A DNA stretch of 64,000 nucleotides from assembly GCA_947474365.1 (NCBI GenBank), contig CANJIU010000044.1, positions 1 to 64,000 on the forward strand, in the 5' to 3' direction. Below the pieces are notes generated by a model. The model did not search any database. It had not been told where the DNA came from and saw only the letters and a program-made list of their open reading frames with translations. The DNA comes from Opitutia bacterium (lineage in GTDB: Bacteria > Verrucomicrobiota > Verrucomicrobiia > Opitutales > Opitutaceae). This document shows, piece after piece, positions 1 through 64,000 of this stretch (the stretch's first letter is position 1; the number at the start of each line of letters is the position of its first letter). The position numbers were made by a program, and so were the translations under genes.

Positions 1-52
1 CTTCGATGATCTGTTCACGTTCTTGTTGCAGAGCAGGGCGGGAGGTTTCCAT
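1..52 (-). CDS. N-terminus of a probable transcriptional regulator (runs off the left edge)
   Basis: An ATG at 52 reads leftward and stays open to the edge, giving 17 residues beginning METSRPALQQ and ending REQIIE. The REQIIE stretch about 12 residues from the start resembles the first helix of TetR-type repressors, but a MarR-like or other helix-turn-helix protein cannot be excluded from so little sequence. A perfect palindrome lies just upstream of the ATG at 58-81, which fits an autoregulated repressor. Family assignment is inference; only the open frame, the ATG and the palindrome are directly visible. Confidence 0.4.
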   Translation of the reverse strand, partial: METSRPALQQEREQIIE

Positions 53-57
53 GCATT

Positions 58-81
58 AGTTATATCCTTACAGATATAACT
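58..81. promoter_or_regulatory. Perfect 9-bp inverted repeat, probable operator
   Basis: The arms AGTTATATC (58-66) and GATATAACT (73-81) are exact reverse complements separated by 6 bases. The site lies 5 bases upstream of the ATG at 52 and is AT-rich in otherwise GC-rich DNA. The right arm contains a -10-like TATAAC. Size and placement are typical of a dimeric repressor operator overlapping its own promoter. The binding protein is inferred, not shown. Confidence 0.6.
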
Positions 82-122
82 TTCAACTCCAAAAGACACC
101 TCCTCCTCTCGTTGCTCAAAAA

Positions 123-431
123 TCAGTTACTCTCCGGCCACACACCCGTGACGGCCGCGACATCGATGGTGCGGTTGCGAAACGCCCGCATCACGTCCAT
201 CGCACTGGGAAACGAAATCGGCTCCGCCTCTTCGTCCGTAAGATAACCCAGGCTACGGGCGAGATGGAGCGGCTCGTAACCCGGCCAGGTGTTCATCCCC
301 ACCCGCAACGGCGCCGCGCCGGGGGTGCAGCCACTGAACAGGAAGGCGACCAACAGCCCCGTCACGGCAAGGGAACAACCGGCTTGCCACAAAGCGAATT
401 TGGACGGGGACATTTGTTTCAGCGGGGACAT
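123..431 (-). pseudogene. Truncated periplasmic substrate-binding lipoprotein (TauA/SsuA/NMT1-like N-terminus)
   Basis: This 102-residue frame starts at one of three closely spaced ATGs (431, or 413). It has a lipoprotein signal, a hydrophobic stretch ending LFSGC with Cys at about residue 35. The start of a type-2 periplasmic binding fold follows, with RVGMNTWPGYEPLHLARSLG and later a DVMRAFRNRTIDVAAVTG segment. Sulfonate/nitrate/thiamine-precursor binding proteins of this class are about 320-340 residues long. Here a TGA at 123-125 ends the frame after lobe 1 has barely begun, and the next minus-strand gene starts only 70 bases on, so the rest is missing. No permease or ATPase gene is visible nearby. 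I read it as a decayed remnant, although a short lipoprotein that is still expressed cannot be excluded. Confidence 0.6.
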
Positions 432-617
432 CCGTGCGGACAAACTGAATCCGGAAGATCGGCCATCATGACCGAATCCAAGCTTCAACCTTGGGTTTTG
501 CACCCAGCGCTCAACTGAATTTTTGCGGGTTGATCGGGGCATGCGGGAGGCAGTCGTCACTTTTCCGGCATCCTTCCCTTCGGAAATTTTTCGGAAAAGT
601 TTGGTGAAATTGCGCCG

Positions 618-2168
618 ATGATTGCTGTCATTAGTATGTCCACGTCCCCTGCAACGCGTCGGCTGCTCGTCGTCGACGATCCAGTTGCGCTGATGATTTG
701 CGAGACCTCCTTCAAGAAGGCGGGATACGAAGTCGTACGGGCCGGTTCGGCCGCCGCAGCGCGTCGACACTTGGAGGAATTCGGCGTGGAATCGTTTTCC
801 GCAGTGATCAGCGATTTGCGGATGCCCGGCGAGGACGGCTTGTCGCTCATCCATCATCTGCACACGCTCGACGCCGCGATCTCGGCGGTGCTGATGACGG
901 CCGAGGGCGACAAAGCGCTGGTGACCCGGGCGCTCCGGGAAGGAGCGCAGAACTTCGTCGACAAGCCGCTGACCCAAGCCGCGCTGGTCGCCGCCGCGGC
1001 CACCGCCGTTGCCGCGACCACCAAGAACCGCCGGCTGGCGAGCGAAGCGTCGTCGGCCCGGGCGATGGCGGAGACACAGCTCCTCCTGCTGGGCCGGCAG
1101 ACCTCGAAACTCGCCGGCCGCCTGAAGCTGAGCTTCCATCCGCACGCGACTGCCGGCGGGGACTTCGCCGCCGTGTACGAACTCGACGAGCATCGCTTTG
1201 TCATTTTGGTGACGGACGTCTCGGGCCACGATCTCCGCGCAGCGTATCATTCCGCCTATCTGCAAGGCCTGGCCCGAGGCCTCCTGGTCAACGGTGAGGA
1301 CCTTGCGGTCGTCTTTGCCCATCTCAACCGGCTGCTGCTGGAAGAGTGGAACGGCGACGGCCAGATCAACCTGTCCCTTGCCGCCTGCGCGGTGTGCGTC
1401 GATCTCTCCCGTCATCAGGTGCAGGTCCTCAACTGCGGCCTCCCGAGCCCATCGCTCGCCAGTCGGGAGGGCATGGCGGAGCACGCCGGCGCAACGGGGT
1501 CGAGCCCGCTCGGCTGGTTCGACGATCTGCCCCCGGTTGTCATCCGGGATTTCAACCAGGGGCTGCTCCAATTTTGGTCCGATGGCCTGAAAGACCTCGC
1601 CGAACGCCACGGCGTCTCCACCCTGGCGCTGGCCTACCGCCTGCACCAATCCTCCGGCCGGGACGAAGGAGTGCTGAAACTCTCGGCGGACGACGTCATC
1701 GCGACGCGCCTTGATCTTTCCGACCACCCCGGCCGAGGCACGCGATACCCCTTGATGACGGAATCCTATGCCGCCGGTTCGCTGGAGCGGATCGACACCC
1801 TGCAGGACTATTTTGAAAGGAGTCTGCGCATGGCGCTGCCGCAACTCGGAGAGGACACACTCGTCAACACGCTGCTCTGCCTCCGCGAGGGACTGCTCAA
1901 TGCCCTCACCCATGGCTGCAAGCGGCCCGACATCGATCGCGCGACGCTGCAGGTCGCCTACGCACCCGAAACCGAAAGCCTGCACGTCTGCATCGCCGAT
2001 TCCGGACCGGGACACAACTTCGACTACCTCCACCACGAGGAACGTGCCGCCCGCGAACTCGTCACCGAACACCGCGGACTGATCATGATGAAACATCTCA
2101 GCCGCAACCTGCAGGTCTCCACCGGAGGCAGCCGGGTCACCATGGAATTTCCCCTCACGACCACATGA
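618..2168 (+). CDS. HsbR-like response regulator: receiver + PP2C phosphatase + anti-sigma-type kinase
   Basis: The 516-residue cytoplasmic protein has three modules. Residues about 15-125 are a CheY-type receiver with acidic pair D20/D21, phospho-acceptor D66 in ISDLRMPG and K116. A short helical linker leads to a SpoIIE/PP2C phosphatase (about 165-335) with metal-binding Asp in TAGGDF (D182), DVSGH (D200) and SDG (D322). Residues 395-516 form a GHKL ATPase of the RsbW type, with N-box REGLLNALTHG and G-box DSGPG. The same order is known for HsbR of Pseudomonas, which both phosphorylates and dephosphorylates a STAS partner under receiver control. The STAS gene follows with a 4-base overlap. 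An alternative ATG at 636 would remove six residues and also precedes the receiver. It is the first gene of the chemosensory cluster. Confidence 0.88.
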   Translation: MIAVISMSTSPATRRLLVVDDPVALMICETSFKKAGYEVVRAGSAAAARRHLEEFGVESFSAVISDLRMPGEDGLSLIHHLHTLDAAISAVLMTAEGDKALVTRALREGAQNFVDKPLTQAALVAAAATAVAATTKNRRLASEASSARAMAETQLLLLGRQTSKLAGRLKLSFHPHATAGGDFAAVYELDEHRFVILVTDVSGHDLRAAYHSAYLQGLARGLLVNGEDLAVVFAHLNRLLLEEWNGDGQINLSLAACAVCVDLSRHQVQVLNCGLPSPSLASREGMAEHAGATGSSPLGWFDDLPPVVIRDFNQGLLQFWSDGLKDLAERHGVSTLALAYRLHQSSGRDEGVLKLSADDVIATRLDLSDHPGRGTRYPLMTESYAAGSLERIDTLQDYFERSLRMALPQLGEDTLVNTLLCLREGLLNALTHGCKRPDIDRATLQVAYAPETESLHVCIADSGPGHNFDYLHHEERAARELVTEHRGLIMMKHLSRNLQVSTGGSRVTMEFPLTTT

Positions 2169-2506
2169 ACACCAGCGTTGCCTCGCAAATCAGCCGTTAC
2201 GACACCGTCACCTGCGTGGCGCCGGGCGACATCACCACGACCACGGAAAAAGCCTTCGCCGCACTCGTCGAACGCGCCGTCGCAGCTGCGCCCCGCGGTT
2301 GGAAGCGGCTCGATCTCGACATCCGGGCCGCCCGCATGATCGATTCCAAGGGACTCAACCTGCTGGTCTCGCTCGTCAAGTCGTCCCGGGAAAATGAACG
2401 GACCGTCCGGCTGATGGCCCCCCAGCCGTCGGTGCGCCGCATCCTCGCCTTCACGCGCATCGATCAGCACGCGGAAGTCGTGACCGAAGACGGCAGTCCC
2501 GCCTGA
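2165..2506 (+). CDS. STAS-domain anti-anti-sigma-like protein (HsbA/SpoIIAA type)
   Basis: This 113-residue single-domain protein overlaps the upstream HsbR-like gene by ATGA. The STAS signature lies at residues 57-73, with RMIDSKGLNLLVSLV. Ser61 sits where the partner kinase phosphorylates SpoIIAA, RsbV and HsbA. The expected role is a phosphorylation-controlled binding switch, dephosphorylated by the PP2C module and phosphorylated by the GHKL module of its neighbour. The downstream target is not encoded in an obvious way here; candidates are an anti-sigma factor elsewhere or, as for HsbA, a diguanylate cyclase. Function is inferred from family and operon position. Confidence 0.88.
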   Translation: MNTSVASQISRYDTVTCVAPGDITTTTEKAFAALVERAVAAAPRGWKRLDLDIRAARMIDSKGLNLLVSLVKSSRENERTVRLMAPQPSVRRILAFTRIDQHAEVVTEDGSPA

Positions 2507-2522
2507 ACCTTCCGCCCTCATC

Positions 2523-4472
2523 ATGACGTCACTGCGGAACATGTTCATCCTCGGTCTGCGGAAGTTCACCCACCGGGCCGACTGGCGAAAAGCCGCCGTC
2601 GCCGGACCCGATTGGGGGGAACTTTCGGCCCGGACGCGGCTGGAACTTGAACAAGAACTGCCCCGGCTCGAACAACATTTTCTGGCCATCAGCGACCGAC
2701 TTGAGCCCGTCGCGATCCAGACTCAAAGCTTGGTGGGCAAATGCGAGGCGATGCTTCGGCTGGCGGCCGGCATCGACAGTGGAAACGACATTGTCCACCG
2801 GACGCTCGCCCTGCTCCAGGGGCCCCTCACCTACATTGACCGGTGCGTGCAACAGCGGGCCAACCTGCTGAAGCTCCTCGCCGAATGCGAGGCGCAGACC
2901 TTGAGGATGATCGCCGCCCGCGCGCAGATGCAGCACACGTTGGAGCCGCTCACCTACATCGCGGTGCTCTTCAAAATCGAGTCGGCCCGCCTGCCGGCCG
3001 ATCTGCGCGAGGCGTTCGTCACGGTCACAGGGGAAATCGAGCGCATGCGCACGCTGGTGGACGAGTCCGTGGCGCACAACACCGGCTTGCTGCAATCGGC
3101 GCAGGCCACGCTGCACCGCATCCGGGTGAGTCTTGAGCGTGAGTTCACGCGAGTGGCGGAGGATGTCACCGTCCGGCGCCAGAGGATTGAGGACGCGATG
3201 AAGCTGCTCGACACCCAGATGGCGCACAACGCGGCGAGGGATCTCCGGTTGCACAAGCACAGCCAGGAAGTCAGCGCGGAGGTGAGCCGGATTGTCGAGA
3301 AACTCCAGTTCCAGGACATCGTTCACCAAAAGTGCATGCACGTCGTGGAAGCGCTCTCCGACGCCAGCGACTCGCGGGGCGTGAACGCCGCCCTTCAGGC
3401 CGGCCAGCTCGAAGCGGTCGCCGCCGATCTTTCCGCCGGCCAGGAGCGGATTGCCGACGGGCTGCACACGCTCAGCCGAAAAACCCAGGAGTTGGAGGAC
3501 GCTTCGAGCCGGCTGGACGATCTGCAGGGCATGACCGCGGCGTCGGATGGCATCGTGCAATTGCTCCTCGAGACGGTGGGCAATGTGCGCGAAATCACGC
3601 AGGTGGTCGCCGACCTGACCGGCCATACCTATGAGGCGATGGGTCCGCTCGAAGGGCTGGAGAAGAACCTCACCTTCACGCTTTCTGAAGTCGCGGTGAA
3701 CATGAACATCATCGCGCTGAACTCGCAAATCCGGTCCGTCGCGATCAAGTCCGGCACCGGCCTCGAGCAATTGTCGGCTCGCACCGCGCAGATTTCCGCC
3801 GAGGTAAACGCCCTAAGCGACGCCAACACCGAGAATCTCGAACGGTTGGGGGCGGTGATTGCGGAGATGCTGGCGACCTTCAAGGAATTCCGAGAGAGCG
3901 GCACTTCCGAGCTGGCCCGGTTCGACCAGGCCCGGAGTCCCGCCGAGAATGACCTGCACGAAATCCGCGACGCCACTCTCGCCGCATTCCAGACCATCGG
4001 CGCCACCATCGTGAATCTACGCCGGGAAATCGATTCCGCGACTGCGGCTGTCGTTGAACTGGAATCACCCCGCGCCGCCATCGCGGCGGTTGCGGCCGAG
4101 TTGGGCGAATTCCGGTTGGGGCAACCGATGACCCCGGAGGAGATTCGCCAGCTCACGGCGCAGGGCGCGAAGTACACCATGGACTCGGAACGCGTCGTGC
4201 TCGCCCGGATACTCGGTTCATCCTTCGAGGGCGGCCACCAGGACACCGAACTTTTTGGCGGGGAGGCGGCCGCCGCAGTGCCCTCGGCGCCCAACCCCGC
4301 GCCCACCCCTGCGCCCGCCACGAGCGCGCCGGACCTTTTCGAACCGGTCGGCTCCTCGTCGGCGGAGCGCCCGGCGTCCGTCAACGCGAGCGTTGCGTCG
4401 CCGCCCCCCAAGGCCGCACCGAGCCTGCCGCAGGCCGCTGCCGCCATGGGCGGGAATATCGAACTTTTCTGA
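2523..4472 (+). CDS. Soluble coiled-coil protein with a degenerate MCP-like signalling region
   Basis: The 649-residue protein has no signal peptide or membrane segment and is mainly long amphipathic helices. Around residues 395-435 it reads SEVAVNMNIIALNSQIRS, which echoes the MCP hairpin consensus ([21 protein letters not shown]) but lacks the canonical EAARAGE tip. The tail from about residue 570 is a Pro/Ala-rich disordered segment carrying three short acidic-LF motifs: TELF near 575, PDLF near 604 and IELF as the very last residues. It lies between the STAS gene and cheY. It may be a cytoplasmic receptor-like scaffold or a CheY-interacting protein. I do not recognise a named family, so the role is inference from context. 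Confidence 0.75.
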   Translation: MTSLRNMFILGLRKFTHRADWRKAAVAGPDWGELSARTRLELEQELPRLEQHFLAISDRLEPVAIQTQSLVGKCEAMLRLAAGIDSGNDIVHRTLALLQGPLTYIDRCVQQRANLLKLLAECEAQTLRMIAARAQMQHTLEPLTYIAVLFKIESARLPADLREAFVTVTGEIERMRTLVDESVAHNTGLLQSAQATLHRIRVSLEREFTRVAEDVTVRRQRIEDAMKLLDTQMAHNAARDLRLHKHSQEVSAEVSRIVEKLQFQDIVHQKCMHVVEALSDASDSRGVNAALQAGQLEAVAADLSAGQERIADGLHTLSRKTQELEDASSRLDDLQGMTAASDGIVQLLLETVGNVREITQVVADLTGHTYEAMGPLEGLEKNLTFTLSEVAVNMNIIALNSQIRSVAIKSGTGLEQLSARTAQISAEVNALSDANTENLERLGAVIAEMLATFKEFRESGTSELARFDQARSPAENDLHEIRDATLAAFQTIGATIVNLRREIDSATAAVVELESPRAAIAAVAAELGEFRLGQPMTPEEIRQLTAQGAKYTMDSERVVLARILGSSFEGGHQDTELFGGEAAAAVPSAPNPAPTPAPATSAPDLFEPVGSSSAERPASVNASVASPPPKAAPSLPQAAAAMGGNIELF

Positions 4473-4526
4473 GCATTCTCCCCTCAGGTTGGAAACAATT
4501 GAACCGATAACACCACCACCCTCGCG

Positions 4527-4919
4527 ATGAAACTTACGATCCTCGCTGTCGATGATGCATTGACCATGCGGAAGCTGGTCTCCTTCACCCTCCGCACCGC
4601 CGGCTTTGATGTCCTGGAAGCCGCCGACGGCGTCGAAGGCCTTGCGATCGTCCGCTCCCGGCCGGTCGATCTCATCATCTCGGATGTGAACATGCCGCGG
4701 ATGGACGGACTGGAGTTCACCCGGCAGGCCCGGGTCGCTCTCGCCGGCAAGCCCGTCCCCATTTTGATCCTCACCACCGAGTCCGACGTGCAAAAGAAAA
4801 CCATCGCGCGCGCCGCGGGCGCGACCGGATGGATCGTGAAGCCCTTTCAACAAGAACAACTGCTGGCAGTCGTGGGGCGCGTTTTACCCGGTTCCGTCAA
4901 CGTCCCCTCCGCCGCATGA
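4527..4919 (+). CDS. cheY: CheY-like single-domain response regulator
   Basis: The 130-residue protein is a stand-alone receiver with acidic pair D9/D10, phospho-acceptor D53 in ISDVNMP, the conserved LTTES segment and K105 in IVKPF. There is no output domain, as in CheY. The first helix is ALTMRKLV, close to the SxTMRR motif of chemotaxis CheYs. Its stop overlaps the start of cheA by ATGA, so CheA is its likely phosphodonor. A second cheY-type gene lies at 12568 in the same cluster. Confidence 0.93.
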   Translation: MKLTILAVDDALTMRKLVSFTLRTAGFDVLEAADGVEGLAIVRSRPVDLIISDVNMPRMDGLEFTRQARVALAGKPVPILILTTESDVQKKTIARAAGATGWIVKPFQQEQLLAVVGRVLPGSVNVPSAA

Positions 4920-7264
4920 GCAACGATCTCCAGCAACAATTCGTCCAGGACATGCTGACGGAGAGCCACGAGGGGCTCGACCGCTACGACGCCGCCATCC
5001 TGCTGCTTGAGAAGGGCAACGCAGGAACCGAACTCATGAACGACGTGTTCCGCGTCGTGCACACGCTGAAGGGCACGGCGGGCTGCCTCGGTTTCCATCA
5101 GGTGGAAAAAATTTCCCACGCTGGCGAGAACCTGCTCGATGCGCTGCGCAACAACCAACTCAGCGTCACGCCCGGAATCACCGCGGGCCTGCTCAAGCTT
5201 TCCGATGCCCTCCGTCGGCTCTTGCAGACGATTCAGGCCACCGGCGGGGACAAGTCAGACTTCGACCTCACCCCCTTGGCGACGGAATTGCACGACTTGC
5301 GGGAGAACCCCAACGCCACGGCCGGCGCGGCCCTTGCCCCGGCGGTCGCCGTCTCGCCCTCCACCGGTTCGGTTCCTGCACCCGGCCCGACCGCGGAGCC
5401 CACCGCGACCGCCCCGGCCGAAGTCGCTCCTTCAACCGCGTGGGGACTTTTCGACGACACTCCCGCAACTCCCACCACTCCACCCAACGTGTCCATTCCC
5501 ACTCCGTCCGTAATCGCAGCTCCCTCACCTGCGGTTGCCGCCTCCGCCGAAGCCACCCAGCAACCGGCGGCGACCGCCAATGGTTCTCCCGGAACCGCGA
5601 ACGCCACCGTCCGGGTCGACATCGGCCTGCTCGACAAATTGATGAACCTCGTCGGCGAACTGGTGCTTTCCCGCAACCAGCTCATGCAAATCGCCCAGAG
5701 CAAGCACCTGACCCGCGAGGCGGTGAACGAGGTTTCGCAGTGTCTGAATCTCGTCACGACCGAGCTGCAGGAAGGCGTCATGAAGACCCGGATGCAGCCG
5801 ATCGGCAACGTCTGGGGCAAGTTCCCCCGGATCGTACGTGACATCGCCCATGAACTCGGCAAGAGCGTGCGGCTGGAAACAATCGGCGCCGAGACGGAGC
5901 TCGACCGCACCATCATCGAATCGATCCGCGACCCGCTGACCCATATCATCCGCAACTCGATCGACCACGGCATCGAATCGCCGGAGCGCCGTCTCGCCGC
6001 GGGTAAACCGGCGGAGGGCCACATCCTGATGCGCGCCTATCACGAAGGCGGCCAGGTCAACATCGAGATCATCGACGACGGAGCCGGCATCAACCTCGCC
6101 CGCGTCCGCCAGAAGGCCGGGGAAAAAGGACTGCTCTCCGCCGAGGACGCCTCGCGGCTTTCCGAGCGCGAGATCCTCAACCTCATTTTTCTGCCCGGAT
6201 TTTCAACCGCGGAAAAAATCACCAACGTCTCCGGCCGCGGCGTCGGGATGGATGTGGTCAAGACCAACATCGAAAAAATCGGCGGATCGGTCGACCTGCA
6301 CAGCACGGCCGGCCAGGGCACCACGCTCAAAATCAAAATCCCCCTCACCCTGGCGATCGTGCCCGCGCTGATCATCCGCGCCGGCGGGGAGCGCTTCGCG
6401 ATTCCGCAGGTCAGCCTCCTCGAACTCGTGCGCATCGAGGGCAAGGCGGCGATCTCCGCGATTGAAAACGTTTATGGCGCCCCAGTGTTCCGACTGCGCG
6501 GCCATCTCCTCCCGCTGGTCTTTCTCCATCGGGAACTGCAGCTCCCGGCTCCACCGGAAACCGCCGAGCCGGTCTACAACATCGTCGTCCTTCAGGCCGA
6601 CCAGCGCCAGTTCGGACTCGTCGTCGATCAGGTCTGCGACTCCGAGGAAATCGTCGTCAAGCCGCTGGGCAAGCACCTCAAGGGCCTGCCGATGTTTGCC
6701 GGCGCCACGATCATGGGCGACGGCCGCGTGGCCCTGATCCTCGACGCCCTGGGCCTGGCGCAGAGGGCCCGCATTGTCAGCGAGGGCCAGGAACGGAAGG
6801 GAATCGTCAACCACAATTCCGCCGCCGCCAATGAAGTGGGCGAACGCACGCAACTGCTGCTATTCTCCATCAAGGGCCGGGAGCACCTGGCTTTGCCGCT
6901 CGACCAGGCCGCCCGACTGGAGGAATTTTCCGTCAACAAGATCGAGCTCTCGGGTGCCCGGGAAGCCGTCCAATACCGCGGTCGTATCATGCCGCTGGTT
7001 CGGCTGTCCCGCCACCTTCCCGGCGCGGCCCAAGGCGGCTCCGGCGAGAACGCCCAGCTCCAGGTGATTGTGTATCAGCGCGCCGGACACGCCGTCGGCA
7101 TCGTGGTCGACCAGATTCGCGACATCATCGACGATCGCCTCGAAATCCAGCCCGGCTCCGCCTCCCCCGGCATCCTCGGCTCCGCCGTCGTGCAGGGCCG
7201 CATCACCGACCTCGTCGACGTGTCGGGCGTGCTGCGCTCGGCCGGCATCCCGCTCGCCGCCTGA
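4916..7264 (+). CDS. cheA: Chemotaxis histidine kinase CheA, no evident P2, two CheW-like modules
   Basis: CheA autophosphorylates in receptor arrays and donates to CheY and CheB. The 782-residue protein starts at the ATG overlapping the cheY stop; a longer in-frame extension lies inside cheY and is rejected. The Hpt domain has the phospho-His49 in VVHTLKGTAG. Residues about 115-230 are a Pro/Ala/Thr-rich linker in place of a folded P2, with one WGLFDD motif near residue 174. The P3 dimerisation helices, then the GHKL ATPase (N-box HIIRNSIDHG near 343, G-boxes IIDDGAGIN and GRGVGMDVV), follow. The P5 CheW-like domain begins near 467. A second CheW-like domain (about 643-782) is appended after a short linker, which most CheAs lack. 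The cheW gene follows after 5 bases. Confidence 0.95.
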   Translation: MSNDLQQQFVQDMLTESHEGLDRYDAAILLLEKGNAGTELMNDVFRVVHTLKGTAGCLGFHQVEKISHAGENLLDALRNNQLSVTPGITAGLLKLSDALRRLLQTIQATGGDKSDFDLTPLATELHDLRENPNATAGAALAPAVAVSPSTGSVPAPGPTAEPTATAPAEVAPSTAWGLFDDTPATPTTPPNVSIPTPSVIAAPSPAVAASAEATQQPAATANGSPGTANATVRVDIGLLDKLMNLVGELVLSRNQLMQIAQSKHLTREAVNEVSQCLNLVTTELQEGVMKTRMQPIGNVWGKFPRIVRDIAHELGKSVRLETIGAETELDRTIIESIRDPLTHIIRNSIDHGIESPERRLAAGKPAEGHILMRAYHEGGQVNIEIIDDGAGINLARVRQKAGEKGLLSAEDASRLSEREILNLIFLPGFSTAEKITNVSGRGVGMDVVKTNIEKIGGSVDLHSTAGQGTTLKIKIPLTLAIVPALIIRAGGERFAIPQVSLLELVRIEGKAAISAIENVYGAPVFRLRGHLLPLVFLHRELQLPAPPETAEPVYNIVVLQADQRQFGLVVDQVCDSEEIVVKPLGKHLKGLPMFAGATIMGDGRVALILDALGLAQRARIVSEGQERKGIVNHNSAAANEVGERTQLLLFSIKGREHLALPLDQAARLEEFSVNKIELSGAREAVQYRGRIMPLVRLSRHLPGAAQGGSGENAQLQVIVYQRAGHAVGIVVDQIRDIIDDRLEIQPGSASPGILGSAVVQGRITDLVDVSGVLRSAGIPLAA

Positions 7265-7269
7265 TCCCT

Positions 7270-7710
7270 GTGAATACTCCCACCCAATATTGCACCTTTC
7301 ACGTCGCCGGGCTCTTCCTCGGCATCGACGTGCTCTCCGTTCAGGAGGTTTTGCGGGCCAGCCCCCTCTCCCGTGTCCCGCTCGCCCCGCCCACCGTCGA
7401 GGGCCTGCTCAATCTCCGCGGCCAGATTGTCACCACGATCGACCTCCGTCGCCGTCTCGGATTTGCCCCCCGCGCCGCCGACGCCGAACCGATGTTCATG
7501 ATCGTCCGGACCGCCGACGGCCATGTGTCCCTCCTCGTCGATTCCGTCGGCGACGTCCTCGAACTGACCGATGAAACGTTGGAGCACCCACCCGAGACCC
7601 TGCCACCCGCGACCCGCTCGCTGATTCGCGGTGTGCACAAACTGCCCAAACAGCTCCTCCACCTCCTTGACCCCGAGCAGGCCACCGCGTTGGCGGCCCA
7701 CGCCGCCTAG
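7270..7710 (+). CDS. cheW: Chemotaxis adaptor CheW
   Basis: This 146-residue single CheW domain couples receptors to CheA. It shows the usual strand pattern with [13 protein letters not shown] near the N-terminus and the receptor-binding [18 protein letters not shown] motif at about residues 41-58. The start is GTG at 7270, five bases after the cheA stop, and it leads straight into the first beta strand. The next gene is a receptor, so CheA, CheW and receptor form a contiguous signalling unit. Confidence 0.93.
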
Positions 7711-7739
7711 CCCCGCAACGTCCCACAACCTCACCCACC

Positions 7740-9812
7740 ATGATTGGTCCCGCTATGAATTCACCCGCCGGCATTTCAATTTTCGAGCAAATCGGCGGAG
7801 CGCCCGCCGTCGAAGCGACTGTCGCGGAGTTCTACCGCCGCGTCCTCGTCGACCCCGAGTTGAAGCCGTTTTTCGCCAAGACCAAGCTGAACTGGCTGGT
7901 GAAGAGCCAGGTGCGCTTTTTCACCCAGGCGCTCGGCGGCCCCGCGATCTACAAGGGCAAGGACATGAAGTCCGCGCACGCGCAATTGCCGATCGAACGC
8001 AAACATTTTGGCCAGGTCGCCCAACACCTGTCCGACACACTCGAGTCCCTCGGTGTGCCTCCCCCGCTGGTCGGCCAGATCATGAAGACCGTCGGTTCCC
8101 TCGCTCCCCAAATTGTCAACACGCCCGATTCCCCGTCCTCCTCCCAAATGAACACGCTTACCTCCCGTCTGCCCGTCGCTCGCAATGGTTCGGGCCGTTC
8201 CCCCAAGTCCGCCGCCAGCGCGCCCGTCGTCTCCCACGAGGAGCTCGCCGACCTCCGCGGCCAAATCGCCGCGATCTCTAAGGCCCAGGCCGTGATCGAG
8301 TTCAACCTCGACGGCACCGTCATCACCGCCAACGAAAACTTCCTCAAGACCCTCGGGTACACCCTTGACGAAATCAAGGGCCAGCACCACTCGATGTTCG
8401 TCGAGCCCGCCTACCGCGAGTCGGCGGAATACAAGCAGTTCTGGCGTGACCTGGGGGCCGGCAAGTACCAGGCCGCCGAATACAAACGGATCGGCAAGGG
8501 CGGCCGCGAGGTCTGGATCCAGGCCTCCTACAATCCCATCTTCGATCTCAACGGCCGTCCGTTCAAGGTGGTCAAGTTCGCCACCGACGTCACCGCGGCG
8601 GTGAACCAGCGGATCATCAATGTCCGCTACGCCTCGATGATGGAACAGGCACCGATCAACGTGATGTTCGCCGATCGCGAACTTAACATCATCTACATGA
8701 ATCCGGCGTCGCTGAAGACGTTGAAGACCTTCGAGCAGCATCTCTCGATCCGGGCCGACCAGGTGCTCGGCAAGAATGTCGACCTGTTCCACAAGAACCC
8801 CGCCCACCAGCGCCGCCTGCTCGGCGACCCGCGGAATTTGCCGCACCGCGCCAACATTGCGGTTGGGCCCGAGACGCTCGACCTCCTCGCCAGTGCGATT
8901 TACGACAACGACAAGAACTACCTCGGCACGATGGTGACCTGGGAAAAAATCACCGAACGTCTGGCCACCGAGAAACGCGAACGCGAGATGACCACCAGCC
9001 TCAAGGGCACGCTCGAGGCCGTGAGCAACAACGCCATCACGCTCGCCTCCTCCTCCGAGGAACTGTCCGCGACCGCACAGACGATGAGTTCGAACTCCGA
9101 GGAGACTTCGGCCCAGTCCAACGTCGCCGCCGCCGCCGCCGAACAGGTGAGTAAAAACGTCACCACGGTTGCCACCAGCGCCGAGGAGATGAGCGCCTCC
9201 GTCAAAGAGATCGCCAAGAACGCCGCCGAAGCCGCCCGCGTCGGCACCGCCGCCGTCAAGGTTGCCAATGACACCAACGCCACCGTCGCCAAGCTCGGCG
9301 AAAGCAGCACGGAAATTGGCAAGGTCATCAAGGTCATCACCTCGATCGCCCAGCAGACCAACCTGCTCGCCCTCAACGCCACCATCGAGGCGGCGCGGGC
9401 CGGTGAAGCCGGCAAGGGCTTCGCGGTCGTCGCCAACGAGGTCAAGGAGCTGGCCAAGCAGACCGCCGCCGCCACCGAGGATATCTCGGGCAAGATCGAG
9501 GCCATCCAGGGCGACACCAAGGGCGCCGTCACCGCGATTGCCGAAATCTCGAAGATCATCACGCGCATCAACGACATTCAAAACACGATCGCCAGCGCGG
9601 TGGAGGAACAGTCCGCCACGACCAACGAGATCGCCCGCAACGCCTCCGAGGCGGCAAAGGGCGCCAACGAAATCACCAAGAACATCACGAATGTCTCGCA
9701 GGCCGCCCGCAGCACGTCGCAGGGCGCGTCCGCAACGCTCACCGCCTCGGCCGAACTTGCCAAACTGTCGGCCGAACTGAAGAAGATCGTCGACTCGGCG
9801 AAGCTGAAGTAA
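7740..9812 (+). CDS. Soluble chemoreceptor with N-terminal truncated hemoglobin: trHb-PAS-PAS-MCP
   Basis: Residues 13-128 match group I truncated (2/2) hemoglobins: SIFEQIGG, then [15 protein letters not shown] with B10 Tyr32, SQVRFF with E11 Gln57, ALGGP, and the proximal His80 in MKSAH followed by a helix containing HFGQVAQHL. The B10 Tyr/E11 Gln pair is the distal ligand set of Mycobacterium trHbN. Two PAS domains follow (about 180-295 and 300-400). An MCP signalling domain then carries the tip [19 protein letters not shown]. No transmembrane segment is present, so it is a cytosolic receptor. Haem binding to O2, NO or CO is the likely input. Known globin-coupled receptors such as HemAT use 3/3 globins, so this fusion is unusual. 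An alternative ATG at 7755 also precedes the globin fold. Confidence 0.92.
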
Positions 9813-9823
9813 TCACTCGAATG

Positions 9824-9853
9824 GCGGGCGCGACCCATTGCGGTCGCGCCCGC
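9824..9853 (+). terminator. Perfect 12-bp GC-rich stem-loop after the globin receptor gene
   Basis: GCGGGCGCGACC (9824-9835) pairs perfectly with GGTCGCGCCCGC (9842-9853) across a 6-base loop, 11 bases after the receptor stop. There is no T-run, so it is either a partial or factor-assisted terminator, or an RNA processing/stability hairpin that sets lower expression of the downstream genes. It also argues that the next gene starts at 9884 and not at the in-frame ATG at 9821, which lies at the base of the stem. Confidence 0.55.
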
Positions 9854-9883
9854 GTCCCTCCTCTCAATCCCACCCACTCCCCC

Positions 9884-10666
9884 ATGGTCACCCCCGCTTC
9901 CCTCGTCCTCGACCAACTGAACTCTTCGCGCTCCAGCCTGGATCTCGACGAGCAGTCCATCAACCCGCGGGAGCTCTCGCTCTCCACCTTGATGAGGGAG
10001 CTCAACCTGCAGAACCGGCCCTCCTGGCTGCTCTGCCGGCTCATGAACATCCTTGAGCAAAAGCGGCAGGCTCAGGGCCTCGGCTGGTCCCGGCCCTGGA
10101 ACAAGACCGGCCTGACGGTTTTCCGCACCCATACGCAAAAGGTGGCGGACGATGTGGATTACTTCGCCCCGGTGTTTGCCGTGCTCGCCCGGCTGCTGCC
10201 CCACGCGCCCATCGCCTACCAGGCGTTCGCCGCCGAACTGCTCGCCGATCCCACGCTCATGGCGTTCACCTTCTATCACAATCGCCAGACCGAGGGAGCC
10301 CAGTACGAGGGCCTCACGCTCTCGCTCGGCCGCAAGGTCACGGGGGACACGTCCAAACGGGATCGCCTCGATCTCATTCTCGAGGACCAGCGCGACGGCG
10401 GCCGGGTCGACGGCACTGTTGACCTGCTCCGACTCTACGTCTGCCCCTGGTCGGAATACCAGGACGGTCGCCGCCATCATCTGCTTGAAGCGCGCGAGTT
10501 CTCCGCCGAGGATCGAGCCGATGTTCAGGCTCTCTACGAAAATTGCGTCGCGGCGTACCACATTTGGAAGAACGACGACCGCCGCCAATGGAGTCATTGG
10601 TCAGCCAACTACATCGACTACTTCGGTTCGCGGTCCTTCATCCCCATCGGCACTGCGTTCCACTGA
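9884..10666 (+). CDS. Uncharacterised cytoplasmic protein of the chemosensory cluster
   Basis: This 260-residue soluble protein has no signal peptide, no membrane segment and no family I recognise. It begins MVTPASLVLDQLNSSRSSLD, is rich in Arg, Asp and Leu, and ends FGSRSFIPIGTAFH. Trp and Tyr residues concentrate in the C-terminal third (CPWSEYQDG, AYHIWKNDD, WSHWSANYIDYFG), which suggests a folded alpha/beta or beta-rich domain and not a coiled coil. The ATG at 9884 was chosen because the stem-loop at 9824-9853 covers the earlier in-frame ATG. The 81-residue protein and the UbiB-like kinase follow after 15 bases, so the three probably form a sub-operon. Function is unknown. Confidence 0.75.
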   Translation: MVTPASLVLDQLNSSRSSLDLDEQSINPRELSLSTLMRELNLQNRPSWLLCRLMNILEQKRQAQGLGWSRPWNKTGLTVFRTHTQKVADDVDYFAPVFAVLARLLPHAPIAYQAFAAELLADPTLMAFTFYHNRQTEGAQYEGLTLSLGRKVTGDTSKRDRLDLILEDQRDGGRVDGTVDLLRLYVCPWSEYQDGRRHHLLEAREFSAEDRADVQALYENCVAAYHIWKNDDRRQWSHWSANYIDYFGSRSFIPIGTAFH

Positions 10667-10681
10667 GGCGTCCTCCGCACC

Positions 10682-10927
10682 GTGAGTGCGACCGCCCTCT
10701 GCATTCAGGTGACCGAACGCGGAGAGAACCGCGTTCGAATCACCTTCGACGCCGCCGCCACGGACAACCTGCCGGATCTGATCCCGCCTGACGTCCTGCC
10801 CAAGCTGGCCGCCCGCAACATCGACGCCGCGCGGATCGCGGTGGAAGCACGGGAGCGAAACTACGCACCCGCCGAACTTTTTGTCCTCCAGGAAGGCGAA
10901 CGCACGCTCCGCGTCTGGCTCGAGTGA
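10682..10927 (+). CDS. Small protein homologous to the C-terminal tail of the adjacent UbiB-like kinase
   Basis: This 81-residue protein starts at GTG and overlaps the next gene by GTGA. Nearly its whole length aligns with the last ~78 residues of the UbiB-like kinase that follows. Shared features are an initial beta hairpin (LCIQV versus LHIDV), the LIP turn, a D-A-R-helix-AR segment, YAPAELF versus YAPQELF, and terminal RVWLE versus RIWIE. It looks like a free-standing copy of an accessory domain. It could bind the same partner as the kinase tail, or dimerise with it. No known domain name is recognised. Function is unknown, but the pairing is directly visible in the sequence. Confidence 0.75.
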   Translation: MSATALCIQVTERGENRVRITFDAAATDNLPDLIPPDVLPKLAARNIDAARIAVEARERNYAPAELFVLQEGERTLRVWLE

Positions 10928-12501
10928 ACGACGCCACCATGCCCGCCCCGTCGTCCCAAAATTCGGCGCCGACGAGTCGGCGTTCGTCGCTCCTCCGTCC
11001 CTTCCAGCTCGCCCGACTCGCCACCGTCTCGCTCGGTGCCCGGCTCTCCACGCACCCGGCCCGCCGCGAGCGCGCCCTGCAACGGGTGGTCGCCCAGATG
11101 GCCAGGATGCATGGTCTGCCGCAGAAGATCGGCCAGATCCTCGCCTCGGCGGAGCTCGACGGCGACGCGACCCACTTTGCCTCGCTCACCGCCCACCGCG
11201 CGTCGGCCCTGCCCGCCGCCGAGGCCCGGCGAATCGTGGCCGCTCACCTCGGTCGCCCCCTCGAAGAGGTTTTCTCCGAATTCAATCCGATCGGAATTGC
11301 CGCCTCGATCGGTCAGGTCCACCGCGCGCGCCTGCGTGACGGGCGCGAGGTGGCGGTCAAATTTCAGCATCCCGGCATCGCTGCAACGCTCGGAGCCGAC
11401 CTCCGCGCCTTGGGATGGCTTGTGACACCGCTCGGGAATCTGCGCCGTGATTTTGATCTGGCCGGCTATCGCGCCGAACTCGGCGAGCGCCTCGCGGCCG
11501 AACTCGATTATGAACGGGAGTCCGCTGCAATCCGGGAGTTTGCCGCCCAGCGCGGGGGCGCCCCGGACGTGCTCTTGCCCGAGTGTTGCGAGGAACTCCG
11601 CCGGCCCGGGCTCCTGGTGATGACCTGGGTCGACGGGGCAGACATCGAGACAGCACGCCGCTGGAGCACGGACGTTCGCCAACCGCTGGCCCGCTGCCTG
11701 GTCCGACTCTTCCTCGAGGGCGCGCTGCGCGACCGCCTGCTGCACGCCGACCCGCATCCCGGCAATTATCGCTTTCTCGCGCAAGGTCCGGCTGGAGCTC
11801 CGGCGGTCGGCTTACTCGACTTCGGCTCGATGCATTCGCTCCGGCCGGAGGAATCCACCGCCATCGCGGCGGTGATCACCGCCGCGCGTACCGGAGCAAT
11901 CGACGAGGCGTTCGCGTGGCAGTTTCACCTCGCGTTTGGCTACGACCCGACGGCGCTGGCGCCGCTGCGCACGCTGTTGCCAGCAGTGCTGCGGGAATTG
12001 CTCCGGCCCGTCGCGGATCCGGGTGACTTTTCCGTGTCGGACTGGGCACCAGGCGAGTCGCTGGCGGCCCTGCTCGGGCCGCACCGGATCGCCTATCGGG
12101 TGGCGGCACCGCCCTCGTTCCTCTTCCTCATTCGCGCCTGGCACGGCCTGGTGCACTACCTGCGCGCGTTGGCCTGTCCAGTGGACTGGTCCGGCCTGGC
12201 GGCACCGCTCCTGCCCGCCTCCGCCCCCATCGCCCCAGTGGAGGCACCCCGCCCCACTCCGGGCACCGTGCTTCACATCGACGTGCGGCAGGACGACCGG
12301 GAGCTGGTCCGCCTGCAATTGCCGGGCCGTTCCGCCGCGTCGCTCGCCTCGTTGATCCCACTCGAACACCGGGCGCGCCTCGACGCGCGGGGCTTCGATC
12401 CCGCCCGCCTTTCCGCCCGCGCACGGGAAACTGGATACGCCCCGCAGGAGTTGTTCCGCCTCAGCGAAGCGGGGCGGACGGTGCGAATCTGGATCGAATA
12501 G
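10924..12501 (+). CDS. UbiB/ABC1 (AarF)-family atypical kinase with an extra C-terminal domain
   Basis: The 525-residue protein carries the UbiB-family signatures: the KxGQ motif (K68-Q71 in LPQKIGQ), an Ala-rich nucleotide loop GIAASIGQVH instead of a Gly-rich loop, the ATP-binding Lys146 in VAVKFQHPG, the ExD-type segment ELDYERES, the catalytic HADPHPGN (274-281) and LLDFGSM with the metal-binding Asp299. Family members support ubiquinone or lipid metabolism and are ATPases/atypical kinases. The C-terminus lacks the two membrane helices of canonical UbiB. Instead it has a ~78-residue domain that matches the 81-residue protein encoded immediately upstream. The start is GTG at 10924, with an ATG at 10939 as alternative. 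Its position inside a chemotaxis cluster is unexpected; a signalling or modifying role there is inference. Confidence 0.88.
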   Translation: MNDATMPAPSSQNSAPTSRRSSLLRPFQLARLATVSLGARLSTHPARRERALQRVVAQMARMHGLPQKIGQILASAELDGDATHFASLTAHRASALPAAEARRIVAAHLGRPLEEVFSEFNPIGIAASIGQVHRARLRDGREVAVKFQHPGIAATLGADLRALGWLVTPLGNLRRDFDLAGYRAELGERLAAELDYERESAAIREFAAQRGGAPDVLLPECCEELRRPGLLVMTWVDGADIETARRWSTDVRQPLARCLVRLFLEGALRDRLLHADPHPGNYRFLAQGPAGAPAVGLLDFGSMHSLRPEESTAIAAVITAARTGAIDEAFAWQFHLAFGYDPTALAPLRTLLPAVLRELLRPVADPGDFSVSDWAPGESLAALLGPHRIAYRVAAPPSFLFLIRAWHGLVHYLRALACPVDWSGLAAPLLPASAPIAPVEAPRPTPGTVLHIDVRQDDRELVRLQLPGRSAASLASLIPLEHRARLDARGFDPARLSARARETGYAPQELFRLSEAGRTVRIWIE

Positions 12502-12567
12502 CAAGATTCTCCACAAGCCGGGGCGGGTTTGTGCCGTAGAGGATGCCGTCACCTCTTTGTTTTCACC

Positions 12568-12936
12568 ATGCGCCTTCTCATCGTTGACGACTCCAAGACC
12601 ATGCGGTCGATCCTTTCGGCCTACGCCCGGCAACTCGCCTGCGAGACCGTCGAAGCCGAGGACGGCCGCCTCGCCCTGGATCGCCTGGAACACGATTCCG
12701 ATTTCGACGCCGTTCTCATCGACTGGGACATGCCGAACATGAACGGCCTTGAGTTGCTGAAGGAGATCCGTGGCAATCCCCAGTTTGACGGGATCAAGGC
12801 GATGATGGTCACATCGCAAAGCTCGTTCGACCGGGTTTCCCAGGCCCTGACGATCGGGGCCGACGACTACCTGATGAAACCGCTCGATGAGGCGATGCTG
12901 GCCGACAAGCTCCGCCTCCTCGGACTGCTCAATTGA
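12568..12936 (+). CDS. cheY: Second CheY-like response regulator
   Basis: The 122-residue stand-alone receiver has an acidic pair in LLIVDDSKTMR, phospho-acceptor D52 in LIDWDMP, VTSQSS and a conserved Lys in YLMKPL. The SKTMR motif after the acidic pair is typical of CheY and CheY-like partners of CheA. ATG 12568 was chosen because it lies directly before the first strand; the in-frame upstream extension has no homologous content. It is followed by the double-receiver protein after 5 bases. Two CheYs served by one CheA suggest either two outputs or one acting as a phosphate sink. Confidence 0.92.
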   Translation: MRLLIVDDSKTMRSILSAYARQLACETVEAEDGRLALDRLEHDSDFDAVLIDWDMPNMNGLELLKEIRGNPQFDGIKAMMVTSQSSFDRVSQALTIGADDYLMKPLDEAMLADKLRLLGLLN

Positions 12937-12941
12937 CCGCC

Positions 12942-13745
12942 ATGCCCCGAATCCGCGCCCTGGTGGTGGACGATGCCACGTTCATGCGGCGCCTGCTCAC
13001 GGAAGTGTTGCAGACCGACGCCGTCATCGAGGTCGTGGGATCGGCCCACGACGGGGAGGCGGCGCTGCACGCAATTCGGACCCTGCGTCCCGACGTCGTC
13101 ACGTTCGACCTCGAGATGCCGGGACTGGACGGACTCGCCGCGCTCGCACGGATCAGCACCCAGTGGCCGCGTTTGCCCGTGATCGTCGTATCCGGAGCAG
13201 ACCTTCACGGGAGTCGCATCGCCCAACTGGCCGTCGCCGCCGGCGCGGCCGATTATGTGACCAAGCCGTCCGGCCAAACCGGCATCGGGGAAGCCTTTGC
13301 CTACTTCCGCACGACGCTGGTGCCCCGTATCCACCAACTCACCGCCGCCGTCCAGCACCGCCATGTCCTCGTCGCCGACGACGGGTCAGTCAACCGGGCC
13401 ATTCTCCGCCGGATGCTACAATCGCTCCATTGCACCGTGGTCGAGGCGAGCGATGGCGAAGAAGCGGTGGCGAGAGCGAGGGCCACCTCCCCCGAGCTGA
13501 TCTTCATGGACTCTGAAATGCCCCGGGTCCCGGGATGCGAAGCGACCCGGCAAATCCGCCGGCGGGAATCCGAAACGCAGAGTCGCAGCTTCATCGTCGG
13601 AATTTCCGCGGCCGACAGCGCGGAGGTCCGGACCGCCTGCCTTTCTTCCGGCATGGACGATTTCATGTTCAAGCCATTCCAGTTGAATTTTGTCCGCCTG
13701 ATGGTGAACCGGTGTTCAACCCACCCCATGTCCGCTGTCGCCTGA
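12942..13745 (+). CDS. Double-receiver response regulator derived from CheB (REC-REC, no esterase)
   Basis: The 267-residue protein starts at ATG 12942; a TTG at 12933 that overlaps the preceding cheY is less likely. Receiver 1 (1-125) has D56 in TFDLEMPG and K109 in YVTKPSG and is closely similar to the receiver of the following cheB: MPRIRALVVDDATFMRRLL against MPKLRALVVDDAVVMRRLL. The CheB linker sequence LVPRIH is still recognisable near 130. Where cheB continues into a methylesterase, this gene continues into a second receiver (about 140-262) with D190 in IFMDSEMP and a Lys in MFKPF. It looks like a cheB duplicate whose effector was replaced. It may compete with CheB for CheA phosphate or act as a phosphorelay or sink; this is inference. 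Confidence 0.87.
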   Translation: MPRIRALVVDDATFMRRLLTEVLQTDAVIEVVGSAHDGEAALHAIRTLRPDVVTFDLEMPGLDGLAALARISTQWPRLPVIVVSGADLHGSRIAQLAVAAGAADYVTKPSGQTGIGEAFAYFRTTLVPRIHQLTAAVQHRHVLVADDGSVNRAILRRMLQSLHCTVVEASDGEEAVARARATSPELIFMDSEMPRVPGCEATRQIRRRESETQSRSFIVGISAADSAEVRTACLSSGMDDFMFKPFQLNFVRLMVNRCSTHPMSAVA

Positions 13746-13750
13746 CCACC

Positions 13751-14827
13751 ATGCCAAAACTTCGTGCCCTGGTCGTTGATGATGCCGTGGTGATGCGGCG
13801 GCTGCTCACCGAAGTCCTGCAACGCGATCCCCAGATCGAGGTGGTCGGCACCGCGCCGAATGGTCGCATCGCGCTGCAGAAGATCCCGCAGATCAATCCC
13901 GACTTTCTCACCCTCGACGTGGAGATGCCGGAGCTCGATGGCCTGCAAACGCTGCGGGAACTCCGCCTCACCTACCCGAAGCTCCCGGTGATCATGCTTT
14001 CGCTGCTCACCAAACGGGGCGCCGCCTCGACGCTCGACGCCCTCGCGGCCGGGGCCAACGACTACGTCACCAAGCCGGCCGACTCGTCGAATCTCGCCGA
14101 GAGCATCGCCCGGCTCGAGGCCGAGTTGTTGCCGAAAATTCACGCGCATTTCCCGACCCCGGTCTTTTCGGCTCCGGTCGCTCCGCCCCCGATGGCAAAG
14201 CGAAGGATCGAAAGCTTTGTCAGTGGCTCGAAGCCCATTGAGTTGGTCTGTATCGCCACCTCGACCGGTGGCCCGAACGCGCTCTCTGATCTCTTCCAGG
14301 GCTTCACCACTCCCATCCCCGTGCCAGTCGTCATCGTGCAGCACATGCCGCCCATGTTCACCCAGATGCTGGCGGATCGGCTCGACGCCCAGAAGGGCCC
14401 GCTCCGCTGCCGGGAGGCCGTCGAAGGCGAAATCCTGACTCCGGGTTGTGCCTACATCGCCCCCGGGGGCTCGCACCTTTCCGTGACCCGGATCGCGACC
14501 GGCCAATTCGTTTCCCACCTGCTCGACTCGCCGCCGGAAAACTCCTGCCGGCCGGCCGCCGATGTGCTCTTCCGCTCCGCCGCCGCGACCGGCGCGCACC
14601 TCCTCGCCGTCGTCATGACGGGCATGGGGCAGGACGGCCTCCGGGGTTGCGTCAATATCAGCGAACGGCAGGGCCAGATCATTGTGCAAGATCAGGCCAC
14701 GTCGGTCGTGTGGGGCATGCCCGGCGCCGTCGCCGAAGCCGGTCTCGCCCAAGCCATCATCCCACTCCACGCGATCGCTCCCGAAATCACCCGGCGGATC
14801 GGCGCCCACAGCCTCCTCGCCGTATGA
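13751..14827 (+). CDS. cheB: CheB, chemoreceptor glutamate methylesterase/deamidase
   Basis: The 358-residue protein has a receiver domain (D10/D11, phospho-acceptor D56 in LDVEMP, K108 in YVTKPAD), a Pro-rich linker and the CheB esterase. The catalytic triad is visible: Ser171 in ATSTGGP, His198 in VQHMPP and Asp295 in MTGMGQDG. It removes methyl groups from receptor glutamates when phosphorylated by CheA, providing adaptation together with the CheR that overlaps its stop by ATGA. The start is ATG 13751, directly before the first beta strand; a longer in-frame extension lies within the preceding gene and is rejected. Confidence 0.95.
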   Translation: MPKLRALVVDDAVVMRRLLTEVLQRDPQIEVVGTAPNGRIALQKIPQINPDFLTLDVEMPELDGLQTLRELRLTYPKLPVIMLSLLTKRGAASTLDALAAGANDYVTKPADSSNLAESIARLEAELLPKIHAHFPTPVFSAPVAPPPMAKRRIESFVSGSKPIELVCIATSTGGPNALSDLFQGFTTPIPVPVVIVQHMPPMFTQMLADRLDAQKGPLRCREAVEGEILTPGCAYIAPGGSHLSVTRIATGQFVSHLLDSPPENSCRPAADVLFRSAAATGAHLLAVVMTGMGQDGLRGCVNISERQGQIIVQDQATSVVWGMPGAVAEAGLAQAIIPLHAIAPEITRRIGAHSLLAV

Positions 14828-15654
14828 CGACCGATCTCCAACTCGCCCCGCTCGGTCTCGATAATTTCCGGTTCATCCGGGATTTGCTCCAGCGGGAAGC
14901 CGCGATCGTCATCGAATCCGGCAAGGAATATCTGGTCGAGACCCGCCTCGCCCGGGTCGCCACCCGCAATGGCTATGCCAGTGTCAACGCCCTGATCGAA
15001 CAGATGCGGTTCGGCACGGGCATCCATCCGAACCTCATCTCAGAGACGGTGGACGCGCTCACCACCAACGAGACGCTGTTTTTCCGGGACGCCAATCCGT
15101 TTGACGCCCTCCGGGACCAGATCATCCCTGAGTTTTGCGCCAAACGGCCCGGCGCGACGTTGAATATCTGGTCCGCCGCATCCTCCACCGGTCAGGAGGC
15201 GTACAGCATCGCGATGCTCCTGGCCGAGCATTTTCCCAATCTGTCCACTCGGATCGTCGGCACGGACCTTTCTCCCACGGTCATCGCCCGCGCGCGGGCC
15301 GGCCTGTATCAGCAAATCGAGGTCAACCGCGGCCTGCCGGCCAAACTTCTGATCAAGTATTTCCGCCAGGACGGCACGAATTGGCAGATCGCCGATTCGA
15401 TCCGGCAACGAGTGGAATTTCGGGAGATGAACCTGATTCGCCCGTGGCCCGTGCTCCCAAGCTGTCACGTGGTGCTGATCCGCAATGTGATGATCTATTT
15501 CGACATTGAAACGCGCCGGCAGATCCTGCGCCAGCTCCGCCAGGTCCTCGCCCCCGGCGGCTACCTCGGCCTGGGCGGAGCGGAAACCACCGTGACCGTC
15601 GACCCGGCCTTCGTCCCGGTGCCGGTCGGCCGCGCCACGTTCTACCAATTGTAG
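14824..15654 (+). CDS. cheR: CheR, chemoreceptor glutamate methyltransferase
   Basis: This 276-residue S-adenosylmethionine-dependent methyltransferase has the all-alpha N-terminal domain, ending in the signature TTNETLFFRD at about residues 80-89. The SAM-binding loop follows as IWSAASSTGQEAYSIAM (115-131), with GTDLS and the RNVMIYFD motif further on. It methylates receptor glutamates and opposes CheB. There is no C-terminal TPR extension. It starts inside the cheB stop by ATGA overlap and is the last gene of the cluster. The globin receptor has no C-terminal NWETF-type tether, so CheR would have to act without it. Confidence 0.95.
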   Translation: MTTDLQLAPLGLDNFRFIRDLLQREAAIVIESGKEYLVETRLARVATRNGYASVNALIEQMRFGTGIHPNLISETVDALTTNETLFFRDANPFDALRDQIIPEFCAKRPGATLNIWSAASSTGQEAYSIAMLLAEHFPNLSTRIVGTDLSPTVIARARAGLYQQIEVNRGLPAKLLIKYFRQDGTNWQIADSIRQRVEFREMNLIRPWPVLPSCHVVLIRNVMIYFDIETRRQILRQLRQVLAPGGYLGLGGAETTVTVDPAFVPVPVGRATFYQL

Positions 15655-15673
15655 GACGGCTAACGACGCCGTC
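15655..15673 (+). terminator. Short stem-loop after cheR
   Basis: GACGGC (15655-15660) pairs with GCCGTC (15668-15673) around a 7-base loop immediately after the cheR stop; only two T residues follow. It is a weak candidate terminator for the chemosensory cluster, located between convergent genes. Confidence 0.35.
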
Positions 15674-15729
15674 TTGACGCGCGTGACGAACGCCGCCCCT
15701 CCCCCCGGGCGCTGCCACTGGTGTCGGCG

Positions 15730-17187
15730 TCAGACTTCGGCGGGAGTGGAAAGCGGGATGACGGCGACGAATTCCGTCCAGTCGGCCTCGCTGCGTCCGA
15801 GCGTCAGGTCTCCGGCATGCGCGCGCATAATCTCGCGGGACAGGCTCAGCCCCAACCCGACACCGGATCCCCGCTCCCGGGTCCGGGAGGGATCGCCCCG
15901 GAAAAAGCGTTCGAAGACGCGCGCCTGATCGGCCGGGGCAATTCCCGCCCCCGTGTTACCAACCGAGATCACCGCCGAGCCCGCTTCGATCTTCAGAACC
16001 ACGCGGATGAGGCCGTCAGCCCGGTTGTATTTCACCGCGTTGTTCAGCAAATTCTGCAGCGCCTGTTCGAGGAGCACCGCATCCGCATCCACTGTGACCG
16101 AAGCCGCAATCACGTGCTCGAGCCCGAGTCCAGGCGCGAGCGCAGAGCAGTCCTCGATCACGTTTGCGACCATTTCGCCCAGATCGGTCGGCGCACGCTG
16201 AAGCGAGAGCCGCCCGCTGTCCGCCAGCGAGAGGAGCAGTAGTTTTTCCAGGATCGCCTTGAGCCGGTGGATTTCGTCGAGCAGGCTCGTGTAGGTCTGT
16301 TGCTGTGACGATCCCGAAGGTGCGGAATGCAGCGCCTGCTCCAACTCCACCTGAAGCAGGGCCAGCGGTGTCTTCAGCTCGTGCGAGGCATCCGCGCTGA
16401 AGCGGCGCGCCTGATGAAACGCCTGTTCGAGGCGGTCCATCATCGCGTTGAAGACGGTGACGAGCCGCTTGAACTCACGGTCGTGGGCCGGGGCGGATAT
16501 CCGCTGGTCGAGCCCGCGCTCATTGATCCGTTCCGCCGCCTGCGTGAGGAGCGTGACCGGTTGCAGTGCGCGCGCCGCCAGGAACCAAGCGCCGCCGACG
16601 AGCACGAGGAGAACGACCGGCAGGGCGGCGAGAAACCGGATCCGGAGCCGATCCAAATCGGCGTTGTAGTCCTCGAGGTTGGCGGCGAGCAGCAGCGTGG
16701 TGTAGGGATTCCCCATCACGCCGAGCCGCCACGTGCCGTTCTTGCCGGACACGGTGAGGAAATAAGGCTCCTTGCTGGGCAGCGCGGGATTGGAGGGCGA
16801 GATGCCGACGCGCCGCGGCGGCGGGGGGGGCGTGCTAAACGTCAGTCCGCCTTCGTAGGCGGTGGGAGCGGGATATTTTTCCGGGTCGATGTCGGCCGGC
16901 CAGCGCGCCGACCGGTATGCCATCCGGTCGTAGTTCTTCACCCAAAGCACATAGGGCGGCGCGCGATCCGGCCCCGCCACAAAGCGCAGCGCCTCCTCCA
17001 CCCGCTCCCAATTGCTGGCATCCCCAATCCGCTGCAGGTTAGGCTTCGCAATATTGCGGAGCTCCCGGTCGAGGCGTTCGAGGTTAAAGCGCGTCGTGAG
17101 CTTCCAGGCAAAAAAACCCACGGCAAACAGCAGGACCGCGGTCGTGGCGCCCACCAGCAGGGCGAGTCGGAGGCGGAATGAATTCAC
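15730..17187 (-). CDS. Membrane sensor histidine kinase (CusS/QseC-like architecture)
   Basis: The 485-residue inner-membrane kinase starts at GTG 17187 and overlaps the response-regulator stop by GTGA. It has a first transmembrane helix at about 9-30, a ~150-residue periplasmic region, a second helix around 190-210 (AALPVVLLVLVGGAWFLA), then HAMP, HisKA with phospho-His269 in SADASHELKTP, and a HATPase domain with N-box NNAVKYN, GNTGAGI and SGVGLGLS. Metal-responsive kinases such as CusS share this layout. The pair is divergent from a multicopper oxidase gene, which makes copper or periplasmic redox stress a plausible input, but no diagnostic metal-binding motif is seen in the sensor region. 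Confidence 0.9.
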   Translation of the reverse strand: MNSFRLRLALLVGATTAVLLFAVGFFAWKLTTRFNLERLDRELRNIAKPNLQRIGDASNWERVEEALRFVAGPDRAPPYVLWVKNYDRMAYRSARWPADIDPEKYPAPTAYEGGLTFSTPPPPPRRVGISPSNPALPSKEPYFLTVSGKNGTWRLGVMGNPYTTLLLAANLEDYNADLDRLRIRFLAALPVVLLVLVGGAWFLAARALQPVTLLTQAAERINERGLDQRISAPAHDREFKRLVTVFNAMMDRLEQAFHQARRFSADASHELKTPLALLQVELEQALHSAPSGSSQQQTYTSLLDEIHRLKAILEKLLLLSLADSGRLSLQRAPTDLGEMVANVIEDCSALAPGLGLEHVIAASVTVDADAVLLEQALQNLLNNAVKYNRADGLIRVVLKIEAGSAVISVGNTGAGIAPADQARVFERFFRGDPSRTRERGSGVGLGLSLSREIMRAHAGDLTLGRSEADWTEFVAVIPLSTPAEV

Positions 17188-17879
17188 GACGACGTTTTGT
17201 CGGCCGGAGCCGCCGCCCGGGCGCGATAGCCAACCCCGCGGATCGTCTCAATCAACGAAGGCTCGCCCGGCGCCTCCAACTTGCGCCGGAGGCGTTGCAC
17301 GTAGACATCCACCAGGTTGGTGCCGGGATCGAAGTGGTAGTTCCAGACGTGCTCGCAAATCTGCGCGCGGGTGAACGTCTGCCCGGGCGACCGCAATAGG
17401 TAGGTCAGCAGGGCAAACTCCCGCGCCGTCAACTCGACGGCCTCACCCGAGCGCAGCGTTTCCCGCGACACCAGATTCACGGTGACGTTGCCGTTCTGCA
17501 GCAGCGTGAGCGAGCTGCCCGCGGCACGGCGTGTAACGGCGTGGAGCCGCGCGATGAGTTCGTCGACGTAGAACGGCTTAGTCAGATAATCATCCGCCCC
17601 GAGATTGAGGCCCTCCAGCCGCTCGTTCAGCGCACTGCGGGCGGTGACGAGCACAATCGGCACCGTGAGCCGCTGTTCGCGGAGGTTGCGCAGGATGCTC
17701 AGTCCGTCGCGCCCCGGCACCATGATGTCGAGCACCAGGGCATCGTACGCGCGGGTGGTGGCGAGCGCGTAGGCATCGTCGCCATTTGCGCAGAAATCGA
17801 CCGCGAATCCCTGCGTCTCCAATCCTTTGCGCACCAGTCCGGCGAGCTTCTTGTCGTCTTCCATCACCAGGATTTTCAC
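17184..17879 (-). CDS. OmpR/PhoB-family response regulator
   Basis: The 231-residue DNA-binding response regulator has a receiver with D51 in LVLDIMVPG, K in YLTKPF, and a C-terminal winged helix with VELTAREFALLTYLL, the recognition region TNLVDVYVQRLRRKL and IETIRGVGY. It starts at ATG 17879 and precedes its kinase with a 4-base overlap. It closely follows the CusR/CopR layout. Likely targets are its own promoter and the divergent multicopper oxidase at 18282, across a ~400-base intergenic region. Confidence 0.92.
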   Translation of the reverse strand: MKILVMEDDKKLAGLVRKGLETQGFAVDFCANGDDAYALATTRAYDALVLDIMVPGRDGLSILRNLREQRLTVPIVLVTARSALNERLEGLNLGADDYLTKPFYVDELIARLHAVTRRAAGSSLTLLQNGNVTVNLVSRETLRSGEAVELTAREFALLTYLLRSPGQTFTRAQICEHVWNYHFDPGTNLVDVYVQRLRRKLEAPGEPSLIETIRGVGYRARAAAPADKTSS

Positions 17880-18033
17880 GCAAAAGCATCACCCTCCTTG
17901 TGACCCGCAAGGTCAAGCGGGCAAAAATGACAGTGTATTAATGATGGAACGCGATGGGGGACCAATGATGACTGGAGCGGAGAGTTCGCTCTCCGCCACC
18001 GCCACAACACGGCCGTCGCCCGTGGCTCGCCTC

Positions 18034-18168
18034 ACGGCCGCGGCCAACGCAGTGGGCGCGTTTCCTTTTGACGCCGGTAGTCATGACGCCGCCCTGCTGA
18101 TCACGCTTTTGGCCGGAGCCGGCTACACCATCCCAGCAATCGAAAAAAACGGCACCACCGGCACCGTC
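18034..18168 (+). pseudogene. Decayed remnant of the RAVGPTL/EVY extracellular domain
   Basis: The 17880-18281 gap holds no intact gene. One frame reads TAAANAVGAFPFDAGSHDAALL and continues to GTTGTV. This matches the C-terminal half of the domain found twice in the next gene (AATAVGAFALPAGSKDAALV, then GDTTGTALVELY), but it lacks both the N-terminal half and the final EVY strand. It is a fragment left by duplication or recombination. Promoters for the divergent regulator and oxidase must also lie in this gap, but no clear consensus or copper box was recognised. Confidence 0.6.
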
Positions 18169-18281
18169 CCATCGAATCTTATCTGGCGCCATGATTTTTC
18201 CGCCGGGACCACACGCGAAAAATTAACCGATTCTTCGTCATCCGTTCATCATTCGTTAACATTTTCAGGGTAGGCTTGGGA

Positions 18282-21200
18282 ATGAACACAAGCCTCGGCC
18301 GGTTCGGCCCATTTATTTTCGCCCTGAGCGCACTTGGTTGGGCGGCCGAAACCGACCCGGCGCGGCTCACGAATATCGCGACCCGGGCGCAGATCGGCGG
18401 GAGCGCAGGCACACCGATCGCCGGCTTCGTGCTCGGAGGCACCGGCACCAAGACCATGCTCGCCCGGGCGGCAGGCCCGGCGCTCACGGGCTTCGGCGTG
18501 AGCGGTGCACTCGCCGACCCCGGTCTCTCCCTGCTTTCCGCCGGGGCAACCGTGGCGAACAATGACAATTGGCTCGCGGCGGATGCGGCGACCATGACGT
18601 CCGCCGGGGCGTTTGCGTTCCCCGTTGGCAGCAAGGACGCGGCGCTGGTCGCCACTCTGGCGCCCGGCGCCTACACCGTGCCCGTGACCGCGAGCGGCAC
18701 GACCGCGGGGGTGACGCTCCTGGAGGTTTACGATGCTTCGACGGTGACAACCTCGTCGGTAGTGAATGCCTCCACCCGGGCTTTTGTCGGCACGGGCGAC
18801 GCGGTATTGATCCCCGGGTTCGTCATCAGCGGCACCGGGACGCTACGTCTGTTGATTCGGGCCGTTGGCCCGACCCTCTCGACATTTGGTCTCACCGGCT
18901 TGCTCGCCGATCCGACCCTCACGCTTTATCGCGGAAATACGGTGCTCGCCACGAATGACAATTGGTCGAGCGGGGTAAACGCCGCAGAGATCTCGGCGGC
19001 GGCCACCGCGGTCGGGGCATTCGCTCTGCCCGCGGGAAGCAAAGATGCAGCGCTCGTCGCCTCGCTCCCGGCCGGATCTTACACCGCCGTCGTGAGTGGC
19101 GTGGGCGACACCACGGGCACCGCGCTTGTCGAACTCTATAGCGGTGTCCCTGCATCCCCGGACACTCCAACCACCGCGCCGGCCGTCGCAATCACAGCCC
19201 CCACTTCCGGACTGACGACGGCGTTGAACACCGTGACTGTGCTGGGGACAAGTTCCGGTGCGGCGGGCGAGGTCACATCGGTCAAGGTCAACACCGTGGC
19301 CGCGATTTCGACGGACAATTTTGCAACGTGGTCGGCGACCGTGCCGCTCGGCTTCGGCACGAATGCGCTGACCGCGACCGCGACCAACCGCGCGGGAACG
19401 TCCACCACGACGGTCCCGGTGATCGCCACTTCGACCGCGACTCCGACTTACAATCCGCTGGTCATCCCCGACACGATTTCCGGGACGACGTTTGACCTCG
19501 CCCTCGCCCAGTCGGCGAAACAGTTCCGCGCCGGAGCGGCGACCACGACCTATGGTTACAACGGGGCGCTCTTCTGGGGACCCACCTTGATCATGAATCA
19601 GGGCGACGTGGTGCAGATGAACGTGCTCAATAATCTCTCCGCACCGACCACGGTGCACTGGCACGGCTTCCATCTTCCAGCGGCGATGGATGGCGGGCCA
19701 CGTCAGCCCATCGCGGCGGGCGCGACGTGGTCACCGACCTGGAAAGTGCTGAACAATGCGTCCACCTACTGGTATCACCCGCATCTCCACGAGACCACGC
19801 AGGAGCAGCTTACCAAGGGCGCCGGCGGCTTCATCATCGTGAAGGATGCGCCGGAAGCCGCGCTCGCGCTGCCGCGCACCTACGGCGTCGATGATATCCC
19901 CCTCGGCATCACGAGCCGCCGGTTTCTCACCGGGAACCAATTCGCGTACGACCATCTGGTCGACAACTACGGCGACTACGTTCTCGTCAATGGCACTCTC
20001 AGCCCGCAGGTGACATTGCCGAAGCAATTCGTGCGGCTGCGGATTCTCAACGCGGAGGTCGAGCGCGGCTACAACGTTGGCTTCAGCGACAACCGGACGT
20101 TTTATGTCATCGCCAACGACAGCGGTCTGCTCAACGCCCCCGTCGCCGTCACCCGCGTGAAGCTCATGGTCGGCGAACGCGTGGAGATCCTCGCAAACCT
20201 CGGGGGCGATGCCGTCGGCGCCGCGCTGGACTTGAAGGCCTTCAACTCCGGGCAGGTTTTCGGTTTCCCCGGCAACGAAGGCAATCCGACCAATCCGACG
20301 GGTCGGTCGGGACCGATCAACGGCAGCCTGCTGAACAACACTGATTTCAACCTCCTGCACATTGTGGTCGGCGCCACCACCGCCAATGCCATCACGGCGT
20401 TGCCGCCCGTGCTAGCGAACAACGCCTACTGGACCAACGCCCAGGTGACCAACTCGCGCACCGTCACGATCACCGGCGGAATCGGCGGCGCGGAATTCAC
20501 GTTCGACAACCTGAGCTACAACAGCACCCGGAATAATTTTTCGGTGAAGCTGAACGACATCGAAAAATGGACCATCGTGAACAACGCCGTCTTTGGCCAC
20601 GCCTTCCACATCCACGACGTGAAATTCAAGATTGTGGCGCGCACGCCGACCGTTGGACAGGTGTCGTCGGACGGATTGGCGGCACCCTATGAATCCGGCT
20701 GGAAGGACACCGTGTACGTGCCGCGAGGGGAAGGCGTGCAGGTGATCGCGAAGTTCGAGGACTACGCGAGCACGACAAATCCCTTCATGTTCCACTGCCA
20801 TTTTTTGAATCATGAAGACGGCGGCATGATGGGGCAGTTCATTGTTTATGATCCAGCGGTCGTCACCGATACGAGCCCGCCCGCCTTCATCCGGCAGCCG
20901 CGCAGCCTCCAGGCGCAGCCCGGAGAAAACGTCAGCTTGGTCGCTGCGGTCAGTGCCCCGGCCGGCACCACGTTCGCCTGGTATTTTCGCGGCGGCGAAT
21001 TTTGCAACACCACTGACCCGGTGCTTGCGCTGCATAACGTCACCGCAGGGTACGCCGGCGACTACACGTGCGTGGCCACCAATGCCTTCGGCTCCACCAA
21101 GAGCACGACCGCCCACCTCACCCTCGATTTTGACGGGCCGGGAGTGCATTCGCCCGCCACCGTTGGCGGCATCAACGCGAAGCGACGCGCGGCGAGTCTC

Positions 21201-21287
21201 CCGGGTTGGCGCCGCGACTGGAGCGACCTGTCCGCCTCCCGACTGGTCCAGTGGTTCATCCGCGACGACGGCCGGAGCCGAAGATAA
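18282..21287 (+). CDS. Secreted multicopper oxidase with two N-terminal RAVGPTL/EVY domains and a C-terminal Ig-like domain
   Basis: The ~1001-residue protein begins at ATG 18282 (a TTG two codons upstream is less likely) with a signal peptide ending near GWAAE. Residues about 25-150 and 160-285 are two copies of a ~120-residue domain. A bacterial Ig-like segment follows. The cupredoxin core contains all four copper motifs: HWHGFHLP (His459), YWYHPHLHE (His499), HAFHIHD (His773) and HCHFLNHEDGGM (His838, Cys839). The last holds the type 1 Cys, and its axial position falls at GGMM, so Met is likely. An I-set-like Ig domain (about 870-945) and a basic tail end the protein. Laccase/CueO-type oxidation of cuprous ions or phenols in the periplasm or outside is expected. 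It is divergent from the CusRS-like pair. Confidence 0.88.
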   Translation: MNTSLGRFGPFIFALSALGWAAETDPARLTNIATRAQIGGSAGTPIAGFVLGGTGTKTMLARAAGPALTGFGVSGALADPGLSLLSAGATVANNDNWLAADAATMTSAGAFAFPVGSKDAALVATLAPGAYTVPVTASGTTAGVTLLEVYDASTVTTSSVVNASTRAFVGTGDAVLIPGFVISGTGTLRLLIRAVGPTLSTFGLTGLLADPTLTLYRGNTVLATNDNWSSGVNAAEISAAATAVGAFALPAGSKDAALVASLPAGSYTAVVSGVGDTTGTALVELYSGVPASPDTPTTAPAVAITAPTSGLTTALNTVTVLGTSSGAAGEVTSVKVNTVAAISTDNFATWSATVPLGFGTNALTATATNRAGTSTTTVPVIATSTATPTYNPLVIPDTISGTTFDLALAQSAKQFRAGAATTTYGYNGALFWGPTLIMNQGDVVQMNVLNNLSAPTTVHWHGFHLPAAMDGGPRQPIAAGATWSPTWKVLNNASTYWYHPHLHETTQEQLTKGAGGFIIVKDAPEAALALPRTYGVDDIPLGITSRRFLTGNQFAYDHLVDNYGDYVLVNGTLSPQVTLPKQFVRLRILNAEVERGYNVGFSDNRTFYVIANDSGLLNAPVAVTRVKLMVGERVEILANLGGDAVGAALDLKAFNSGQVFGFPGNEGNPTNPTGRSGPINGSLLNNTDFNLLHIVVGATTANAITALPPVLANNAYWTNAQVTNSRTVTITGGIGGAEFTFDNLSYNSTRNNFSVKLNDIEKWTIVNNAVFGHAFHIHDVKFKIVARTPTVGQVSSDGLAAPYESGWKDTVYVPRGEGVQVIAKFEDYASTTNPFMFHCHFLNHEDGGMMGQFIVYDPAVVTDTSPPAFIRQPRSLQAQPGENVSLVAAVSAPAGTTFAWYFRGGEFCNTTDPVLALHNVTAGYAGDYTCVATNAFGSTKSTTAHLTLDFDGPGVHSPATVGGINAKRRAASLPGWRRDWSDLSASRLVQWFIRDDGRSRR

Positions 21288-21419
21288 ACGATTCGTAATC
21301 CGAGCGCCCATCATCTGTTCATGTTCACGGTGAATATTCTCGGAATGCAGTTTCGCTCTGTTTTCTCCGACGGTCGGATCCTTGCCGCGATGGAGGCAAC
21401 GCCGGTCGTCCGCGCGCAC

Positions 21420-21545
21420 GAGAGCGACGCGGCCGGCGCTGCCGCGTTCGTGCCTCCCATCGGGAGTTGGGACGCCCCGCTCGTGCGGTCGCTCACGTCC
21501 GGCCCCCACCCCGCGGTGGGAAATAGCGCCGCCCCAGCGACGGAG
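21420..21545 (+). pseudogene. Second decayed remnant of the RAVGPTL/EVY domain
   Basis: Between the oxidase and the next gene (21288-21596) a plus-strand frame reads DAAGAAAFVPPIGSWDAPLVRSL and then APATETVL. It aligns with VGAFALPAGSKDAALVASL and DTTGTALVE of the intact copies. Surrounding sequence has drifted and no start or signal peptide is present. With the 18034 fragment, it places partial domain copies on both sides of the oxidase gene. The remainder of this 309-base gap shows no gene or clear regulatory element. Confidence 0.5.
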
Positions 21546-21596
21546 ACCGTCTTGGCCGCGACCGTGTAATCAAGAGCCACCTCGTTCCCTAAAATT

Positions 21597-22715
21597 ATGA
21601 ATGTCACTTCACGATTGGCCTTTTTCCTCGCCCTGCTGTCGGCCGCGCCCGCCATCGCGCAGCAAAACGCCCTGATCAAACCGGGCATCCAGCACACGAT
21701 TTCGCTGAACGCCTACGCCGACAACTGGTGCGTCATCTTCATCAACGGGAAAATGGTGGCGGCCGACTCGATTGACTTCCTCCCCCACAACCAGATCACG
21801 GTCAAGATTCTCCCCGAATACCCGATGACGATCGCCGTCCTCGCGAAGGACAACGCCGACCCGGCAACCGGTCTCGAATACGGTACGCAAATCGGCGACG
21901 CCGGCTTCATCCTGAAACTCGGCGACGGCACCGTCACCAACGCCAGCTGGAAGGCCAAGAATTTCTTCAAGGGTCCGCTCAACTCGGACATCCGAAACCC
22001 CGTGGTTCAACACACGCCGATTCCCGCCAATTGGTACGCGGTCGATTTTGACGACAGTGCGTGGGAGTTCGCGACTGAATACACGGCGGCGCGCGTCGGC
22101 CCGGACGGCGACTACGTGGCGAGCAGTTTCACGGGCGCCCAGTTCATCTGGACGAGCGATCTCAACCTCGACAACACCGTCATCTTCCGCACCACCGTGC
22201 CCAAGCCCGCCAATTACGTGAAGGCGTGGAACACGACCCCGGACTTGAATGTGGGCAATCTGCCGCAGGAACTTCTACCCACCACCACGACCACCGGCGG
22301 CACCGGCTCCGACGCAGGCCAATTCGTCAATCTGTCGACCCGCGCGTTCGTGGGTACGGCGGACGGCGTCCTCATTCCCGGACTGGTGATTGGCGGCACG
22401 ACATCGAAGCGCGTGCTCGTGCGCGCCGTCGGCCCGACGCTCACGGGCTTTGGCGTCACCGGCGTGCTGGCGGACCCGACGCTCACCGTTTTCCGCGGCA
22501 CGACGACCGTGGCGACGAACGACAATTGGCAGGAGCAGACCGACAGCGCGAGTGTCGCGACCGCGTCCGCCGCCTCAGGCGCGTTTGCGCTCCCGGCCGG
22601 CAGCAAGGACAGCGCCCTCGTGCTGACATTGACGCCCGGGGCGTACACGTTTCGCGTCGCCGGCGCCGGCGGCAGCACGGGTGTTGCGCTGGTCGAGGTC
22701 TACGCCGTGCCGTGA
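21597..22715 (+). CDS. Secreted protein with a carbohydrate-binding-like N-terminal region and one RAVGPTL/EVY domain
   Basis: The 372-residue exported protein has a clear signal peptide (MNVTSRLAFFLALLSAAPAIAQ). Residues about 25-215 resemble a beta-sandwich ligand-binding domain of the kind seen in galactose-binding or PA14-like modules, with NWCVIFINGKMV, NWYAVDFDDSAWEF and a C-terminal strand VIFRTTVPKP. A Thr/Gly linker leads to one copy of the ~120-residue domain with FVNLSTRAFVGT, LVRAVGPTLTGFGV, TNDNWQ, SGAFALPAGSKDSALV and a terminal LVEVYAVP. No catalytic residues are recognisable. The role is probably extracellular binding or scaffolding, possibly with the adjacent oxidase; this is inference. 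Confidence 0.8.
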   Translation: MNVTSRLAFFLALLSAAPAIAQQNALIKPGIQHTISLNAYADNWCVIFINGKMVAADSIDFLPHNQITVKILPEYPMTIAVLAKDNADPATGLEYGTQIGDAGFILKLGDGTVTNASWKAKNFFKGPLNSDIRNPVVQHTPIPANWYAVDFDDSAWEFATEYTAARVGPDGDYVASSFTGAQFIWTSDLNLDNTVIFRTTVPKPANYVKAWNTTPDLNVGNLPQELLPTTTTTGGTGSDAGQFVNLSTRAFVGTADGVLIPGLVIGGTTSKRVLVRAVGPTLTGFGVTGVLADPTLTVFRGTTTVATNDNWQEQTDSASVATASAASGAFALPAGSKDSALVLTLTPGAYTFRVAGAGGSTGVALVEVYAVP

Positions 22716-22767
22716 GAGGAATGATTCAGCGGAGAACCTCGTCCGCGGATGGTGGAAGACCGAGGCG

Positions 22768-22964
22768 GTCAGGCGGGAAAGTGTTAGCTCGCTGGACACC
22801 TCACCAAAGCCAACCCAACGGACGATTCATGCGGTCGCCCAATTGCGCTGGCAATTTGGCGCACCGGCTCGCTGGATCGCACAACATCTCACGATGGGCA
22901 GCCCGGACACTATTCGCGTCAGCGTCGCGCGCTCGAGATGAATGCAAACATGTTCCCGCCTGAC
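22768..22964. mobile_element. 197-bp MITE-like element, copy 1 (most diverged)
   Basis: The element is bounded by imperfect 21-bp inverted repeats: GTCAGGCGGGAAAGTGTTAGC at 22768-22788, and the reverse complement of GTCAGGCGGGAACATGTTTGC at 22944-22964. The interior is about 85 percent identical by eye to copies 2 and 3, with no indels, as all are exactly 197 bp. No transposase is encoded. It sits in the 460-base gap 22716-23175. The rest of that gap (22965-23175) shows no gene. Confidence 0.75.
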
Positions 22965-23175
22965 GCTCAGGGAAGACTCCCGGTTTCCGGTTTTCAGCTC
23001 GCCGGTCATGCCCCCTTCGCGGGAGGAGTTCAAATTGGGTTTCAGACAGCTTGACCTCGCGAGTCTGAAGGGCGCCACCGGCAAGCTGCACGTTGACCCC
23101 CAAGTCGGGGCTGTTGTTGTGACGTGATTCTTCCCGGCCTCCAACCGGGCTCCGCAAATGCTGGCGATCTTCCCC

Positions 23176-24402
23176 ATGAAAACTCCTGCCGCCGGTTTCA
23201 CCCTGTTGCTGGCCGCGCTGTTCTCCGTCTCCGCGGGGACGGCCGCGGCGGCGCCGCATCCCAACCCGGACGGTGCGCCACCGCACCCGGCGAGGAATCC
23301 CGGTTCGCGGATCATGCTGTCAGGCCCGTGGGTGCCGGCGGATCCCCACACCATCGATTTCGACCGACTCCCGCGCCTTCCAGTGCAGCATGCCGTCATC
23401 AGCGACGTGCGCCCGCAAAACGGCGTCAACCAGCACAATTACCTCGCGCATTTTGACGGCCGATTCTGGGTGATGTGGAGCGACGGACCGAGTGTGGAGG
23501 ACAAGGCGGGGCAGATGGTGAAATACTCCACCAGCCGCGACGGTCTGGTTTGGGCGCCTCCCCGGATGCTCACCGGTTATCCGCCCCATTCCGGCCCGGA
23601 TTCGCCGGTCTACAACACCAGCAACCCGGGAGGATTTCGCTATTTTTCCCGCGGCCTCTGGGTGCGCGAGAATCGACTGCTGGCGCTGGTCGCGCGGGAC
23701 AACGTCGGCGGGCCTTCCTTCGGCGACCAACTCGAACTGCGCGCCTGGGGCTGGAATGAAACCGCGGACCAGTGGGACGAACTCGGTCTGGTGCAGAGGA
23801 ACACGTTGAATAATTTCCCGCCGCAGCGGCTGCCGACGGGCGAATGGGGTGAGTCGCGGCGAAAGTATGATACGGCCAGGAGTGGCGTCGACTTTCTCAT
23901 CGGTGGCGTCGGGGGGCTCGATCGCTGGGAGGCGTTTCCCGTCATGCGGTCGGAAACGAGCGCGCTGAAGGCATCGGAACCCGTGTGGTGGACCTTGCCG
24001 GATCACTCCCTCGTCATGCTCTTCCGCGACAATGCCCGCAGTCACTACCTCTATCGTTCGTTCTCGACCGACAGTGGCCGAACCTGGTCCACGCCAGCCA
24101 TGACGGATTTCCCCGACGCGGTGGCCAAGACCCATGTCCGCCGGCTGACCGACGGGCGCTACGTGCTCGTTTCGAACTCCAACCCGAAGAAGCGCGATCC
24201 GCTGACGCTCGCCGTCAGCCGTGACGGGCTGGTTTTCGATCGTCTGTTCCACCTCGTGGGAGGACGGCAGGTGGATTACCCGCATGTGCTGGAACACGAC
24301 GGCCACCTTTTCATCGCGTTTTCCGGCCGCAAGCAGACGATCGAGATCCTGCGGGTGCGTGTCGCTGACCTCGACGCGCCACCGATGCCGGCCAGGCAAT
24401 AA
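23176..24402 (+). CDS. Secreted sialidase/BNR-fold protein
   Basis: The 408-residue protein starts at ATG 23176, where a signal peptide begins (MKTPAAGFTLLLAALFSVSAGTAAAA); an upstream in-frame ATG at 23158 precedes a less hydrophobic extension. The body is rich in Trp, Asp and beta strands, and contains a good Asp-box STDSGRTWSTP plus weaker copies such as STSRDGLVWAPP and AVSRDGLVFD, as in six-bladed sialidase-type propellers. Conserved-looking segments are FWVMWSDGPSVED and LVMLFRDNARSHYLYRSF. It may be an exo-glycosidase or a non-catalytic sugar-binding propeller; the sialidase arginine triad cannot be assigned with certainty by eye. It is flanked by 197-bp elements on both sides. Confidence 0.75.
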   Translation: MKTPAAGFTLLLAALFSVSAGTAAAAPHPNPDGAPPHPARNPGSRIMLSGPWVPADPHTIDFDRLPRLPVQHAVISDVRPQNGVNQHNYLAHFDGRFWVMWSDGPSVEDKAGQMVKYSTSRDGLVWAPPRMLTGYPPHSGPDSPVYNTSNPGGFRYFSRGLWVRENRLLALVARDNVGGPSFGDQLELRAWGWNETADQWDELGLVQRNTLNNFPPQRLPTGEWGESRRKYDTARSGVDFLIGGVGGLDRWEAFPVMRSETSALKASEPVWWTLPDHSLVMLFRDNARSHYLYRSFSTDSGRTWSTPAMTDFPDAVAKTHVRRLTDGRYVLVSNSNPKKRDPLTLAVSRDGLVFDRLFHLVGGRQVDYPHVLEHDGHLFIAFSGRKQTIEILRVRVADLDAPPMPARQ

Positions 24403-24508
24403 CGGTTCAGCGAGCGGCGTCGGTTCCGCGAGTCACCAACGGGACGTGATTCGCCGGACGCGAACCGGGAGTGGAAGGCCGAGAGGGTCAGAGTGGAAGG
24501 CCGAGAGG

Positions 24509-24705
24509 GTCAGGAGGGAACATGTTAGCTCGCTGGACACCTCACCAAAGGCAACGCAACGGACGTTCCATGCGGTCGCTCAACTACGCCGGCAATCTGG
24601 CGCACCGGATCGCTGGATCGCACAACATCTCACGATGGGCTGCCCGGACACTGTTCGCGCCAGCGTCGCCCGCTCGAAATGAATGCTAACATGTTCCCGT
24701 CTGAC
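24509..24705. mobile_element. 197-bp MITE-like element, copy 2
   Basis: Terminal inverted repeats are GTCAGGAGGGAACATGTTAGC (24509-24529) and the reverse complement of GTCAGACGGGAACATGTTAGC (24685-24705), with two mismatches. The interior is almost identical to copy 3. A 55-codon frame starts at the ATG inside the left terminal repeat and stops at the TAA inside the right one, but its product resembles no known protein. Immediately left are two tandem copies of a 22-bp unit ending in the element's first bases (24470-24491, 24492-24513). Confidence 0.85.
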
Positions 24706-24762
24706 TCTGGGGAGACCCGATTCCGATTCCACTGACGCAAGGCGGAGGGGAAGGCCGAGAGG

Positions 24763-24959
24763 GTCAGGCGGGAACATGTTAGCTCGCTGGACACCTCACC
24801 AAAGGCAACGCAACGGACGTTCCATGCGGTCGCTCAACTACGCCGGCAATCTGGCGCACCGGATCGCTGGATCGGACAACATCTCACGATGGGCTGCCTG
24901 GACACTGTTCGCGCCAGCGTCGCCCGCTCGAAATGAATGCTAACATGTTCCCGTCTGAC
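24763..24959. mobile_element. 197-bp MITE-like element, copy 3
   Basis: Same length and orientation as copy 2, separated from it by 57 bases. The termini are GTCAGGCGGGAACATGTTAGC (24763-24783) and the complementary 24939-24959 end. Left flanks of all copies share GGAAG(G/A)CCGAG, and right flanks of copies 2 and 3 share TCTGGGGAGAC, which is itself tandemly duplicated after copy 3 (15-bp units, 24960-24989). The repeating unit may therefore extend slightly beyond the inverted termini. Confidence 0.85.
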
Positions 24960-25557
24960 CCTCTGGGGAGACCTCCTCTGGGGAGACCCCTGCGAGTATG
25001 GCTTTGGCCGGAACCGAAATACCGCGTTGCGTCGATCCCAGGCTGCACGTGCAGAGCGCGAACAGCAGGAGGCTTTGCGCGGAAGGCGCTCCGGTGGTTT
25101 CAGAGGTTTGCGCATCTACCGCCGGCAAACCCAGGGTCCAAAGCGACTGTCGTCGCTCGGGAGTTCTCCGCTGGCATGCTCAGCCCCTCTGCGCCTCTTG
25201 GCGGCAAAATGCCTGGTTTGGGGGCTTGATTCTTCAAACCAGTGGGCCGCGAAAAGGCGCATACCTGGTCGAGCGTGTTTTCGGCCATCTGCGTGGCGCC
25301 AATAGGCGCTTCGGATAACGGCATGACCCATCGGCGGTTTTTTCGCCGGGCTCGTACGAATCCGATGTCGGCGACGGGGGCGTCGCCGCTCCAGGTAGGG
25401 ATGCCATTCAGGGGACGCGGGCGGGGCGGATTGTTGCTGGGTGCTTGCTATCCCCTTGCTGCGGGCTTGCAGCAGCCGTACAGCACCTGAAGACCGGTTC
25501 CGGCGTCCGGCCGGGTTTTGGCGCCCTCCGTTCTGGCCGAAGGCAAAATTCCAGAGG

Positions 25558-25612
25558 GTCGGCGGGAACAGGTTGGCATTTATTTCGAACGCGCAACTCC
25601 GACGCGAACGGT
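25558..25612 (-). repeat. Degenerate right-end fragment of the 197-bp element, inverted
   Basis: Read on the plus strand, this segment resembles the reverse complement of the last ~53 bases of the 197-bp element: GTCGGCGGGAACAGGTTGGC compared with GTCAGACGGGAACATGTTAGC, followed by ATTTATTTCGAACGCGCAAC compared with ATTCATTTCGAGCGGGCGAC. Roughly three quarters of positions agree by eye. The other end is not recognisable. Confidence 0.55.
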
Positions 25613-25660
25613 GGCGAGCCGATCGGGTCAACGAACGGGTGCGAACACCCGGGTCGCTCC

Positions 25661-25693
25661 ATGCTATGTCTATGCTATGTCTATGCTATGGCC
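25661..25693. repeat. 11-bp tandem repeat, about three units
   Basis: The unit ATGCTATGTCT occurs at 25661-25671 and 25672-25682, with a third copy ending GGCC instead of GTCT (25683-25693). Unit length and purity suggest slippage-prone sequence. It is not inside a recognised gene. Confidence 0.8.
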
Positions 25694-25770
25694 ATGCTGC
25701 GTCCCTTTCGGGCGTTTTCCGACTGCCGCCGGGTTTCGCGCCCCTGTTTTTGCCGAACCGCCGCACGGGA
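25690..25770. repeat. Diverged ~85-bp direct repeat, copy 1
   Basis: This segment contains GTCCCTTTCGGGCGTTTTCC, then a CTGCC-CCGG-TTTCG-CGCCCC core, and ends AACCGCCGCACGG. The same order recurs at 26172-26256. A third partial copy of the core lies at about 25512-25550 (GGCGCCCTCCGTTCTGGCCG). Confidence 0.5.
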
Positions 25771-25904
25771 GTTGAACGACGCCACAGGCCGCGAAATGCC
25801 CCCGTCCCCCTCCCATTTTTTGGACCGATCCGGTCAGGCAGGCCCAGATTGGGACGAAGCCGACGCCATTCTCTAGGGGATTTACCCGGTGCGACTTCGA
25901 GATG

Positions 25905-25959
25905 GATTCGAGGACGATTCGAGCACGATTCGAGGACGATTCGAGGACGATTCGAGAAG
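25905..25959. repeat. 11-bp tandem repeat, five units
   Basis: Five head-to-tail units of GATTCGAGGAC occupy 25905-25959. The second has GAGCAC and the fifth has GAGAAG in place of GAGGAC. The array has no spacers, so it is not a CRISPR. The 11-bp period is the same as in the array at 25661 although the sequences differ. Confidence 0.88.
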
Positions 25960-26171
25960 AACACATGAAACGTCCCAGGGGAGGCAATCCGCGCTCGCCC
26001 AATTGGGGGCAGTCCGCTGAGTGCACGGAGTGACGCGGGGCGTCCCGGAAATCCGATATTGCATGCAACGGACTGACCCCGGCGGCTCCCTCCGGCAGCG
26101 CCCTTCCTCCTTTACCCCCTCAGACCGGCCGGAATCGAACAGGCACGACCGCCTTGCCGGCTCCTTGCCGT

Positions 26172-26256
26172 GTCTATGCCGTGTCCCTTCTGGGCGATTT
26201 CCAGCTGCCCGGTCCGGTTTCGGCGCCCCCGTTCTGGCCAAACCGCCGCACGGCGA
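26172..26256. repeat. Diverged ~85-bp direct repeat, copy 2
   Basis: Matches the 25690-25770 segment in order and orientation: GTGTCCCTTCTGGGCGATTT, a CTGCCCGGTCCGGTTTCGGC core, GTTCTGGCCAAACCGCCGCA. It is followed 15-20 bases later by a degenerate 197-bp element end, as in the 25512-25558 block. Confidence 0.5.
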
Positions 26257-26273
26257 GTGGAAATACCATAGTC

Positions 26274-26316
26274 TCAGACGGGAATCGGTTGCGTTCATTT
26301 CGGGCGCGCGGCACGG
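26274..26316 (-). repeat. Second degenerate end of the 197-bp element
   Basis: TCAGACGGGAATCGGTTGCG followed by TTCATTTCGGGCGCGCGGC parallels the inverted right end of the 197-bp element (GTCAGACGGGAACATGTTAG, then CATTCATTTCGAGCGGGCGAC). Similarity fades after about 40 bases. Confidence 0.45.
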
Positions 26317-26669
26317 GCGGGATGACCCTCCCAACGTGCCATCAGCGGAGACAAGAAGGGGGCCGGTTGCGAATCGGGAGACGTTCGCCTCGCATCCCTT
26401 CCGCATCGTAATCCGTGCAGCGACGACAATTGGTTTTGCTTCCGCCCGGGTTAACGCGGGGTCGGCGGAGCGGCCCGCACGCCCACCCTCCTCCACGACG
26501 GCACTCGACCGATGCGCCCCCCCGGCCCCCCCCACCTGGTTGATGGTTCCGGGGTTGTCGGGAACGTGGGCCTCCATGGCCACTCGCCCGTCGGCAAATC
26601 AAACCGTCGAAGGGCGCATCCCGCTTTTGGGACCGGCGAAACCGGCATCGATCACCCTCGTGCAACTGC

Positions 26670-26731
26670 TGGGGCCGCGACGCCTTCGTCGCGGTTTCGA
26701 GCCACGCGACGGCGGGCGTCGCCTCCCCAGG
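26670..26731. repeat. Dispersed extragenic palindrome, copy A
   Basis: Arms CTGGGGCCGCGACGCC (26670-26685) and GGCGTCGCCTCCCCAG (26716-26731) pair with two mismatches, and an inner CGTCGCG/CGCGACG stem extends the hairpin around an ~11-base loop. The sequence and loop closely match the palindrome at 60484-60541, including the trailing CCAG-AATTGAG. It is REP-like in character. Confidence 0.75.
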
Positions 26732-26982
26732 GTCCAGTAATTGAGCGGCGCACCGTCGCAGGGCGCATCCCACATCGACGGTTACCCGTAGCCGTGCGCG
26801 CCAGCGCGTGGAACGGGAAAACGCGACCCAGCGTCCACTCGCTGGCGCTCGCGGCCACGAAACGGTTGGTTGCTGTCGATATTCTCACCGTCAATTGGCA
26901 GATGCGCCCAGCGTCGCATAATGCAGAAAAACGGCCTTCCACTTCGCCGCCGATGCCCCTTAATCCGGACCTTCACGCACTG

Positions 26983-29900
26983 ATGCCAACCAAGTCTCCG
27001 TTCCCCGCCGCCACTCCCAACTCTCCCCAGCTTCGCCCGATCAAGAAGCTGATGGCCACCAACCGCAGCGAGATCGCCGTCCGCATCTTCCGCGCCGGCA
27101 CCGAGCTCAACCTGCGCACGGTGGCCGTGTTTGCCCACGAGGACCGACTCTGCATCCACCGCTACAAGGCCGACGAGGCCTACCAGGTGGGCGCCGGCAA
27201 GGGCCCCGTCGCCGCCTACCTCGACATCGACAGCATCGTCGGCGTCGCGAAGGAAAAGGGCGTCGACGCCATCCACCCGGGTTATGGTTTTCTCTCCGAA
27301 AACGCCGAGTTCGCGCGCGCCTGCGAACGCGCCGGCCTGATCTTCGTCGGTCCGCGCCCCGAACTGCTCGACATGATGGGCGACAAGACCGCCGCCCGCG
27401 CCCTCGCCCAGAAAATCGGCGTCCCCACTCTCCCCGGCACCGAGAACCCGATCGTCGACCGTGAGGAGGCGCTCAAGACCGCCAAGGCCATCGGCTTTCC
27501 CCTCATTATCAAGGCGGCGTTCGGCGGCGGCGGTCGCGGCATGCGCGTCGTCCACAAGCCCGGCGATCTGGCCAATCTCCTCGACGAGGCCCAGGGCGAG
27601 GCCGGCCGCGCCTTCGGCAATCCCGCCGTCTTCCTCGAGAAATACATCCCGCGCGCCAAGCACATCGAGGTCCAGATCCTCGGCGACAAACACGGCAACG
27701 TCATCCATCTCCACGAACGCGACTGCTCCGTGCAGCGCCGCCACCAGAAGGTCGTCGAGGTGGCGCCGTCGTTCGGCCTGCCCGAGAAGATCGTCCGCGA
27801 ACTCTGCGACGCCGCCGCGCGCATGGCCCGCGAGATTCGTTACGACAACGCCGGCACCGTCGAATTCCTCTACGACCTCGACCGGCACGAGTGGTTCTTC
27901 ATCGAGATGAACCCGCGCATCCAGGTCGAGCACACCGTCACCGAGGTGATCACCGGCCTCGACCTCGTCCGCGCCCAGATTCTCATCGCCCAGGGACACG
28001 CCCTCCACTCGCCCGAGGTCGGCATGCCGTACCAGACCGAGGTGCCGCGCAACGGCTACGCGATCCAGTGCCGCATCACGACGGAGGACCCGGAGAACAA
28101 GTTCATGCCCGACTACGGCCGCATCATGGCGTACCGGTCGCCGGGCGGGTTCGGCGTCCGCCTCGACGGCGGCATGGGTTACGCGGGCGCGGTCATCACG
28201 CCGTTCTACGACTCGATGCTGGTGAAGAGCATCACCAGCGGCCAGACCTACGAAATCGCCATGGGCCGCGCGCGGCGCGTGCTCTCCGAATTCCGTATCC
28301 GCGGCGTAAAGACGAACATTCCGTTTCTCGAAAACGTCATCGCCCACCCGCAGTTCCGCGCCGGCCAGGCGACCACGACGCTGATCGACACGACGCCCGA
28401 GCTCTTCGCCTTCAAGCCGCGCCGCGACCGCGCGACCAAGCTCCTCAACTTCATCGGCAACGTCATCGTCAACGGCAACCCGCACGCGAAGGGCTACCGC
28501 CCGGACAAGCCGCTGCTCGTCGCGCCAGTCCCGGCCTACGACCACCGTCTCGCCCCGCCGCCCGGCACGCGCCAGAAGCTGCTCGAGCTCGGCGCCAAGG
28601 GCTTCGCCGAGTGGACGTCGAAGCAGAAGCGCCTCCTCATCACCGACACGACCTGGCGCGACGCCCACCAATCGCTCATGGCCACCCGCGTGCGCAGCTA
28701 CGACATGCTCGCGTGCGCCGACGCCCTCGCCCACCGGGCGCCCACGCTGTTTTCGCTCGAGATGTGGGGCGGCGCGACGTTCGACACCGCGATGCGTTTC
28801 CTCAACGAGGACCCGTGGGAGCGCCTGCGCCAGCTGCGCGCCCGCGTGCCGAACATCTGTTTCCAGATGCTCTTCCGCGGGGCCAACGCCGTCGGCTACA
28901 CCAACTACCCCGACAACGTCGTCGCCGGCTTTGTGAAGCACGCCGCCGCGAACGGCATGGATATCTTCCGCGTCTTCGACTCGCTCAACTACCTGCCGAA
29001 CCTCCGCGTCGCGATGGAGGCCGTCAACGAGACCCACGGCGTGTGCGAGGCCGCGCTCTGCTACACCGGCGACATCCTCGACGAGCGCCGCGACAAGTTC
29101 TCGCTCCAGTACTACGTGAAGATGGCGAAGGAGCTGGAGCGCATGGGCGCGCACTTCCTCGCGATCAAGGACATGGCGGGCCTGTGCCGGCCCTACGCCG
29201 CGCAAAAGCTCGTCAAGACGCTGAAGGAGGAAGTCGGGCTGCCGATTCACTTCCACACGCACGACACGAGCGGCATCGCCGCCGCGAGCGTCCTCCGCGC
29301 CGCGGACGCCGGCGTCGACATCGTCGACCTCGCGCTCGCCGCGATGAGTGGCAGCACCTCGCAGCCGAACCTCAACTCCGTCGTCGCCGCGCTGCAGCAC
29401 ACCCCGCGCGACACGCAGCTCGATCTCGGTTCGCTCAACGAGTTTTCCGACTATTGGGAGCAGGTGAGGGAATACTACCGTCCGTTCGACACCGCGCCGA
29501 AGAGCGGCTCGGCCGAGGTCTACCTCCACGAGATGCCCGGCGGCCAGTACACCAACCTCAAGGAGCAGGCCTCCTCGATGGGCGTGGCGCACCGCTGGCC
29601 GGAAATCGCCCGCACCTACGCCGAGGTGAATCAGCTTTTCGGTGACATCGTGAAGGTGACACCGAGTTCCAAAGTCGTCGGCGACATGGCGCTCTTCCTG
29701 TTCAGCAAGGGCATCCGGCCCGCGGACATCGTGAACCTCGAGGCGGGTTCGGTACCGTTCCCGGAGTCGGTCATCGACATGATGTCCGGCGGACTCGGCT
29801 GGCCCGAAGGCGGCTGGCCGGAAAAGGTGTCGCTCGTCATCCTCGGCGAGAAGCGCCACAAGGAGGCCCGCGCCAAGTACGAGGCCACGCTGAAGAAGCC

Positions 29901-30522
29901 GCACCGCGCCGCCGCGGCGGCCCATGCCCTCGATCTGACGAAGGTCCGCACCGAGGTGGCGGAGAAACTCAAGCGTCCGGCCTCGGATGACGATCTCTAC
30001 TCGCACCTGATGTATCCGCAGGTCTTCGCCGATTACGCGAAGCACGCCGCGGCCTTTAGCGACGTCTCCGTGCTGCCGACGCCGGCGTTCTTCTATGGGC
30101 TCCGGCCCGGCGAGGAAGTCTCGATCAACATCGAGGAGGGCAAGGTCCTCATCATCCGCCTGATTTCCATCGGCCAGCCGGACAAGGAGGCCCGCCGCTC
30201 CATCAGTTACGAATTGAACGGCATCGGCCGCGAGAGCGTCATCATCGACAAGAGCATCGCGCCGAAGACGAAGGCCCGCGCCAAGGCCGATCTCGCCGAC
30301 GTGACCCAGGTCGCGGCGCCAATCCCCGGTCTCATCGCTCAGCTGCAGGTTTCCGTCGGCACGAAGGTCGCGAAGGGCGACAAGCTGCTCATGATGGAGG
30401 CGATGAAGATGCAGAACACCGTGTACGCTCCATGTGACGGCGTCGTGGCCGAATTGCACGTGGCGCTCGGCGACACGGTGGAGAGCAAGGATCTGCTGAT
30501 CAAACTCCGGGCCGCGGGGTGA
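26983..30522 (+). CDS. pyc: Pyruvate carboxylase (single-chain, biotin-dependent)
   Basis: Converts pyruvate, bicarbonate and ATP to oxaloacetate, an anaplerotic step. ATG 26983 gives 1179 residues, the usual family length, and leaves a short leader before IKKLMATNRSEIAVRIF. ATG 27052 would cut into the first strand, and the longer upstream frame runs into repeat DNA. Biotin carboxylase occupies about 20-480, with the ATP-grasp loop AFGGGGRGMRVV near 179. The carboxyltransferase barrel starts near 545 and has DTTWRDAHQS (Asp555), AIKDMAG (Lys729, carbamylated in the family) and HFHTHDTSG (His758, His760) as metal ligands. The C-terminal biotinyl domain has MMEAMKMQNT with biotin-acceptor Lys1142. 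All three functional parts are intact. Confidence 0.96.
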   Translation: MPTKSPFPAATPNSPQLRPIKKLMATNRSEIAVRIFRAGTELNLRTVAVFAHEDRLCIHRYKADEAYQVGAGKGPVAAYLDIDSIVGVAKEKGVDAIHPGYGFLSENAEFARACERAGLIFVGPRPELLDMMGDKTAARALAQKIGVPTLPGTENPIVDREEALKTAKAIGFPLIIKAAFGGGGRGMRVVHKPGDLANLLDEAQGEAGRAFGNPAVFLEKYIPRAKHIEVQILGDKHGNVIHLHERDCSVQRRHQKVVEVAPSFGLPEKIVRELCDAAARMAREIRYDNAGTVEFLYDLDRHEWFFIEMNPRIQVEHTVTEVITGLDLVRAQILIAQGHALHSPEVGMPYQTEVPRNGYAIQCRITTEDPENKFMPDYGRIMAYRSPGGFGVRLDGGMGYAGAVITPFYDSMLVKSITSGQTYEIAMGRARRVLSEFRIRGVKTNIPFLENVIAHPQFRAGQATTTLIDTTPELFAFKPRRDRATKLLNFIGNVIVNGNPHAKGYRPDKPLLVAPVPAYDHRLAPPPGTRQKLLELGAKGFAEWTSKQKRLLITDTTWRDAHQSLMATRVRSYDMLACADALAHRAPTLFSLEMWGGATFDTAMRFLNEDPWERLRQLRARVPNICFQMLFRGANAVGYTNYPDNVVAGFVKHAAANGMDIFRVFDSLNYLPNLRVAMEAVNETHGVCEAALCYTGDILDERRDKFSLQYYVKMAKELERMGAHFLAIKDMAGLCRPYAAQKLVKTLKEEVGLPIHFHTHDTSGIAAASVLRAADAGVDIVDLALAAMSGSTSQPNLNSVVAALQHTPRDTQLDLGSLNEFSDYWEQVREYYRPFDTAPKSGSAEVYLHEMPGGQYTNLKEQASSMGVAHRWPEIARTYAEVNQLFGDIVKVTPSSKVVGDMALFLFSKGIRPADIVNLEAGSVPFPESVIDMMSGGLGWPEGGWPEKVSLVILGEKRHKEARAKYEATLKKPHRAAAAAHALDLTKVRTEVAEKLKRPASDDDLYSHLMYPQVFADYAKHAAAFSDVSVLPTPAFFYGLRPGEEVSINIEEGKVLIIRLISIGQPDKEARRSISYELNGIGRESVIIDKSIAPKTKARAKADLADVTQVAAPIPGLIAQLQVSVGTKVAKGDKLLMMEAMKMQNTVYAPCDGVVAELHVALGDTVESKDLLIKLRAAG

Positions 30523-30571
30523 TTCCAGGGTATTGATTGCGGCAGCGGCGGGGCTCGGACACATTGGACGG

Positions 30572-33500
30572 ATGTGTGCGTCAGAAACCTCGCCGTTCCA
30601 GGCTGCCCGATCGCCGGCGAGACGCCTTTGCCGCTTACTATTTCAATTGGTGGCTGCCGGCCTGGGCGTGCAGTCCTACAGCTTGGTTGCTCAAAACTGG
30701 GAGCGTGATCCCGGTTTTGTCCTCCCGGCCATCGAAAGTGCAGTTGTACCCGAATCGGCCTCCATTTGGGTCGCCGCGTTGCCTGACGGGCGCGTCCTGG
30801 TCGCGAAAGCAAACTACCTGGTCAACGGCGCCGCTACCGCCAGCGTCTTTCGCCTTAACTTCGACGGAACGGTCGACCGGACATTTTCGGCCCCCGCCTT
30901 CGTCGGATTTCCGAGATTCGTTCATGTTTACTCCGACGGACGCCTGCTGATCGCCGACAGTGCCGTGCAGTTGCTGCGGTTGCTCCCCAATGGCGCCATC
31001 GATCCCTCTTTTGCGGTAACGCCCCTGCGTACCGATTTCGAACTGAAGTCCGCGGGCACCGCGTCAGGCCGGATCTGGATTTGGGGCAACACCCGACTGG
31101 CAGGCAGAGAGGCCAACATCGCGCTGCTGAAGCCCGACGGCGGATGGGATGACGACTTCCAACCTTCGCCTGACACCCCGCTCTCCACCATCATCGACGC
31201 AGCCGCAAGGCCGGATGGAAACCTCATCGTCGCTGGGAGTAAATCCCTCGTTCAACTCAATCTCAACGGCACGATTGACCGCACCTTTGATGCCTCGGCG
31301 ACTTTTCCGACGTCTGGGCCGACGTCCCTTTCGCTCTCCGCCGTAGCCGTCCTCGCTGACGGCAAGATTCTTGCCGCCCATTCCAGTGGCATCTCGCGCC
31401 TCCTGCCCAACGGGACGCGCGATGCGACGTATCGGCCGGCCGCCGGAATCGAGCGCAGCTTCGGCGGAATCGGCCGCGTGTCGACCACCGGATCAATCTA
31501 CTATTTCACGTCCGGTCCGAATTCCACCACGCAACTGAACCGGCTGAATGCGGACGGAACGAATGACCCGGCGTTCAAAGTGCAGGGAGAATTTACGGTG
31601 ATGAATTCACCGGACCATCCGCTCATGCCATCGTCGTGGGACGAGCGGACGTTCTATTTTCCGAACGCCGTCACGGCCGAGCGCAAGACACGACGCCACC
31701 TGGTGACGCGCGCTGGAGCAGATGGCACGCTCGATGGCAGCTTCGCCCCGCGGTTTTCGACCGTCGCCCCGCTGACGACGCCGGTTAGGCAAGCGGACGG
31801 AAAGTATCTGGTGAGCGGGGTTTTCGACTTCGTCGACGGCACTGCCTACCCGACGGCCCAGTCCAACATGATCCGCCTCAACGCCAACGGGTCGCTTGAC
31901 CGTTCCTTTCGCTCCCCCGAAAGCACCGCCGCCGGACTGAAAATCACGGAGATCCTGGCATTCGGCCAAGAACCCAACGGGAAAATCCTCGTCGCCACCA
32001 CGGCGGGCCGGATGCGATTGAACCCCGACGGAAGCCGGGACGATACGTTCACCTTTCCGTCCACCCTTGCCACCGCGGTCTACGCCTACGGCTCCTACTA
32101 TTCGGCCGGACCGAACGGACAAATCGCCCGGTATTCTCCGGAGGGGGCGCGGGATCCCGACTTCAACCCCGCCGCCATCAACAATCTTAGTTTTTTCGGC
32201 ATCGCCGCCGACGGACGCGTCGTCGTCGGTGCGTCCACCAACGGAACATCGCAAACTTTGATTTGGCTCAATCGCGACGGCACGGTTGCCGCCACGACGG
32301 TTCGCTCCGGATCGCTCGCGGTATCGAGCGTGCTGCCTGATGCGAGTGTGGTTTTTTTCGAGGACATGGCCACCGGGGTGGCCGGGGTGAGAGCGGTCCG
32401 CGTGAGCCGCTTCGAAGCGGGCGCCGGGCAGACGCTGCTGGGCGACTTCCCGAACGACCTCATGAGCATCGCTGGAGTTGTTCGCGACGTCCTCGCGGGC
32501 ACCGGCGGCGATATTGCACTCAATCTGATTAACCTCCGCGCGCGGGGCCGCGTCCACCTTCACGGCGATGAGATCCTGCTTCTGCCCGAAAGCAGTGGCA
32601 CTCCGGGCTTCAGCGACGCCTTTCCGCTCGCTCGATTTCGCCCCAAGGACAGCGCTCGTCCCATCGTCCCTCGTGCACCGACATTTTTCACTCCCGCCGT
32701 CAACCGCACCGTGAGCGTCGGCGCCAACGTCACCCTGAGCGCCGAAGCCTACGGAATCTACCCCCGAACCTATCAATGGCTGCGGGATGGAATCCCAGTC
32801 GGTCAGGCGACAGAAGTCGCATCGGGGATCGGCAACACCCTGGTGCTCCGCAATGTCCTCCCAGCCGACACTGGCGACTACACCGCTCGAGTCACCACTT
32901 CGGCCGGTTCGGCGACCAGTCCGCCCACCAGGCTCACCGTGCTTGCGCCCCCCGTGATCGCACAGGCGACGCCCTCCGTGACGGTCGCCCTCAATCAGAC
33001 GGTCGCGCTTACGATCGGCACCACCGGTGAAAATCTGCGCTACACGTTCACGCACGACGGCCTTTCCCACCCGGGCCCCGGGTCGGAGCAATCGGTTGAC
33101 GGCGGCACCTACACGCTTCTGCTTCCCCGAATCACTGCGGCCGATGCCGGAGTTTATCGCTTTATCGTTTCGAACGGATCAGCCGCCAGCGTTTCAACGG
33201 ACATCGTTGTCACCCTCTCGGACACTGACGAAGTCAGTCGACTGGCCAACGTCTCCGTTCGCACGCTCGTTGGCACAGGCGACGAAACCCTGATCGTCGG
33301 CTTCGTGGTCGGCGGCGTTTCCGCGGGCCCTGGCCTGCCAATCCTAACGCGCGGCATCGGTCCCTCGCTCGGCACCTTCGGCGTGCAAAACCTACTCGCC
33401 GATCCGCTGATCACGCTTCGGTCGGGCAGTACCATCGTCGCGACCAACGACAACTGGGCGGGAAACCCGCTCGTCACCACCGCCGCGACCCAAGTGGGAG

Positions 33501-34057
33501 CATTTCAACTCGCCGACGCGTCCAGCCGTGACGCCGCGCTACTGGCACCAAATCTGCCACCTGGCGCCTATACCCTTCAAGTCGCGGGCGTGAGCAACTC
33601 GACCGGCGCCGCTCTCGCGGAAGTCTACGATGCGACCCCACCCGGCGCATCTCGCATCGGCACGGCACGCCTGACCAATCTCTCCTGTCGCGCCCAGATC
33701 GGCGCCACCGGGGATGCCTTGATCGCCGGATTCGTCGTCACCGGTGGCACGGCCAAAACGTTTCTCATCCGGGCGGTCGGGCCCAGCCTCGCTCAACTCG
33801 GGATCCAAGGATTCCTGCGCAGCGGTCAACTCGCGATTTTCGACGGAGCGGGCATGAAGATCGCCGAGCATCTGGGCCGTGGATTCGACTTCGTTCCTGT
33901 CGGGATTGGCGCCCAGGTGGGGGCGTTCCCATTGGCAAGCGACGCCAACGACAACATCCTTGTCGTTACTCTTCCTCCCGGCCCCTATACCGCTCAATTG
34001 CGCGGAACAAACGGCTCGGCCGGTGTCGCGCTCATCGAAGTTTATGAGGTTCCGTGA
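30572..34057 (+). CDS. Large secreted delta-60-repeat propeller with two Ig-like and two RAVGPTL/EVY domains
   Basis: The 1161-residue exported protein (ATG 30572; a TTG at 30533 is less likely) has a hydrophobic export signal ending near SLVAQ. Residues about 45-650 contain repeats of the delta-60 type, recognisable as LNxxGxxDxxF: FNFDGTVDRTF-like, LNLNGTIDRTFDA, LNADGTNDPAFK, LNANGSLDRSF, LNPDGSRDDTF. Two Ig-like domains follow (YQWLRDGIPV...DTGDYTARV; then DAGVYRFIVSNGSA). Two copies of the ~120-residue domain end the protein, with GFVVGGV/RGIGPSLGTFGV and GFVVTGGTAK/IRAVGPSLAQLGI, closing on LIEVYEVP. No catalytic motif is visible. It is probably a surface or extracellular adhesin or binding protein. 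Confidence 0.85.
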   Translation: MCASETSPFQAARSPARRLCRLLFQLVAAGLGVQSYSLVAQNWERDPGFVLPAIESAVVPESASIWVAALPDGRVLVAKANYLVNGAATASVFRLNFDGTVDRTFSAPAFVGFPRFVHVYSDGRLLIADSAVQLLRLLPNGAIDPSFAVTPLRTDFELKSAGTASGRIWIWGNTRLAGREANIALLKPDGGWDDDFQPSPDTPLSTIIDAAARPDGNLIVAGSKSLVQLNLNGTIDRTFDASATFPTSGPTSLSLSAVAVLADGKILAAHSSGISRLLPNGTRDATYRPAAGIERSFGGIGRVSTTGSIYYFTSGPNSTTQLNRLNADGTNDPAFKVQGEFTVMNSPDHPLMPSSWDERTFYFPNAVTAERKTRRHLVTRAGADGTLDGSFAPRFSTVAPLTTPVRQADGKYLVSGVFDFVDGTAYPTAQSNMIRLNANGSLDRSFRSPESTAAGLKITEILAFGQEPNGKILVATTAGRMRLNPDGSRDDTFTFPSTLATAVYAYGSYYSAGPNGQIARYSPEGARDPDFNPAAINNLSFFGIAADGRVVVGASTNGTSQTLIWLNRDGTVAATTVRSGSLAVSSVLPDASVVFFEDMATGVAGVRAVRVSRFEAGAGQTLLGDFPNDLMSIAGVVRDVLAGTGGDIALNLINLRARGRVHLHGDEILLLPESSGTPGFSDAFPLARFRPKDSARPIVPRAPTFFTPAVNRTVSVGANVTLSAEAYGIYPRTYQWLRDGIPVGQATEVASGIGNTLVLRNVLPADTGDYTARVTTSAGSATSPPTRLTVLAPPVIAQATPSVTVALNQTVALTIGTTGENLRYTFTHDGLSHPGPGSEQSVDGGTYTLLLPRITAADAGVYRFIVSNGSAASVSTDIVVTLSDTDEVSRLANVSVRTLVGTGDETLIVGFVVGGVSAGPGLPILTRGIGPSLGTFGVQNLLADPLITLRSGSTIVATNDNWAGNPLVTTAATQVGAFQLADASSRDAALLAPNLPPGAYTLQVAGVSNSTGAALAEVYDATPPGASRIGTARLTNLSCRAQIGATGDALIAGFVVTGGTAKTFLIRAVGPSLAQLGIQGFLRSGQLAIFDGAGMKIAEHLGRGFDFVPVGIGAQVGAFPLASDANDNILVVTLPPGPYTAQLRGTNGSAGVALIEVYEVP

Positions 34058-34165
34058 CACGTTTACGGCTCAGCGGCCAGACCGCGCGGTCGAGCGCACA
34101 ACCCAATCCGGAACGGTTTGCGTCCGGCGAGGACGGAGATGCGCCCGGGCGTATCCCCACTTGCA

Positions 34166-35656
34166 TCACAGCCGCACCTTCGGGGGAGTCTGATTTTCCC
34201 AGGCCTCCATCAGCGCGCTCAGCTTCGTCTGCACGGCGGCCGCTTCGGATTTCCCGTAGAGGTTCGTCTGCTCGTCGGGATCGCGCGCGACATTGTAGAG
34301 TTCCGGCCCGCCCGTCTTGCCGCGCGCCAACGGCACGATCAGTTTCCAATCGCCCTGGCGCACCATCTTGTCGCTGAGGTACGCATACGCGGCCTCGGGA
34401 CCGGCGCCGGTGCCACGGGCGAGCGGGGCGAGCGACTTACCCTGCACGCCGGCCGGCACGGTCATTCCGGCGAGGTCGAGCAAGGTCGGCATGATCGACG
34501 CGTTGTCCAACACCGCGTCGCTCACCCGCCCGGCCGGTACGCGCCCTGGAGCGCGCAGGAGCAGCGGCACGCGCGCAGAGCTCTCATACATCACGCCTTT
34601 GAACATCCGGTTTCGCTCGCCGAGCATGTTGCCGTGGTCGGCGGTGAAGACAACGATCGTGTCCTCCCTCATCCCCAATTCGTTCACCGTGGCGAGCACG
34701 CGGCCCATGTGTTTGTCGACGAGGGCGACCGCGCCGTAGTAGTGGGCGATCACCTCGCGGAGTATGTCCGCATCGTTGATGAAGAGGCGCGCGGCCGAGC
34801 CCGGCCCGTCGTCCTTCTTCCGCTTCTTCCCTTCCTTGCCTTCTTCGGATTCGCCTCCCGTCGCAAAGCCGTCGGGCAGCGCCATCCCCGGGCGAAACGT
34901 CTTCGGCAGCGGCATGTCTTTCGCGGCATACATTTTGTCAAAGGGCTTGGGGATCACGAATTCGCTGTGCGGCTTCAGCATGCTGACGAACAGGAACCAC
35001 GGTTTGTCCTTTCCCTTCTGCTCGCGCAAAAACGCAATCGCCCGGTCCGCCTCCCACGCCTCGGGATACTTGTCTTCCGGAAGCACCGACGTGCCGATGC
35101 GCAAGGGAGTCCGGCCTTCCGCGACGAGCGTCCCGGGCACGGCGGCCGTGTTGGCATTGCCCTTGAGCAGCTGCCCGCTCGCCCGCAGGAACGCGACGTA
35201 ACTCGAACTGTCGCCTCCACCCTGAATTTCCGCGAAGTCGAACCAGTCCCGCTCGGCGTGGAGGTGCAGCTTGCCGACAATCCCGGTCGTGTAGCCCCGC
35301 GTCCGCAACAGTTTGGGCAGGACGACCTCGCCCTCACTGAACGGGAAATTATTCCCGCGGACCCCGTGCACCTGCGGATAACGCCCGGTGAACATCGTCG
35401 CGCGCGACGGCGAGCACACCGGCGACGTCACATAGGCGCGCGTGAAACGCACGCCGTCCGCCGCCAAGCGATCCAGGTTCGGCGTCTTCACGAAGGGGTG
35501 ACCGGCGACGCTGAGGCAATCATGGCGGTATTCATCCGCGACGAGGAAGAGAATGTTCGGCGGGCGCGCGGCGGGCGCGGCCAGCGCCACGGCGATCGGC
35601 CACAGCCCGGCGGTGACAATGAGAGCGAGGGGGAGACGTCGCAGGAGGGATTTCAC
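34166..35656 (-). CDS. Secreted type I sulfatase (formylglycine-dependent)
   Basis: The ~496-residue protein is read from GTG 35656, where a standard signal peptide begins (KSLLRRLPLALIVTAG); a farther GTG at 35746 would add 30 poorly conserved residues. PPNILFLVADEYRHD supplies the first metal-binding Asp residues. VCSPSRATMFTGRYP holds the formylglycine Cys81 in the CxPxR consensus. VFTADHGNMLGERNRMFKG gives the second metal site and a Lys. Arylsulfatases and glycan or iduronate-type sulfatases share these motifs. The substrate is probably a sulfated polysaccharide, as is usual in this phylum, but cannot be named. A Lys/Glu-rich insert (GKEGKKRKKDDG) near residue 290 is unusual. A cognate sulfatase-maturing enzyme is not in the window. 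Confidence 0.92.
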   Translation of the reverse strand: MKSLLRRLPLALIVTAGLWPIAVALAAPAARPPNILFLVADEYRHDCLSVAGHPFVKTPNLDRLAADGVRFTRAYVTSPVCSPSRATMFTGRYPQVHGVRGNNFPFSEGEVVLPKLLRTRGYTTGIVGKLHLHAERDWFDFAEIQGGGDSSSYVAFLRASGQLLKGNANTAAVPGTLVAEGRTPLRIGTSVLPEDKYPEAWEADRAIAFLREQKGKDKPWFLFVSMLKPHSEFVIPKPFDKMYAAKDMPLPKTFRPGMALPDGFATGGESEEGKEGKKRKKDDGPGSAARLFINDADILREVIAHYYGAVALVDKHMGRVLATVNELGMREDTIVVFTADHGNMLGERNRMFKGVMYESSARVPLLLRAPGRVPAGRVSDAVLDNASIMPTLLDLAGMTVPAGVQGKSLAPLARGTGAGPEAAYAYLSDKMVRQGDWKLIVPLARGKTGGPELYNVARDPDEQTNLYGKSEAAAVQTKLSALMEAWENQTPPKVRL

Positions 35657-35821
35657 GGGGAGAAGGAAAGGAAAACGCGATTGATCGAGGCCGACCGTCC
35701 AACTCCTGCATGGCTCGCTCAGGACGTGTGTCCATCCCAATGACACCGTCAGAAATATCTCCCCGAAGATGGCGAAAGGTTTTGGTGGTTTCCGAATAGT
35801 CGTTCAACGTGGCGATTCGCG

Positions 35822-38800
35822 ATGACCTCCGGCTCCGCCACCGATTCTCCCCGCGACGGCCCGTGCGCGCGCCGCGACCTTCGCCTCGTCGCGATGGGAA
35901 TCCTCGCCGTTGCCCTGGCCCTGCGGCTCTACCTCGTCGCGCAAGGCGGCGCCTTCTTTTGGACGGACGAGAAGCGCTTCAACGCCTCGCGCGAAGCCGT
36001 GGCGGCGCTGGCGGAAAACGACGTGCGCGGGGCGGCGTTTTTCCTTTTCTCCACATCCGACCACATCGGCTTTCGCTGGCTCGCGCTGGTACCGGCCACC
36101 GTCGAACGCCTCACGTTCGGCTCCGCCCCACCCCACGCCCGGATGGCGGCGGGATTCTTCGCGCTCTTTGGCGTCGCCAACCTCTTCCTCGTCTGGCGAA
36201 TCGCGCAACGCCTGGCGCAGGACGAGTGGGAGCCGGTGCTGGCGCTGGCCTTCGCAGCGTCCTCGAACGCGCTCTTCTTTTTCTCCCGTCACTGTTTTCC
36301 CTACGACGCCTCCTTGACCTGCTTCTTGTGGGCTGCGCTGGTCAGCCTCGGTCCCGGGCAAGGCCGGCAATCCCTGTGGGCCGGTGTTCTTTGCGGCCTC
36401 GGCTATCTCGTCTACAACGGCTACTGGTCGGTCGGCGCCGTCGTCCTGGTGCTCGACGTCGTCTGGCGCCGGGAGACCTTCGCAGCGCGCACCGGTCGCG
36501 CGATGGCTGGCTTCGCGGGCCTGCTCGCACCCGTCGCGGCGGTCGCGGGCGTGGCCTGGCTGCTCGGCTTCAACCTCGTGCGGGACGCGCTCGAATTCTC
36601 CGGTTCGGTGAATCAGGGAGATTTCGGCGGTGGGTGGAAACTTATCCTCGATTACCTCCTCGTCGCCGACGGAGCCCTGTCCGTGGGCCTGGCCGCCATG
36701 GCGCTCGCGGGCCTCGTCGTCGCGGTCCGCCGATGGAGCCCGGCGCCATGGCTGCGCTGGGTGACGGCGAGCCTTCTGCTTTTCGCTGTCTGGATTTTCT
36801 TTTCCGACGTCGTGCACCAATTTGTCCTCTACGGGCGGACCGTGCGCGCCGCGGTGCCGTTTTTGGCGCTGGCCGCCGCGGGCGCAGCGGGCTCGCTCCT
36901 CCGCCCCGCCTTGCCAGGCGTGCGCCGCGCGATTCTCGCCGGAGGCGCAGTGCTCTGCGTCGCAGGGGCGGCCCAGATGATTGCGCCGCTGCGCCAGGTG
37001 TTCCCCGTCGAATTTCGGGCGCGCGCCGACATCGTGAAGGCCGAGGCCCTGCGCCGCGACCCGACACTCGTGTTCCAAACGCTGTTTGCGGACTATCTCT
37101 ACGACTACGAATTTCCGGAAGAGCCGCCGCCGCATCGCGAGCTGCTGCGGGAGCCCCATCCCCAGCACTACCTGCCGTATTTGTACGAGGGTTACACCGC
37201 GGACCAGCGGCCGCGCTACATGGGCCACGACACGGCGATGAGGCTCGTTCAGTTGGAAACCGACCGCGGGCTGCATCTCCTGAAAAAATCCCCCGGCGCC
37301 CGCTGGCTCGCTCCATTTCCCGGACCGCTGTCGTTGCGACTCCGGCTGCCCTCCAATCACGACGGGCGGATGGAGTCGCTCCTGTTGCACGGCAACCGCC
37401 CCGAGCAAAGCGATCGCCTGACGCTGCACTATGTCGACGCGCGTCACGTTCAGATCGGGATCCAGCATGGCCGCGAAGAACCGCGCCTGTCGGATCCGAT
37501 GCCCTGTGACTATGCGACCGAGCACACGGTCGCCGTCTCGTTCGCTTCGTTCTATCCACCTGCCGGAGACCCGAGATTCGCCCTCGCGCCAGGACTCGAG
37601 GCGTTGAGCGGACGCCACGTCGTTCAATTCGACGGACGAACTGTGTTCGCCCTCGACGCGATGGCGGAGGCCGCGCCGATGTCGGCGCTTCGGATTGGAG
37701 TCGGCATTCCGGCGGACGGCACGTCTCCCGGTGGATTCTCCGGCGAGGTCCTGTCTGTCCGGCAACTCGACCCGCGCACGACTGCGGATGCGGACTGGCT
37801 GCCCGTCGTTTCCCGGTCGCGTTGTTTCCCTGACGCCCACGGACCCGTTGAATTAACGGTCCGATTTCCTTCCGCTGCCAACGGGCGTTCGCAAGCGCTG
37901 CTGTCATCCGGGCAATCAGGTGCGGGCGATCTGCTGCTCGTTACCTACGTCGACGACCGGCATCTCCGCTTCACTCTGGACCACTGGGGTGGCGCCCCGG
38001 TGCAGTCCGCGCCGGTGGAATTCGAGCCAGGGGTGGAGCACCGGGTTCTGATTTCGATGGGATCGCTTTTTCCGGCCGCTGGTCATCGTTCGTACGGCGA
38101 ACTGCCCGAACTGAACCGGTGGCTCGAACGGATCATGATTAAGGTCGATGACCGGATCGTGTTTTCCCAACGGGCGGTATTTCACCCGGCGGCGCCGAAC
38201 ACCGTCACCTTCGGTCGCTGCACCACGGGAGCGACGACGGCAGAGCCGGTCTTCACCGGCGAAATCAAAGCGACGCGATCGATCGCTCCCACTGAAATTG
38301 ACGCGGTGTCCGGCCGGCCTCCACCGGTGACCGGACCTTCCTTCGGCGACTATCACGGCACGATTGAGATGAATCTCCGTTTCCCCGACGACGCGATCGG
38401 AAGCGCGGAGCCTTTGCTGGCAAGCGGACGAACCGGCGCAGGCGATCTGCTCTACGTGCACTATGTCGATGAGCGACACGTGGTCTTCGCGCTCGACCAT
38501 TGGGGATCCGCCGCGTTGCGGTCGCCACCGATTGAGATCGACCGCGGCACGACCCATCGCCTGACCGCGTCGCTGGGATCCCTGTTTCCGCCACAGACCG
38601 ACACCCGCTATCACCACGCCCCGCAGGTTCGGCTGCTGCAGCACTGGATCGTCGTCCGTCTCGATGGGCGGACGATCTTCTCGCAGCCCTTTAATTTCTT
38701 CCCGGCGGAACCGGATGCGGTGTCGTTCGGCGTCGCGCTGCCCGGAAACACCGCGACCGGTCCCGTCTTCACCGGCCGCATCGAGAGCCTGCGGCGTGTT

Positions 38801-39313
38801 TCTCCGGAAGCGACCGGCCTCGACGAACAGCACCTGCGCGGTCCGGCGATCCAGGGCACCCGGTATCCAACCGGTCATCCCGGGTTGCTTGCACTCACCA
38901 TCCAACTCCCAGCGGCGTGGGATCCCGGCGTCGAGCCACTGCTCCTCACCGGTGATGAACCGACCGGCGAAGCCGTGCTGGTGAAATATCGCGGCTCGCA
39001 GCAAATTCAACTCGGTTACCAACATGGCAGTGGACCCGTGTCGTGGTCTGCGCCCATCCCCTCGTCACCCGGCGCGACTCACGCCATCAACGTTTCCCTT
39101 GGCTCGTTGTACCCAGAAACCGGTGTCGATGCGCGCTGGCGGAAAAACGTCCGGGTCGACGTCGACGGCCGGACCGTGATCGACGCGAGCGCCCCGTCAT
39201 TTCGCCCGTCGCCCGATTCAATCATCTTGGGAGCAAACCCCGCCGGAATCCAGGGCGTGCGACCCAGTTTCCGCGGTCGCATTTTGGACGTCCGCTGCGG
39301 TCCTCACCCGTAG
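35822..39313 (+). CDS. GT-C-like polytopic membrane protein with four ~173-residue soluble repeats
   Basis: The 1163-residue protein has an N-terminal half of about ten membrane helices (from VAMGILAVALALRLYLVAQ to GVRRAILAGGAVLCVAGAA). It resembles lipid-linked-sugar glycosyltransferases of the GT-C/ArnT-PMT type: an early loop FFWTDEKRF carries an acidic pair where GT-Cs have their catalytic Asp. From about residue 499 there are four tandem copies of a beta-rich domain, starting near 499, 673, 845 and 1019. Each has LRFP, E-LL-SG, GD-L-V-YVD-RH, F-LDHWG, SLGSLFP, V-VDGRTIF and F-G-I. The repeats resemble LamG/concanavalin-like folds. The combination suggests a membrane enzyme acting on a glycan held by its own binding domains. 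The assignment as an active glycosyltransferase is tentative. Confidence 0.75.
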   Translation: MTSGSATDSPRDGPCARRDLRLVAMGILAVALALRLYLVAQGGAFFWTDEKRFNASREAVAALAENDVRGAAFFLFSTSDHIGFRWLALVPATVERLTFGSAPPHARMAAGFFALFGVANLFLVWRIAQRLAQDEWEPVLALAFAASSNALFFFSRHCFPYDASLTCFLWAALVSLGPGQGRQSLWAGVLCGLGYLVYNGYWSVGAVVLVLDVVWRRETFAARTGRAMAGFAGLLAPVAAVAGVAWLLGFNLVRDALEFSGSVNQGDFGGGWKLILDYLLVADGALSVGLAAMALAGLVVAVRRWSPAPWLRWVTASLLLFAVWIFFSDVVHQFVLYGRTVRAAVPFLALAAAGAAGSLLRPALPGVRRAILAGGAVLCVAGAAQMIAPLRQVFPVEFRARADIVKAEALRRDPTLVFQTLFADYLYDYEFPEEPPPHRELLREPHPQHYLPYLYEGYTADQRPRYMGHDTAMRLVQLETDRGLHLLKKSPGARWLAPFPGPLSLRLRLPSNHDGRMESLLLHGNRPEQSDRLTLHYVDARHVQIGIQHGREEPRLSDPMPCDYATEHTVAVSFASFYPPAGDPRFALAPGLEALSGRHVVQFDGRTVFALDAMAEAAPMSALRIGVGIPADGTSPGGFSGEVLSVRQLDPRTTADADWLPVVSRSRCFPDAHGPVELTVRFPSAANGRSQALLSSGQSGAGDLLLVTYVDDRHLRFTLDHWGGAPVQSAPVEFEPGVEHRVLISMGSLFPAAGHRSYGELPELNRWLERIMIKVDDRIVFSQRAVFHPAAPNTVTFGRCTTGATTAEPVFTGEIKATRSIAPTEIDAVSGRPPPVTGPSFGDYHGTIEMNLRFPDDAIGSAEPLLASGRTGAGDLLYVHYVDERHVVFALDHWGSAALRSPPIEIDRGTTHRLTASLGSLFPPQTDTRYHHAPQVRLLQHWIVVRLDGRTIFSQPFNFFPAEPDAVSFGVALPGNTATGPVFTGRIESLRRVSPEATGLDEQHLRGPAIQGTRYPTGHPGLLALTIQLPAAWDPGVEPLLLTGDEPTGEAVLVKYRGSQQIQLGYQHGSGPVSWSAPIPSSPGATHAINVSLGSLYPETGVDARWRKNVRVDVDGRTVIDASAPSFRPSPDSIILGANPAGIQGVRPSFRGRILDVRCGPHP

Positions 39314-39315
39314 GC

Positions 39316-40371
39316 TCAACCGCCGCCACCGCTGTTCGTAACGCTGGACTTCGGCGCCTCGGACCGGGAACTCGGCAGTCCGAGCAGTTTCCGCGCGCCA
39401 CCGATCACGCGTTCCCAATCGAACGCCGGACCGGGGTCCGTCTTGTTGGCCTGAACGTGAAAATGCCCGAGCACGCCGCGGTACGCCTTCAATTCCTCGT
39501 CCGGGAGTTTTCGCGCGACGACCTTGCCGTCTGCTCCTCGCGGAAAGTCGCAGGGCATCCGAGGGAAGACCGCGCAAAGCGCCGCGGTGAGTTTGGTGAG
39601 GGCCGCATATTGCTCGGGGGTGAAATCGTATTGCGCAAGATCGACGCCTTGCACCTTGCCGCGCACGAGGTCTGGCCGCGCCGGCCGGCCGACAAAGTCC
39701 CGCGTGTAAATCATCGGGTCGCCAAACCGCTCCGGCACCTTGAATCGCGGCCGGCCCTCCGCATCGCGCGGGTACCACTCGTCGAGGATTTTCACGAGTC
39801 CCGCGGGGCGAGCTCCCATGTTCGCCACCTCGATGCCGATGGAGCGACTGTTCGAGGTCGTCGCGTGCCACGCCCGCTCCTTGAGATCGAGCGTCTGATA
39901 AATCGTGCCATCCACATCGAGCATGAAGTGCACGCTCAGCCCGCGGAGGTCGTGAAGAATTTTAAAACAGTTCCGACTGAAACCCGCCTCGTCGTAGTGG
40001 ATGACAAACTGATCCACGTGCTGCTGCAGCGTCGCCACATCCCAACCTCCACCGCGCACCCGCTCGGCCTCGTCCGCCGTCAGTACGTCGCGCCGCAGCC
40101 CGAAGCGATTCGGCGTCGGCACGCCTTTCACGACCTCCTTGGTCTTATCCCAGCCGCTCTCGTCCAACGGACTGAAGCGCCGCTCCACCCGATATGCATC
40201 GTAGCCTCCCGCATCCATCCACGTCACAACGCGCGTGCCGGTGTGAAACAGCCGGCCAGCCACGACGATTTCGTCTCCCGCGCGCGGCGCAAACGTGAGC
40301 GGTCGGGGCGTTTGACATCCGCTCCACGCCAGCGAGAGCAGGATCACGAACAGTTGGGGGTAAGCGCGCAT
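39316..40371 (-). CDS. Lipoprotein N-acetylmuramoyl-L-alanine amidase (Amidase_2)
   Basis: Cleaves the amide bond between N-acetylmuramic acid and the stem peptide. ATG 40371 gives 351 residues with a lipoprotein signal (MRAYPQLFVILLSLAWSGC). A longer form from 40392 adds seven residues. The zinc ligands of the Amidase_2 (PGRP) fold are visible: His in QFVIHYDEAGF, His in RAWHATTSNSRSIGIEVAN and the C-terminal GHFHVQANKTDPGPAFDW, the usual H-x-D-P-G end. Insertions make it longer than minimal AmpD. The stop is two bases from the stop of the convergent membrane gene. Confidence 0.88.
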   Translation of the reverse strand: MRAYPQLFVILLSLAWSGCQTPRPLTFAPRAGDEIVVAGRLFHTGTRVVTWMDAGGYDAYRVERRFSPLDESGWDKTKEVVKGVPTPNRFGLRRDVLTADEAERVRGGGWDVATLQQHVDQFVIHYDEAGFSRNCFKILHDLRGLSVHFMLDVDGTIYQTLDLKERAWHATTSNSRSIGIEVANMGARPAGLVKILDEWYPRDAEGRPRFKVPERFGDPMIYTRDFVGRPARPDLVRGKVQGVDLAQYDFTPEQYAALTKLTAALCAVFPRMPCDFPRGADGKVVARKLPDEELKAYRGVLGHFHVQANKTDPGPAFDWERVIGGARKLLGLPSSRSEAPKSSVTNSGGGG

Positions 40372-40490
40372 GGATAAAACCCAAGACCGCATCCGAGAGT
40401 GCGAGCCGGCTCAATGGGAAAGTCCCGCCGCGCAAAACGGTTTCCGGGCTTTCCATGCGGACGACAACGGCCAAGCTCGCGGTGCCCCCT

Positions 40491-41438
40491 ATGAAAACAA
40501 GTCTGCTTGCCGCCCTTGCCCTGCTTGCTTCCACCGCCTCGCTGTTCGCGGCCGAGGTGCTAATCGACCGCCCGGCTGACTTCGCCCGCTGCGTCGCACC
40601 GGATGTAACGGTCAAAAAACTGGCCGGTGACCTCGGCTTTATCGAAGGCCCGGTCTGGAACAAAGACGGCCACTTCCTCGTGTTCAGCGACATCCCCAAC
40701 GACGAGATCAAGCGTTGGTCCGCAAGCGGCGGCGTCACGACTTTCCGGAAGCCGAGTCAAAACGCCAATGGCAACACACTCGATCTCGCCGGCCGGCTGT
40801 TGTCGTGCGAACACTCCGGGCGGCGGGTCGCGCGGCTGGAGAAAGACGGCTCGCTCCAGACGGTCGTCGACTCATTCGAGGGGAAAAAACTCAACTCCCC
40901 CAACGACGTCGTCGTACAATCCAACGGCTGGATTTGGTTCACCGACCCGGAATATGGCCTGAAGAACAAGCCCGGATCGAAGGAGAAGGCCGACAAGCAG
41001 CAGGCAGGAAATTACGTTTACCGTCATGATCCCAAGACCGGCGCGACGACCGCGGTGGTGCGCGACTTCGTCCAACCCAACGGCCTCGCCTTTTCTCCCG
41101 ACGAAAAGAAGCTCTACATCGCCGACTCCGGTACGCCGCGGCACATTCGCGTGTTTGACGTCTCGTCCAGTGGTGCACTGAGCAACGGCCGCGTCTTTTG
41201 CACCATCGACCAGGGCGGCCCGGATGGCATCCGGGTCGACCGCGACGGCCGGGTGTGGTCGAGCGCCGGCGACGGCGTGCACGTCTTCGCCGCGGACGGG
41301 ACGCGACTGGGGAAAATTCTCGTGCCGGAGTCCCCGGCCAATCTCTGCTTCGGTGGCGACGACGGAAAGACCCTCTTCATCACCGCGCGCAAGTCGCTCT
41401 ATTCCGTCCCGGTCAAGGTCACCGGGGCTGCGCGGTGA
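40491..41438 (+). CDS. Secreted SMP-30/gluconolactonase-like propeller
   Basis: The 315-residue protein starts at ATG 40491 with a signal peptide (MKTSLLAALALLASTASLFAAE). Metal-binding positions of the six-bladed SMP-30 fold are recognisable: Glu in GFIEGPVWN, Asn in LNSPNDVVVQSNGWIWFTDPEYG, Asn in QPNGLAFSPDEKKLYIADSG and Asp in GGPDGIRVDRDGRVW. The family hydrolyses sugar lactones such as gluconolactone. The stop overlaps the start of the flavoprotein gene by GTGA, so the two are translationally coupled. Confidence 0.9.
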   Translation: MKTSLLAALALLASTASLFAAEVLIDRPADFARCVAPDVTVKKLAGDLGFIEGPVWNKDGHFLVFSDIPNDEIKRWSASGGVTTFRKPSQNANGNTLDLAGRLLSCEHSGRRVARLEKDGSLQTVVDSFEGKKLNSPNDVVVQSNGWIWFTDPEYGLKNKPGSKEKADKQQAGNYVYRHDPKTGATTAVVRDFVQPNGLAFSPDEKKLYIADSGTPRHIRVFDVSSSGALSNGRVFCTIDQGGPDGIRVDRDGRVWSSAGDGVHVFAADGTRLGKILVPESPANLCFGGDDGKTLFITARKSLYSVPVKVTGAAR

Positions 41439-42604
41439 GTGACGCCCCGTCCTACGACGTCATCGTCGTCGGAGTCGGCGCGATGGGGGCGGCCACCTGC
41501 TGGTCGCTCGCGCGCCGCGGCGTCCGCGTGCTGGGCCTGGAACAGTTCGACATTCCGCACACGCAGGGAAGTTCGCACGGTTACTCGCGGATGACCCGTA
41601 CCTCGTACTACGAGCATCCCGACTACGTGCCCCTCCTGCGTCGCGCGAATGTGCTCTGGCGGGAATTGGAGGAGGACAGCGGCGAAAAGATCCTCCATCT
41701 CGTCGGCGGACTCTACGTTGGAAAGCCCGGGGAGGGCCTCGTCCCCGGCGCGCTTCGTTCGGCGCGGCAACATGGCTTGCGACACGAGTTGCTTGACCGT
41801 TCGGAACTCGCACGGCGTTTTCCTCAATTCGAAGTGCCGGACGATTGGTGCGGAATGCTCGAACCCGAGGCGGGTTTTATCCTGCCCGAACTGTCCATCT
41901 CCTCCTTCGTCACCGGCGCACTACGCCGCAGCGCGGAAATCCACGGACACGAAGCGGTGCTCTCGTGGCACGCCGAAGCCTCAGGAGTGAGGGTCGTCAC
42001 TGCGCGCCAGACCTATCGCGCCGAGCGCATTATCTTCACGGGGGGCGCTTGGAGCAGCCGCTTGGTGCGGGACCTCGGGGTGGAGTTGGTCGTGACACGC
42101 CAAGTGCTCGGTTGGGTTTGGCCGAAAACCCCGGCAGCGTTTGAGGCCGGCGCGTTGCCCGTCTGGATGGTCGACCGGCTCGACGGCACCCTGTACTACG
42201 GATTCCCGATGATGACGCAGAGCCCGGGGTTGAAGCTCGCGTTGCACGCTCCGATGCGCCCCACCGAACCGGATCGGGTGGATCGCGAGGTCACCCCCGA
42301 GGACGAGGAGACATTCCGCCCCTGCCTGCGCCGCTTCCTTCCGAGCGCGAACGGACCGCTGTTGGCGCTGCGCACCTGTCTCTACACCAACAGCCCGGAC
42401 GGACACTTCATCATCGACCGTCATCCGCAACACGACCGCGTACTTTTCGCGGCGGGTTTCAGCGGACACGGTTTCAAGTTCGCGAGCGTCGTCGGCGAGG
42501 TTCTGGCGGATCTCGCGCAGAACGGCGCGACCCGCCAGCCGGTGGGATTTCTGGGGTTGCAGCGGCTGACCGGAACGCGCGCGGCCACGAGCGTTCGCAT
42601 TTGA
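41435..42604 (+). CDS. FAD-dependent amine oxidase, monomeric sarcosine oxidase type
   Basis: The 389-residue cytoplasmic flavoprotein is translated from GTG 41435, overlapping the SMP-30 stop. The Rossmann FAD motif VIVVGVGAMGAATCWSLARRG is followed by SSHGYSRMTRTSYYEH, where the family's active-site Arg and His residues lie. Near the C-terminus, ALRTCLYTNSPDGHFIIDRHP contains the Cys that covalently attaches FAD in monomeric sarcosine oxidase and N-methyltryptophan oxidase. It oxidises an N-methyl or secondary amine with release of peroxide and formaldehyde. The specific substrate is unknown; pipecolate or N-methyl amino acids are alternatives. Confidence 0.9.
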   Translation: MSDAPSYDVIVVGVGAMGAATCWSLARRGVRVLGLEQFDIPHTQGSSHGYSRMTRTSYYEHPDYVPLLRRANVLWRELEEDSGEKILHLVGGLYVGKPGEGLVPGALRSARQHGLRHELLDRSELARRFPQFEVPDDWCGMLEPEAGFILPELSISSFVTGALRRSAEIHGHEAVLSWHAEASGVRVVTARQTYRAERIIFTGGAWSSRLVRDLGVELVVTRQVLGWVWPKTPAAFEAGALPVWMVDRLDGTLYYGFPMMTQSPGLKLALHAPMRPTEPDRVDREVTPEDEETFRPCLRRFLPSANGPLLALRTCLYTNSPDGHFIIDRHPQHDRVLFAAGFSGHGFKFASVVGEVLADLAQNGATRQPVGFLGLQRLTGTRAATSVRI

Positions 42605-42636
42605 CCGGGCCGGACGATGCCCGGTATTCCTGCGCC

Positions 42637-43314
42637 ATGAATTTCGGATACGCGCAGCTGCACCGGATTTGGAGCGTGGCCCTCGTCTGCGTCGCAGTCG
42701 GCATCGCGGGACGGGCCGCTGCGGCGACTCGCTACACCACGATCGACGAGGCGATCGCCCGGGGTGATCTCGATGACGTGAAGGCGCACGTCGCGGCCGA
42801 TGCGACGCGAATTCACCAGGGCAAGGACGAGGCGCTCACGCCCTTGCACCAGGCAATTTTGCGCAATCGAAACGAAATCGCGCTCTTCCTGCTCGCTGCC
42901 GGCGCGGACCCGAACAAGCCCGACCGCAGTCAGCGCACTCCTATGCACCTGGCCGTGGAACGCAACAATCCGGTCCTATTGGAGGCACTGATCGCGAAGA
43001 AGGTACGGCTGAATGAACGCGACAAGATCGGCTGGACGCCGTTGCACCACGCCGCGGCCAAGGATCGCGTTGCCCTCGCGCGGGCGCTGCTGAAAGGCGG
43101 CGCGGATCCGAAAACCCTCAGCGAACGCGGCGGCACCCCGCTGCACGAAGCCGCGGCGAGCGGCAGCGCCGAGATGGTGAAATTGTTTCTCGAGGCGGGA
43201 GTCGATCACACGGTCGTGTCGAAGCTCGGCGTGACCGCCCTCGACATCGCCCGGGAGTACAAAAACGAGGCGGCGATCGCCGCCCTGTCGGCCCTGCCCG
43301 GCGCAAAAAAATAG
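42637..43314 (+). CDS. Exported ankyrin-repeat protein
   Basis: The 225-residue protein starts at ATG 42637, 32 bases after the oxidase stop, with a signal-peptide-like stretch (IWSVALVCVAVGIAGRAAAA). Four to five ankyrin repeats follow, with TPLHQAILRNRNEIALFLLAAGADPNKPD, TPMHLAVERNN, TPLHHAAAKDR and TPLHEAAASGS as repeat starts. Ankyrin repeats mediate protein binding. In bacteria, exported ones often protect against oxidants (AnkB-catalase) or target hosts. The upstream peroxide-producing oxidase makes the first idea attractive, but it is speculative. Confidence 0.85.
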   Translation: MNFGYAQLHRIWSVALVCVAVGIAGRAAAATRYTTIDEAIARGDLDDVKAHVAADATRIHQGKDEALTPLHQAILRNRNEIALFLLAAGADPNKPDRSQRTPMHLAVERNNPVLLEALIAKKVRLNERDKIGWTPLHHAAAKDRVALARALLKGGADPKTLSERGGTPLHEAAASGSAEMVKLFLEAGVDHTVVSKLGVTALDIAREYKNEAAIAALSALPGAKK

Positions 43315-43330
43315 GCCCGTCCGGCGACGG

Positions 43331-44413
43331 TTATTTCTTCCGCAGGACCCGCACGCGGTGCGATTCGCTGTCGCCGATGAAGACCGCGCCATCAGTATCG
43401 ACAAACACGCCGTGCGGCCGGCCCATTGCGCATTGGAGCGGATCACCGTCGCCGCCGTTGCCCTTCTTCCCGGTCCCGGCGATCAGTTCGAGGTTTCCGG
43501 TCTTCGCATTTACCATCCGAATGCTGTGGCTTTCGGTGTCTGCCAGCCAGGCGTTACCCTCGCGATCGATCGCGATTCCCTTCGGCCCGCTCAGCGTGGC
43601 CTCCTTGGCCGGCCCACCGTTCCCCGTGAAGCCCGGCTTCCCCGTGCCCGCAATGTGGTGAATAGTCCCGGCCTTCAGGTCGAATTTCAGCACCTGGTTT
43701 CCTTCGCGGGTGACGATCCAGAGATTGCCCGCACGGTCGAAATCCATCGAGCGCGGCCCGCGGAGTGGCGTGCCGGCGATGGGCGCGCCATCCGGCGTGG
43801 GACCGGGTTTGCCCGTGCCGGCAAACGTCCGAATCGTCCCCGTGCGCATCTCGACGAGACGGATCACGTTGTTCCCGATGTCGCAGATGTAGAGATTCCC
43901 GTCGGGGCCGAATTGGATGCTATGCGGCGAGCTCAGGGACGCCTTGTCGGCCGGACCGCCGTCGCCGGTGTAACCTTTCTGCCCGTTGCCCGCAAACGTG
44001 GTGATGATGCCCGTCTTGGCGTCGATCCGACGGATCGCGTTGTTCACCATGTCCGCGATGAAGACATTTCCGGCGGCGTCAAAGCGCAGCTCGTGCGGGC
44101 GATTGAATGACGCCTTCAGCGCCGGGCCCCCGTCACCCGTGTAGGCGCGCTCACCGTTGCCCGCGACGGTCGTGATCGTGCCGTCGCGCGCGATCTTGCG
44201 GATGTGCTGTCCCGTGTATTCGCAAAACCAGAGCGCGCCGTCCGGGCCAAGCACCATCCCAAACGGATCGTTGATCTGCGCGGCGGTCGCCGGGCCGCCA
44301 TCGCCACTGAAGCCCGCCACGCCGGTGCCGGCGACGCTGGAAATGGTCCAGCTGGCGGCGTACGCCTGGACAACGAGCAAGGAAATCAAGGAAACGCGGA
44401 GGAACGAATTCAT
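43331..44413 (-). CDS. Secreted NHL-repeat propeller protein
   Basis: The 360-residue protein has a signal peptide (MNSFLRVSLISLLVVQAYAA) and six NHL-type blades. Each blade contains IxTxAGxGxxGxxGDGGPAxxAxLxxPxGI followed by DxxGNxxIADxxNxxIR: for example, SVAGTGVAGFSGDGGP, NRPHELRFDAAGNVFIADM and HSIRMVNAKTG. NHL propellers usually act as protein or ligand-binding scaffolds. No extra catalytic domain is attached. The gene is convergent with the ankyrin gene, 16 bases apart, and divergent from the OppA-like gene. Confidence 0.9.
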   Translation of the reverse strand: MNSFLRVSLISLLVVQAYAASWTISSVAGTGVAGFSGDGGPATAAQINDPFGMVLGPDGALWFCEYTGQHIRKIARDGTITTVAGNGERAYTGDGGPALKASFNRPHELRFDAAGNVFIADMVNNAIRRIDAKTGIITTFAGNGQKGYTGDGGPADKASLSSPHSIQFGPDGNLYICDIGNNVIRLVEMRTGTIRTFAGTGKPGPTPDGAPIAGTPLRGPRSMDFDRAGNLWIVTREGNQVLKFDLKAGTIHHIAGTGKPGFTGNGGPAKEATLSGPKGIAIDREGNAWLADTESHSIRMVNAKTGNLELIAGTGKKGNGGDGDPLQCAMGRPHGVFVDTDGAVFIGDSESHRVRVLRKK

Positions 44414-44542
44414 CAGGGAGGAAGGAAAGTCGAGCGGCGGTTATGGAGGATTCCATCCGCGAAGTCTATGGCCAAGCCGTCGCCGGAAATTTTCCGGCTG
44501 AAGCATTGCGGCACCACCAACCTTGCGCTTTTCCTCCCCTCC

Positions 44543-46177
44543 ATGCACCGGAACCCACTCCTGTCCGCCGTCGGCGTCAGTCTTGTCTTATTGGCCATGG
44601 CTGGATGCGCGAAACGGGAAACTCCGGTCGAATCCGCCCTCCGCACCCAGACCCTGCACGCGGCATTGGCAGCGGAGCCACGCGATCTCGATCCGCAGAT
44701 CGCCACCTCGATGGAGGACTTCGCCGCCTGCAATGCGTTGATGGAGGGCCTCACCACGCTTGACCCGGCCACGTCGCGTCCCATTCCCGGAGCGGCCGAG
44801 CGCTGGGAGATGTCATCCGATGGCCGGACGTGGACATTTCACCTCCGCGCCAATGGCCGCTGGTCGAACGGCGATACGGTGAAGGCCGCCGACTTTGTCT
44901 ACGGCTTCCGTCGGGCGCTGTCTGCGGCGCTCGGGGCGGAATACGCATCACAACTCTATCACTTGCGCGGCGCCGAGGCGTTCCATACGGGCAAGTCCAC
45001 GGATTTCGGCACGGTCGGCGCCCGGGCCGTCGACGACCAGACGCTGGAACTGACGTTGAAGGCTCCCGTGCCGTACCTCCTGGCACTGACGGCGCTGCCC
45101 GCCTGGTTTCCCGCCCACCAGCCGACGATCGAGAAATTCAATGCGCTCGCCCGCCGCGGCACGCCCTGGACGCGGCCGGAAAACTACGTCGGCAACGGCG
45201 CTTTCACTCTCGCGGAATGGCGGACCAACCAGCACCTGCGGGTGGTCCGTTCCACGACCTATTGGGATCGCGACCGCGTGCGCCTGCAGGCGGCGATGTT
45301 TTATCCCGTCGAAAATGCGATCACGCAGGAGGCGATGTTTCGCACCGGACAACTTCATCTCACGGAGGAGAAACTGCCGGTGGAGAAGATCCGGGCCTAC
45401 CGCGAAGATCCCGCCCGGGCGCCGTTACTGCAACAGGGAGCCCTGCTCGCCACCAAATTTTTCCGTTTCAACTGTGGTCGCGCGCCGCTCGCCGACGTCC
45501 GCGTGCGACGTGCGCTCGCCCTGGCGGTGGACCGGGAAAAATTAGCGCGCAACGTGATGCAGAGCGACCTCGCCGCCTTTTCCTTCACGCCGCCGGATTG
45601 TGCCGGTTACACCGCGGACCGCGGCGTGATGACGGATGTCGCCGAGGCGAAGCGACTGCTGGCCACCGCCGGATTTCCCGAGGGCCGCGGATTTCCCCGC
45701 GTGGATATCCTCTTTTATCCCAGCAGCAGCTCGGGCCGGCCGGTGGCCGAGGCGGTGCAACAGATGTGGCGCGCGGCGCTCGGGATCGAGGTCGGCCTCC
45801 TGCAACAAGAGACCAAGACCGTCCTCGATGCGCGCCGCGCCATGACCTACGACATCCTGTTGAGCGACTGGTTTGGCGACTACATCGATCCGCTGACCTT
45901 CCTCGACCTGTGGACGACATCGAGCGAACACAACCGAACCGGCTGGTCGAGCGCCGCGTATGACCAACTGCTTAACCAGGCCGCGACGATTCTCGGTCAA
46001 CCAGCGCGTTACGACGTGCTGCGGCGCGCAGAGGCGCTGGTTCTCGCGGAAGCACCGATAACGCCCCTGTTCTATCAATCGAGCAACCAGCTGCGCCACC
46101 CTTCAGTGAGAGGATGGCACACCAACCTGGTTTCGACCCACCCGTTGAAATTCGTGTGGCTCGAAGCGCCGAAGTAA
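44543..46177 (+). CDS. OppA-type oligopeptide-binding lipoprotein, orphan
   Basis: The 544-residue protein starts at ATG 44543; the upstream in-frame extension has no signal or homology. The lipobox LLAMAGC places Cys at residue 22. The SBP_bac_5 pattern is clear: AAEPRDLDPQIATS near the start, GLTTLDPATSRPIPGAAERWEMSSDGRTWTFHLR, WSNGDTVKAADFVYGFRRAL, and DIDPLTFLDLW-like and NRTGWSS segments late. Members bind oligopeptides for an ABC importer. No permease or ATPase genes flank it, so it must either share a distant transporter or serve another role such as a sensor component. Confidence 0.9.
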   Translation: MHRNPLLSAVGVSLVLLAMAGCAKRETPVESALRTQTLHAALAAEPRDLDPQIATSMEDFAACNALMEGLTTLDPATSRPIPGAAERWEMSSDGRTWTFHLRANGRWSNGDTVKAADFVYGFRRALSAALGAEYASQLYHLRGAEAFHTGKSTDFGTVGARAVDDQTLELTLKAPVPYLLALTALPAWFPAHQPTIEKFNALARRGTPWTRPENYVGNGAFTLAEWRTNQHLRVVRSTTYWDRDRVRLQAAMFYPVENAITQEAMFRTGQLHLTEEKLPVEKIRAYREDPARAPLLQQGALLATKFFRFNCGRAPLADVRVRRALALAVDREKLARNVMQSDLAAFSFTPPDCAGYTADRGVMTDVAEAKRLLATAGFPEGRGFPRVDILFYPSSSSGRPVAEAVQQMWRAALGIEVGLLQQETKTVLDARRAMTYDILLSDWFGDYIDPLTFLDLWTTSSEHNRTGWSSAAYDQLLNQAATILGQPARYDVLRRAEALVLAEAPITPLFYQSSNQLRHPSVRGWHTNLVSTHPLKFVWLEAPK

Positions 46178-46225
46178 GCCGATCCGCGGCCGGCCTCAGA
46201 CATCGAAATTCAGTCAAGAGCTGAG

Positions 46226-46335
46226 AGTCGAGAGCTGAGAGCAAAACCAAACGGTGAACGTCGACTTCAAGTCGCGCAACGAGCACGTCTGCTCCGCGGA
46301 TTGGGCTCTCCGCTCTTAGCTCTGAGCTCTCGACT
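46226..46335. repeat. Inverted repeat with 17-bp arms in a convergent intergenic region
   Basis: AGTCGAGAGCTGAGAGC (46226-46242) and GCTCTGAGCTCTCGACT (46319-46335) are reverse complements with one mismatch, separated by 76 bases. They fill most of the gap between the OppA-like gene and the convergent mutase gene. They may act as a bidirectional transcription barrier or be ends of a small element. No T-run is present. Confidence 0.5.
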
Positions 46336-46348
46336 GCAGGGTTGCTGC

Positions 46349-48298
<1,950 letters not shown>

Positions 48299-48360
48299 GA
48301 AGATACTCCCGAGAATCCGGCAGGATTCTGCCGGCTCGGCGACATTTTTTCGCGCGAGGA

Positions 48361-48390
48361 CGTGCCGGCCCCAAACGTCAGGCCGGCACG
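48361..48390 (-). terminator. Perfect 10-bp stem-loop downstream of the cytochrome-type gene
   Basis: CGTGCCGGCC (48361-48370) and GGCCGGCACG (48381-48390) pair perfectly across a 10-base loop, just past the stop of the minus-strand gene at 48404. On the minus strand an A-rich rather than U-rich tract follows. A second hairpin (CCGGCAG/CTGCCGG, 48317-48334) lies next to the mutase start. Probably a transcription end or processing point between the two genes. Confidence 0.5.
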
Positions 48391-48403
48391 ACACCCCGTC
48401 CCT

Positions 48404-51070
48404 TTACTTGCGAAACATCTCGTTCGCGGGATTTCCGCCACTCAGAACGTAGGCCGCAAGATCGAGGATCTCGTCCTTGTTCAGACGCGACAGCAGCATC
48501 GGCGGCATGGTCGAGACCTTGGACGGCTCGATGCTCTTCACTTCCTTGCGATCGACGCTGACGCGCTGATTCGGGTCGCTGGGGTCCTCGTTGATCGTGA
48601 CAAAGTCGCCGTTCAAGTTGACGACCGCCCCGACCACGGTCTCGCCGTTGTTCTTGGTGAGAACCGATGGAACGAATTGCTCGTTGATCTCCTTGCTGGG
48701 GTTGAGCACCTGATCGAGGAAATCGCGCGGCGAATAACGGCCACCGGCTCCGGTGAGATCCGGCCCCGTCATGCCACCTTCGTTGCCAAAACGGTGGCAC
48801 GCGAAGCAGGCCGCATTGCCAAACAACCGCCGGCCGCTCTCGAAACTGCGCCCCTTCATCCCCGTCTCGGCGGCGGTGGCCAATTCGTCGAGCTTCCAGT
48901 CAGTGAAGGGCCGTCCCGCAAATACGTAGCTCATGTTTTCGATCGCGCTCATCTTTTTCGCCTTCTTCTCCAACACGGAAGCGAGCGCGACGCGCTCCTC
49001 CGCGGTGAGACTCTTCACCGCGTCCGCCCGGATGAACTCGATGAACTGGCCGAAGCTCGCGCCACCGCGGTAATTGGCCGCCTTGAGAAACCACTCGAAG
49101 TAGGCCGTGCGCGTGGCGGTGGTCCAGCCAGTGTCGAGCATCCGCAGCGAACGAGCGTATTCGATCTGCTCCTCCTGGGTCGGTGCGGCGTTGAGCAGCG
49201 CAATCGCCTTGGCCGCGACGGTCGTGGAGCGGAGATACACCAGCGTTTCACAGAGGAGCCAGTTAAGTTCGCGAGACGAGGCCGGAAAGAACGCATCGAA
49301 CTTCGCCACGAGGCCGGCGGTCACCGTCGCATTGAACGGGCCGAAGCGGTTCAACGCGATCTCCACCGTACGGACGAGCCCCATCCGGCGCTCAGCATCG
49401 AGCCGGTTCCAATCGACCTGTTCGAGGGCTCCCAGAATTCGCTTCCCGAGAGCAGTATCAACCGCCGGTTCGGATGGCTTGCGCTGGGGGGGGCTGATGC
49501 CGGCGACGCGCGTCAGGGCGAGCAGCGCCTCGATCCGGGCCGAATGATCGGTTTCGCGCAGGGCGCGTTCCTTCCATTCTCCGACCGGCTGGTGCTCGAT
49601 CGCAGTACGAGCCGCCCAGCGGACGAAACGGTCCGCCGAGGCGAGGTGCGGCCAGGCAAAGTCCACCGCCTTGGGATCCTGCCGACCATGGAAGCGCTCC
49701 AACTCATGCCGCAGATCGCGGGCCGGACTTGCGGCCGGTTTCTCCGGGACCAGCGCCGTCGACTCATTGCCGACATAAGTTACCCGATACAGGCCCGACT
49801 GCACGCGGCGCCCGCCAATCGTGAAATACATCGCGCCGTCGCCCGGGTTGATCAACGCATCCGTAAGCGGCAACGGCGCACCTGAGAGGAATTCCTCCCG
49901 AGTTGCGCGATAGGTTGAGCCGTTGGGCTCAAGGTGCACCGCGTGCAATTTGCCCCAGCTCCAATCAAGAATGAACAATGCGTTCTGGTAACGCGCGGGA
50001 AACTTGGCGCCGTACCCGAAGGTCATCCCGGTCGGCGACCCCGGGCCGATGTCGAGCACCGGCGGGAGGTTGTCGATGTAGAAGGGCGGGCGCTTGCCGG
50101 CGCCGTTGCGCCAGCCGAACTCACCGCCACTCACCACGTGACACACCCGCGTCGGGCGGTACCAGGACGTGTTGAAATCGTACTCCATGTCGGCGTCGTA
50201 GGTGAAGAGCTCGCCTTCGCGGTTGATCGCCGCATCGAAAATATTGCGATAGCCGGAGGAGAACGCCTCGAATTTCTTGCCGTCCGGCGAGACGCGGTAG
50301 ATCACGCCACCCGGGGCGAGCACGTCGCGCATGAAACCGCGCCCGTCCGGCATGCGAGGGAGGAGGTGATCCTCGCCCCATACCCGCGGCACCTGCGACG
50401 TCGGCTCGATCTGGGTCAGCTTGGAACCGTTACCACAGACCAGATACAACCCCTTGCCATCGGGCGTCGGTAGAACCGCGTGCACGCCGTGGTCGCCGCG
50501 GGCCTCGATGGCCCGGAGCAATTCCACCTTGTCGAGACGATCGCTGGCATCGCTGCTCGTCAGCCGGTAGAGCCCCGAGGGAATCTTGTTTTCGTAGTCG
50601 TTGACGCCGATATAGAGAGCGCCAAAGGCGAAGAGCATGCCGTTGACCGCGCGAATCTCCGGCCCGACCTTTTCCACGGTCGCCGGGTCGAGCACCTGGC
50701 CGGCCGCCGGAGGCTGGAAGCGGTAGAGACCACCGTATTGGTCGCTCGCGATGATGCGCCCCTTCTGATCAAGACAGAGATTCACCCACGATCCCTGTGA
50801 ACCGCCAGGAACGGAATAGATCAGCTCCACCTTAAAACCATTGGCGACCTTGAGCCGACTGATCGGCGTCGCCTTGTTTTCACCGACGACCGGGCCAACG
50901 GCTTCCGCGCGGGCGGGCCGCGCGTTCTCCGCTGCCGCGCCAGCCTTGGCTTTGCCCTTCTTGGGGGCCTTTGGTTCCGCGGTTTCCGCGGCAAACGCCG
51001 CCGATACCAGCGCAAGAGACGCGACAAGGGGGAGAAAGGCCAGGGCGGCCAAACGTGGGGAGGTTTTCAT
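48404..51070 (-). CDS. PVC-type exported propeller/HEAT/cytochrome-c protein
   Basis: The 888-residue protein has a signal peptide (MKTSPRLAALAFLPLVASLALVSAAFAA) and a Lys/Ala-rich stretch. A sorbosone/glucose-dehydrogenase-like beta propeller (about 70-430) follows, with ANGFKVELIYSVPGG, IASDQYGGLYRFQ and the conserved GGEFGWRNGAGK. A helical HEAT-like region runs from about 440 to 730. A C-terminal cytochrome c of the Planctomycetes/Verrucomicrobia heme-binding family has ACFACHRFGNEGGMTGPDL (CxxCH) and later a Met-rich stretch MPPMLLSRL. Members are thought to oxidise sugars or related substrates in the periplasm with electron transfer to haem; the substrate is unknown. A similar architecture begins beyond the right edge at 62023-64000. 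Confidence 0.9.
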   Translation of the reverse strand: MKTSPRLAALAFLPLVASLALVSAAFAAETAEPKAPKKGKAKAGAAAENARPARAEAVGPVVGENKATPISRLKVANGFKVELIYSVPGGSQGSWVNLCLDQKGRIIASDQYGGLYRFQPPAAGQVLDPATVEKVGPEIRAVNGMLFAFGALYIGVNDYENKIPSGLYRLTSSDASDRLDKVELLRAIEARGDHGVHAVLPTPDGKGLYLVCGNGSKLTQIEPTSQVPRVWGEDHLLPRMPDGRGFMRDVLAPGGVIYRVSPDGKKFEAFSSGYRNIFDAAINREGELFTYDADMEYDFNTSWYRPTRVCHVVSGGEFGWRNGAGKRPPFYIDNLPPVLDIGPGSPTGMTFGYGAKFPARYQNALFILDWSWGKLHAVHLEPNGSTYRATREEFLSGAPLPLTDALINPGDGAMYFTIGGRRVQSGLYRVTYVGNESTALVPEKPAASPARDLRHELERFHGRQDPKAVDFAWPHLASADRFVRWAARTAIEHQPVGEWKERALRETDHSARIEALLALTRVAGISPPQRKPSEPAVDTALGKRILGALEQVDWNRLDAERRMGLVRTVEIALNRFGPFNATVTAGLVAKFDAFFPASSRELNWLLCETLVYLRSTTVAAKAIALLNAAPTQEEQIEYARSLRMLDTGWTTATRTAYFEWFLKAANYRGGASFGQFIEFIRADAVKSLTAEERVALASVLEKKAKKMSAIENMSYVFAGRPFTDWKLDELATAAETGMKGRSFESGRRLFGNAACFACHRFGNEGGMTGPDLTGAGGRYSPRDFLDQVLNPSKEINEQFVPSVLTKNNGETVVGAVVNLNGDFVTINEDPSDPNQRVSVDRKEVKSIEPSKVSTMPPMLLSRLNKDEILDLAAYVLSGGNPANEMFRK

Positions 51071-51159
51071 GAAAAAGGGAACGCTGGAGCTCGGGGACGA
51101 TCAACCGGGGAAGAGAATGTGTCGACCGACCCGCAGTGAAACCGGAGGACAACGACAAA

Positions 51160-52596
51160 TCACGCCAAATAAAGCCCCTCGGACACGACCGGGGCCGGCG
51201 ACCGAGTCCGCCAGGCATCGGCGAAGGAATCTTCGTCGTACCCAAATAGCGGAGACACTTCGAACGCCACGGCCGGCAACCCGGTCGCATCAGCGCTGAC
51301 CGCCGCACCGTTGGCGTTCAGCCACCGGGTGAATTGTCGGAGCTGGTCGTCGCGGCAGGTCTTCGGCGAGTCGAGGCCCTCGGCATTCTTGACCGGGGAA
51401 AAATCATCCGCCCGCAGTGTCTCGATGACGACCGGGTTCAGGGCGAACGGCAGCGCGTCGAAGACAAACATCTCGAACTTCACGCCGTTGGGCTTGGCGG
51501 GCTTCACCGGGGCTCCGGCCGCGTCCACCGTCGGAATTTTTTTGTCGGCCCGGTGAAACGGCATCGTCACTCCGTCGCCCCCCGCGGCCATCTTGCGCAC
51601 GAATTCCCGATCGAGCACGTGAATCGCGATGCTGCCGGCGAGGAAGCGGAGCTGTCCCGTGGCATCGACCTCGCGCTGAAACGCCATCGGCAGGTCGGAA
51701 TATTCGAACACCACCGTCTTGCCGCCCTGGACGCAAAAAACCCCGACCTTCTCCTCGGGATAGGCCTTTGGCACCATCTTGCTCGACATCCCGGAGCGGC
51801 CCAGCACGTGCCATCCGATGAATGCCGGATCGACGCAGCGCACGAGGGGATTATCGATCTGGAAATAGCTCAGCGTATCGACGCCTTCGCGCTGCATCAG
51901 ATCCAATGCGCCGCTCCGCTCAAGGGCGCGCAGCGAGCCACCGTGTCCGTCGGGCGAGAGCGCGATTGCGCCCGGGGTTTCGAGCAGGATCTTCCCGGCA
52001 AAATCCACCGCCGGCATCCGGCCCTGCCGGAAAAAATGCACCCGCGAGCGATCGAGTCCAAACCAGCCGTTGTCGGCAAAAAAAGCCTCCGTCGCGACGT
52101 GGTTCGCATGACTCGTCATGATGAACCAATGCAGCGGTCGTCCGTAACGCCGGCCCGCAGCGAGAATCTTCTCGGCGAACACCTGAAAGAGGGGTTTCTG
52201 CCGTACCGGGGTGACGCGAAACGTCCCCTTCGGTCCGTCGTAGCCGAGCCGCGTCCCCTGCCCGCCTGCCACCGTGAACGCCGCGACGCGCCCGGTACGC
52301 AACGCCGCTTCGCCGGCCGCCTTCGCCCTGGCCCAAGCCGCCGCGTCGCCACCATGCTCAGGGCGCCGTTCATAGGGCGCCGGCGCGAGTCCTTCGAGGT
52401 CAACTCCCGCACTCGCGCCGGGAGCGAGAAGAGTGCGACTTAACCTAGCGACCTCTTCGAGATCGATCTCCGCGGCTTCCGCCAGCAGGGATTTCTGCGC
52501 GTCCGGAGACAGTTGCCCAAAAAAGGCGAAAACCTGTCCTTGGCCGGCCGCTTGGAATTTTTCGATGAGCGGATGAATCACAGGAATAGAAATCAA
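51160..52596 (-). CDS. UDPGP-family nucleotidyltransferase, UAP1-like (UDP-sugar pyrophosphorylase)
   Basis: The 478-residue cytoplasmic enzyme of the eukaryotic-like UDPGP family has the nucleotide loop VAGGQGTRLGYDGPKGTF near residue 110, IMTSHANH, the uridine-binding FFRQGRMPAVD, LSPDGHGGSLRAL, YFQIDNPLV with its metal-site Asp, and KFEMFVFDALPFA near the C-terminus. The pattern resembles UDP-N-acetylhexosamine pyrophosphorylase (UAP1/AGX) more than bacterial GalU or GlmU. It should form UDP-GlcNAc or a related UDP-sugar from UTP and sugar-1-phosphate. The sugar specificity is inferred. Confidence 0.9.
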   Translation of the reverse strand: MISIPVIHPLIEKFQAAGQGQVFAFFGQLSPDAQKSLLAEAAEIDLEEVARLSRTLLAPGASAGVDLEGLAPAPYERRPEHGGDAAAWARAKAAGEAALRTGRVAAFTVAGGQGTRLGYDGPKGTFRVTPVRQKPLFQVFAEKILAAGRRYGRPLHWFIMTSHANHVATEAFFADNGWFGLDRSRVHFFRQGRMPAVDFAGKILLETPGAIALSPDGHGGSLRALERSGALDLMQREGVDTLSYFQIDNPLVRCVDPAFIGWHVLGRSGMSSKMVPKAYPEEKVGVFCVQGGKTVVFEYSDLPMAFQREVDATGQLRFLAGSIAIHVLDREFVRKMAAGGDGVTMPFHRADKKIPTVDAAGAPVKPAKPNGVKFEMFVFDALPFALNPVVIETLRADDFSPVKNAEGLDSPKTCRDDQLRQFTRWLNANGAAVSADATGLPAVAFEVSPLFGYDEDSFADAWRTRSPAPVVSEGLYLA

Positions 52597-52684
52597 GTTG
52601 AGCCCAACCCGATGACCGAGCGGCCGGACGCCGGGGAAAATTTCCCGCGAACCTCGCCCTCGTGACGCGTCGATGAAAAGGAGA

Positions 52685-52972
52685 TCACAGTCCGGGATCG
52701 AACCGAAAAATCACTTCGCCTGGCCGGGCGTAGCCCAATCGCTGCCGCACCACCTTTTCGACAAACGCCGGGTCATTGCGCAGCCGTTCCAGGATTCGCT
52801 CCTGCTCCGCCAGCCGAGCCTTTGCGGCGGCCAGCCTCGCCTCGCCCGCAGACTGGACCTGCTTCAGTTCGAGATATTCGCCCCGGGCTTCGATAAAAAG
52901 CCCGCCCGCCCAGACCCCACAACCCGTGAGGAGAACAAAATAAAGCACAGTGATGATTCGGCGCGTGTCCAC
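52685..52972 (-). CDS. Septum formation initiator, FtsB/DivIC-like
   Basis: This 95-residue bitopic protein is read from GTG 52972; the longer upstream frame is not protein-like and covers the divergent promoter. A single membrane helix (ITVLYFVLLTGCGVWAGGLF) is followed by a leucine-zipper-like coiled coil (LELKQVQSAGEARLAAAKARLAEQ shows heptads) and the short C-terminal motif RLGYARPGEVIFRFD, typical of FtsB/DivIC (G-[ML]-x-x-P-x-E). It acts in the divisome with FtsL and FtsQ. It is divergent from the ExeA-like gene. Confidence 0.85.
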   Translation of the reverse strand: MDTRRIITVLYFVLLTGCGVWAGGLFIEARGEYLELKQVQSAGEARLAAAKARLAEQERILERLRNDPAFVEKVVRQRLGYARPGEVIFRFDPGL

Positions 52973-53098
52973 AGTTCCGCCCCGATCAACGGCGGCTCGC
53001 CCCGAGAGTAAAGGACATTTCAAACCGACCCCGCCGGGAAGAGACGTGCGAATTTGGCGTGCGTTTTCGGGCGGGCGCCGCCACGGTGCCCGCCCATC

Positions 53099-53914
53099 AT
53101 GTATCAGAGTTTTTACGGGTTCCGGGAGATGCCGTTCAACATCACCCCGGATCCCCGGTTTCTCTATCTCAGCCCAACCCATCAGGAGGCGTTACAGCAT
53201 CTCAAGTACGGCGTGCGCGAAAAAAAGGGCTTCATCGTGCTCGTCGGCGAGGTCGGATGCGGCAAGACCACCCTCTGCCGCCGGTTCCTCAACGAGCTTG
53301 ATCCCGCGCACTACGACACCGCGCTGATTCTCAACCCCCGCGTCACCGAGACGCAGATGCTGAAGGCGATTCTCACCGAACTCGGCGAAACCAAGCTCGC
53401 CCGCAGCCAGAACGACCTCGTTGCGCAAATGAACCGGGTCCTCCTTGAGCGCATCGAGCGCCAGCGCGACATTGTGCTGATCATCGACGAGGCCCAGAAT
53501 CTGAAGTTCGAGGTACTGGAGCAAATCCGACTGCTGTCCAACCTGGAGACCGACAAACAAAAGCTCCTACAGATCGTCCTGATGGGACAGCCCGAGCTGA
53601 AGGACGTTCTCGCACGCGACGAGTTGCGTCAGTTACGCCAACGCATCTTGGTCCATTACGAGCTCCATCCGCTGTCGGCGACGGACATCTCTCATTACAT
53701 CCAGCACCGCCTCTCACTGGCTGGCGGCAGCGGGCGGCCGAGTTTCACCCGTTGGGCGTTGCGTGCCATCCACCGTGGCAGCGGCGGGATTCCGCGCATC
53801 GTGAACAATCTTTGCGACAAGGCGATCCTCTCGGCCTTCATCCGCGAATCAGACGAGGTCAACTATTGGGACGTGCGCCGCGCGGTCAAAGACATGTCGA
53901 ATCTAATCGCTTGA
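53099..53914 (+). CDS. ExeA/GspA-like AAA+ ATPase
   Basis: The 271-residue ATPase starts at ATG 53099 (MYQSFYGFREMPFNITPDP), which is the hallmark start of ExeA/GspA-type proteins. Walker A is GEVGCGKTT (50-58) and Walker B is IVLIIDEAQNL (125-135). A sensor segment reads QIVLMGQPEL, followed by the arginine-rich RQLRQRI and a C-terminal lid with GGIPRIVNNLCDKAL-like sequence. ExeA works with ExeB to insert the type II secretin through peptidoglycan. The next gene starts with the GspB/ExeB signature, supporting that role. There is no peptidoglycan-binding domain on this short version. Confidence 0.9.
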   Translation: MYQSFYGFREMPFNITPDPRFLYLSPTHQEALQHLKYGVREKKGFIVLVGEVGCGKTTLCRRFLNELDPAHYDTALILNPRVTETQMLKAILTELGETKLARSQNDLVAQMNRVLLERIERQRDIVLIIDEAQNLKFEVLEQIRLLSNLETDKQKLLQIVLMGQPELKDVLARDELRQLRQRILVHYELHPLSATDISHYIQHRLSLAGGSGRPSFTRWALRAIHRGSGGIPRIVNNLCDKAILSAFIRESDEVNYWDVRRAVKDMSNLIA

Positions 53915-53960
53915 TGGCCGCGCTGTCCCTCCCTGATCTTCCCGAAGGAATCCTGAACCG

Positions 53961-54818
53961 ATGAGTCTGATCAACGAAGCCCTCAAGAAGGCCCAGCGCC
54001 AGCGCACCGAGGACTCGCTGTCCGATGCGCCGCCGATGCCTGGAGGAGGTGGTGGAAAAATCGCCAAACGAGGGCAGGCCCGCAGCGCGAATACGATGGT
54101 GCTCATCGGCGCCGGCGCTGTCGTACTGGTCGTACTGTCCGTCGTCGGAACCGTGTTTCTCGTCAACCGCCCGAGCAAGCCGACCGTTCCGCCAGCCAGC
54201 GCCAAACCTCCGGCCGCACCGACCGCCGCCACTGCAACCCCCGCGGCCCCCGCCATCGTTCCGCCGGTCATCACGCCACCAGCGGTTTCGACTCCGCCCG
54301 TCGCAGCGGTCGAGCCAGCCCCTCCGACTTCGCCGCCCAAAAGCGTCAATTCCACTCTCTCGGAAACCAAACTGCCGTCCGCACCGCAGGAGATTCTACC
54401 CCAAACCCAGCCCGCAGGCGCGGTCGCCCCCCCCAGACCGATCCCGTCGGCCAGCCCGCTAATCGCCGCTCCCCCGCATCCGGAGGCCAAATCGCCACCA
54501 GCCACCCTTCCACCCGCCCCGGCCTCAAATATGGCGGCAGCTCCCACTCCGGCCGCCCCGGCCTCTGCCGCTGTTCCCTCTCCGCCCTCTCCCGCCCCCG
54601 CCGCCAAGCCCGACGATCGCATCACTGCGTTTGTGGAGGCCATCCGCGTCACCGGCATCCGCGCCTCGGGCGAGGAAAGCCGCGTCCTGATGAATAACCG
54701 CGTCTATCGCGTTAACGATGTCGTCGACCGCACCCTCGGCGTCCGGCTCGTCAAGGCCGCCGCCGACAGCCTGACGTTTGTTGATCCCAACGGCGTCATC
54801 TACGTAAAATTCTTCTGA
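53961..54818 (+). CDS. GspB/ExeB-like secretion or pilus assembly protein
   Basis: The 285-residue inner-membrane protein begins MSLINEALKKAQRQR, the conserved cytoplasmic N-terminus of GspB. A single membrane helix (TMVLIGAGAVVLVVLSVV, about 44-68) leads to a ~140-residue Pro/Ala-rich spacer spanning the periplasm. The C-terminal PilP/GspC-like beta domain (about 210-285) includes VTGIRASGEESRVLMNNRVYRVNDVV and ends FVDPNGVIYVKFF. It is 46 bases after the ExeA-like ATPase. The pair likely supports secretin assembly, fitting the many exported proteins in this region. Confidence 0.88.
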   Translation: MSLINEALKKAQRQRTEDSLSDAPPMPGGGGGKIAKRGQARSANTMVLIGAGAVVLVVLSVVGTVFLVNRPSKPTVPPASAKPPAAPTAATATPAAPAIVPPVITPPAVSTPPVAAVEPAPPTSPPKSVNSTLSETKLPSAPQEILPQTQPAGAVAPPRPIPSASPLIAAPPHPEAKSPPATLPPAPASNMAAAPTPAAPASAAVPSPPSPAPAAKPDDRITAFVEAIRVTGIRASGEESRVLMNNRVYRVNDVVDRTLGVRLVKAAADSLTFVDPNGVIYVKFF

Positions 54819-54889
54819 CGGTTCGCGCCACGGTGGCGACTCCCCCTTGTTCTCCGGTGTGCCATTTCCCCGTGTCTCGCATCCGTGCA

Positions 54890-56467
54890 ATGACTCCACT
54901 CCTCAGTTGGTTTCCCGGCCTTTTGCTCGTGCTGCTGACCGGACACCTTTTCGGCGCCAGTTACCATGTCGACAGCACCGCCGGGGATGACCGCCACGAC
55001 GGCCAGTCTCCGGAGCGAGCCTGGCGCTCGCTGGAGCGGGTAAATGCGACGACCTTTGCTCCGGGGGATCAGATCTTACTGAAAGCCGGCAGCCGGTGGG
55101 AGAACGTCTCCCTCCATCCGTTGGGTTCCGGCCGTCCCGATGCTCCGATCGTGCTCGGTCGCTACGGTGAAGGCCCGAGACCCGCGCTGCATGGCGGCGG
55201 ACGCGTTCCGTGGATCCTCGGCCTCCAAAACCAAGAGTGCTGGGAAATCCGGGACCTCGAACTGACCAATTTCTCCGACGGTCCGCGCCAGCGCCATCGC
55301 GCGGTCGAAATCCGGGTCAAGGACTTCGGTCGCGCGCGACACCTTTACCTGAAAAACCTCGTCGTTCATGACGTCAACGCAGTCTCGGATTATCGCGACG
55401 ACGGTGACACCGTAGCGAAGTCCTTCGGTGGGATCGCCTTCATCGTCGAGGGCACGACGCGCCAAACAGCCTGGGACGATCTTCTGGTCGAGGGCTGCGA
55501 GATCCGGGACGTCGGTCCGATGGGGTTGGTGATGCTCTCAACGTGGATGACGGGCCACCGCGACAACGATCCCAAGACCTGGTTTCCCAGCCGGGGCGTC
55601 GTGATTCGCGGCAACACCTTCGAACGCGTCGCCCGCAACGGGCTCCTCGTGCGCGGCTGCGTGTCGCCTCTCATCGAGAAAAATTTCTTCCGCGAATGCG
55701 GGTTGCTCGGCAGCGGGAACGCGATGTTTGTCTTTCACTGCGACGACGCGCTCATCCAGCACAACGAATCCTGCGAGACACGCTACAACCCGGGCGACAG
55801 CGACGCAGCCGGGTTCGACGCCGACTACAACTGCCGGCGGAGTGTCTTTCAGTACAATTACAGCCACGACAACGAATATGGCGGCTTTCTGCTCTGCTGC
55901 CTCGGCGGCCAGCGTTCCCACGGTTTCAACGAGGGCGTCATCGTCCGTTACAACATCAGCCAGAATGACGGCGGAAATATCGTGCGCGTCTCCGGTCCCG
56001 TCACCCAGGCGCTCGTGCACAACAACACCTTCTACGTGAAACCCGACACGGTGAATCTGCGCGATCCCGGATCACCGCCGCGCATCCTCTATTTCAAATC
56101 GTGGCAGGGCTGGTCCGACGGCATCCGATGGGTGAACAATATTTTCTACAACGACAGCCCGCATGCGGTCTACGAGTTCGGGGAGAGCCGGAACAACCGC
56201 TTCGAGCATAATCTCTTTTACGGAATCCATCCCGCCGGCGAGCCGCGCGACGCGAACAAAATCACCGGCAACCCGATGTTTGCCAACGTGCGCGGCGCCG
56301 AACGTGGCCTCGCCAGCGCCATCACCGCGTATTCGCTGCGCGCCGGATCCGCCGCCATCGACGCCGGCCTCGCGCTGCCCAACCTGCCGACGCACGATTT
56401 CGCCGGACATCCGATCGTCGTGCGCGGGGATCGCATCGACGTCGGCGCAATCAGTTTCGAAAAATAA
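54890..56467 (+). CDS. Secreted right-handed parallel beta-helix protein
   Basis: The 525-residue protein starts at ATG 54890, with a signal peptide (LLSWFPGLLLVLLTGHLFGAS). YHVDSTAGDDRHDGQSPERAWRSLERVN is the usual opening of exported beta-helix proteins, followed by GDQILLKAGSRW. Repeated beta-helix rungs run through the centre, such as VIRGNTFERVARNGLLVRGC, LIQHNESCETRYN and VFQYNYSHDNEYGGFLL. The end has SAAIDAGLALPNLPTHDFAGHP and a final IDVGAISFE, typical of this class. Polysaccharide lyases and glycan-active enzymes use this fold; no catalytic residues can be assigned. Its neighbour is a DUF2264-like protein, so glycan degradation is likely. Confidence 0.82.
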   Translation: MTPLLSWFPGLLLVLLTGHLFGASYHVDSTAGDDRHDGQSPERAWRSLERVNATTFAPGDQILLKAGSRWENVSLHPLGSGRPDAPIVLGRYGEGPRPALHGGGRVPWILGLQNQECWEIRDLELTNFSDGPRQRHRAVEIRVKDFGRARHLYLKNLVVHDVNAVSDYRDDGDTVAKSFGGIAFIVEGTTRQTAWDDLLVEGCEIRDVGPMGLVMLSTWMTGHRDNDPKTWFPSRGVVIRGNTFERVARNGLLVRGCVSPLIEKNFFRECGLLGSGNAMFVFHCDDALIQHNESCETRYNPGDSDAAGFDADYNCRRSVFQYNYSHDNEYGGFLLCCLGGQRSHGFNEGVIVRYNISQNDGGNIVRVSGPVTQALVHNNTFYVKPDTVNLRDPGSPPRILYFKSWQGWSDGIRWVNNIFYNDSPHAVYEFGESRNNRFEHNLFYGIHPAGEPRDANKITGNPMFANVRGAERGLASAITAYSLRAGSAAIDAGLALPNLPTHDFAGHPIVVRGDRIDVGAISFEK

Positions 56468-56489
56468 ACCGGCCCGCCGGGCCACCAAT

Positions 56490-57767
56490 TCACTTCGGAC
56501 TCTTGATCGCGTGATCGGCGGGAAGATTTTCCCCCGCCCACGTCTTTTCCCACGTCGTCTTCGCCGGCGCCGCGCTCCAGAACGGATCGTCGTCCGCCAG
56601 TCCGAGCGGGAGCAGCGCCACACTGCAAAGGTAAAGACTCCCCGTTGAAATGTAGCCCTCGCCGAGCCCCGGCTGATGCCCGGCCAACCCGATCCGCAGC
56701 CACCCCTTCGCGTCAAACGTCCCGGGCGCTTCCAACGTCCGGCGAATCACACGGGTCAACGCCACCCGTGCCTGGGCCGGCGACACTTCCTTCGGCAGCA
56801 TCTTCCGCCACGAGGCCAAGGCGAGCCCCTGAAACGCGCCGCAACGGTAGGCGATCGAGCGTCCAATCGCCGGATACGAGCCGTCCGGTGAAATCAGCCG
56901 CTCCTGAATCGCCGCATAACGCGTCAATCGCTCCCGCGCGGCCGCCGCGAATTTCTTCCACTCCGGCGTCTCTCCGCCCACCACATCGAGTGCCTCGACC
57001 AGCATCGGCTGAATCACGAAGGAATTGTAGTAGTCCCAGTGAAACTCCGGGCCGTCGCCGTACATCCCGTCACCCACGTACCAAGCGGCGTGCTTGTCGA
57101 TGCCTTCGGCCAGGCGCGGCGCAAGGCGCCCGGCGCCCACGCGATGCAGGAATACTTCCACCGTCGTCGCAAAGAGCTTCCAGTTGTTCTCCCCCGGCGG
57201 AATCGGACGCGACGAAATCATGGCCGCGATGACGTTCTGCCGCACCCGCGGCTCGAGCTGCTGCCAAAGTTCGTTCGGCGCACGCAACATCGCCTGCGCG
57301 AGAAACGCCGCGTCCACCAAAGGCTGGCGTCCCTGGGAAAAATTCAGGAAATCGGGGGACTGCGGATCCGTTCCGGCATCGATTGCCGCGCGCGCCAATC
57401 CCGCCAATCGTCCTCGTTCGACGCCCTCGGCGCCCGCATCGGCACCGCGCTCCAGCCAGGGCGCGATCCCTGCGAGCAACCGGCCCAATCCTTCCAGGTA
57501 GGTGTAGCTCGGCCGGTCCTTTGACGACGGATGCGATTCGACCGGCATCGCCTTTTTCAACGACCGGGCTGCGAGGGCGGTGAGCAGCGGATTGGCCAGC
57601 TTGCTCGCCGTCCGACACCAATAGGCACGATCCTCGGCACCGCTCGAAGCGGCGGAATTCAGCGTCCGGTTGGCAGACGAGGATTCGGCGGCCGTCGTGG
57701 TTGCAGTCAAACCCGTCGCCGCGCCGGCGGCGGCAGTAAGTCGGATAAAATCGCGGCGGGTCTTCAT
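56490..57767 (-). CDS. Tat-exported DUF2264-family protein
   Basis: The 425-residue protein has a twin-arginine signal (TRRDFIRLTAAAGAATGL). The mature part is all-alpha with the DUF2264 pattern: AYWCRTASKLANPLLTALA, YTYLEGLGRLLAGIAPWLE, PGENNWKLFATTVEVFLHRVG, YVGDGMYGDGPEFHWDYYNSFVIQPML, SPDGSYPAIGRSIAYRCGAFQGLA. This is an alpha/alpha-toroid, often found near polysaccharide lyases and unsaturated glucuronyl hydrolases, so a role in uronate-containing glycan degradation is likely. It is convergent with the beta-helix gene and follows the phosphoesterase gene on its own strand by 20 bases. Confidence 0.87.
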   Translation of the reverse strand: MKTRRDFIRLTAAAGAATGLTATTTAAESSSANRTLNSAASSGAEDRAYWCRTASKLANPLLTALAARSLKKAMPVESHPSSKDRPSYTYLEGLGRLLAGIAPWLERGADAGAEGVERGRLAGLARAAIDAGTDPQSPDFLNFSQGRQPLVDAAFLAQAMLRAPNELWQQLEPRVRQNVIAAMISSRPIPPGENNWKLFATTVEVFLHRVGAGRLAPRLAEGIDKHAAWYVGDGMYGDGPEFHWDYYNSFVIQPMLVEALDVVGGETPEWKKFAAAARERLTRYAAIQERLISPDGSYPAIGRSIAYRCGAFQGLALASWRKMLPKEVSPAQARVALTRVIRRTLEAPGTFDAKGWLRIGLAGHQPGLGEGYISTGSLYLCSVALLPLGLADDDPFWSAAPAKTTWEKTWAGENLPADHAIKSPK

Positions 57768-57787
57768 CGTTTCACGTGGATTTAGTT

Positions 57788-60358
57788 TCAGCGATCGTCG
57801 TCATCGAGGTCGAGCGAGAGCGGCGCAAACGCCGCCTGCTTCACCCCCGGGTACGCCGCCGCCCAGCCCCGCGCATCGTGCCAGAGAATCTTGTTCAGCC
57901 GGTCCGTCGGAGCCGCATCCGGGATGTCGAAATTCATTTTCGCCGAGGCCAGCGCCGCTTTCCTTGCCTCGCCCTTCAGCATCGTGGCCAGAGGGTTCAC
58001 GTCGTCGATTGCCTGCTTCGGCACAACCGCCGTGTACGGCGTGAAATCCGCCACGTCGTGAAAGCTCGCCCGCAGGTCATTCGCGATCAAATCAAACAAT
58101 GACATCGTCGGCAGCCCCAGAATCAGTTCGATCGTCTTCGCGATGCTCGGATGCGCATAGAACGTCGAGTCGACGTGGCCGCGCCGCACGTACGGACTCA
58201 TGGCCAAGGCCACCGTGCGGTGCCCGTCGACATGATCCACCCCGTTCTGCGCGTCATCCTCGACCACGAAGATCGCCATTTTTTTCCAGAACGGCGAATG
58301 CGTGAGCGCCTCGACGATTTGCCCGAGCGCGAGATCGTTGTCCGCTACCATCGCCTTCGGGCTGTGCGAGCCGGGCGCCGTTCCGCGCGTGTGGTTGCTT
58401 GGCAATTGCACGAAGACCAGATTCGGCATCCTGCCGGCGGCTTCCCATTTCTTCACTTCGGCTAAAAAAATCCGTGCCCGCACCACATCCGGGATCTCCG
58501 TCGAATAGCCGGGGAAATTGCGCGCCAGCAGTCCATCGAGTGGCTGGATCGGCGACTTCATGTTCCACTCGGTCGCGAAGGTCTCGCCCGCGCGCCAGCG
58601 CTTGAGCAACTCGATCCGCGCACTCCCGCCGAGTCCGGAGACCCGCGGCGCAAACTCCCCAAAGACCTGCGCGGTCTTCTTCGCCCGCAGGGCGTAGTCC
58701 CACAGAAAGCCGCCCGACGAATAGGCAATCGGGTCCGTTCCATCGAACGGATAGCTGCGCCCGTCCCAGCCCGGCCACATCGCATACGGGGTTTCGTTTG
58801 CCTGCGTGATCCATTGGTGGCCGTCGCCACTGTTTCCACCCGAGGCGTAAAAATTATCGAGCAGAACGAACTGGTCCGCCAACCGATGCTGGTTCGGCGT
58901 CACGTCCTCGCCAAACATCACGAGCGACGAATCGCCATTGCCCTTCTTCATGTCACCCAACACCTGATCGTAGGTCCGGTTTTCCTTCACCACATAGACG
59001 ACATGCTCGATCAGCGACGGCTCGCCCGCCCGCTGCGGAATCGCCGCCGGCCTCGCCTTCGCCACCGCAGAGCTCGCGACCGGCGCCGCCGGCGACCGCG
59101 GCATCCGGTTGTTCTCCGCCACCGCCGTGCTGTAGCTCGCCAATTGCGCCGCATCCGGCACAGGCAGCACATTCACGGTCCCACGGTACGCGTGCACGAA
59201 GCGCTTGAAAAAATCGTCACGATACCCGGAGCCCACACCGAGCAGCGTCGAAACGGCCAGCAGCGTGTTGTCGGCGTTTAACGCGAGCCCGTTGGGATAC
59301 CACCCCGTTGGGATCAGTCCTTGCGTCACCCCGTCGGAAGTCCGCACCACCGCGACCGCATTGATGCCACCGCACGCCACAAAGAGCGTTGCCCCGTCCG
59401 CAGTGAGCGCCAGCGCGGTCGGCGCGACGCCCCGCGCCGTCACACCAAACGGCCGCAACACAATCGTCGACTTCACTTTGTCCGTCCGGGTGTCGATGAC
59501 CGACACCGAGTCGCTGTTGCCATTGGCCACAAACAGGCGGTGTCGGGGCTCGTCCCACACCAAGGCCCCCGGCTGCAGCTCGACAGCAATCTGCGCCACC
59601 GCCGTGAGAGAAATGAGATCAATCTTGGTGACCGTGCCCGAGGACGCGATGCCCCGGTCGTCAATTACAACTGGATCGGCCTTCGACGTGTGGCCGGCGG
59701 GTGCGGTCTTGTCACCGGATTTCGGCAACCGGCCGGCCCAATTGCTGACGTACGCCACGGTACCGACCGCGTTGATCGCGGCGCCGACGGGAGCGACCCC
59801 GGTCGGCACGCTGCCGATGGCGCGAGCGTTTTCCACGTCGACGATCGCGGCCTTGTTCTGCGCGATGATGGGGATCACGGCGAGCCGCTGCCCAGCGGGA
59901 TTTTTTTGCCGCGCCAGCGCGACTGTCCCGGGAGTATAGCCACCGAGCTTACCCGCGACGAGCCGGGCCGAGCCGTTGGCCACGCCCTGCAACCGGACCT
60001 CCTTGCTGCTGCCGCTCGCCACGAACACCCGTCCCGTTTCATCGGGGGCGAGTCCCTGCAATCCCGGTTTCCCCTCGATCGCCACCGACGTCACGACGCG
60101 ATTCTCGCGCCAGTTGATGCCAACGATGTCCTTCGCCGTGAGCGCCCAGATTTCGTCCGACTTCCCGCCAAAGGCGACCCCGTAGACGCGTCCCTCAAAC
60201 ACGCTCTGCACCCCTGCCGGAGTTGTGTTCTGCCGCGTCACGATCACGCCCGGGTCGGTGACATTCCGCACCGGTTTCGGATCGCGCGACGCGGCGAAGG
60301 CCGCAAGCGAAGCGAGAGCAAGAAGGACAAGGCCGGCGAAGAAACGAGGGTGGCGCAT
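57788..60358 (-). CDS. Exported bifunctional YVTN beta-propeller / phosphoesterase-superfamily protein
   Basis: The 856-residue protein starts at ATG 60358, with a signal peptide (FFAGLVLLALASLAAFAAS). Residues about 45-430 form a YVTN-type propeller (VAYVSNWAG, VFVASGSSKEV, LFVANGNSDSVSVIDTRT, LFVACGGINAVAVV). The C-terminal half belongs to the phosphoesterase/alkaline-phosphatase-like superfamily: HVVYVVKENRTYDQVLGDM supplies the first metal site and catalytic Thr, then FYASGGNSGDGHQWITQA, SNHTRGTAPGSHSP and FVVEDDAQNGVDHVDGHRTV give later metal ligands. Phospholipase C-like and acid phosphatases share this core. The natural substrate is unknown. Confidence 0.9.
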   Translation of the reverse strand: MRHPRFFAGLVLLALASLAAFAASRDPKPVRNVTDPGVIVTRQNTTPAGVQSVFEGRVYGVAFGGKSDEIWALTAKDIVGINWRENRVVTSVAIEGKPGLQGLAPDETGRVFVASGSSKEVRLQGVANGSARLVAGKLGGYTPGTVALARQKNPAGQRLAVIPIIAQNKAAIVDVENARAIGSVPTGVAPVGAAINAVGTVAYVSNWAGRLPKSGDKTAPAGHTSKADPVVIDDRGIASSGTVTKIDLISLTAVAQIAVELQPGALVWDEPRHRLFVANGNSDSVSVIDTRTDKVKSTIVLRPFGVTARGVAPTALALTADGATLFVACGGINAVAVVRTSDGVTQGLIPTGWYPNGLALNADNTLLAVSTLLGVGSGYRDDFFKRFVHAYRGTVNVLPVPDAAQLASYSTAVAENNRMPRSPAAPVASSAVAKARPAAIPQRAGEPSLIEHVVYVVKENRTYDQVLGDMKKGNGDSSLVMFGEDVTPNQHRLADQFVLLDNFYASGGNSGDGHQWITQANETPYAMWPGWDGRSYPFDGTDPIAYSSGGFLWDYALRAKKTAQVFGEFAPRVSGLGGSARIELLKRWRAGETFATEWNMKSPIQPLDGLLARNFPGYSTEIPDVVRARIFLAEVKKWEAAGRMPNLVFVQLPSNHTRGTAPGSHSPKAMVADNDLALGQIVEALTHSPFWKKMAIFVVEDDAQNGVDHVDGHRTVALAMSPYVRRGHVDSTFYAHPSIAKTIELILGLPTMSLFDLIANDLRASFHDVADFTPYTAVVPKQAIDDVNPLATMLKGEARKAALASAKMNFDIPDAAPTDRLNKILWHDARGWAAAYPGVKQAAFAPLSLDLDDDDR

Positions 60359-60483
60359 GGGGTGTGAAGCGACTATGAGCAGGAGACGCGGCAGCGGAAG
60401 CGCGATTTCAGGCGATTTGGGGGTCTGGGCGCACCCCGCCTTTGGAGATGAGGGAAACGCCATCGACACTCATCGTGTTATTA

Positions 60484-60541
60484 CTGGGGACGCGACGCCG
60501 TCGCGGCTTCAATCCACGCGACGAGGGCGTCGCGTCCCCAG
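60484..60541. repeat. Dispersed extragenic palindrome, copy B
   Basis: CTGGGGACGCGACGCC (60484-60499) and GGCGTCGCGTCCCCAG (60526-60541) are perfect reverse complements. An inner GTCGCG/CGCGAC stem continues the hairpin around an 11-base loop GCTTCAATCCA. It lies in the 300-base divergent gap 60359-60658 and matches the palindrome at 26670-26731 in stem, loop and the following CCAG-AATTGAG. The rest of the gap shows no gene; both divergent promoters should be here. Confidence 0.85.
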
Positions 60542-60658
60542 TTTCCAGAAATTGAGATGCACTCTGGGTGTCTTGCCCGAGTATGCTGCCACGAGGGCCG
60601 TACCACGAAAAATCATCGTGTCGACACGAGGTCGTGCTGAGCCTTGCCTCCGTCCGTC

Positions 60659-61579
60659 ATGAAACGACCGCGCCCGCGCTTCCCAGTTTTCACATTGGCG
60701 GGATTTGCCGTGACGACCCTGTGCGGTCTTCTGCCGCTCGCGGACGCCCAGACAGCAGGCACGACGATTTCGCTCGACGCGCTGTTCACGACGCTCGACC
60801 GCGATCACGACGGAAAAATTTCAAAAACGGAGGCCACCGAACCCTACGCCCAGAGGTTTGCACAATGGGATGAAAACGGCGATGGCTTCGCCACCCGACA
60901 GGAAGTACACGACTTCCGGACGCGCCTCGGCATTGCCGACAGCGGCCGCCGCATCACCTCTCCGGGCGGGGCCAAAGCGCCCAAGAATCCCCGCCGGCCT
61001 GCGTCCGCGAATTCGGGGCCGGGCCGACAGGCGCCCGCGGCGACTCTTTTGAAGGAGCCCACCGACTGGCGCCTCGAAACCATGCCGCTTCCGCCGGGAT
61101 TCGCGCCGGATCTGAAATTCTCCGGCACTGAGGAGATTCGGTTCGCCCCGGGAATGTTCGATCCCAATTCCGCGACCTATTTCACCTGCGTGCTCGGCCT
61201 CAGCGTTCACTCCTCGTCGGGCTTTGGCGCGGCGGAGCTGAAAGCCTTCCTCGAAAGCTATTATCGGGGCCTGAGTATTTCCGTCGGCCAGCGCAAAGGC
61301 CTCAAACCCGATCGGACCCAAATGAACGCGATCGTCAAATCAGCGGGTGCCGGTCCCGAGGGAAGAGTGCGACTCACCGCCACCGTCGATTTCTTCGATA
61401 CGTTTTCCGACGGCCGCAAGATTACCCTCAACGTGGAAGCCGACGTGCTGCCGCTGCCGAAATCGGGAAAAACCGGGCTGATCCTCCTGGTTTCACCGAG
61501 TGCAACCGAAAGCCCAGTCTGGACGATTTTGCGCAGCATCGGACAAAAGTCCGTGCCAAATTTCCAGGACGCGGACTGA
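60659..61579 (+). CDS. Exported protein with two EF-hand motifs
   Basis: The 306-residue protein begins at ATG 60659 with a signal peptide (FPVFTLAGFAVTTLCGLLPLADAQ). Two canonical calcium loops lie near residues 46 and 69: DRDHDGKISKTE and DENGDGFATRQE. A Pro/Gly/Ala linker follows. The C-terminal ~170 residues form an alpha/beta domain with TYFTCVLGLSVHSS, AFLESYYRGLSISVG and a strand-rich end KITLNVEADVLPL; I do not recognise this domain. EF-hand exported proteins with this layout are common in the PVC phylum. The function is unknown and calcium binding is predicted. Confidence 0.82.
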   Translation: MKRPRPRFPVFTLAGFAVTTLCGLLPLADAQTAGTTISLDALFTTLDRDHDGKISKTEATEPYAQRFAQWDENGDGFATRQEVHDFRTRLGIADSGRRITSPGGAKAPKNPRRPASANSGPGRQAPAATLLKEPTDWRLETMPLPPGFAPDLKFSGTEEIRFAPGMFDPNSATYFTCVLGLSVHSSSGFGAAELKAFLESYYRGLSISVGQRKGLKPDRTQMNAIVKSAGAGPEGRVRLTATVDFFDTFSDGRKITLNVEADVLPLPKSGKTGLILLVSPSATESPVWTILRSIGQKSVPNFQDAD

Positions 61580-61598
61580 ACCGGCCGCCGGCCTCCGC

Positions 61599-61994
61599 TC
61601 ACGACGGCCGCTGAAACGACTTGGGATCCTCGCCCGCGCGCAGCGAAATGACCGCGCCCTCGCGTCCGAGTTCAAGACACTCGAAAAGATTCCGCACGCA
61701 CTGCCCAAGTCGATCGTGCCCGGCGTTGCTGCGCTCGATCTCATCCACGAGTTTTCGCGCCAGCGTCGCGGCTTCATCCCGCACCCGCCCGGCAGTGAAC
61801 GGAGGAGGGTTTTCGTCCGATTCCAGGTGCGGCACCAGCAGCGACTCCAGTTTCGCCGCGGTCGCGCGCAAGGCGTCGGCCTCGGCCCCGAGGCCCGGCG
61901 TCGGTCCTGAAACCAAGTTCAGGATACGGCGTGCAATCCGCCCGGCATGGGGCAGGTTGAGGGCAACGTGAAAGAAGGGAATGTCGTCGGGCAT
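61599..61994 (-). CDS. Small hypothetical protein
   Basis: The 131-residue soluble protein begins MPDDIPFFHVALNLPHAGRI and is mainly alpha-helical with charged heptads in the middle (ADALRATAAKLESLLVPHLES). Its ATG is 28 bases after the stop of the minus-strand cytochrome-type gene, so they may be co-transcribed. Four-helix or TetR-like C-terminal domains are possible by composition, but there is no recognisable motif. It fills its interval without conflict, and no competing plus-strand gene has a better claim. Confidence 0.65.
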   Translation of the reverse strand: MPDDIPFFHVALNLPHAGRIARRILNLVSGPTPGLGAEADALRATAAKLESLLVPHLESDENPPPFTAGRVRDEAATLARKLVDEIERSNAGHDRLGQCVRNLFECLELGREGAVISLRAGEDPKSFQRPS

Positions 61995-62022
61995 GCGCGG
62001 TGGCCGGTGGTTTCGCGGATGA

Positions 62023-64000
62023 TTACTTCGGTTCAGTGAGCAAGAACGTCATCAGGTCCCGCTGCTGCTGGGAACTGAGCCCCTGCCAGAGTCCTTCAGG
62101 CATGAGCGAAATCGCGGAGGCTTTCATCGCCGCGATCGCCGTCTTCGGAACCACCCGCTTGCCGCCCGTAACGTCGCCGAGTGTGATGCTCTCCACGGTG
62201 TCATCGAGCAGCATGCCGAGCGACGACATTCCGTCTTTCAACTCCACAATGTACGCGATGCGGTCGGGATTAATCGCGGCGCTTGGTTCGACGATGTCCT
62301 TCAACACCGAGGCGTAGTCGCGATAAACCAAGTTCGAAAGGTCGGGCCCGATGACGCCGCCCGTGCCGCGAACCTGATGGCAGACCGAACACGCGGCCTG
62401 CTGACTCGTGAACACCTGGCGGCCGCGCTGCCAGTCACCACCGGCTATTTCCGGAATACTCCGCGGCAACGAGGCGGCGGATGACTCCGCCCGCGGGACA
62501 GCCCAGGGCAACAACACCCGTCGCAATGGCAGGGCGCGCGGCCGAAAATCCTCCGCCGTTTGCCACGCCACGTCCAGCGTCGGATCGGCCGCGCTGGTTG
62601 TCAGCGTAAGTTCAACCGGCAGCCAGCCATTTTCCCGTGACTCCAGCGTCACGACGGCTTCGCCGTCACCACGTCGCTCCCAGCGCGCCCCGCCGACTGA
62701 CTTGAAGTCGAGATGCGCACCGGATTTGAAGGTGACGCTCACAGTCTCCCGCGGATAGTCGAAATCAAGTTTCGCCCCGGGTTGAATGGCGGTGCGCAGC
62801 ATGAGATGAAGATCCAGTTGGCCGCGCAGGACCAGGGTGCCGGGCGTCTTGAGGAGCGCGAACAGCCGATCGTGTTCCTCGCTGGCGCCAGTCAGCGCCC
62901 GAGCCACGGTCAAATCGGGATGAGGCAGCCATCCCGCCCACTGCGTCTTGCCGGCCGAGTCGCGCCATTCGACCTCCAGTCCGGTCAAATCGGTGAGCAC
63001 GTCGATCGCCGCGGCTTGGACCAATTCGCGGCGCGCCGCCGTCGTTGTGCGTTCCGGGCGGAGGCCCTCGGGCAGCTTCACCGCGTAATTGTACGCCTCC
63101 GTCCGCGGGGCCGTGCGAAGGACAACCGAGCGCAGGTCGGGCGCGATTCCGGCCGATACGACCGGAACCTCCCGGCGGTCGTATTTCCGCTGGTCCCGCA
63201 CCACTTGGTATCCGGGAACAAATGACTCAAAACGGTCGCCCGCCGAAACATGAAGCCCGGTAGTGACGCGGCTGTCACGGGCGAGCGTCCTCCACTGCGT
63301 CGGGTCAATCGGGCGGTCAAAGATGACGCGGGTCTCGGTCGGACCGACTGCATAGGCGAGCACCGGCTGGGGCGCACTCCGTTCGGAGTATGAGATCTTG
63401 AACACCTTACCCTGCCCCTGCGGTCCGGTGCCCCAGTCGGGCGCGCCGCTATGGCAGGCGACGAGCAGATCCCCCTGGGGCGTCGGCACGGCGTCAATCG
63501 TCAGCATCGCGAGGCATGCCACGAGGTCGTTCTTGGCGACGTAGCCCGACGCCGTCTTGACGAGCTTTGTGCGCCAGATCTTGCCGCGCGATTCACCGGC
63601 GACAAACGCATCGCCCTTCCACCAGGCCGGACCAAACGTCGCGGCACCACCGCCAACGGGTTCGTTGAAATGCACTCCACAGGTGCTCTGGTGCTGCGGG
63701 CCGTAGTCAAAGACGCTCGGCTCGTCGATCACTCCCGGTAGATGCTGCGGATGGCGCGGCGGAAATCCATAATGACGACCGGGAACGATGTGCAGCAACT
63801 CATCGAACGGGTTGCCGTTAGGCAGCCACGTGGCCCCTTCCTGGTCGGAACAAAAAAGATCGCCGCTGGCGTTGAAGGCCAGCGACACGGGAAATCGCAG
63901 CCCGGTCGAGAGGATGTCGCGCCGCTTCCAATCGGGCGACAGTCTGATGATCGTCCCGCGCTCGCTATAGAGATTGTAGTCGGAGCGACCGGTCTGCTTG
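62023..64000 (-). CDS. PVC-type propeller/cytochrome-c protein, 5' end beyond the window
   Basis: The frame is open from the right edge to the stop at 62023, about 659 codons; no start is in the window (a GTG at 63888 is internal). The visible part begins in a sorbosone-dehydrogenase-like propeller (FNASGDLFCSDQEGATWLPNGNP, GRHYGFPPRHPQHLPG, PAWWKGDAFVAGESRGKIWR). A beta-sandwich-like middle region follows. A C-terminal haem domain has ACSVCHQVRGTGGVIGPDL (CxxCH) and a Met-containing end SLMPEGLWQGLSSQQ. It resembles the gene at 48404-51070 but has no HEAT region and has a different middle. It is probably a periplasmic electron-transferring sugar dehydrogenase-like protein; substrate unknown. 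Confidence 0.88.
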   Translation of the reverse strand, partial: KQTGRSDYNLYSERGTIIRLSPDWKRRDILSTGLRFPVSLAFNASGDLFCSDQEGATWLPNGNPFDELLHIVPGRHYGFPPRHPQHLPGVIDEPSVFDYGPQHQSTCGVHFNEPVGGGAATFGPAWWKGDAFVAGESRGKIWRTKLVKTASGYVAKNDLVACLAMLTIDAVPTPQGDLLVACHSGAPDWGTGPQGQGKVFKISYSERSAPQPVLAYAVGPTETRVIFDRPIDPTQWRTLARDSRVTTGLHVSAGDRFESFVPGYQVVRDQRKYDRREVPVVSAGIAPDLRSVVLRTAPRTEAYNYAVKLPEGLRPERTTTAARRELVQAAAIDVLTDLTGLEVEWRDSAGKTQWAGWLPHPDLTVARALTGASEEHDRLFALLKTPGTLVLRGQLDLHLMLRTAIQPGAKLDFDYPRETVSVTFKSGAHLDFKSVGGARWERRGDGEAVVTLESRENGWLPVELTLTTSAADPTLDVAWQTAEDFRPRALPLRRVLLPWAVPRAESSAASLPRSIPEIAGGDWQRGRQVFTSQQAACSVCHQVRGTGGVIGPDLSNLVYRDYASVLKDIVEPSAAINPDRIAYIVELKDGMSSLGMLLDDTVESITLGDVTGGKRVVPKTAIAAMKASAISLMPEGLWQGLSSQQQRDLMTFLLTEPK

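Follow-up and report, generated by a model that had tools for sequence, protein, structure and literature searches.

A predicted two-heme chemoreceptor with a truncated hemoglobin and an Aer2-type PAS domain in a che cluster of an Opitutia bacterium

Introduction

What does a truncated hemoglobin contribute when it stands at the N terminus of a soluble chemoreceptor, and which output does such a receptor control? The question is raised by one gene in the window, the 64,000-nucleotide stretch of Opitutia bacterium DNA analyzed here. The original prediction described its product as a chemoreceptor with a group I truncated hemoglobin (trHb), two PAS domains, and an MCP tip, and read it as a cytosolic O2/NO receptor that had evolved apart from HemAT. 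Much of this reading stands: the receptor is soluble, its globin is of the 2/2 type, unlike Protoglobin, and its own CheA and CheW are adjacent; the view of the globin as the gas sensor, however, is incomplete.

Results

Domain organization of the receptor

The receptor, its domains, and the surrounding genes are listed in Table 1. The Pfam scan placed Bac_globin (PF01152) at residues 13 to 126 (1.2e-22), PAS at residues 183 to 287 (PAS_4 at 4.9e-15 and others), and MCPsignal at residues 498 to 654 (2e-32), all above cutoff; the second PAS domain is marked by PAS_8 at residues 296 to 329 (3.9e-7, 30.2 bits versus a cutoff of 21.8), and HAMP found no match in the receptor. Hydropathy averaged over 19 residues peaks at 0.98, too low for a membrane helix to be expected; the Pfam matches and the hydropathy bear out the predicted layout, in which paired PAS domains and an MCP tip are combined in a protein with no membrane helices. 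An artifact of assembly or frameshift was considered and rejected, since the receptor of locus L001 matches residues 2 to 689 (70% in the best segment) and that of L010 matches residues 1 to 690 (72%). In the whole genome, eight MCPsignal matches were found at E ≤ 0.001, and the one Bac_globin match is the window receptor. Residues 1 to 413, excluding the MCP part, were modeled with AlphaFold2 from 58 aligned sequences drawn from the window and from fetched loci, with a mean pLDDT of 88.5 and a pTM of 0.54.

Table 1. Features of the receptor gene and of the cluster around it (positions in the window)
Feature	Position	Strand	Details
Receiver-SpoIIE phosphatase-HATPase regulator, CrsR/HsbR-like architecture	618..2168	+	PF00072, PF07228, PF13581
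STAS protein, anti-sigma antagonist type	2165..2506	+	PF01740 1.5e-9
P0002, divergent MCP-like coiled-coil protein	2523..4472	+	649 aa; tip-like motif near residue 395
CheY-like receiver 1	4527..4919	+	PF00072 4.6e-26; overlaps open frame of CheA
CheA (Hpt, dimerization, ATPase, CheW-like)	4829..7264	+	Pfam; one of two CheA in genome
CheW	7270..7710	+	PF01584 1.1e-29
trHb-PAS-PAS-MCP receptor gene	7740..9812	+	690 aa, ATG start; no membrane helix expected
Group I truncated hemoglobin domain	7776..8117	+	Residues 13-126; PF01152, own-genome search, PDB sequence and fold matches
Tether between globin and PAS1	8130..8234	+	Residues 131-165, low confidence, probably disordered; Met137 in frame at 8148-8150
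PAS1	8286..8600	+	Residues 183-287; nearest solved relatives MmoS, Aer
PAS2, predicted Aer2-type heme PAS	8622..8972	+	Residues 295-411; His351 at 8790-8792, Trp401 at 8940-8942
MCP signaling domain	9231..9701	+	Residues 498-654, tip motif from residue 541
P0003, conserved orphan protein	9884..10666	+	Open frame from 9821
ABC1/UbiB-type atypical kinase	10924..12501	+	PF03109 3.3e-51; UbiB model matched below cutoff
CheY-like receiver 2	12529..12936	+	PF00072 8.5e-26
Receiver-CheB methylesterase	13535..14827	+	PF00072, PF01339
CheR methyltransferase	14863..15654	+	PF03705, PF01739; open frame from 14446, domains begin about 14863

The profile search scores the N-terminal domain as a globin, and the best PDB sequence matches of residues 1 to 131 are group I trHbs (1dly, 6.5e-25; 1idr, 2.1e-24). 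The modeled globin superposes on 1idr (trHbN) with 0.7 Å over 115 columns (Foldseek; the range was assigned by length and identity), and no match to Protoglobin (PF11563) was found in the receptor at E ≤ 0.001. Tyr32, Gln57, and His80, whose helix labels we take to be B10, E11, and F8, align with like residues of 1idr; the positions named in the original prediction are confirmed, and Pfam, PDB sequence matches, and the modeled fold agree on the group. In the alignment of the 13 receptor globins, the B10 Tyr and the E11 Gln are each kept in 11 and the F8 His in 12; the globin of L034 lacks the B10 Tyr and E11 Gln, and that of L148 lacks all three residues. The Trp of the heme PAS domain is likewise absent from L148, indicating that heme sites can be lost.

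Predicted heme site in the second PAS domain

Both PAS domains are present as predicted, but the Aer2 heme type of the second had been missed. The nearest PDB relatives of PAS1 are MmoS (3ewk) and Aer (8dik), whose PAS domains bind FAD. For residues 295 to 410, by comparison, the only matches at E ≤ 0.001 among 177,635 distinct PDB sequences are 6ceq (VcAer2) and 4hi4 and 3vol (PaAer2); the modeled domain superposes on 6ceq with 1.3 Å over 105 columns and on 3vol with 1.7 Å over 125 columns (Foldseek; assigned by length and identity). Among NCBIfam models, Vibrio Aer2 gives the top hit, over residues 282 to 413, while the whole receptor scores 173.8 bits with the NCBIfam Aer2 model NF041847, below its cutoff of 1200, and thus falls outside Aer2 as a whole protein. 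His351 aligns with His234 of Aer2, and Trp401 with the O2-stabilizing Trp of Aer2, presumably residue 283. In Aer2 of Pseudomonas aeruginosa, heme is coordinated by H234, according to the part of that study drawn on here (PMC13401364), and a second account, also used in part, describes a His and a Trp conserved in Aer2 of three species, with the Trp stabilizing O2 (PMC9855816).

We identified 24 copies of the heme PAS domain in the 13 receptors; all 24 retain the His and 23 retain the Trp, the exception being L148. In 16 of the copies the His is built in, because they seeded the profile through the HKxP pattern; the eight nonseed copies (one each in L021, L014, L199, and L148 and two each in L196 and L197) all keep it. 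By sequence, PAS2 is predicted to be an Aer2-type heme PAS domain with both key residues, His351 and Trp401, which makes the protein a predicted two-heme receptor; since PAS2 is of this type, the globin may be an auxiliary site rather than the gas sensor proper.

Tether between the globin and the PAS domains

In the model, helix 285 to 301 joins PAS1 to PAS2, and a further helix, which starts at residue 405, leaves PAS2 toward the MCP part, whereas pLDDT falls below 50 at residues 136 to 154, within a tether of about 35 residues that the model suggests is probably disordered. The PAS pair is therefore placed for in-line signaling and the globin is not. A linker of 34 to 60 residues, mostly polar, separates the globin from the first PAS domain in 12 of the 13 trHb receptors; L148 has a GAF domain there.

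An in-frame Met is found in all 13 tethers (the chance product is 4e-4 under independence, but the 13 are not independent). A Shine-Dalgarno-like site (duplex energy of -7.9 or lower) stands ahead of this Met in eight of the 13 receptors; the window gene has no such site ahead of Met137 or ahead of its own start. Linker ATGs exceed other internal ATGs in Shine-Dalgarno strength (P = 4e-5, with the list excluding the linker ATG of the window). Under a synonymous-codon null, the combined P value of the tether sites is 0.097, with P < 0.05 only in the related genes L021, L030, and L196; the amino acid sequence accounts for the greater part of the signal, and a functional internal start argued from Shine-Dalgarno strength was retained only as a lead.

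One pair of relatives differs by the globin. L001, which has the trHb, and L002, which has no globin, are sisters on the tree of the heme PAS and MCP domains (support, 100/98), and their upstream ORFs are 70% identical over 371 nucleotides, with the alignment running through the stop codon. The trHb is cleanly absent in L002, whose protein begins with MKAT, the four residues found at the tether Met of L001. Because the pair falls into a six-row tree group with the window, L010, and L197 (all with trHb) and L012 (without), loss of the trHb is the likelier direction in L002, as far as this group can tell.

Distribution and origin of the fused globins

A scan of genome contigs gave 258 relatives, and the best 80 were taken further; among these 80, the receptor ORF contains a trHb in eight loci (L001, L010, L014, L021, L030, L034, L038, and L060). 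An alignment of nine fused globins was the query for whole-genome searches in five phyla, which added L148, L196, L197, and L199. Fusions of trHb and MCP occur in 2 of 387 genomes in the window's own phylum and in 2 of 245, 2 of 343, and 1 of 247 genomes in the phyla of the L030, L020, and L014 genomes, respectively; the phylum of the L034 genome has at least 1 in 235 among the matches listed, where part of the long frames was checked. In the other four phyla, every match in an open frame of more than 400 aa was checked for an MCP domain. The five phyla together hold such fusions in at least 8 of 1,457 genomes, four of which (those of the window, L014, L030, and L034) had themselves supplied rows of the query alignment; that trHbs are usually free-standing, as originally stated, holds as a tendency.

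The same heme PAS and MCP chassis also carries a 3/3 globin (PF00042) in L032 (3486-6218, +) and L043 (7032-9878, +), which are a parallel solution, and the globin-less L012 matches HAMP and, weakly and below cutoff, dCache_1. The tree of the last heme PAS domain and the MCP domain comprises 36 rows, 12 with trHb, 2 with a 3/3 globin, and 22 with neither; L014 was removed by the row filter. Receptors that have the trHb are mixed on this tree with receptors that lack it, indicating that the trHb is patchy on the chassis.

The globin tree (123 rows, 116 columns) has free-standing rows sampled by their similarity to the fused ones, which limits its power to test for a single origin. Nine of the 13 receptor globins, together with the free copy of L010, form one clade, whose support of 90/83 does not reach the starred level. 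Its members come from records that bear the titles Verrucomicrobia, Opitutus, Nitrospirales, Acidobacteria, and Eisenbacteria, which are names of metagenome bins and may be loose; the globins of L199, L148, L034, and L038 lie outside this clade, on long branches or open forks. A single clade of all receptor globins, a group named after the tree had been seen, is not rejected (AU P = 0.168). On the sequences at hand, the simplest reading would be a single main fusion that spread between phyla and was sometimes lost, although the receptor globins may descend from more than one fusion.

Several related trHb arrangements were met on the way. A free-standing trHb gene lies directly upstream of the trHb receptor in L010 (7674-8366, +); it is sister to the globin of that receptor on the globin tree (100/91) and is a duplicated globin domain. 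In L048, a free-standing, diverged trHb-like ORF (7884-8396, +; Bac_globin, 2.7e-8) directly precedes a globin-less PAS-MCP frame (8444-10306). Proteins of 480 to 682 aa with two or three tandem trHbs are encoded in L202 (97-2142, +), L203 (1201-3003, +), and L208 (2100-3539, -), from genomes that belong to the phylum of the L034 genome; L110 (775-1857) has two trHb domains, and a 982-aa protein in L198 (2428-5373, -) combines a trHb with a C-terminal response regulator receiver and has no MCP match.

Gene cluster and second CheA

The cluster runs in the order receiver-SpoIIE-HATPase (receiver-PP2C-kinase), STAS, P0002, CheY-like, CheA, CheW, receptor, P0003, ABC1, CheY-like, receiver-CheB, and CheR, so that CheA and CheW lie directly upstream of the receptor; judged from this position, the receptor is likely wired to them. 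P0002 has no Pfam family over cutoff, but it aligns with MCP (hhalign score, 55.5; probability, 90) well above six decoys (≤21.5), and relatives of it occur in 13 loci among the best 80 of the 258 relatives; with its degenerate MCP tip, it is perhaps an array organizer or a decoy receptor. P0003 has relatives in six fetched loci (51 to 62% identical) with several invariant Trp and Arg residues; it has no Pfam or NCBIfam match, and its model (mean pLDDT, 70.7) has no PDB fold match at E ≤ 0.001. Farther downstream, the window encodes a multicopper oxidase with Ig-like and glucodextranase-B domains (18276-21287, +), with no evident link to the receptor.

Parts of this arrangement recur elsewhere. 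L010 retains P0002, CheY, CheA, CheW, receptor, P0003, and ABC1; L001 has the same genes, but with ABC1 before P0003, and in both a single small ORF lies between CheW and the receptor. L197 has the same cluster core with P0002 unmatched and with divergent receiver-SpoIIE and STAS genes. The nearest upstream che gene is CheW in 9 of the 12 related trHb loci (L001, L010, L014, L021, L030, L148, L196, L197, and L199) and CheA in L034; in L060 the trHb receptor stands ahead of CheA, with a globin-less receptor after CheW, and the contig of L038 is too short for this count. The window, L001, L010, L197, and the globin-less L002 all have an ABC1 relative close to the receptor. Strong relatives of the receiver-SpoIIE protein were found in at least six loci among the best 80 of 258 (L011, L028, L040, L009, L047, and L046), none of which has a trHb receptor. 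Beyond the window, L197 is the only locus seen to have both, although several trHb loci have flanks of insufficient length to show or exclude the gene; since L197 alone among the loci with strong relatives has a trHb receptor, the gene appears tied to the che cluster of the lineage and not to the trHb.

The receiver-PP2C-kinase and STAS genes beside the che genes amount to a CrsR/CrsA-type gene set. CrsR and HsbR share the receiver-PP2C-kinase architecture (PMC6482189, in the part drawn on), and the che1 locus of Shewanella contains CrsR/CrsA together with an Aer2 receptor, as the relevant part of a second source states (PMC9855816); because the pair in the window matches CrsR/CrsA, analogy makes a nonflagellar output through a partner-switch regulator plausible. 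The second of the two CheA genes of the genome lies on contig C84, which carries relatives of CheW, CheB, and CheR together with FliF, FliG, FliM, FlhA, and FlhB. As the genome estimate includes 7.44% contamination, C84 could be foreign; its tetranucleotide profile correlates with that of the window at r = 0.984, as the window's own halves do with each other.

Discussion

We put at slightly better than even, roughly 55%, the reading of the protein as a soluble receptor for O2, and possibly NO, with two different heme sites, in which PAS2 is the in-line sensor, the trHb a tuner, and a partner switch the target of CheA. PAS2 would bind heme b through His351 and hold O2 with the help of Trp401, and its signal would pass in line through the MCP tip to the adjacent CheW and CheA, as in Aer2. 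The trHb, with Tyr B10 and Gln E11, would be a second module for gas binding, in a position unsuited to pushing through a rigid helix; most likely it would tune the signal, whether by binding O2/NO itself inside the receptor dimer or by consuming NO locally. CheA would phosphorylate the two CheY-like proteins, the receiver-PP2C-kinase protein, or both, the STAS partner of the latter would set a partner switch for stress or lifestyle control, and the other CheA of the genome would serve the flagellum. Weighing against this reading are the key residues lost in L148, the lack of a HAMP match where PaAer2 relays its signal through HAMP domains, the receiver-PP2C-kinase relatives in loci that have no trHb receptor, and the chance that C84 is foreign.

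The intact pocket residues of the trHb and its HemAT-like N-terminal position could also mean that O2 is sensed primarily by the globin, whose signal the PAS domains only relay. We think this unlikely, given that the model has a low-confidence tether in place of a rigid helix, that linkers vary in length among relatives, that 12 of 13 receptors retain the key residues of PAS2 (the Trp is missing from L148), and that globin-less relatives retain the PAS-MCP chassis. The trHb might instead be an enzyme, a guard with NO dioxygenase-like activity that keeps NO off the PAS heme, and no sensor at all; trHbN of Mycobacterium tuberculosis is known for NO dioxygenase activity and has the same Tyr B10 and Gln E11, and placement on a tether would suit such a role, but the cluster ORFs scanned include no dedicated reductase, and we give this possibility little credence. 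A redox or energy sensor, in which PAS1 would bind FAD as in Aer and set the output with the heme sites secondary or empty, fits the nearness of PAS1 to MmoS and Aer; it becomes quite improbable in view of the residue at the position of Aer Arg57 (numbering presumed), which is not Arg in PAS1, and of the absence of a PAS1-type domain from 4 of the 13 receptors (L060, L034, L199, and L148), all 13 of which have the Aer2-type PAS domain.

On the output side, an ordinary flagellar aerotaxis receptor, which would signal only to flagellar motors via CheY-like proteins, deserves a hearing as a minority view: two CheY-like genes are present in the cluster and flagellar genes exist in the genome, yet a separate CheA, with CheW, CheB, and CheR relatives, sits among those flagellar genes, and the receptor cluster has the receiver-PP2C-kinase and STAS genes. 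An extension of the two-heme reading is a long shot. In it, the trHb would be a removable cassette on the receptor and the tether Met the start of a short PAS-MCP protein, so that one gene would yield long and short receptors whose ratio sets the O2/NO range of a chemosensory system steering a partner switch and not a flagellum. With the combined P value given above and no site in the window gene, two receptors from one gene are a lead and not a result.

The trHb and the Aer2-type PAS domain would place two heme folds in one protein, and the division of labor between them is therefore testable by point mutations. Truncated hemoglobins, whose role is often unclear, would gain a defined signaling job from such a receptor, and nature offers a series on one chassis, with trHb, with a 3/3 globin (L032 and L043), and with no globin, for direct comparison.

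Comparison with known systems

Aer2 of P. aeruginosa, Vibrio cholerae, and Shewanella resembles the window receptor in the sequence and fold of PAS2 and in its key His and Trp, and both are soluble MCPs; Aer2 of Shewanella, in the part of its account drawn on, is tied to a second Che system with CrsR/CrsA, like the window cluster. The portions of the Aer2 literature used here describe no globin in Aer2 and five HAMP domains that carry the signal in PaAer2 (PMC13401364), whereas the window receptor has a globin, no HAMP match, and a score far below the NCBIfam Aer2 cutoff. HemAT and other globin-coupled sensors likewise place an N-terminal globin on a soluble MCP, but HemAT has a Protoglobin-type domain, and the window receptor has a 2/2 group I globin, PAS domains, and a flexible tether. 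With trHbN (1idr), the window globin shares its fold, Tyr B10, Gln E11, and His F8, although trHbN is free-standing and the window globin is tethered to a receptor. BdlA and McpS of P. aeruginosa also combine two PAS domains with an MCP; in the part of the account consulted, no globin is named and the PAS domains are predicted to bind FAD (PMC8694187).

A claim to a novel domain architecture was rejected, since the same combination was published in 2018: Sharma, Parales, and Singer reported seven receptors of the Bac_globin-PAS-MCPsignal kind among 8,075 complete genomes, one of the seven in a che cluster very similar to that of the window (PMC6194562, as far as the part drawn on goes). The window receptor joins this group, having the three domains, no membrane helix, and a CheA-CheW-MCP-...-CheB-CheR cluster with ABC1; in the open-licence literature, Bac_globin and MCPsignal were met together only in that study. 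By description, the closest counterpart is Cc_4972 of Corallococcus coralloides (the Cc-5/ECSS4 cluster), likewise a cytosolic Bac_globin-PAS-MCPsignal receptor after CheA-CheW, with ABC1, CheB, and CheR in the same order as in the window (same source and part). Its cluster has an ABM gene after ABC1 and no CheY found nearby, according to that part of PMC6194562; unlike it, the window has P0003 before ABC1, a CheY-like gene after it, and P0002, STAS, and receiver-PP2C-kinase genes upstream, and no ABM gene was matched beside ABC1 in the window ORFs scanned, where the CheY-like gene stands instead. The same part of the 2018 study reports no ABC1 or ABM homologs in the other clusters mapped (PMC6194562); since the window, L001, L010, L197, and L002 have ABC1 relatives close to the receptor, the link is wider than that study saw. 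Its account of Cc_4972, in the part used, names neither the globin group nor an Aer2-type PAS domain (PMC6194562), and in the open-licence literature, as far as the portions drawn on extend, no statement was met that the PAS domain of these receptors is Aer2-type. Over the 2018 description, the present analysis adds the assignment of the globin to group I, a last PAS domain of the predicted Aer2 heme type, a trHb that is removable and tethered, and the partner-switch pair in the cluster.
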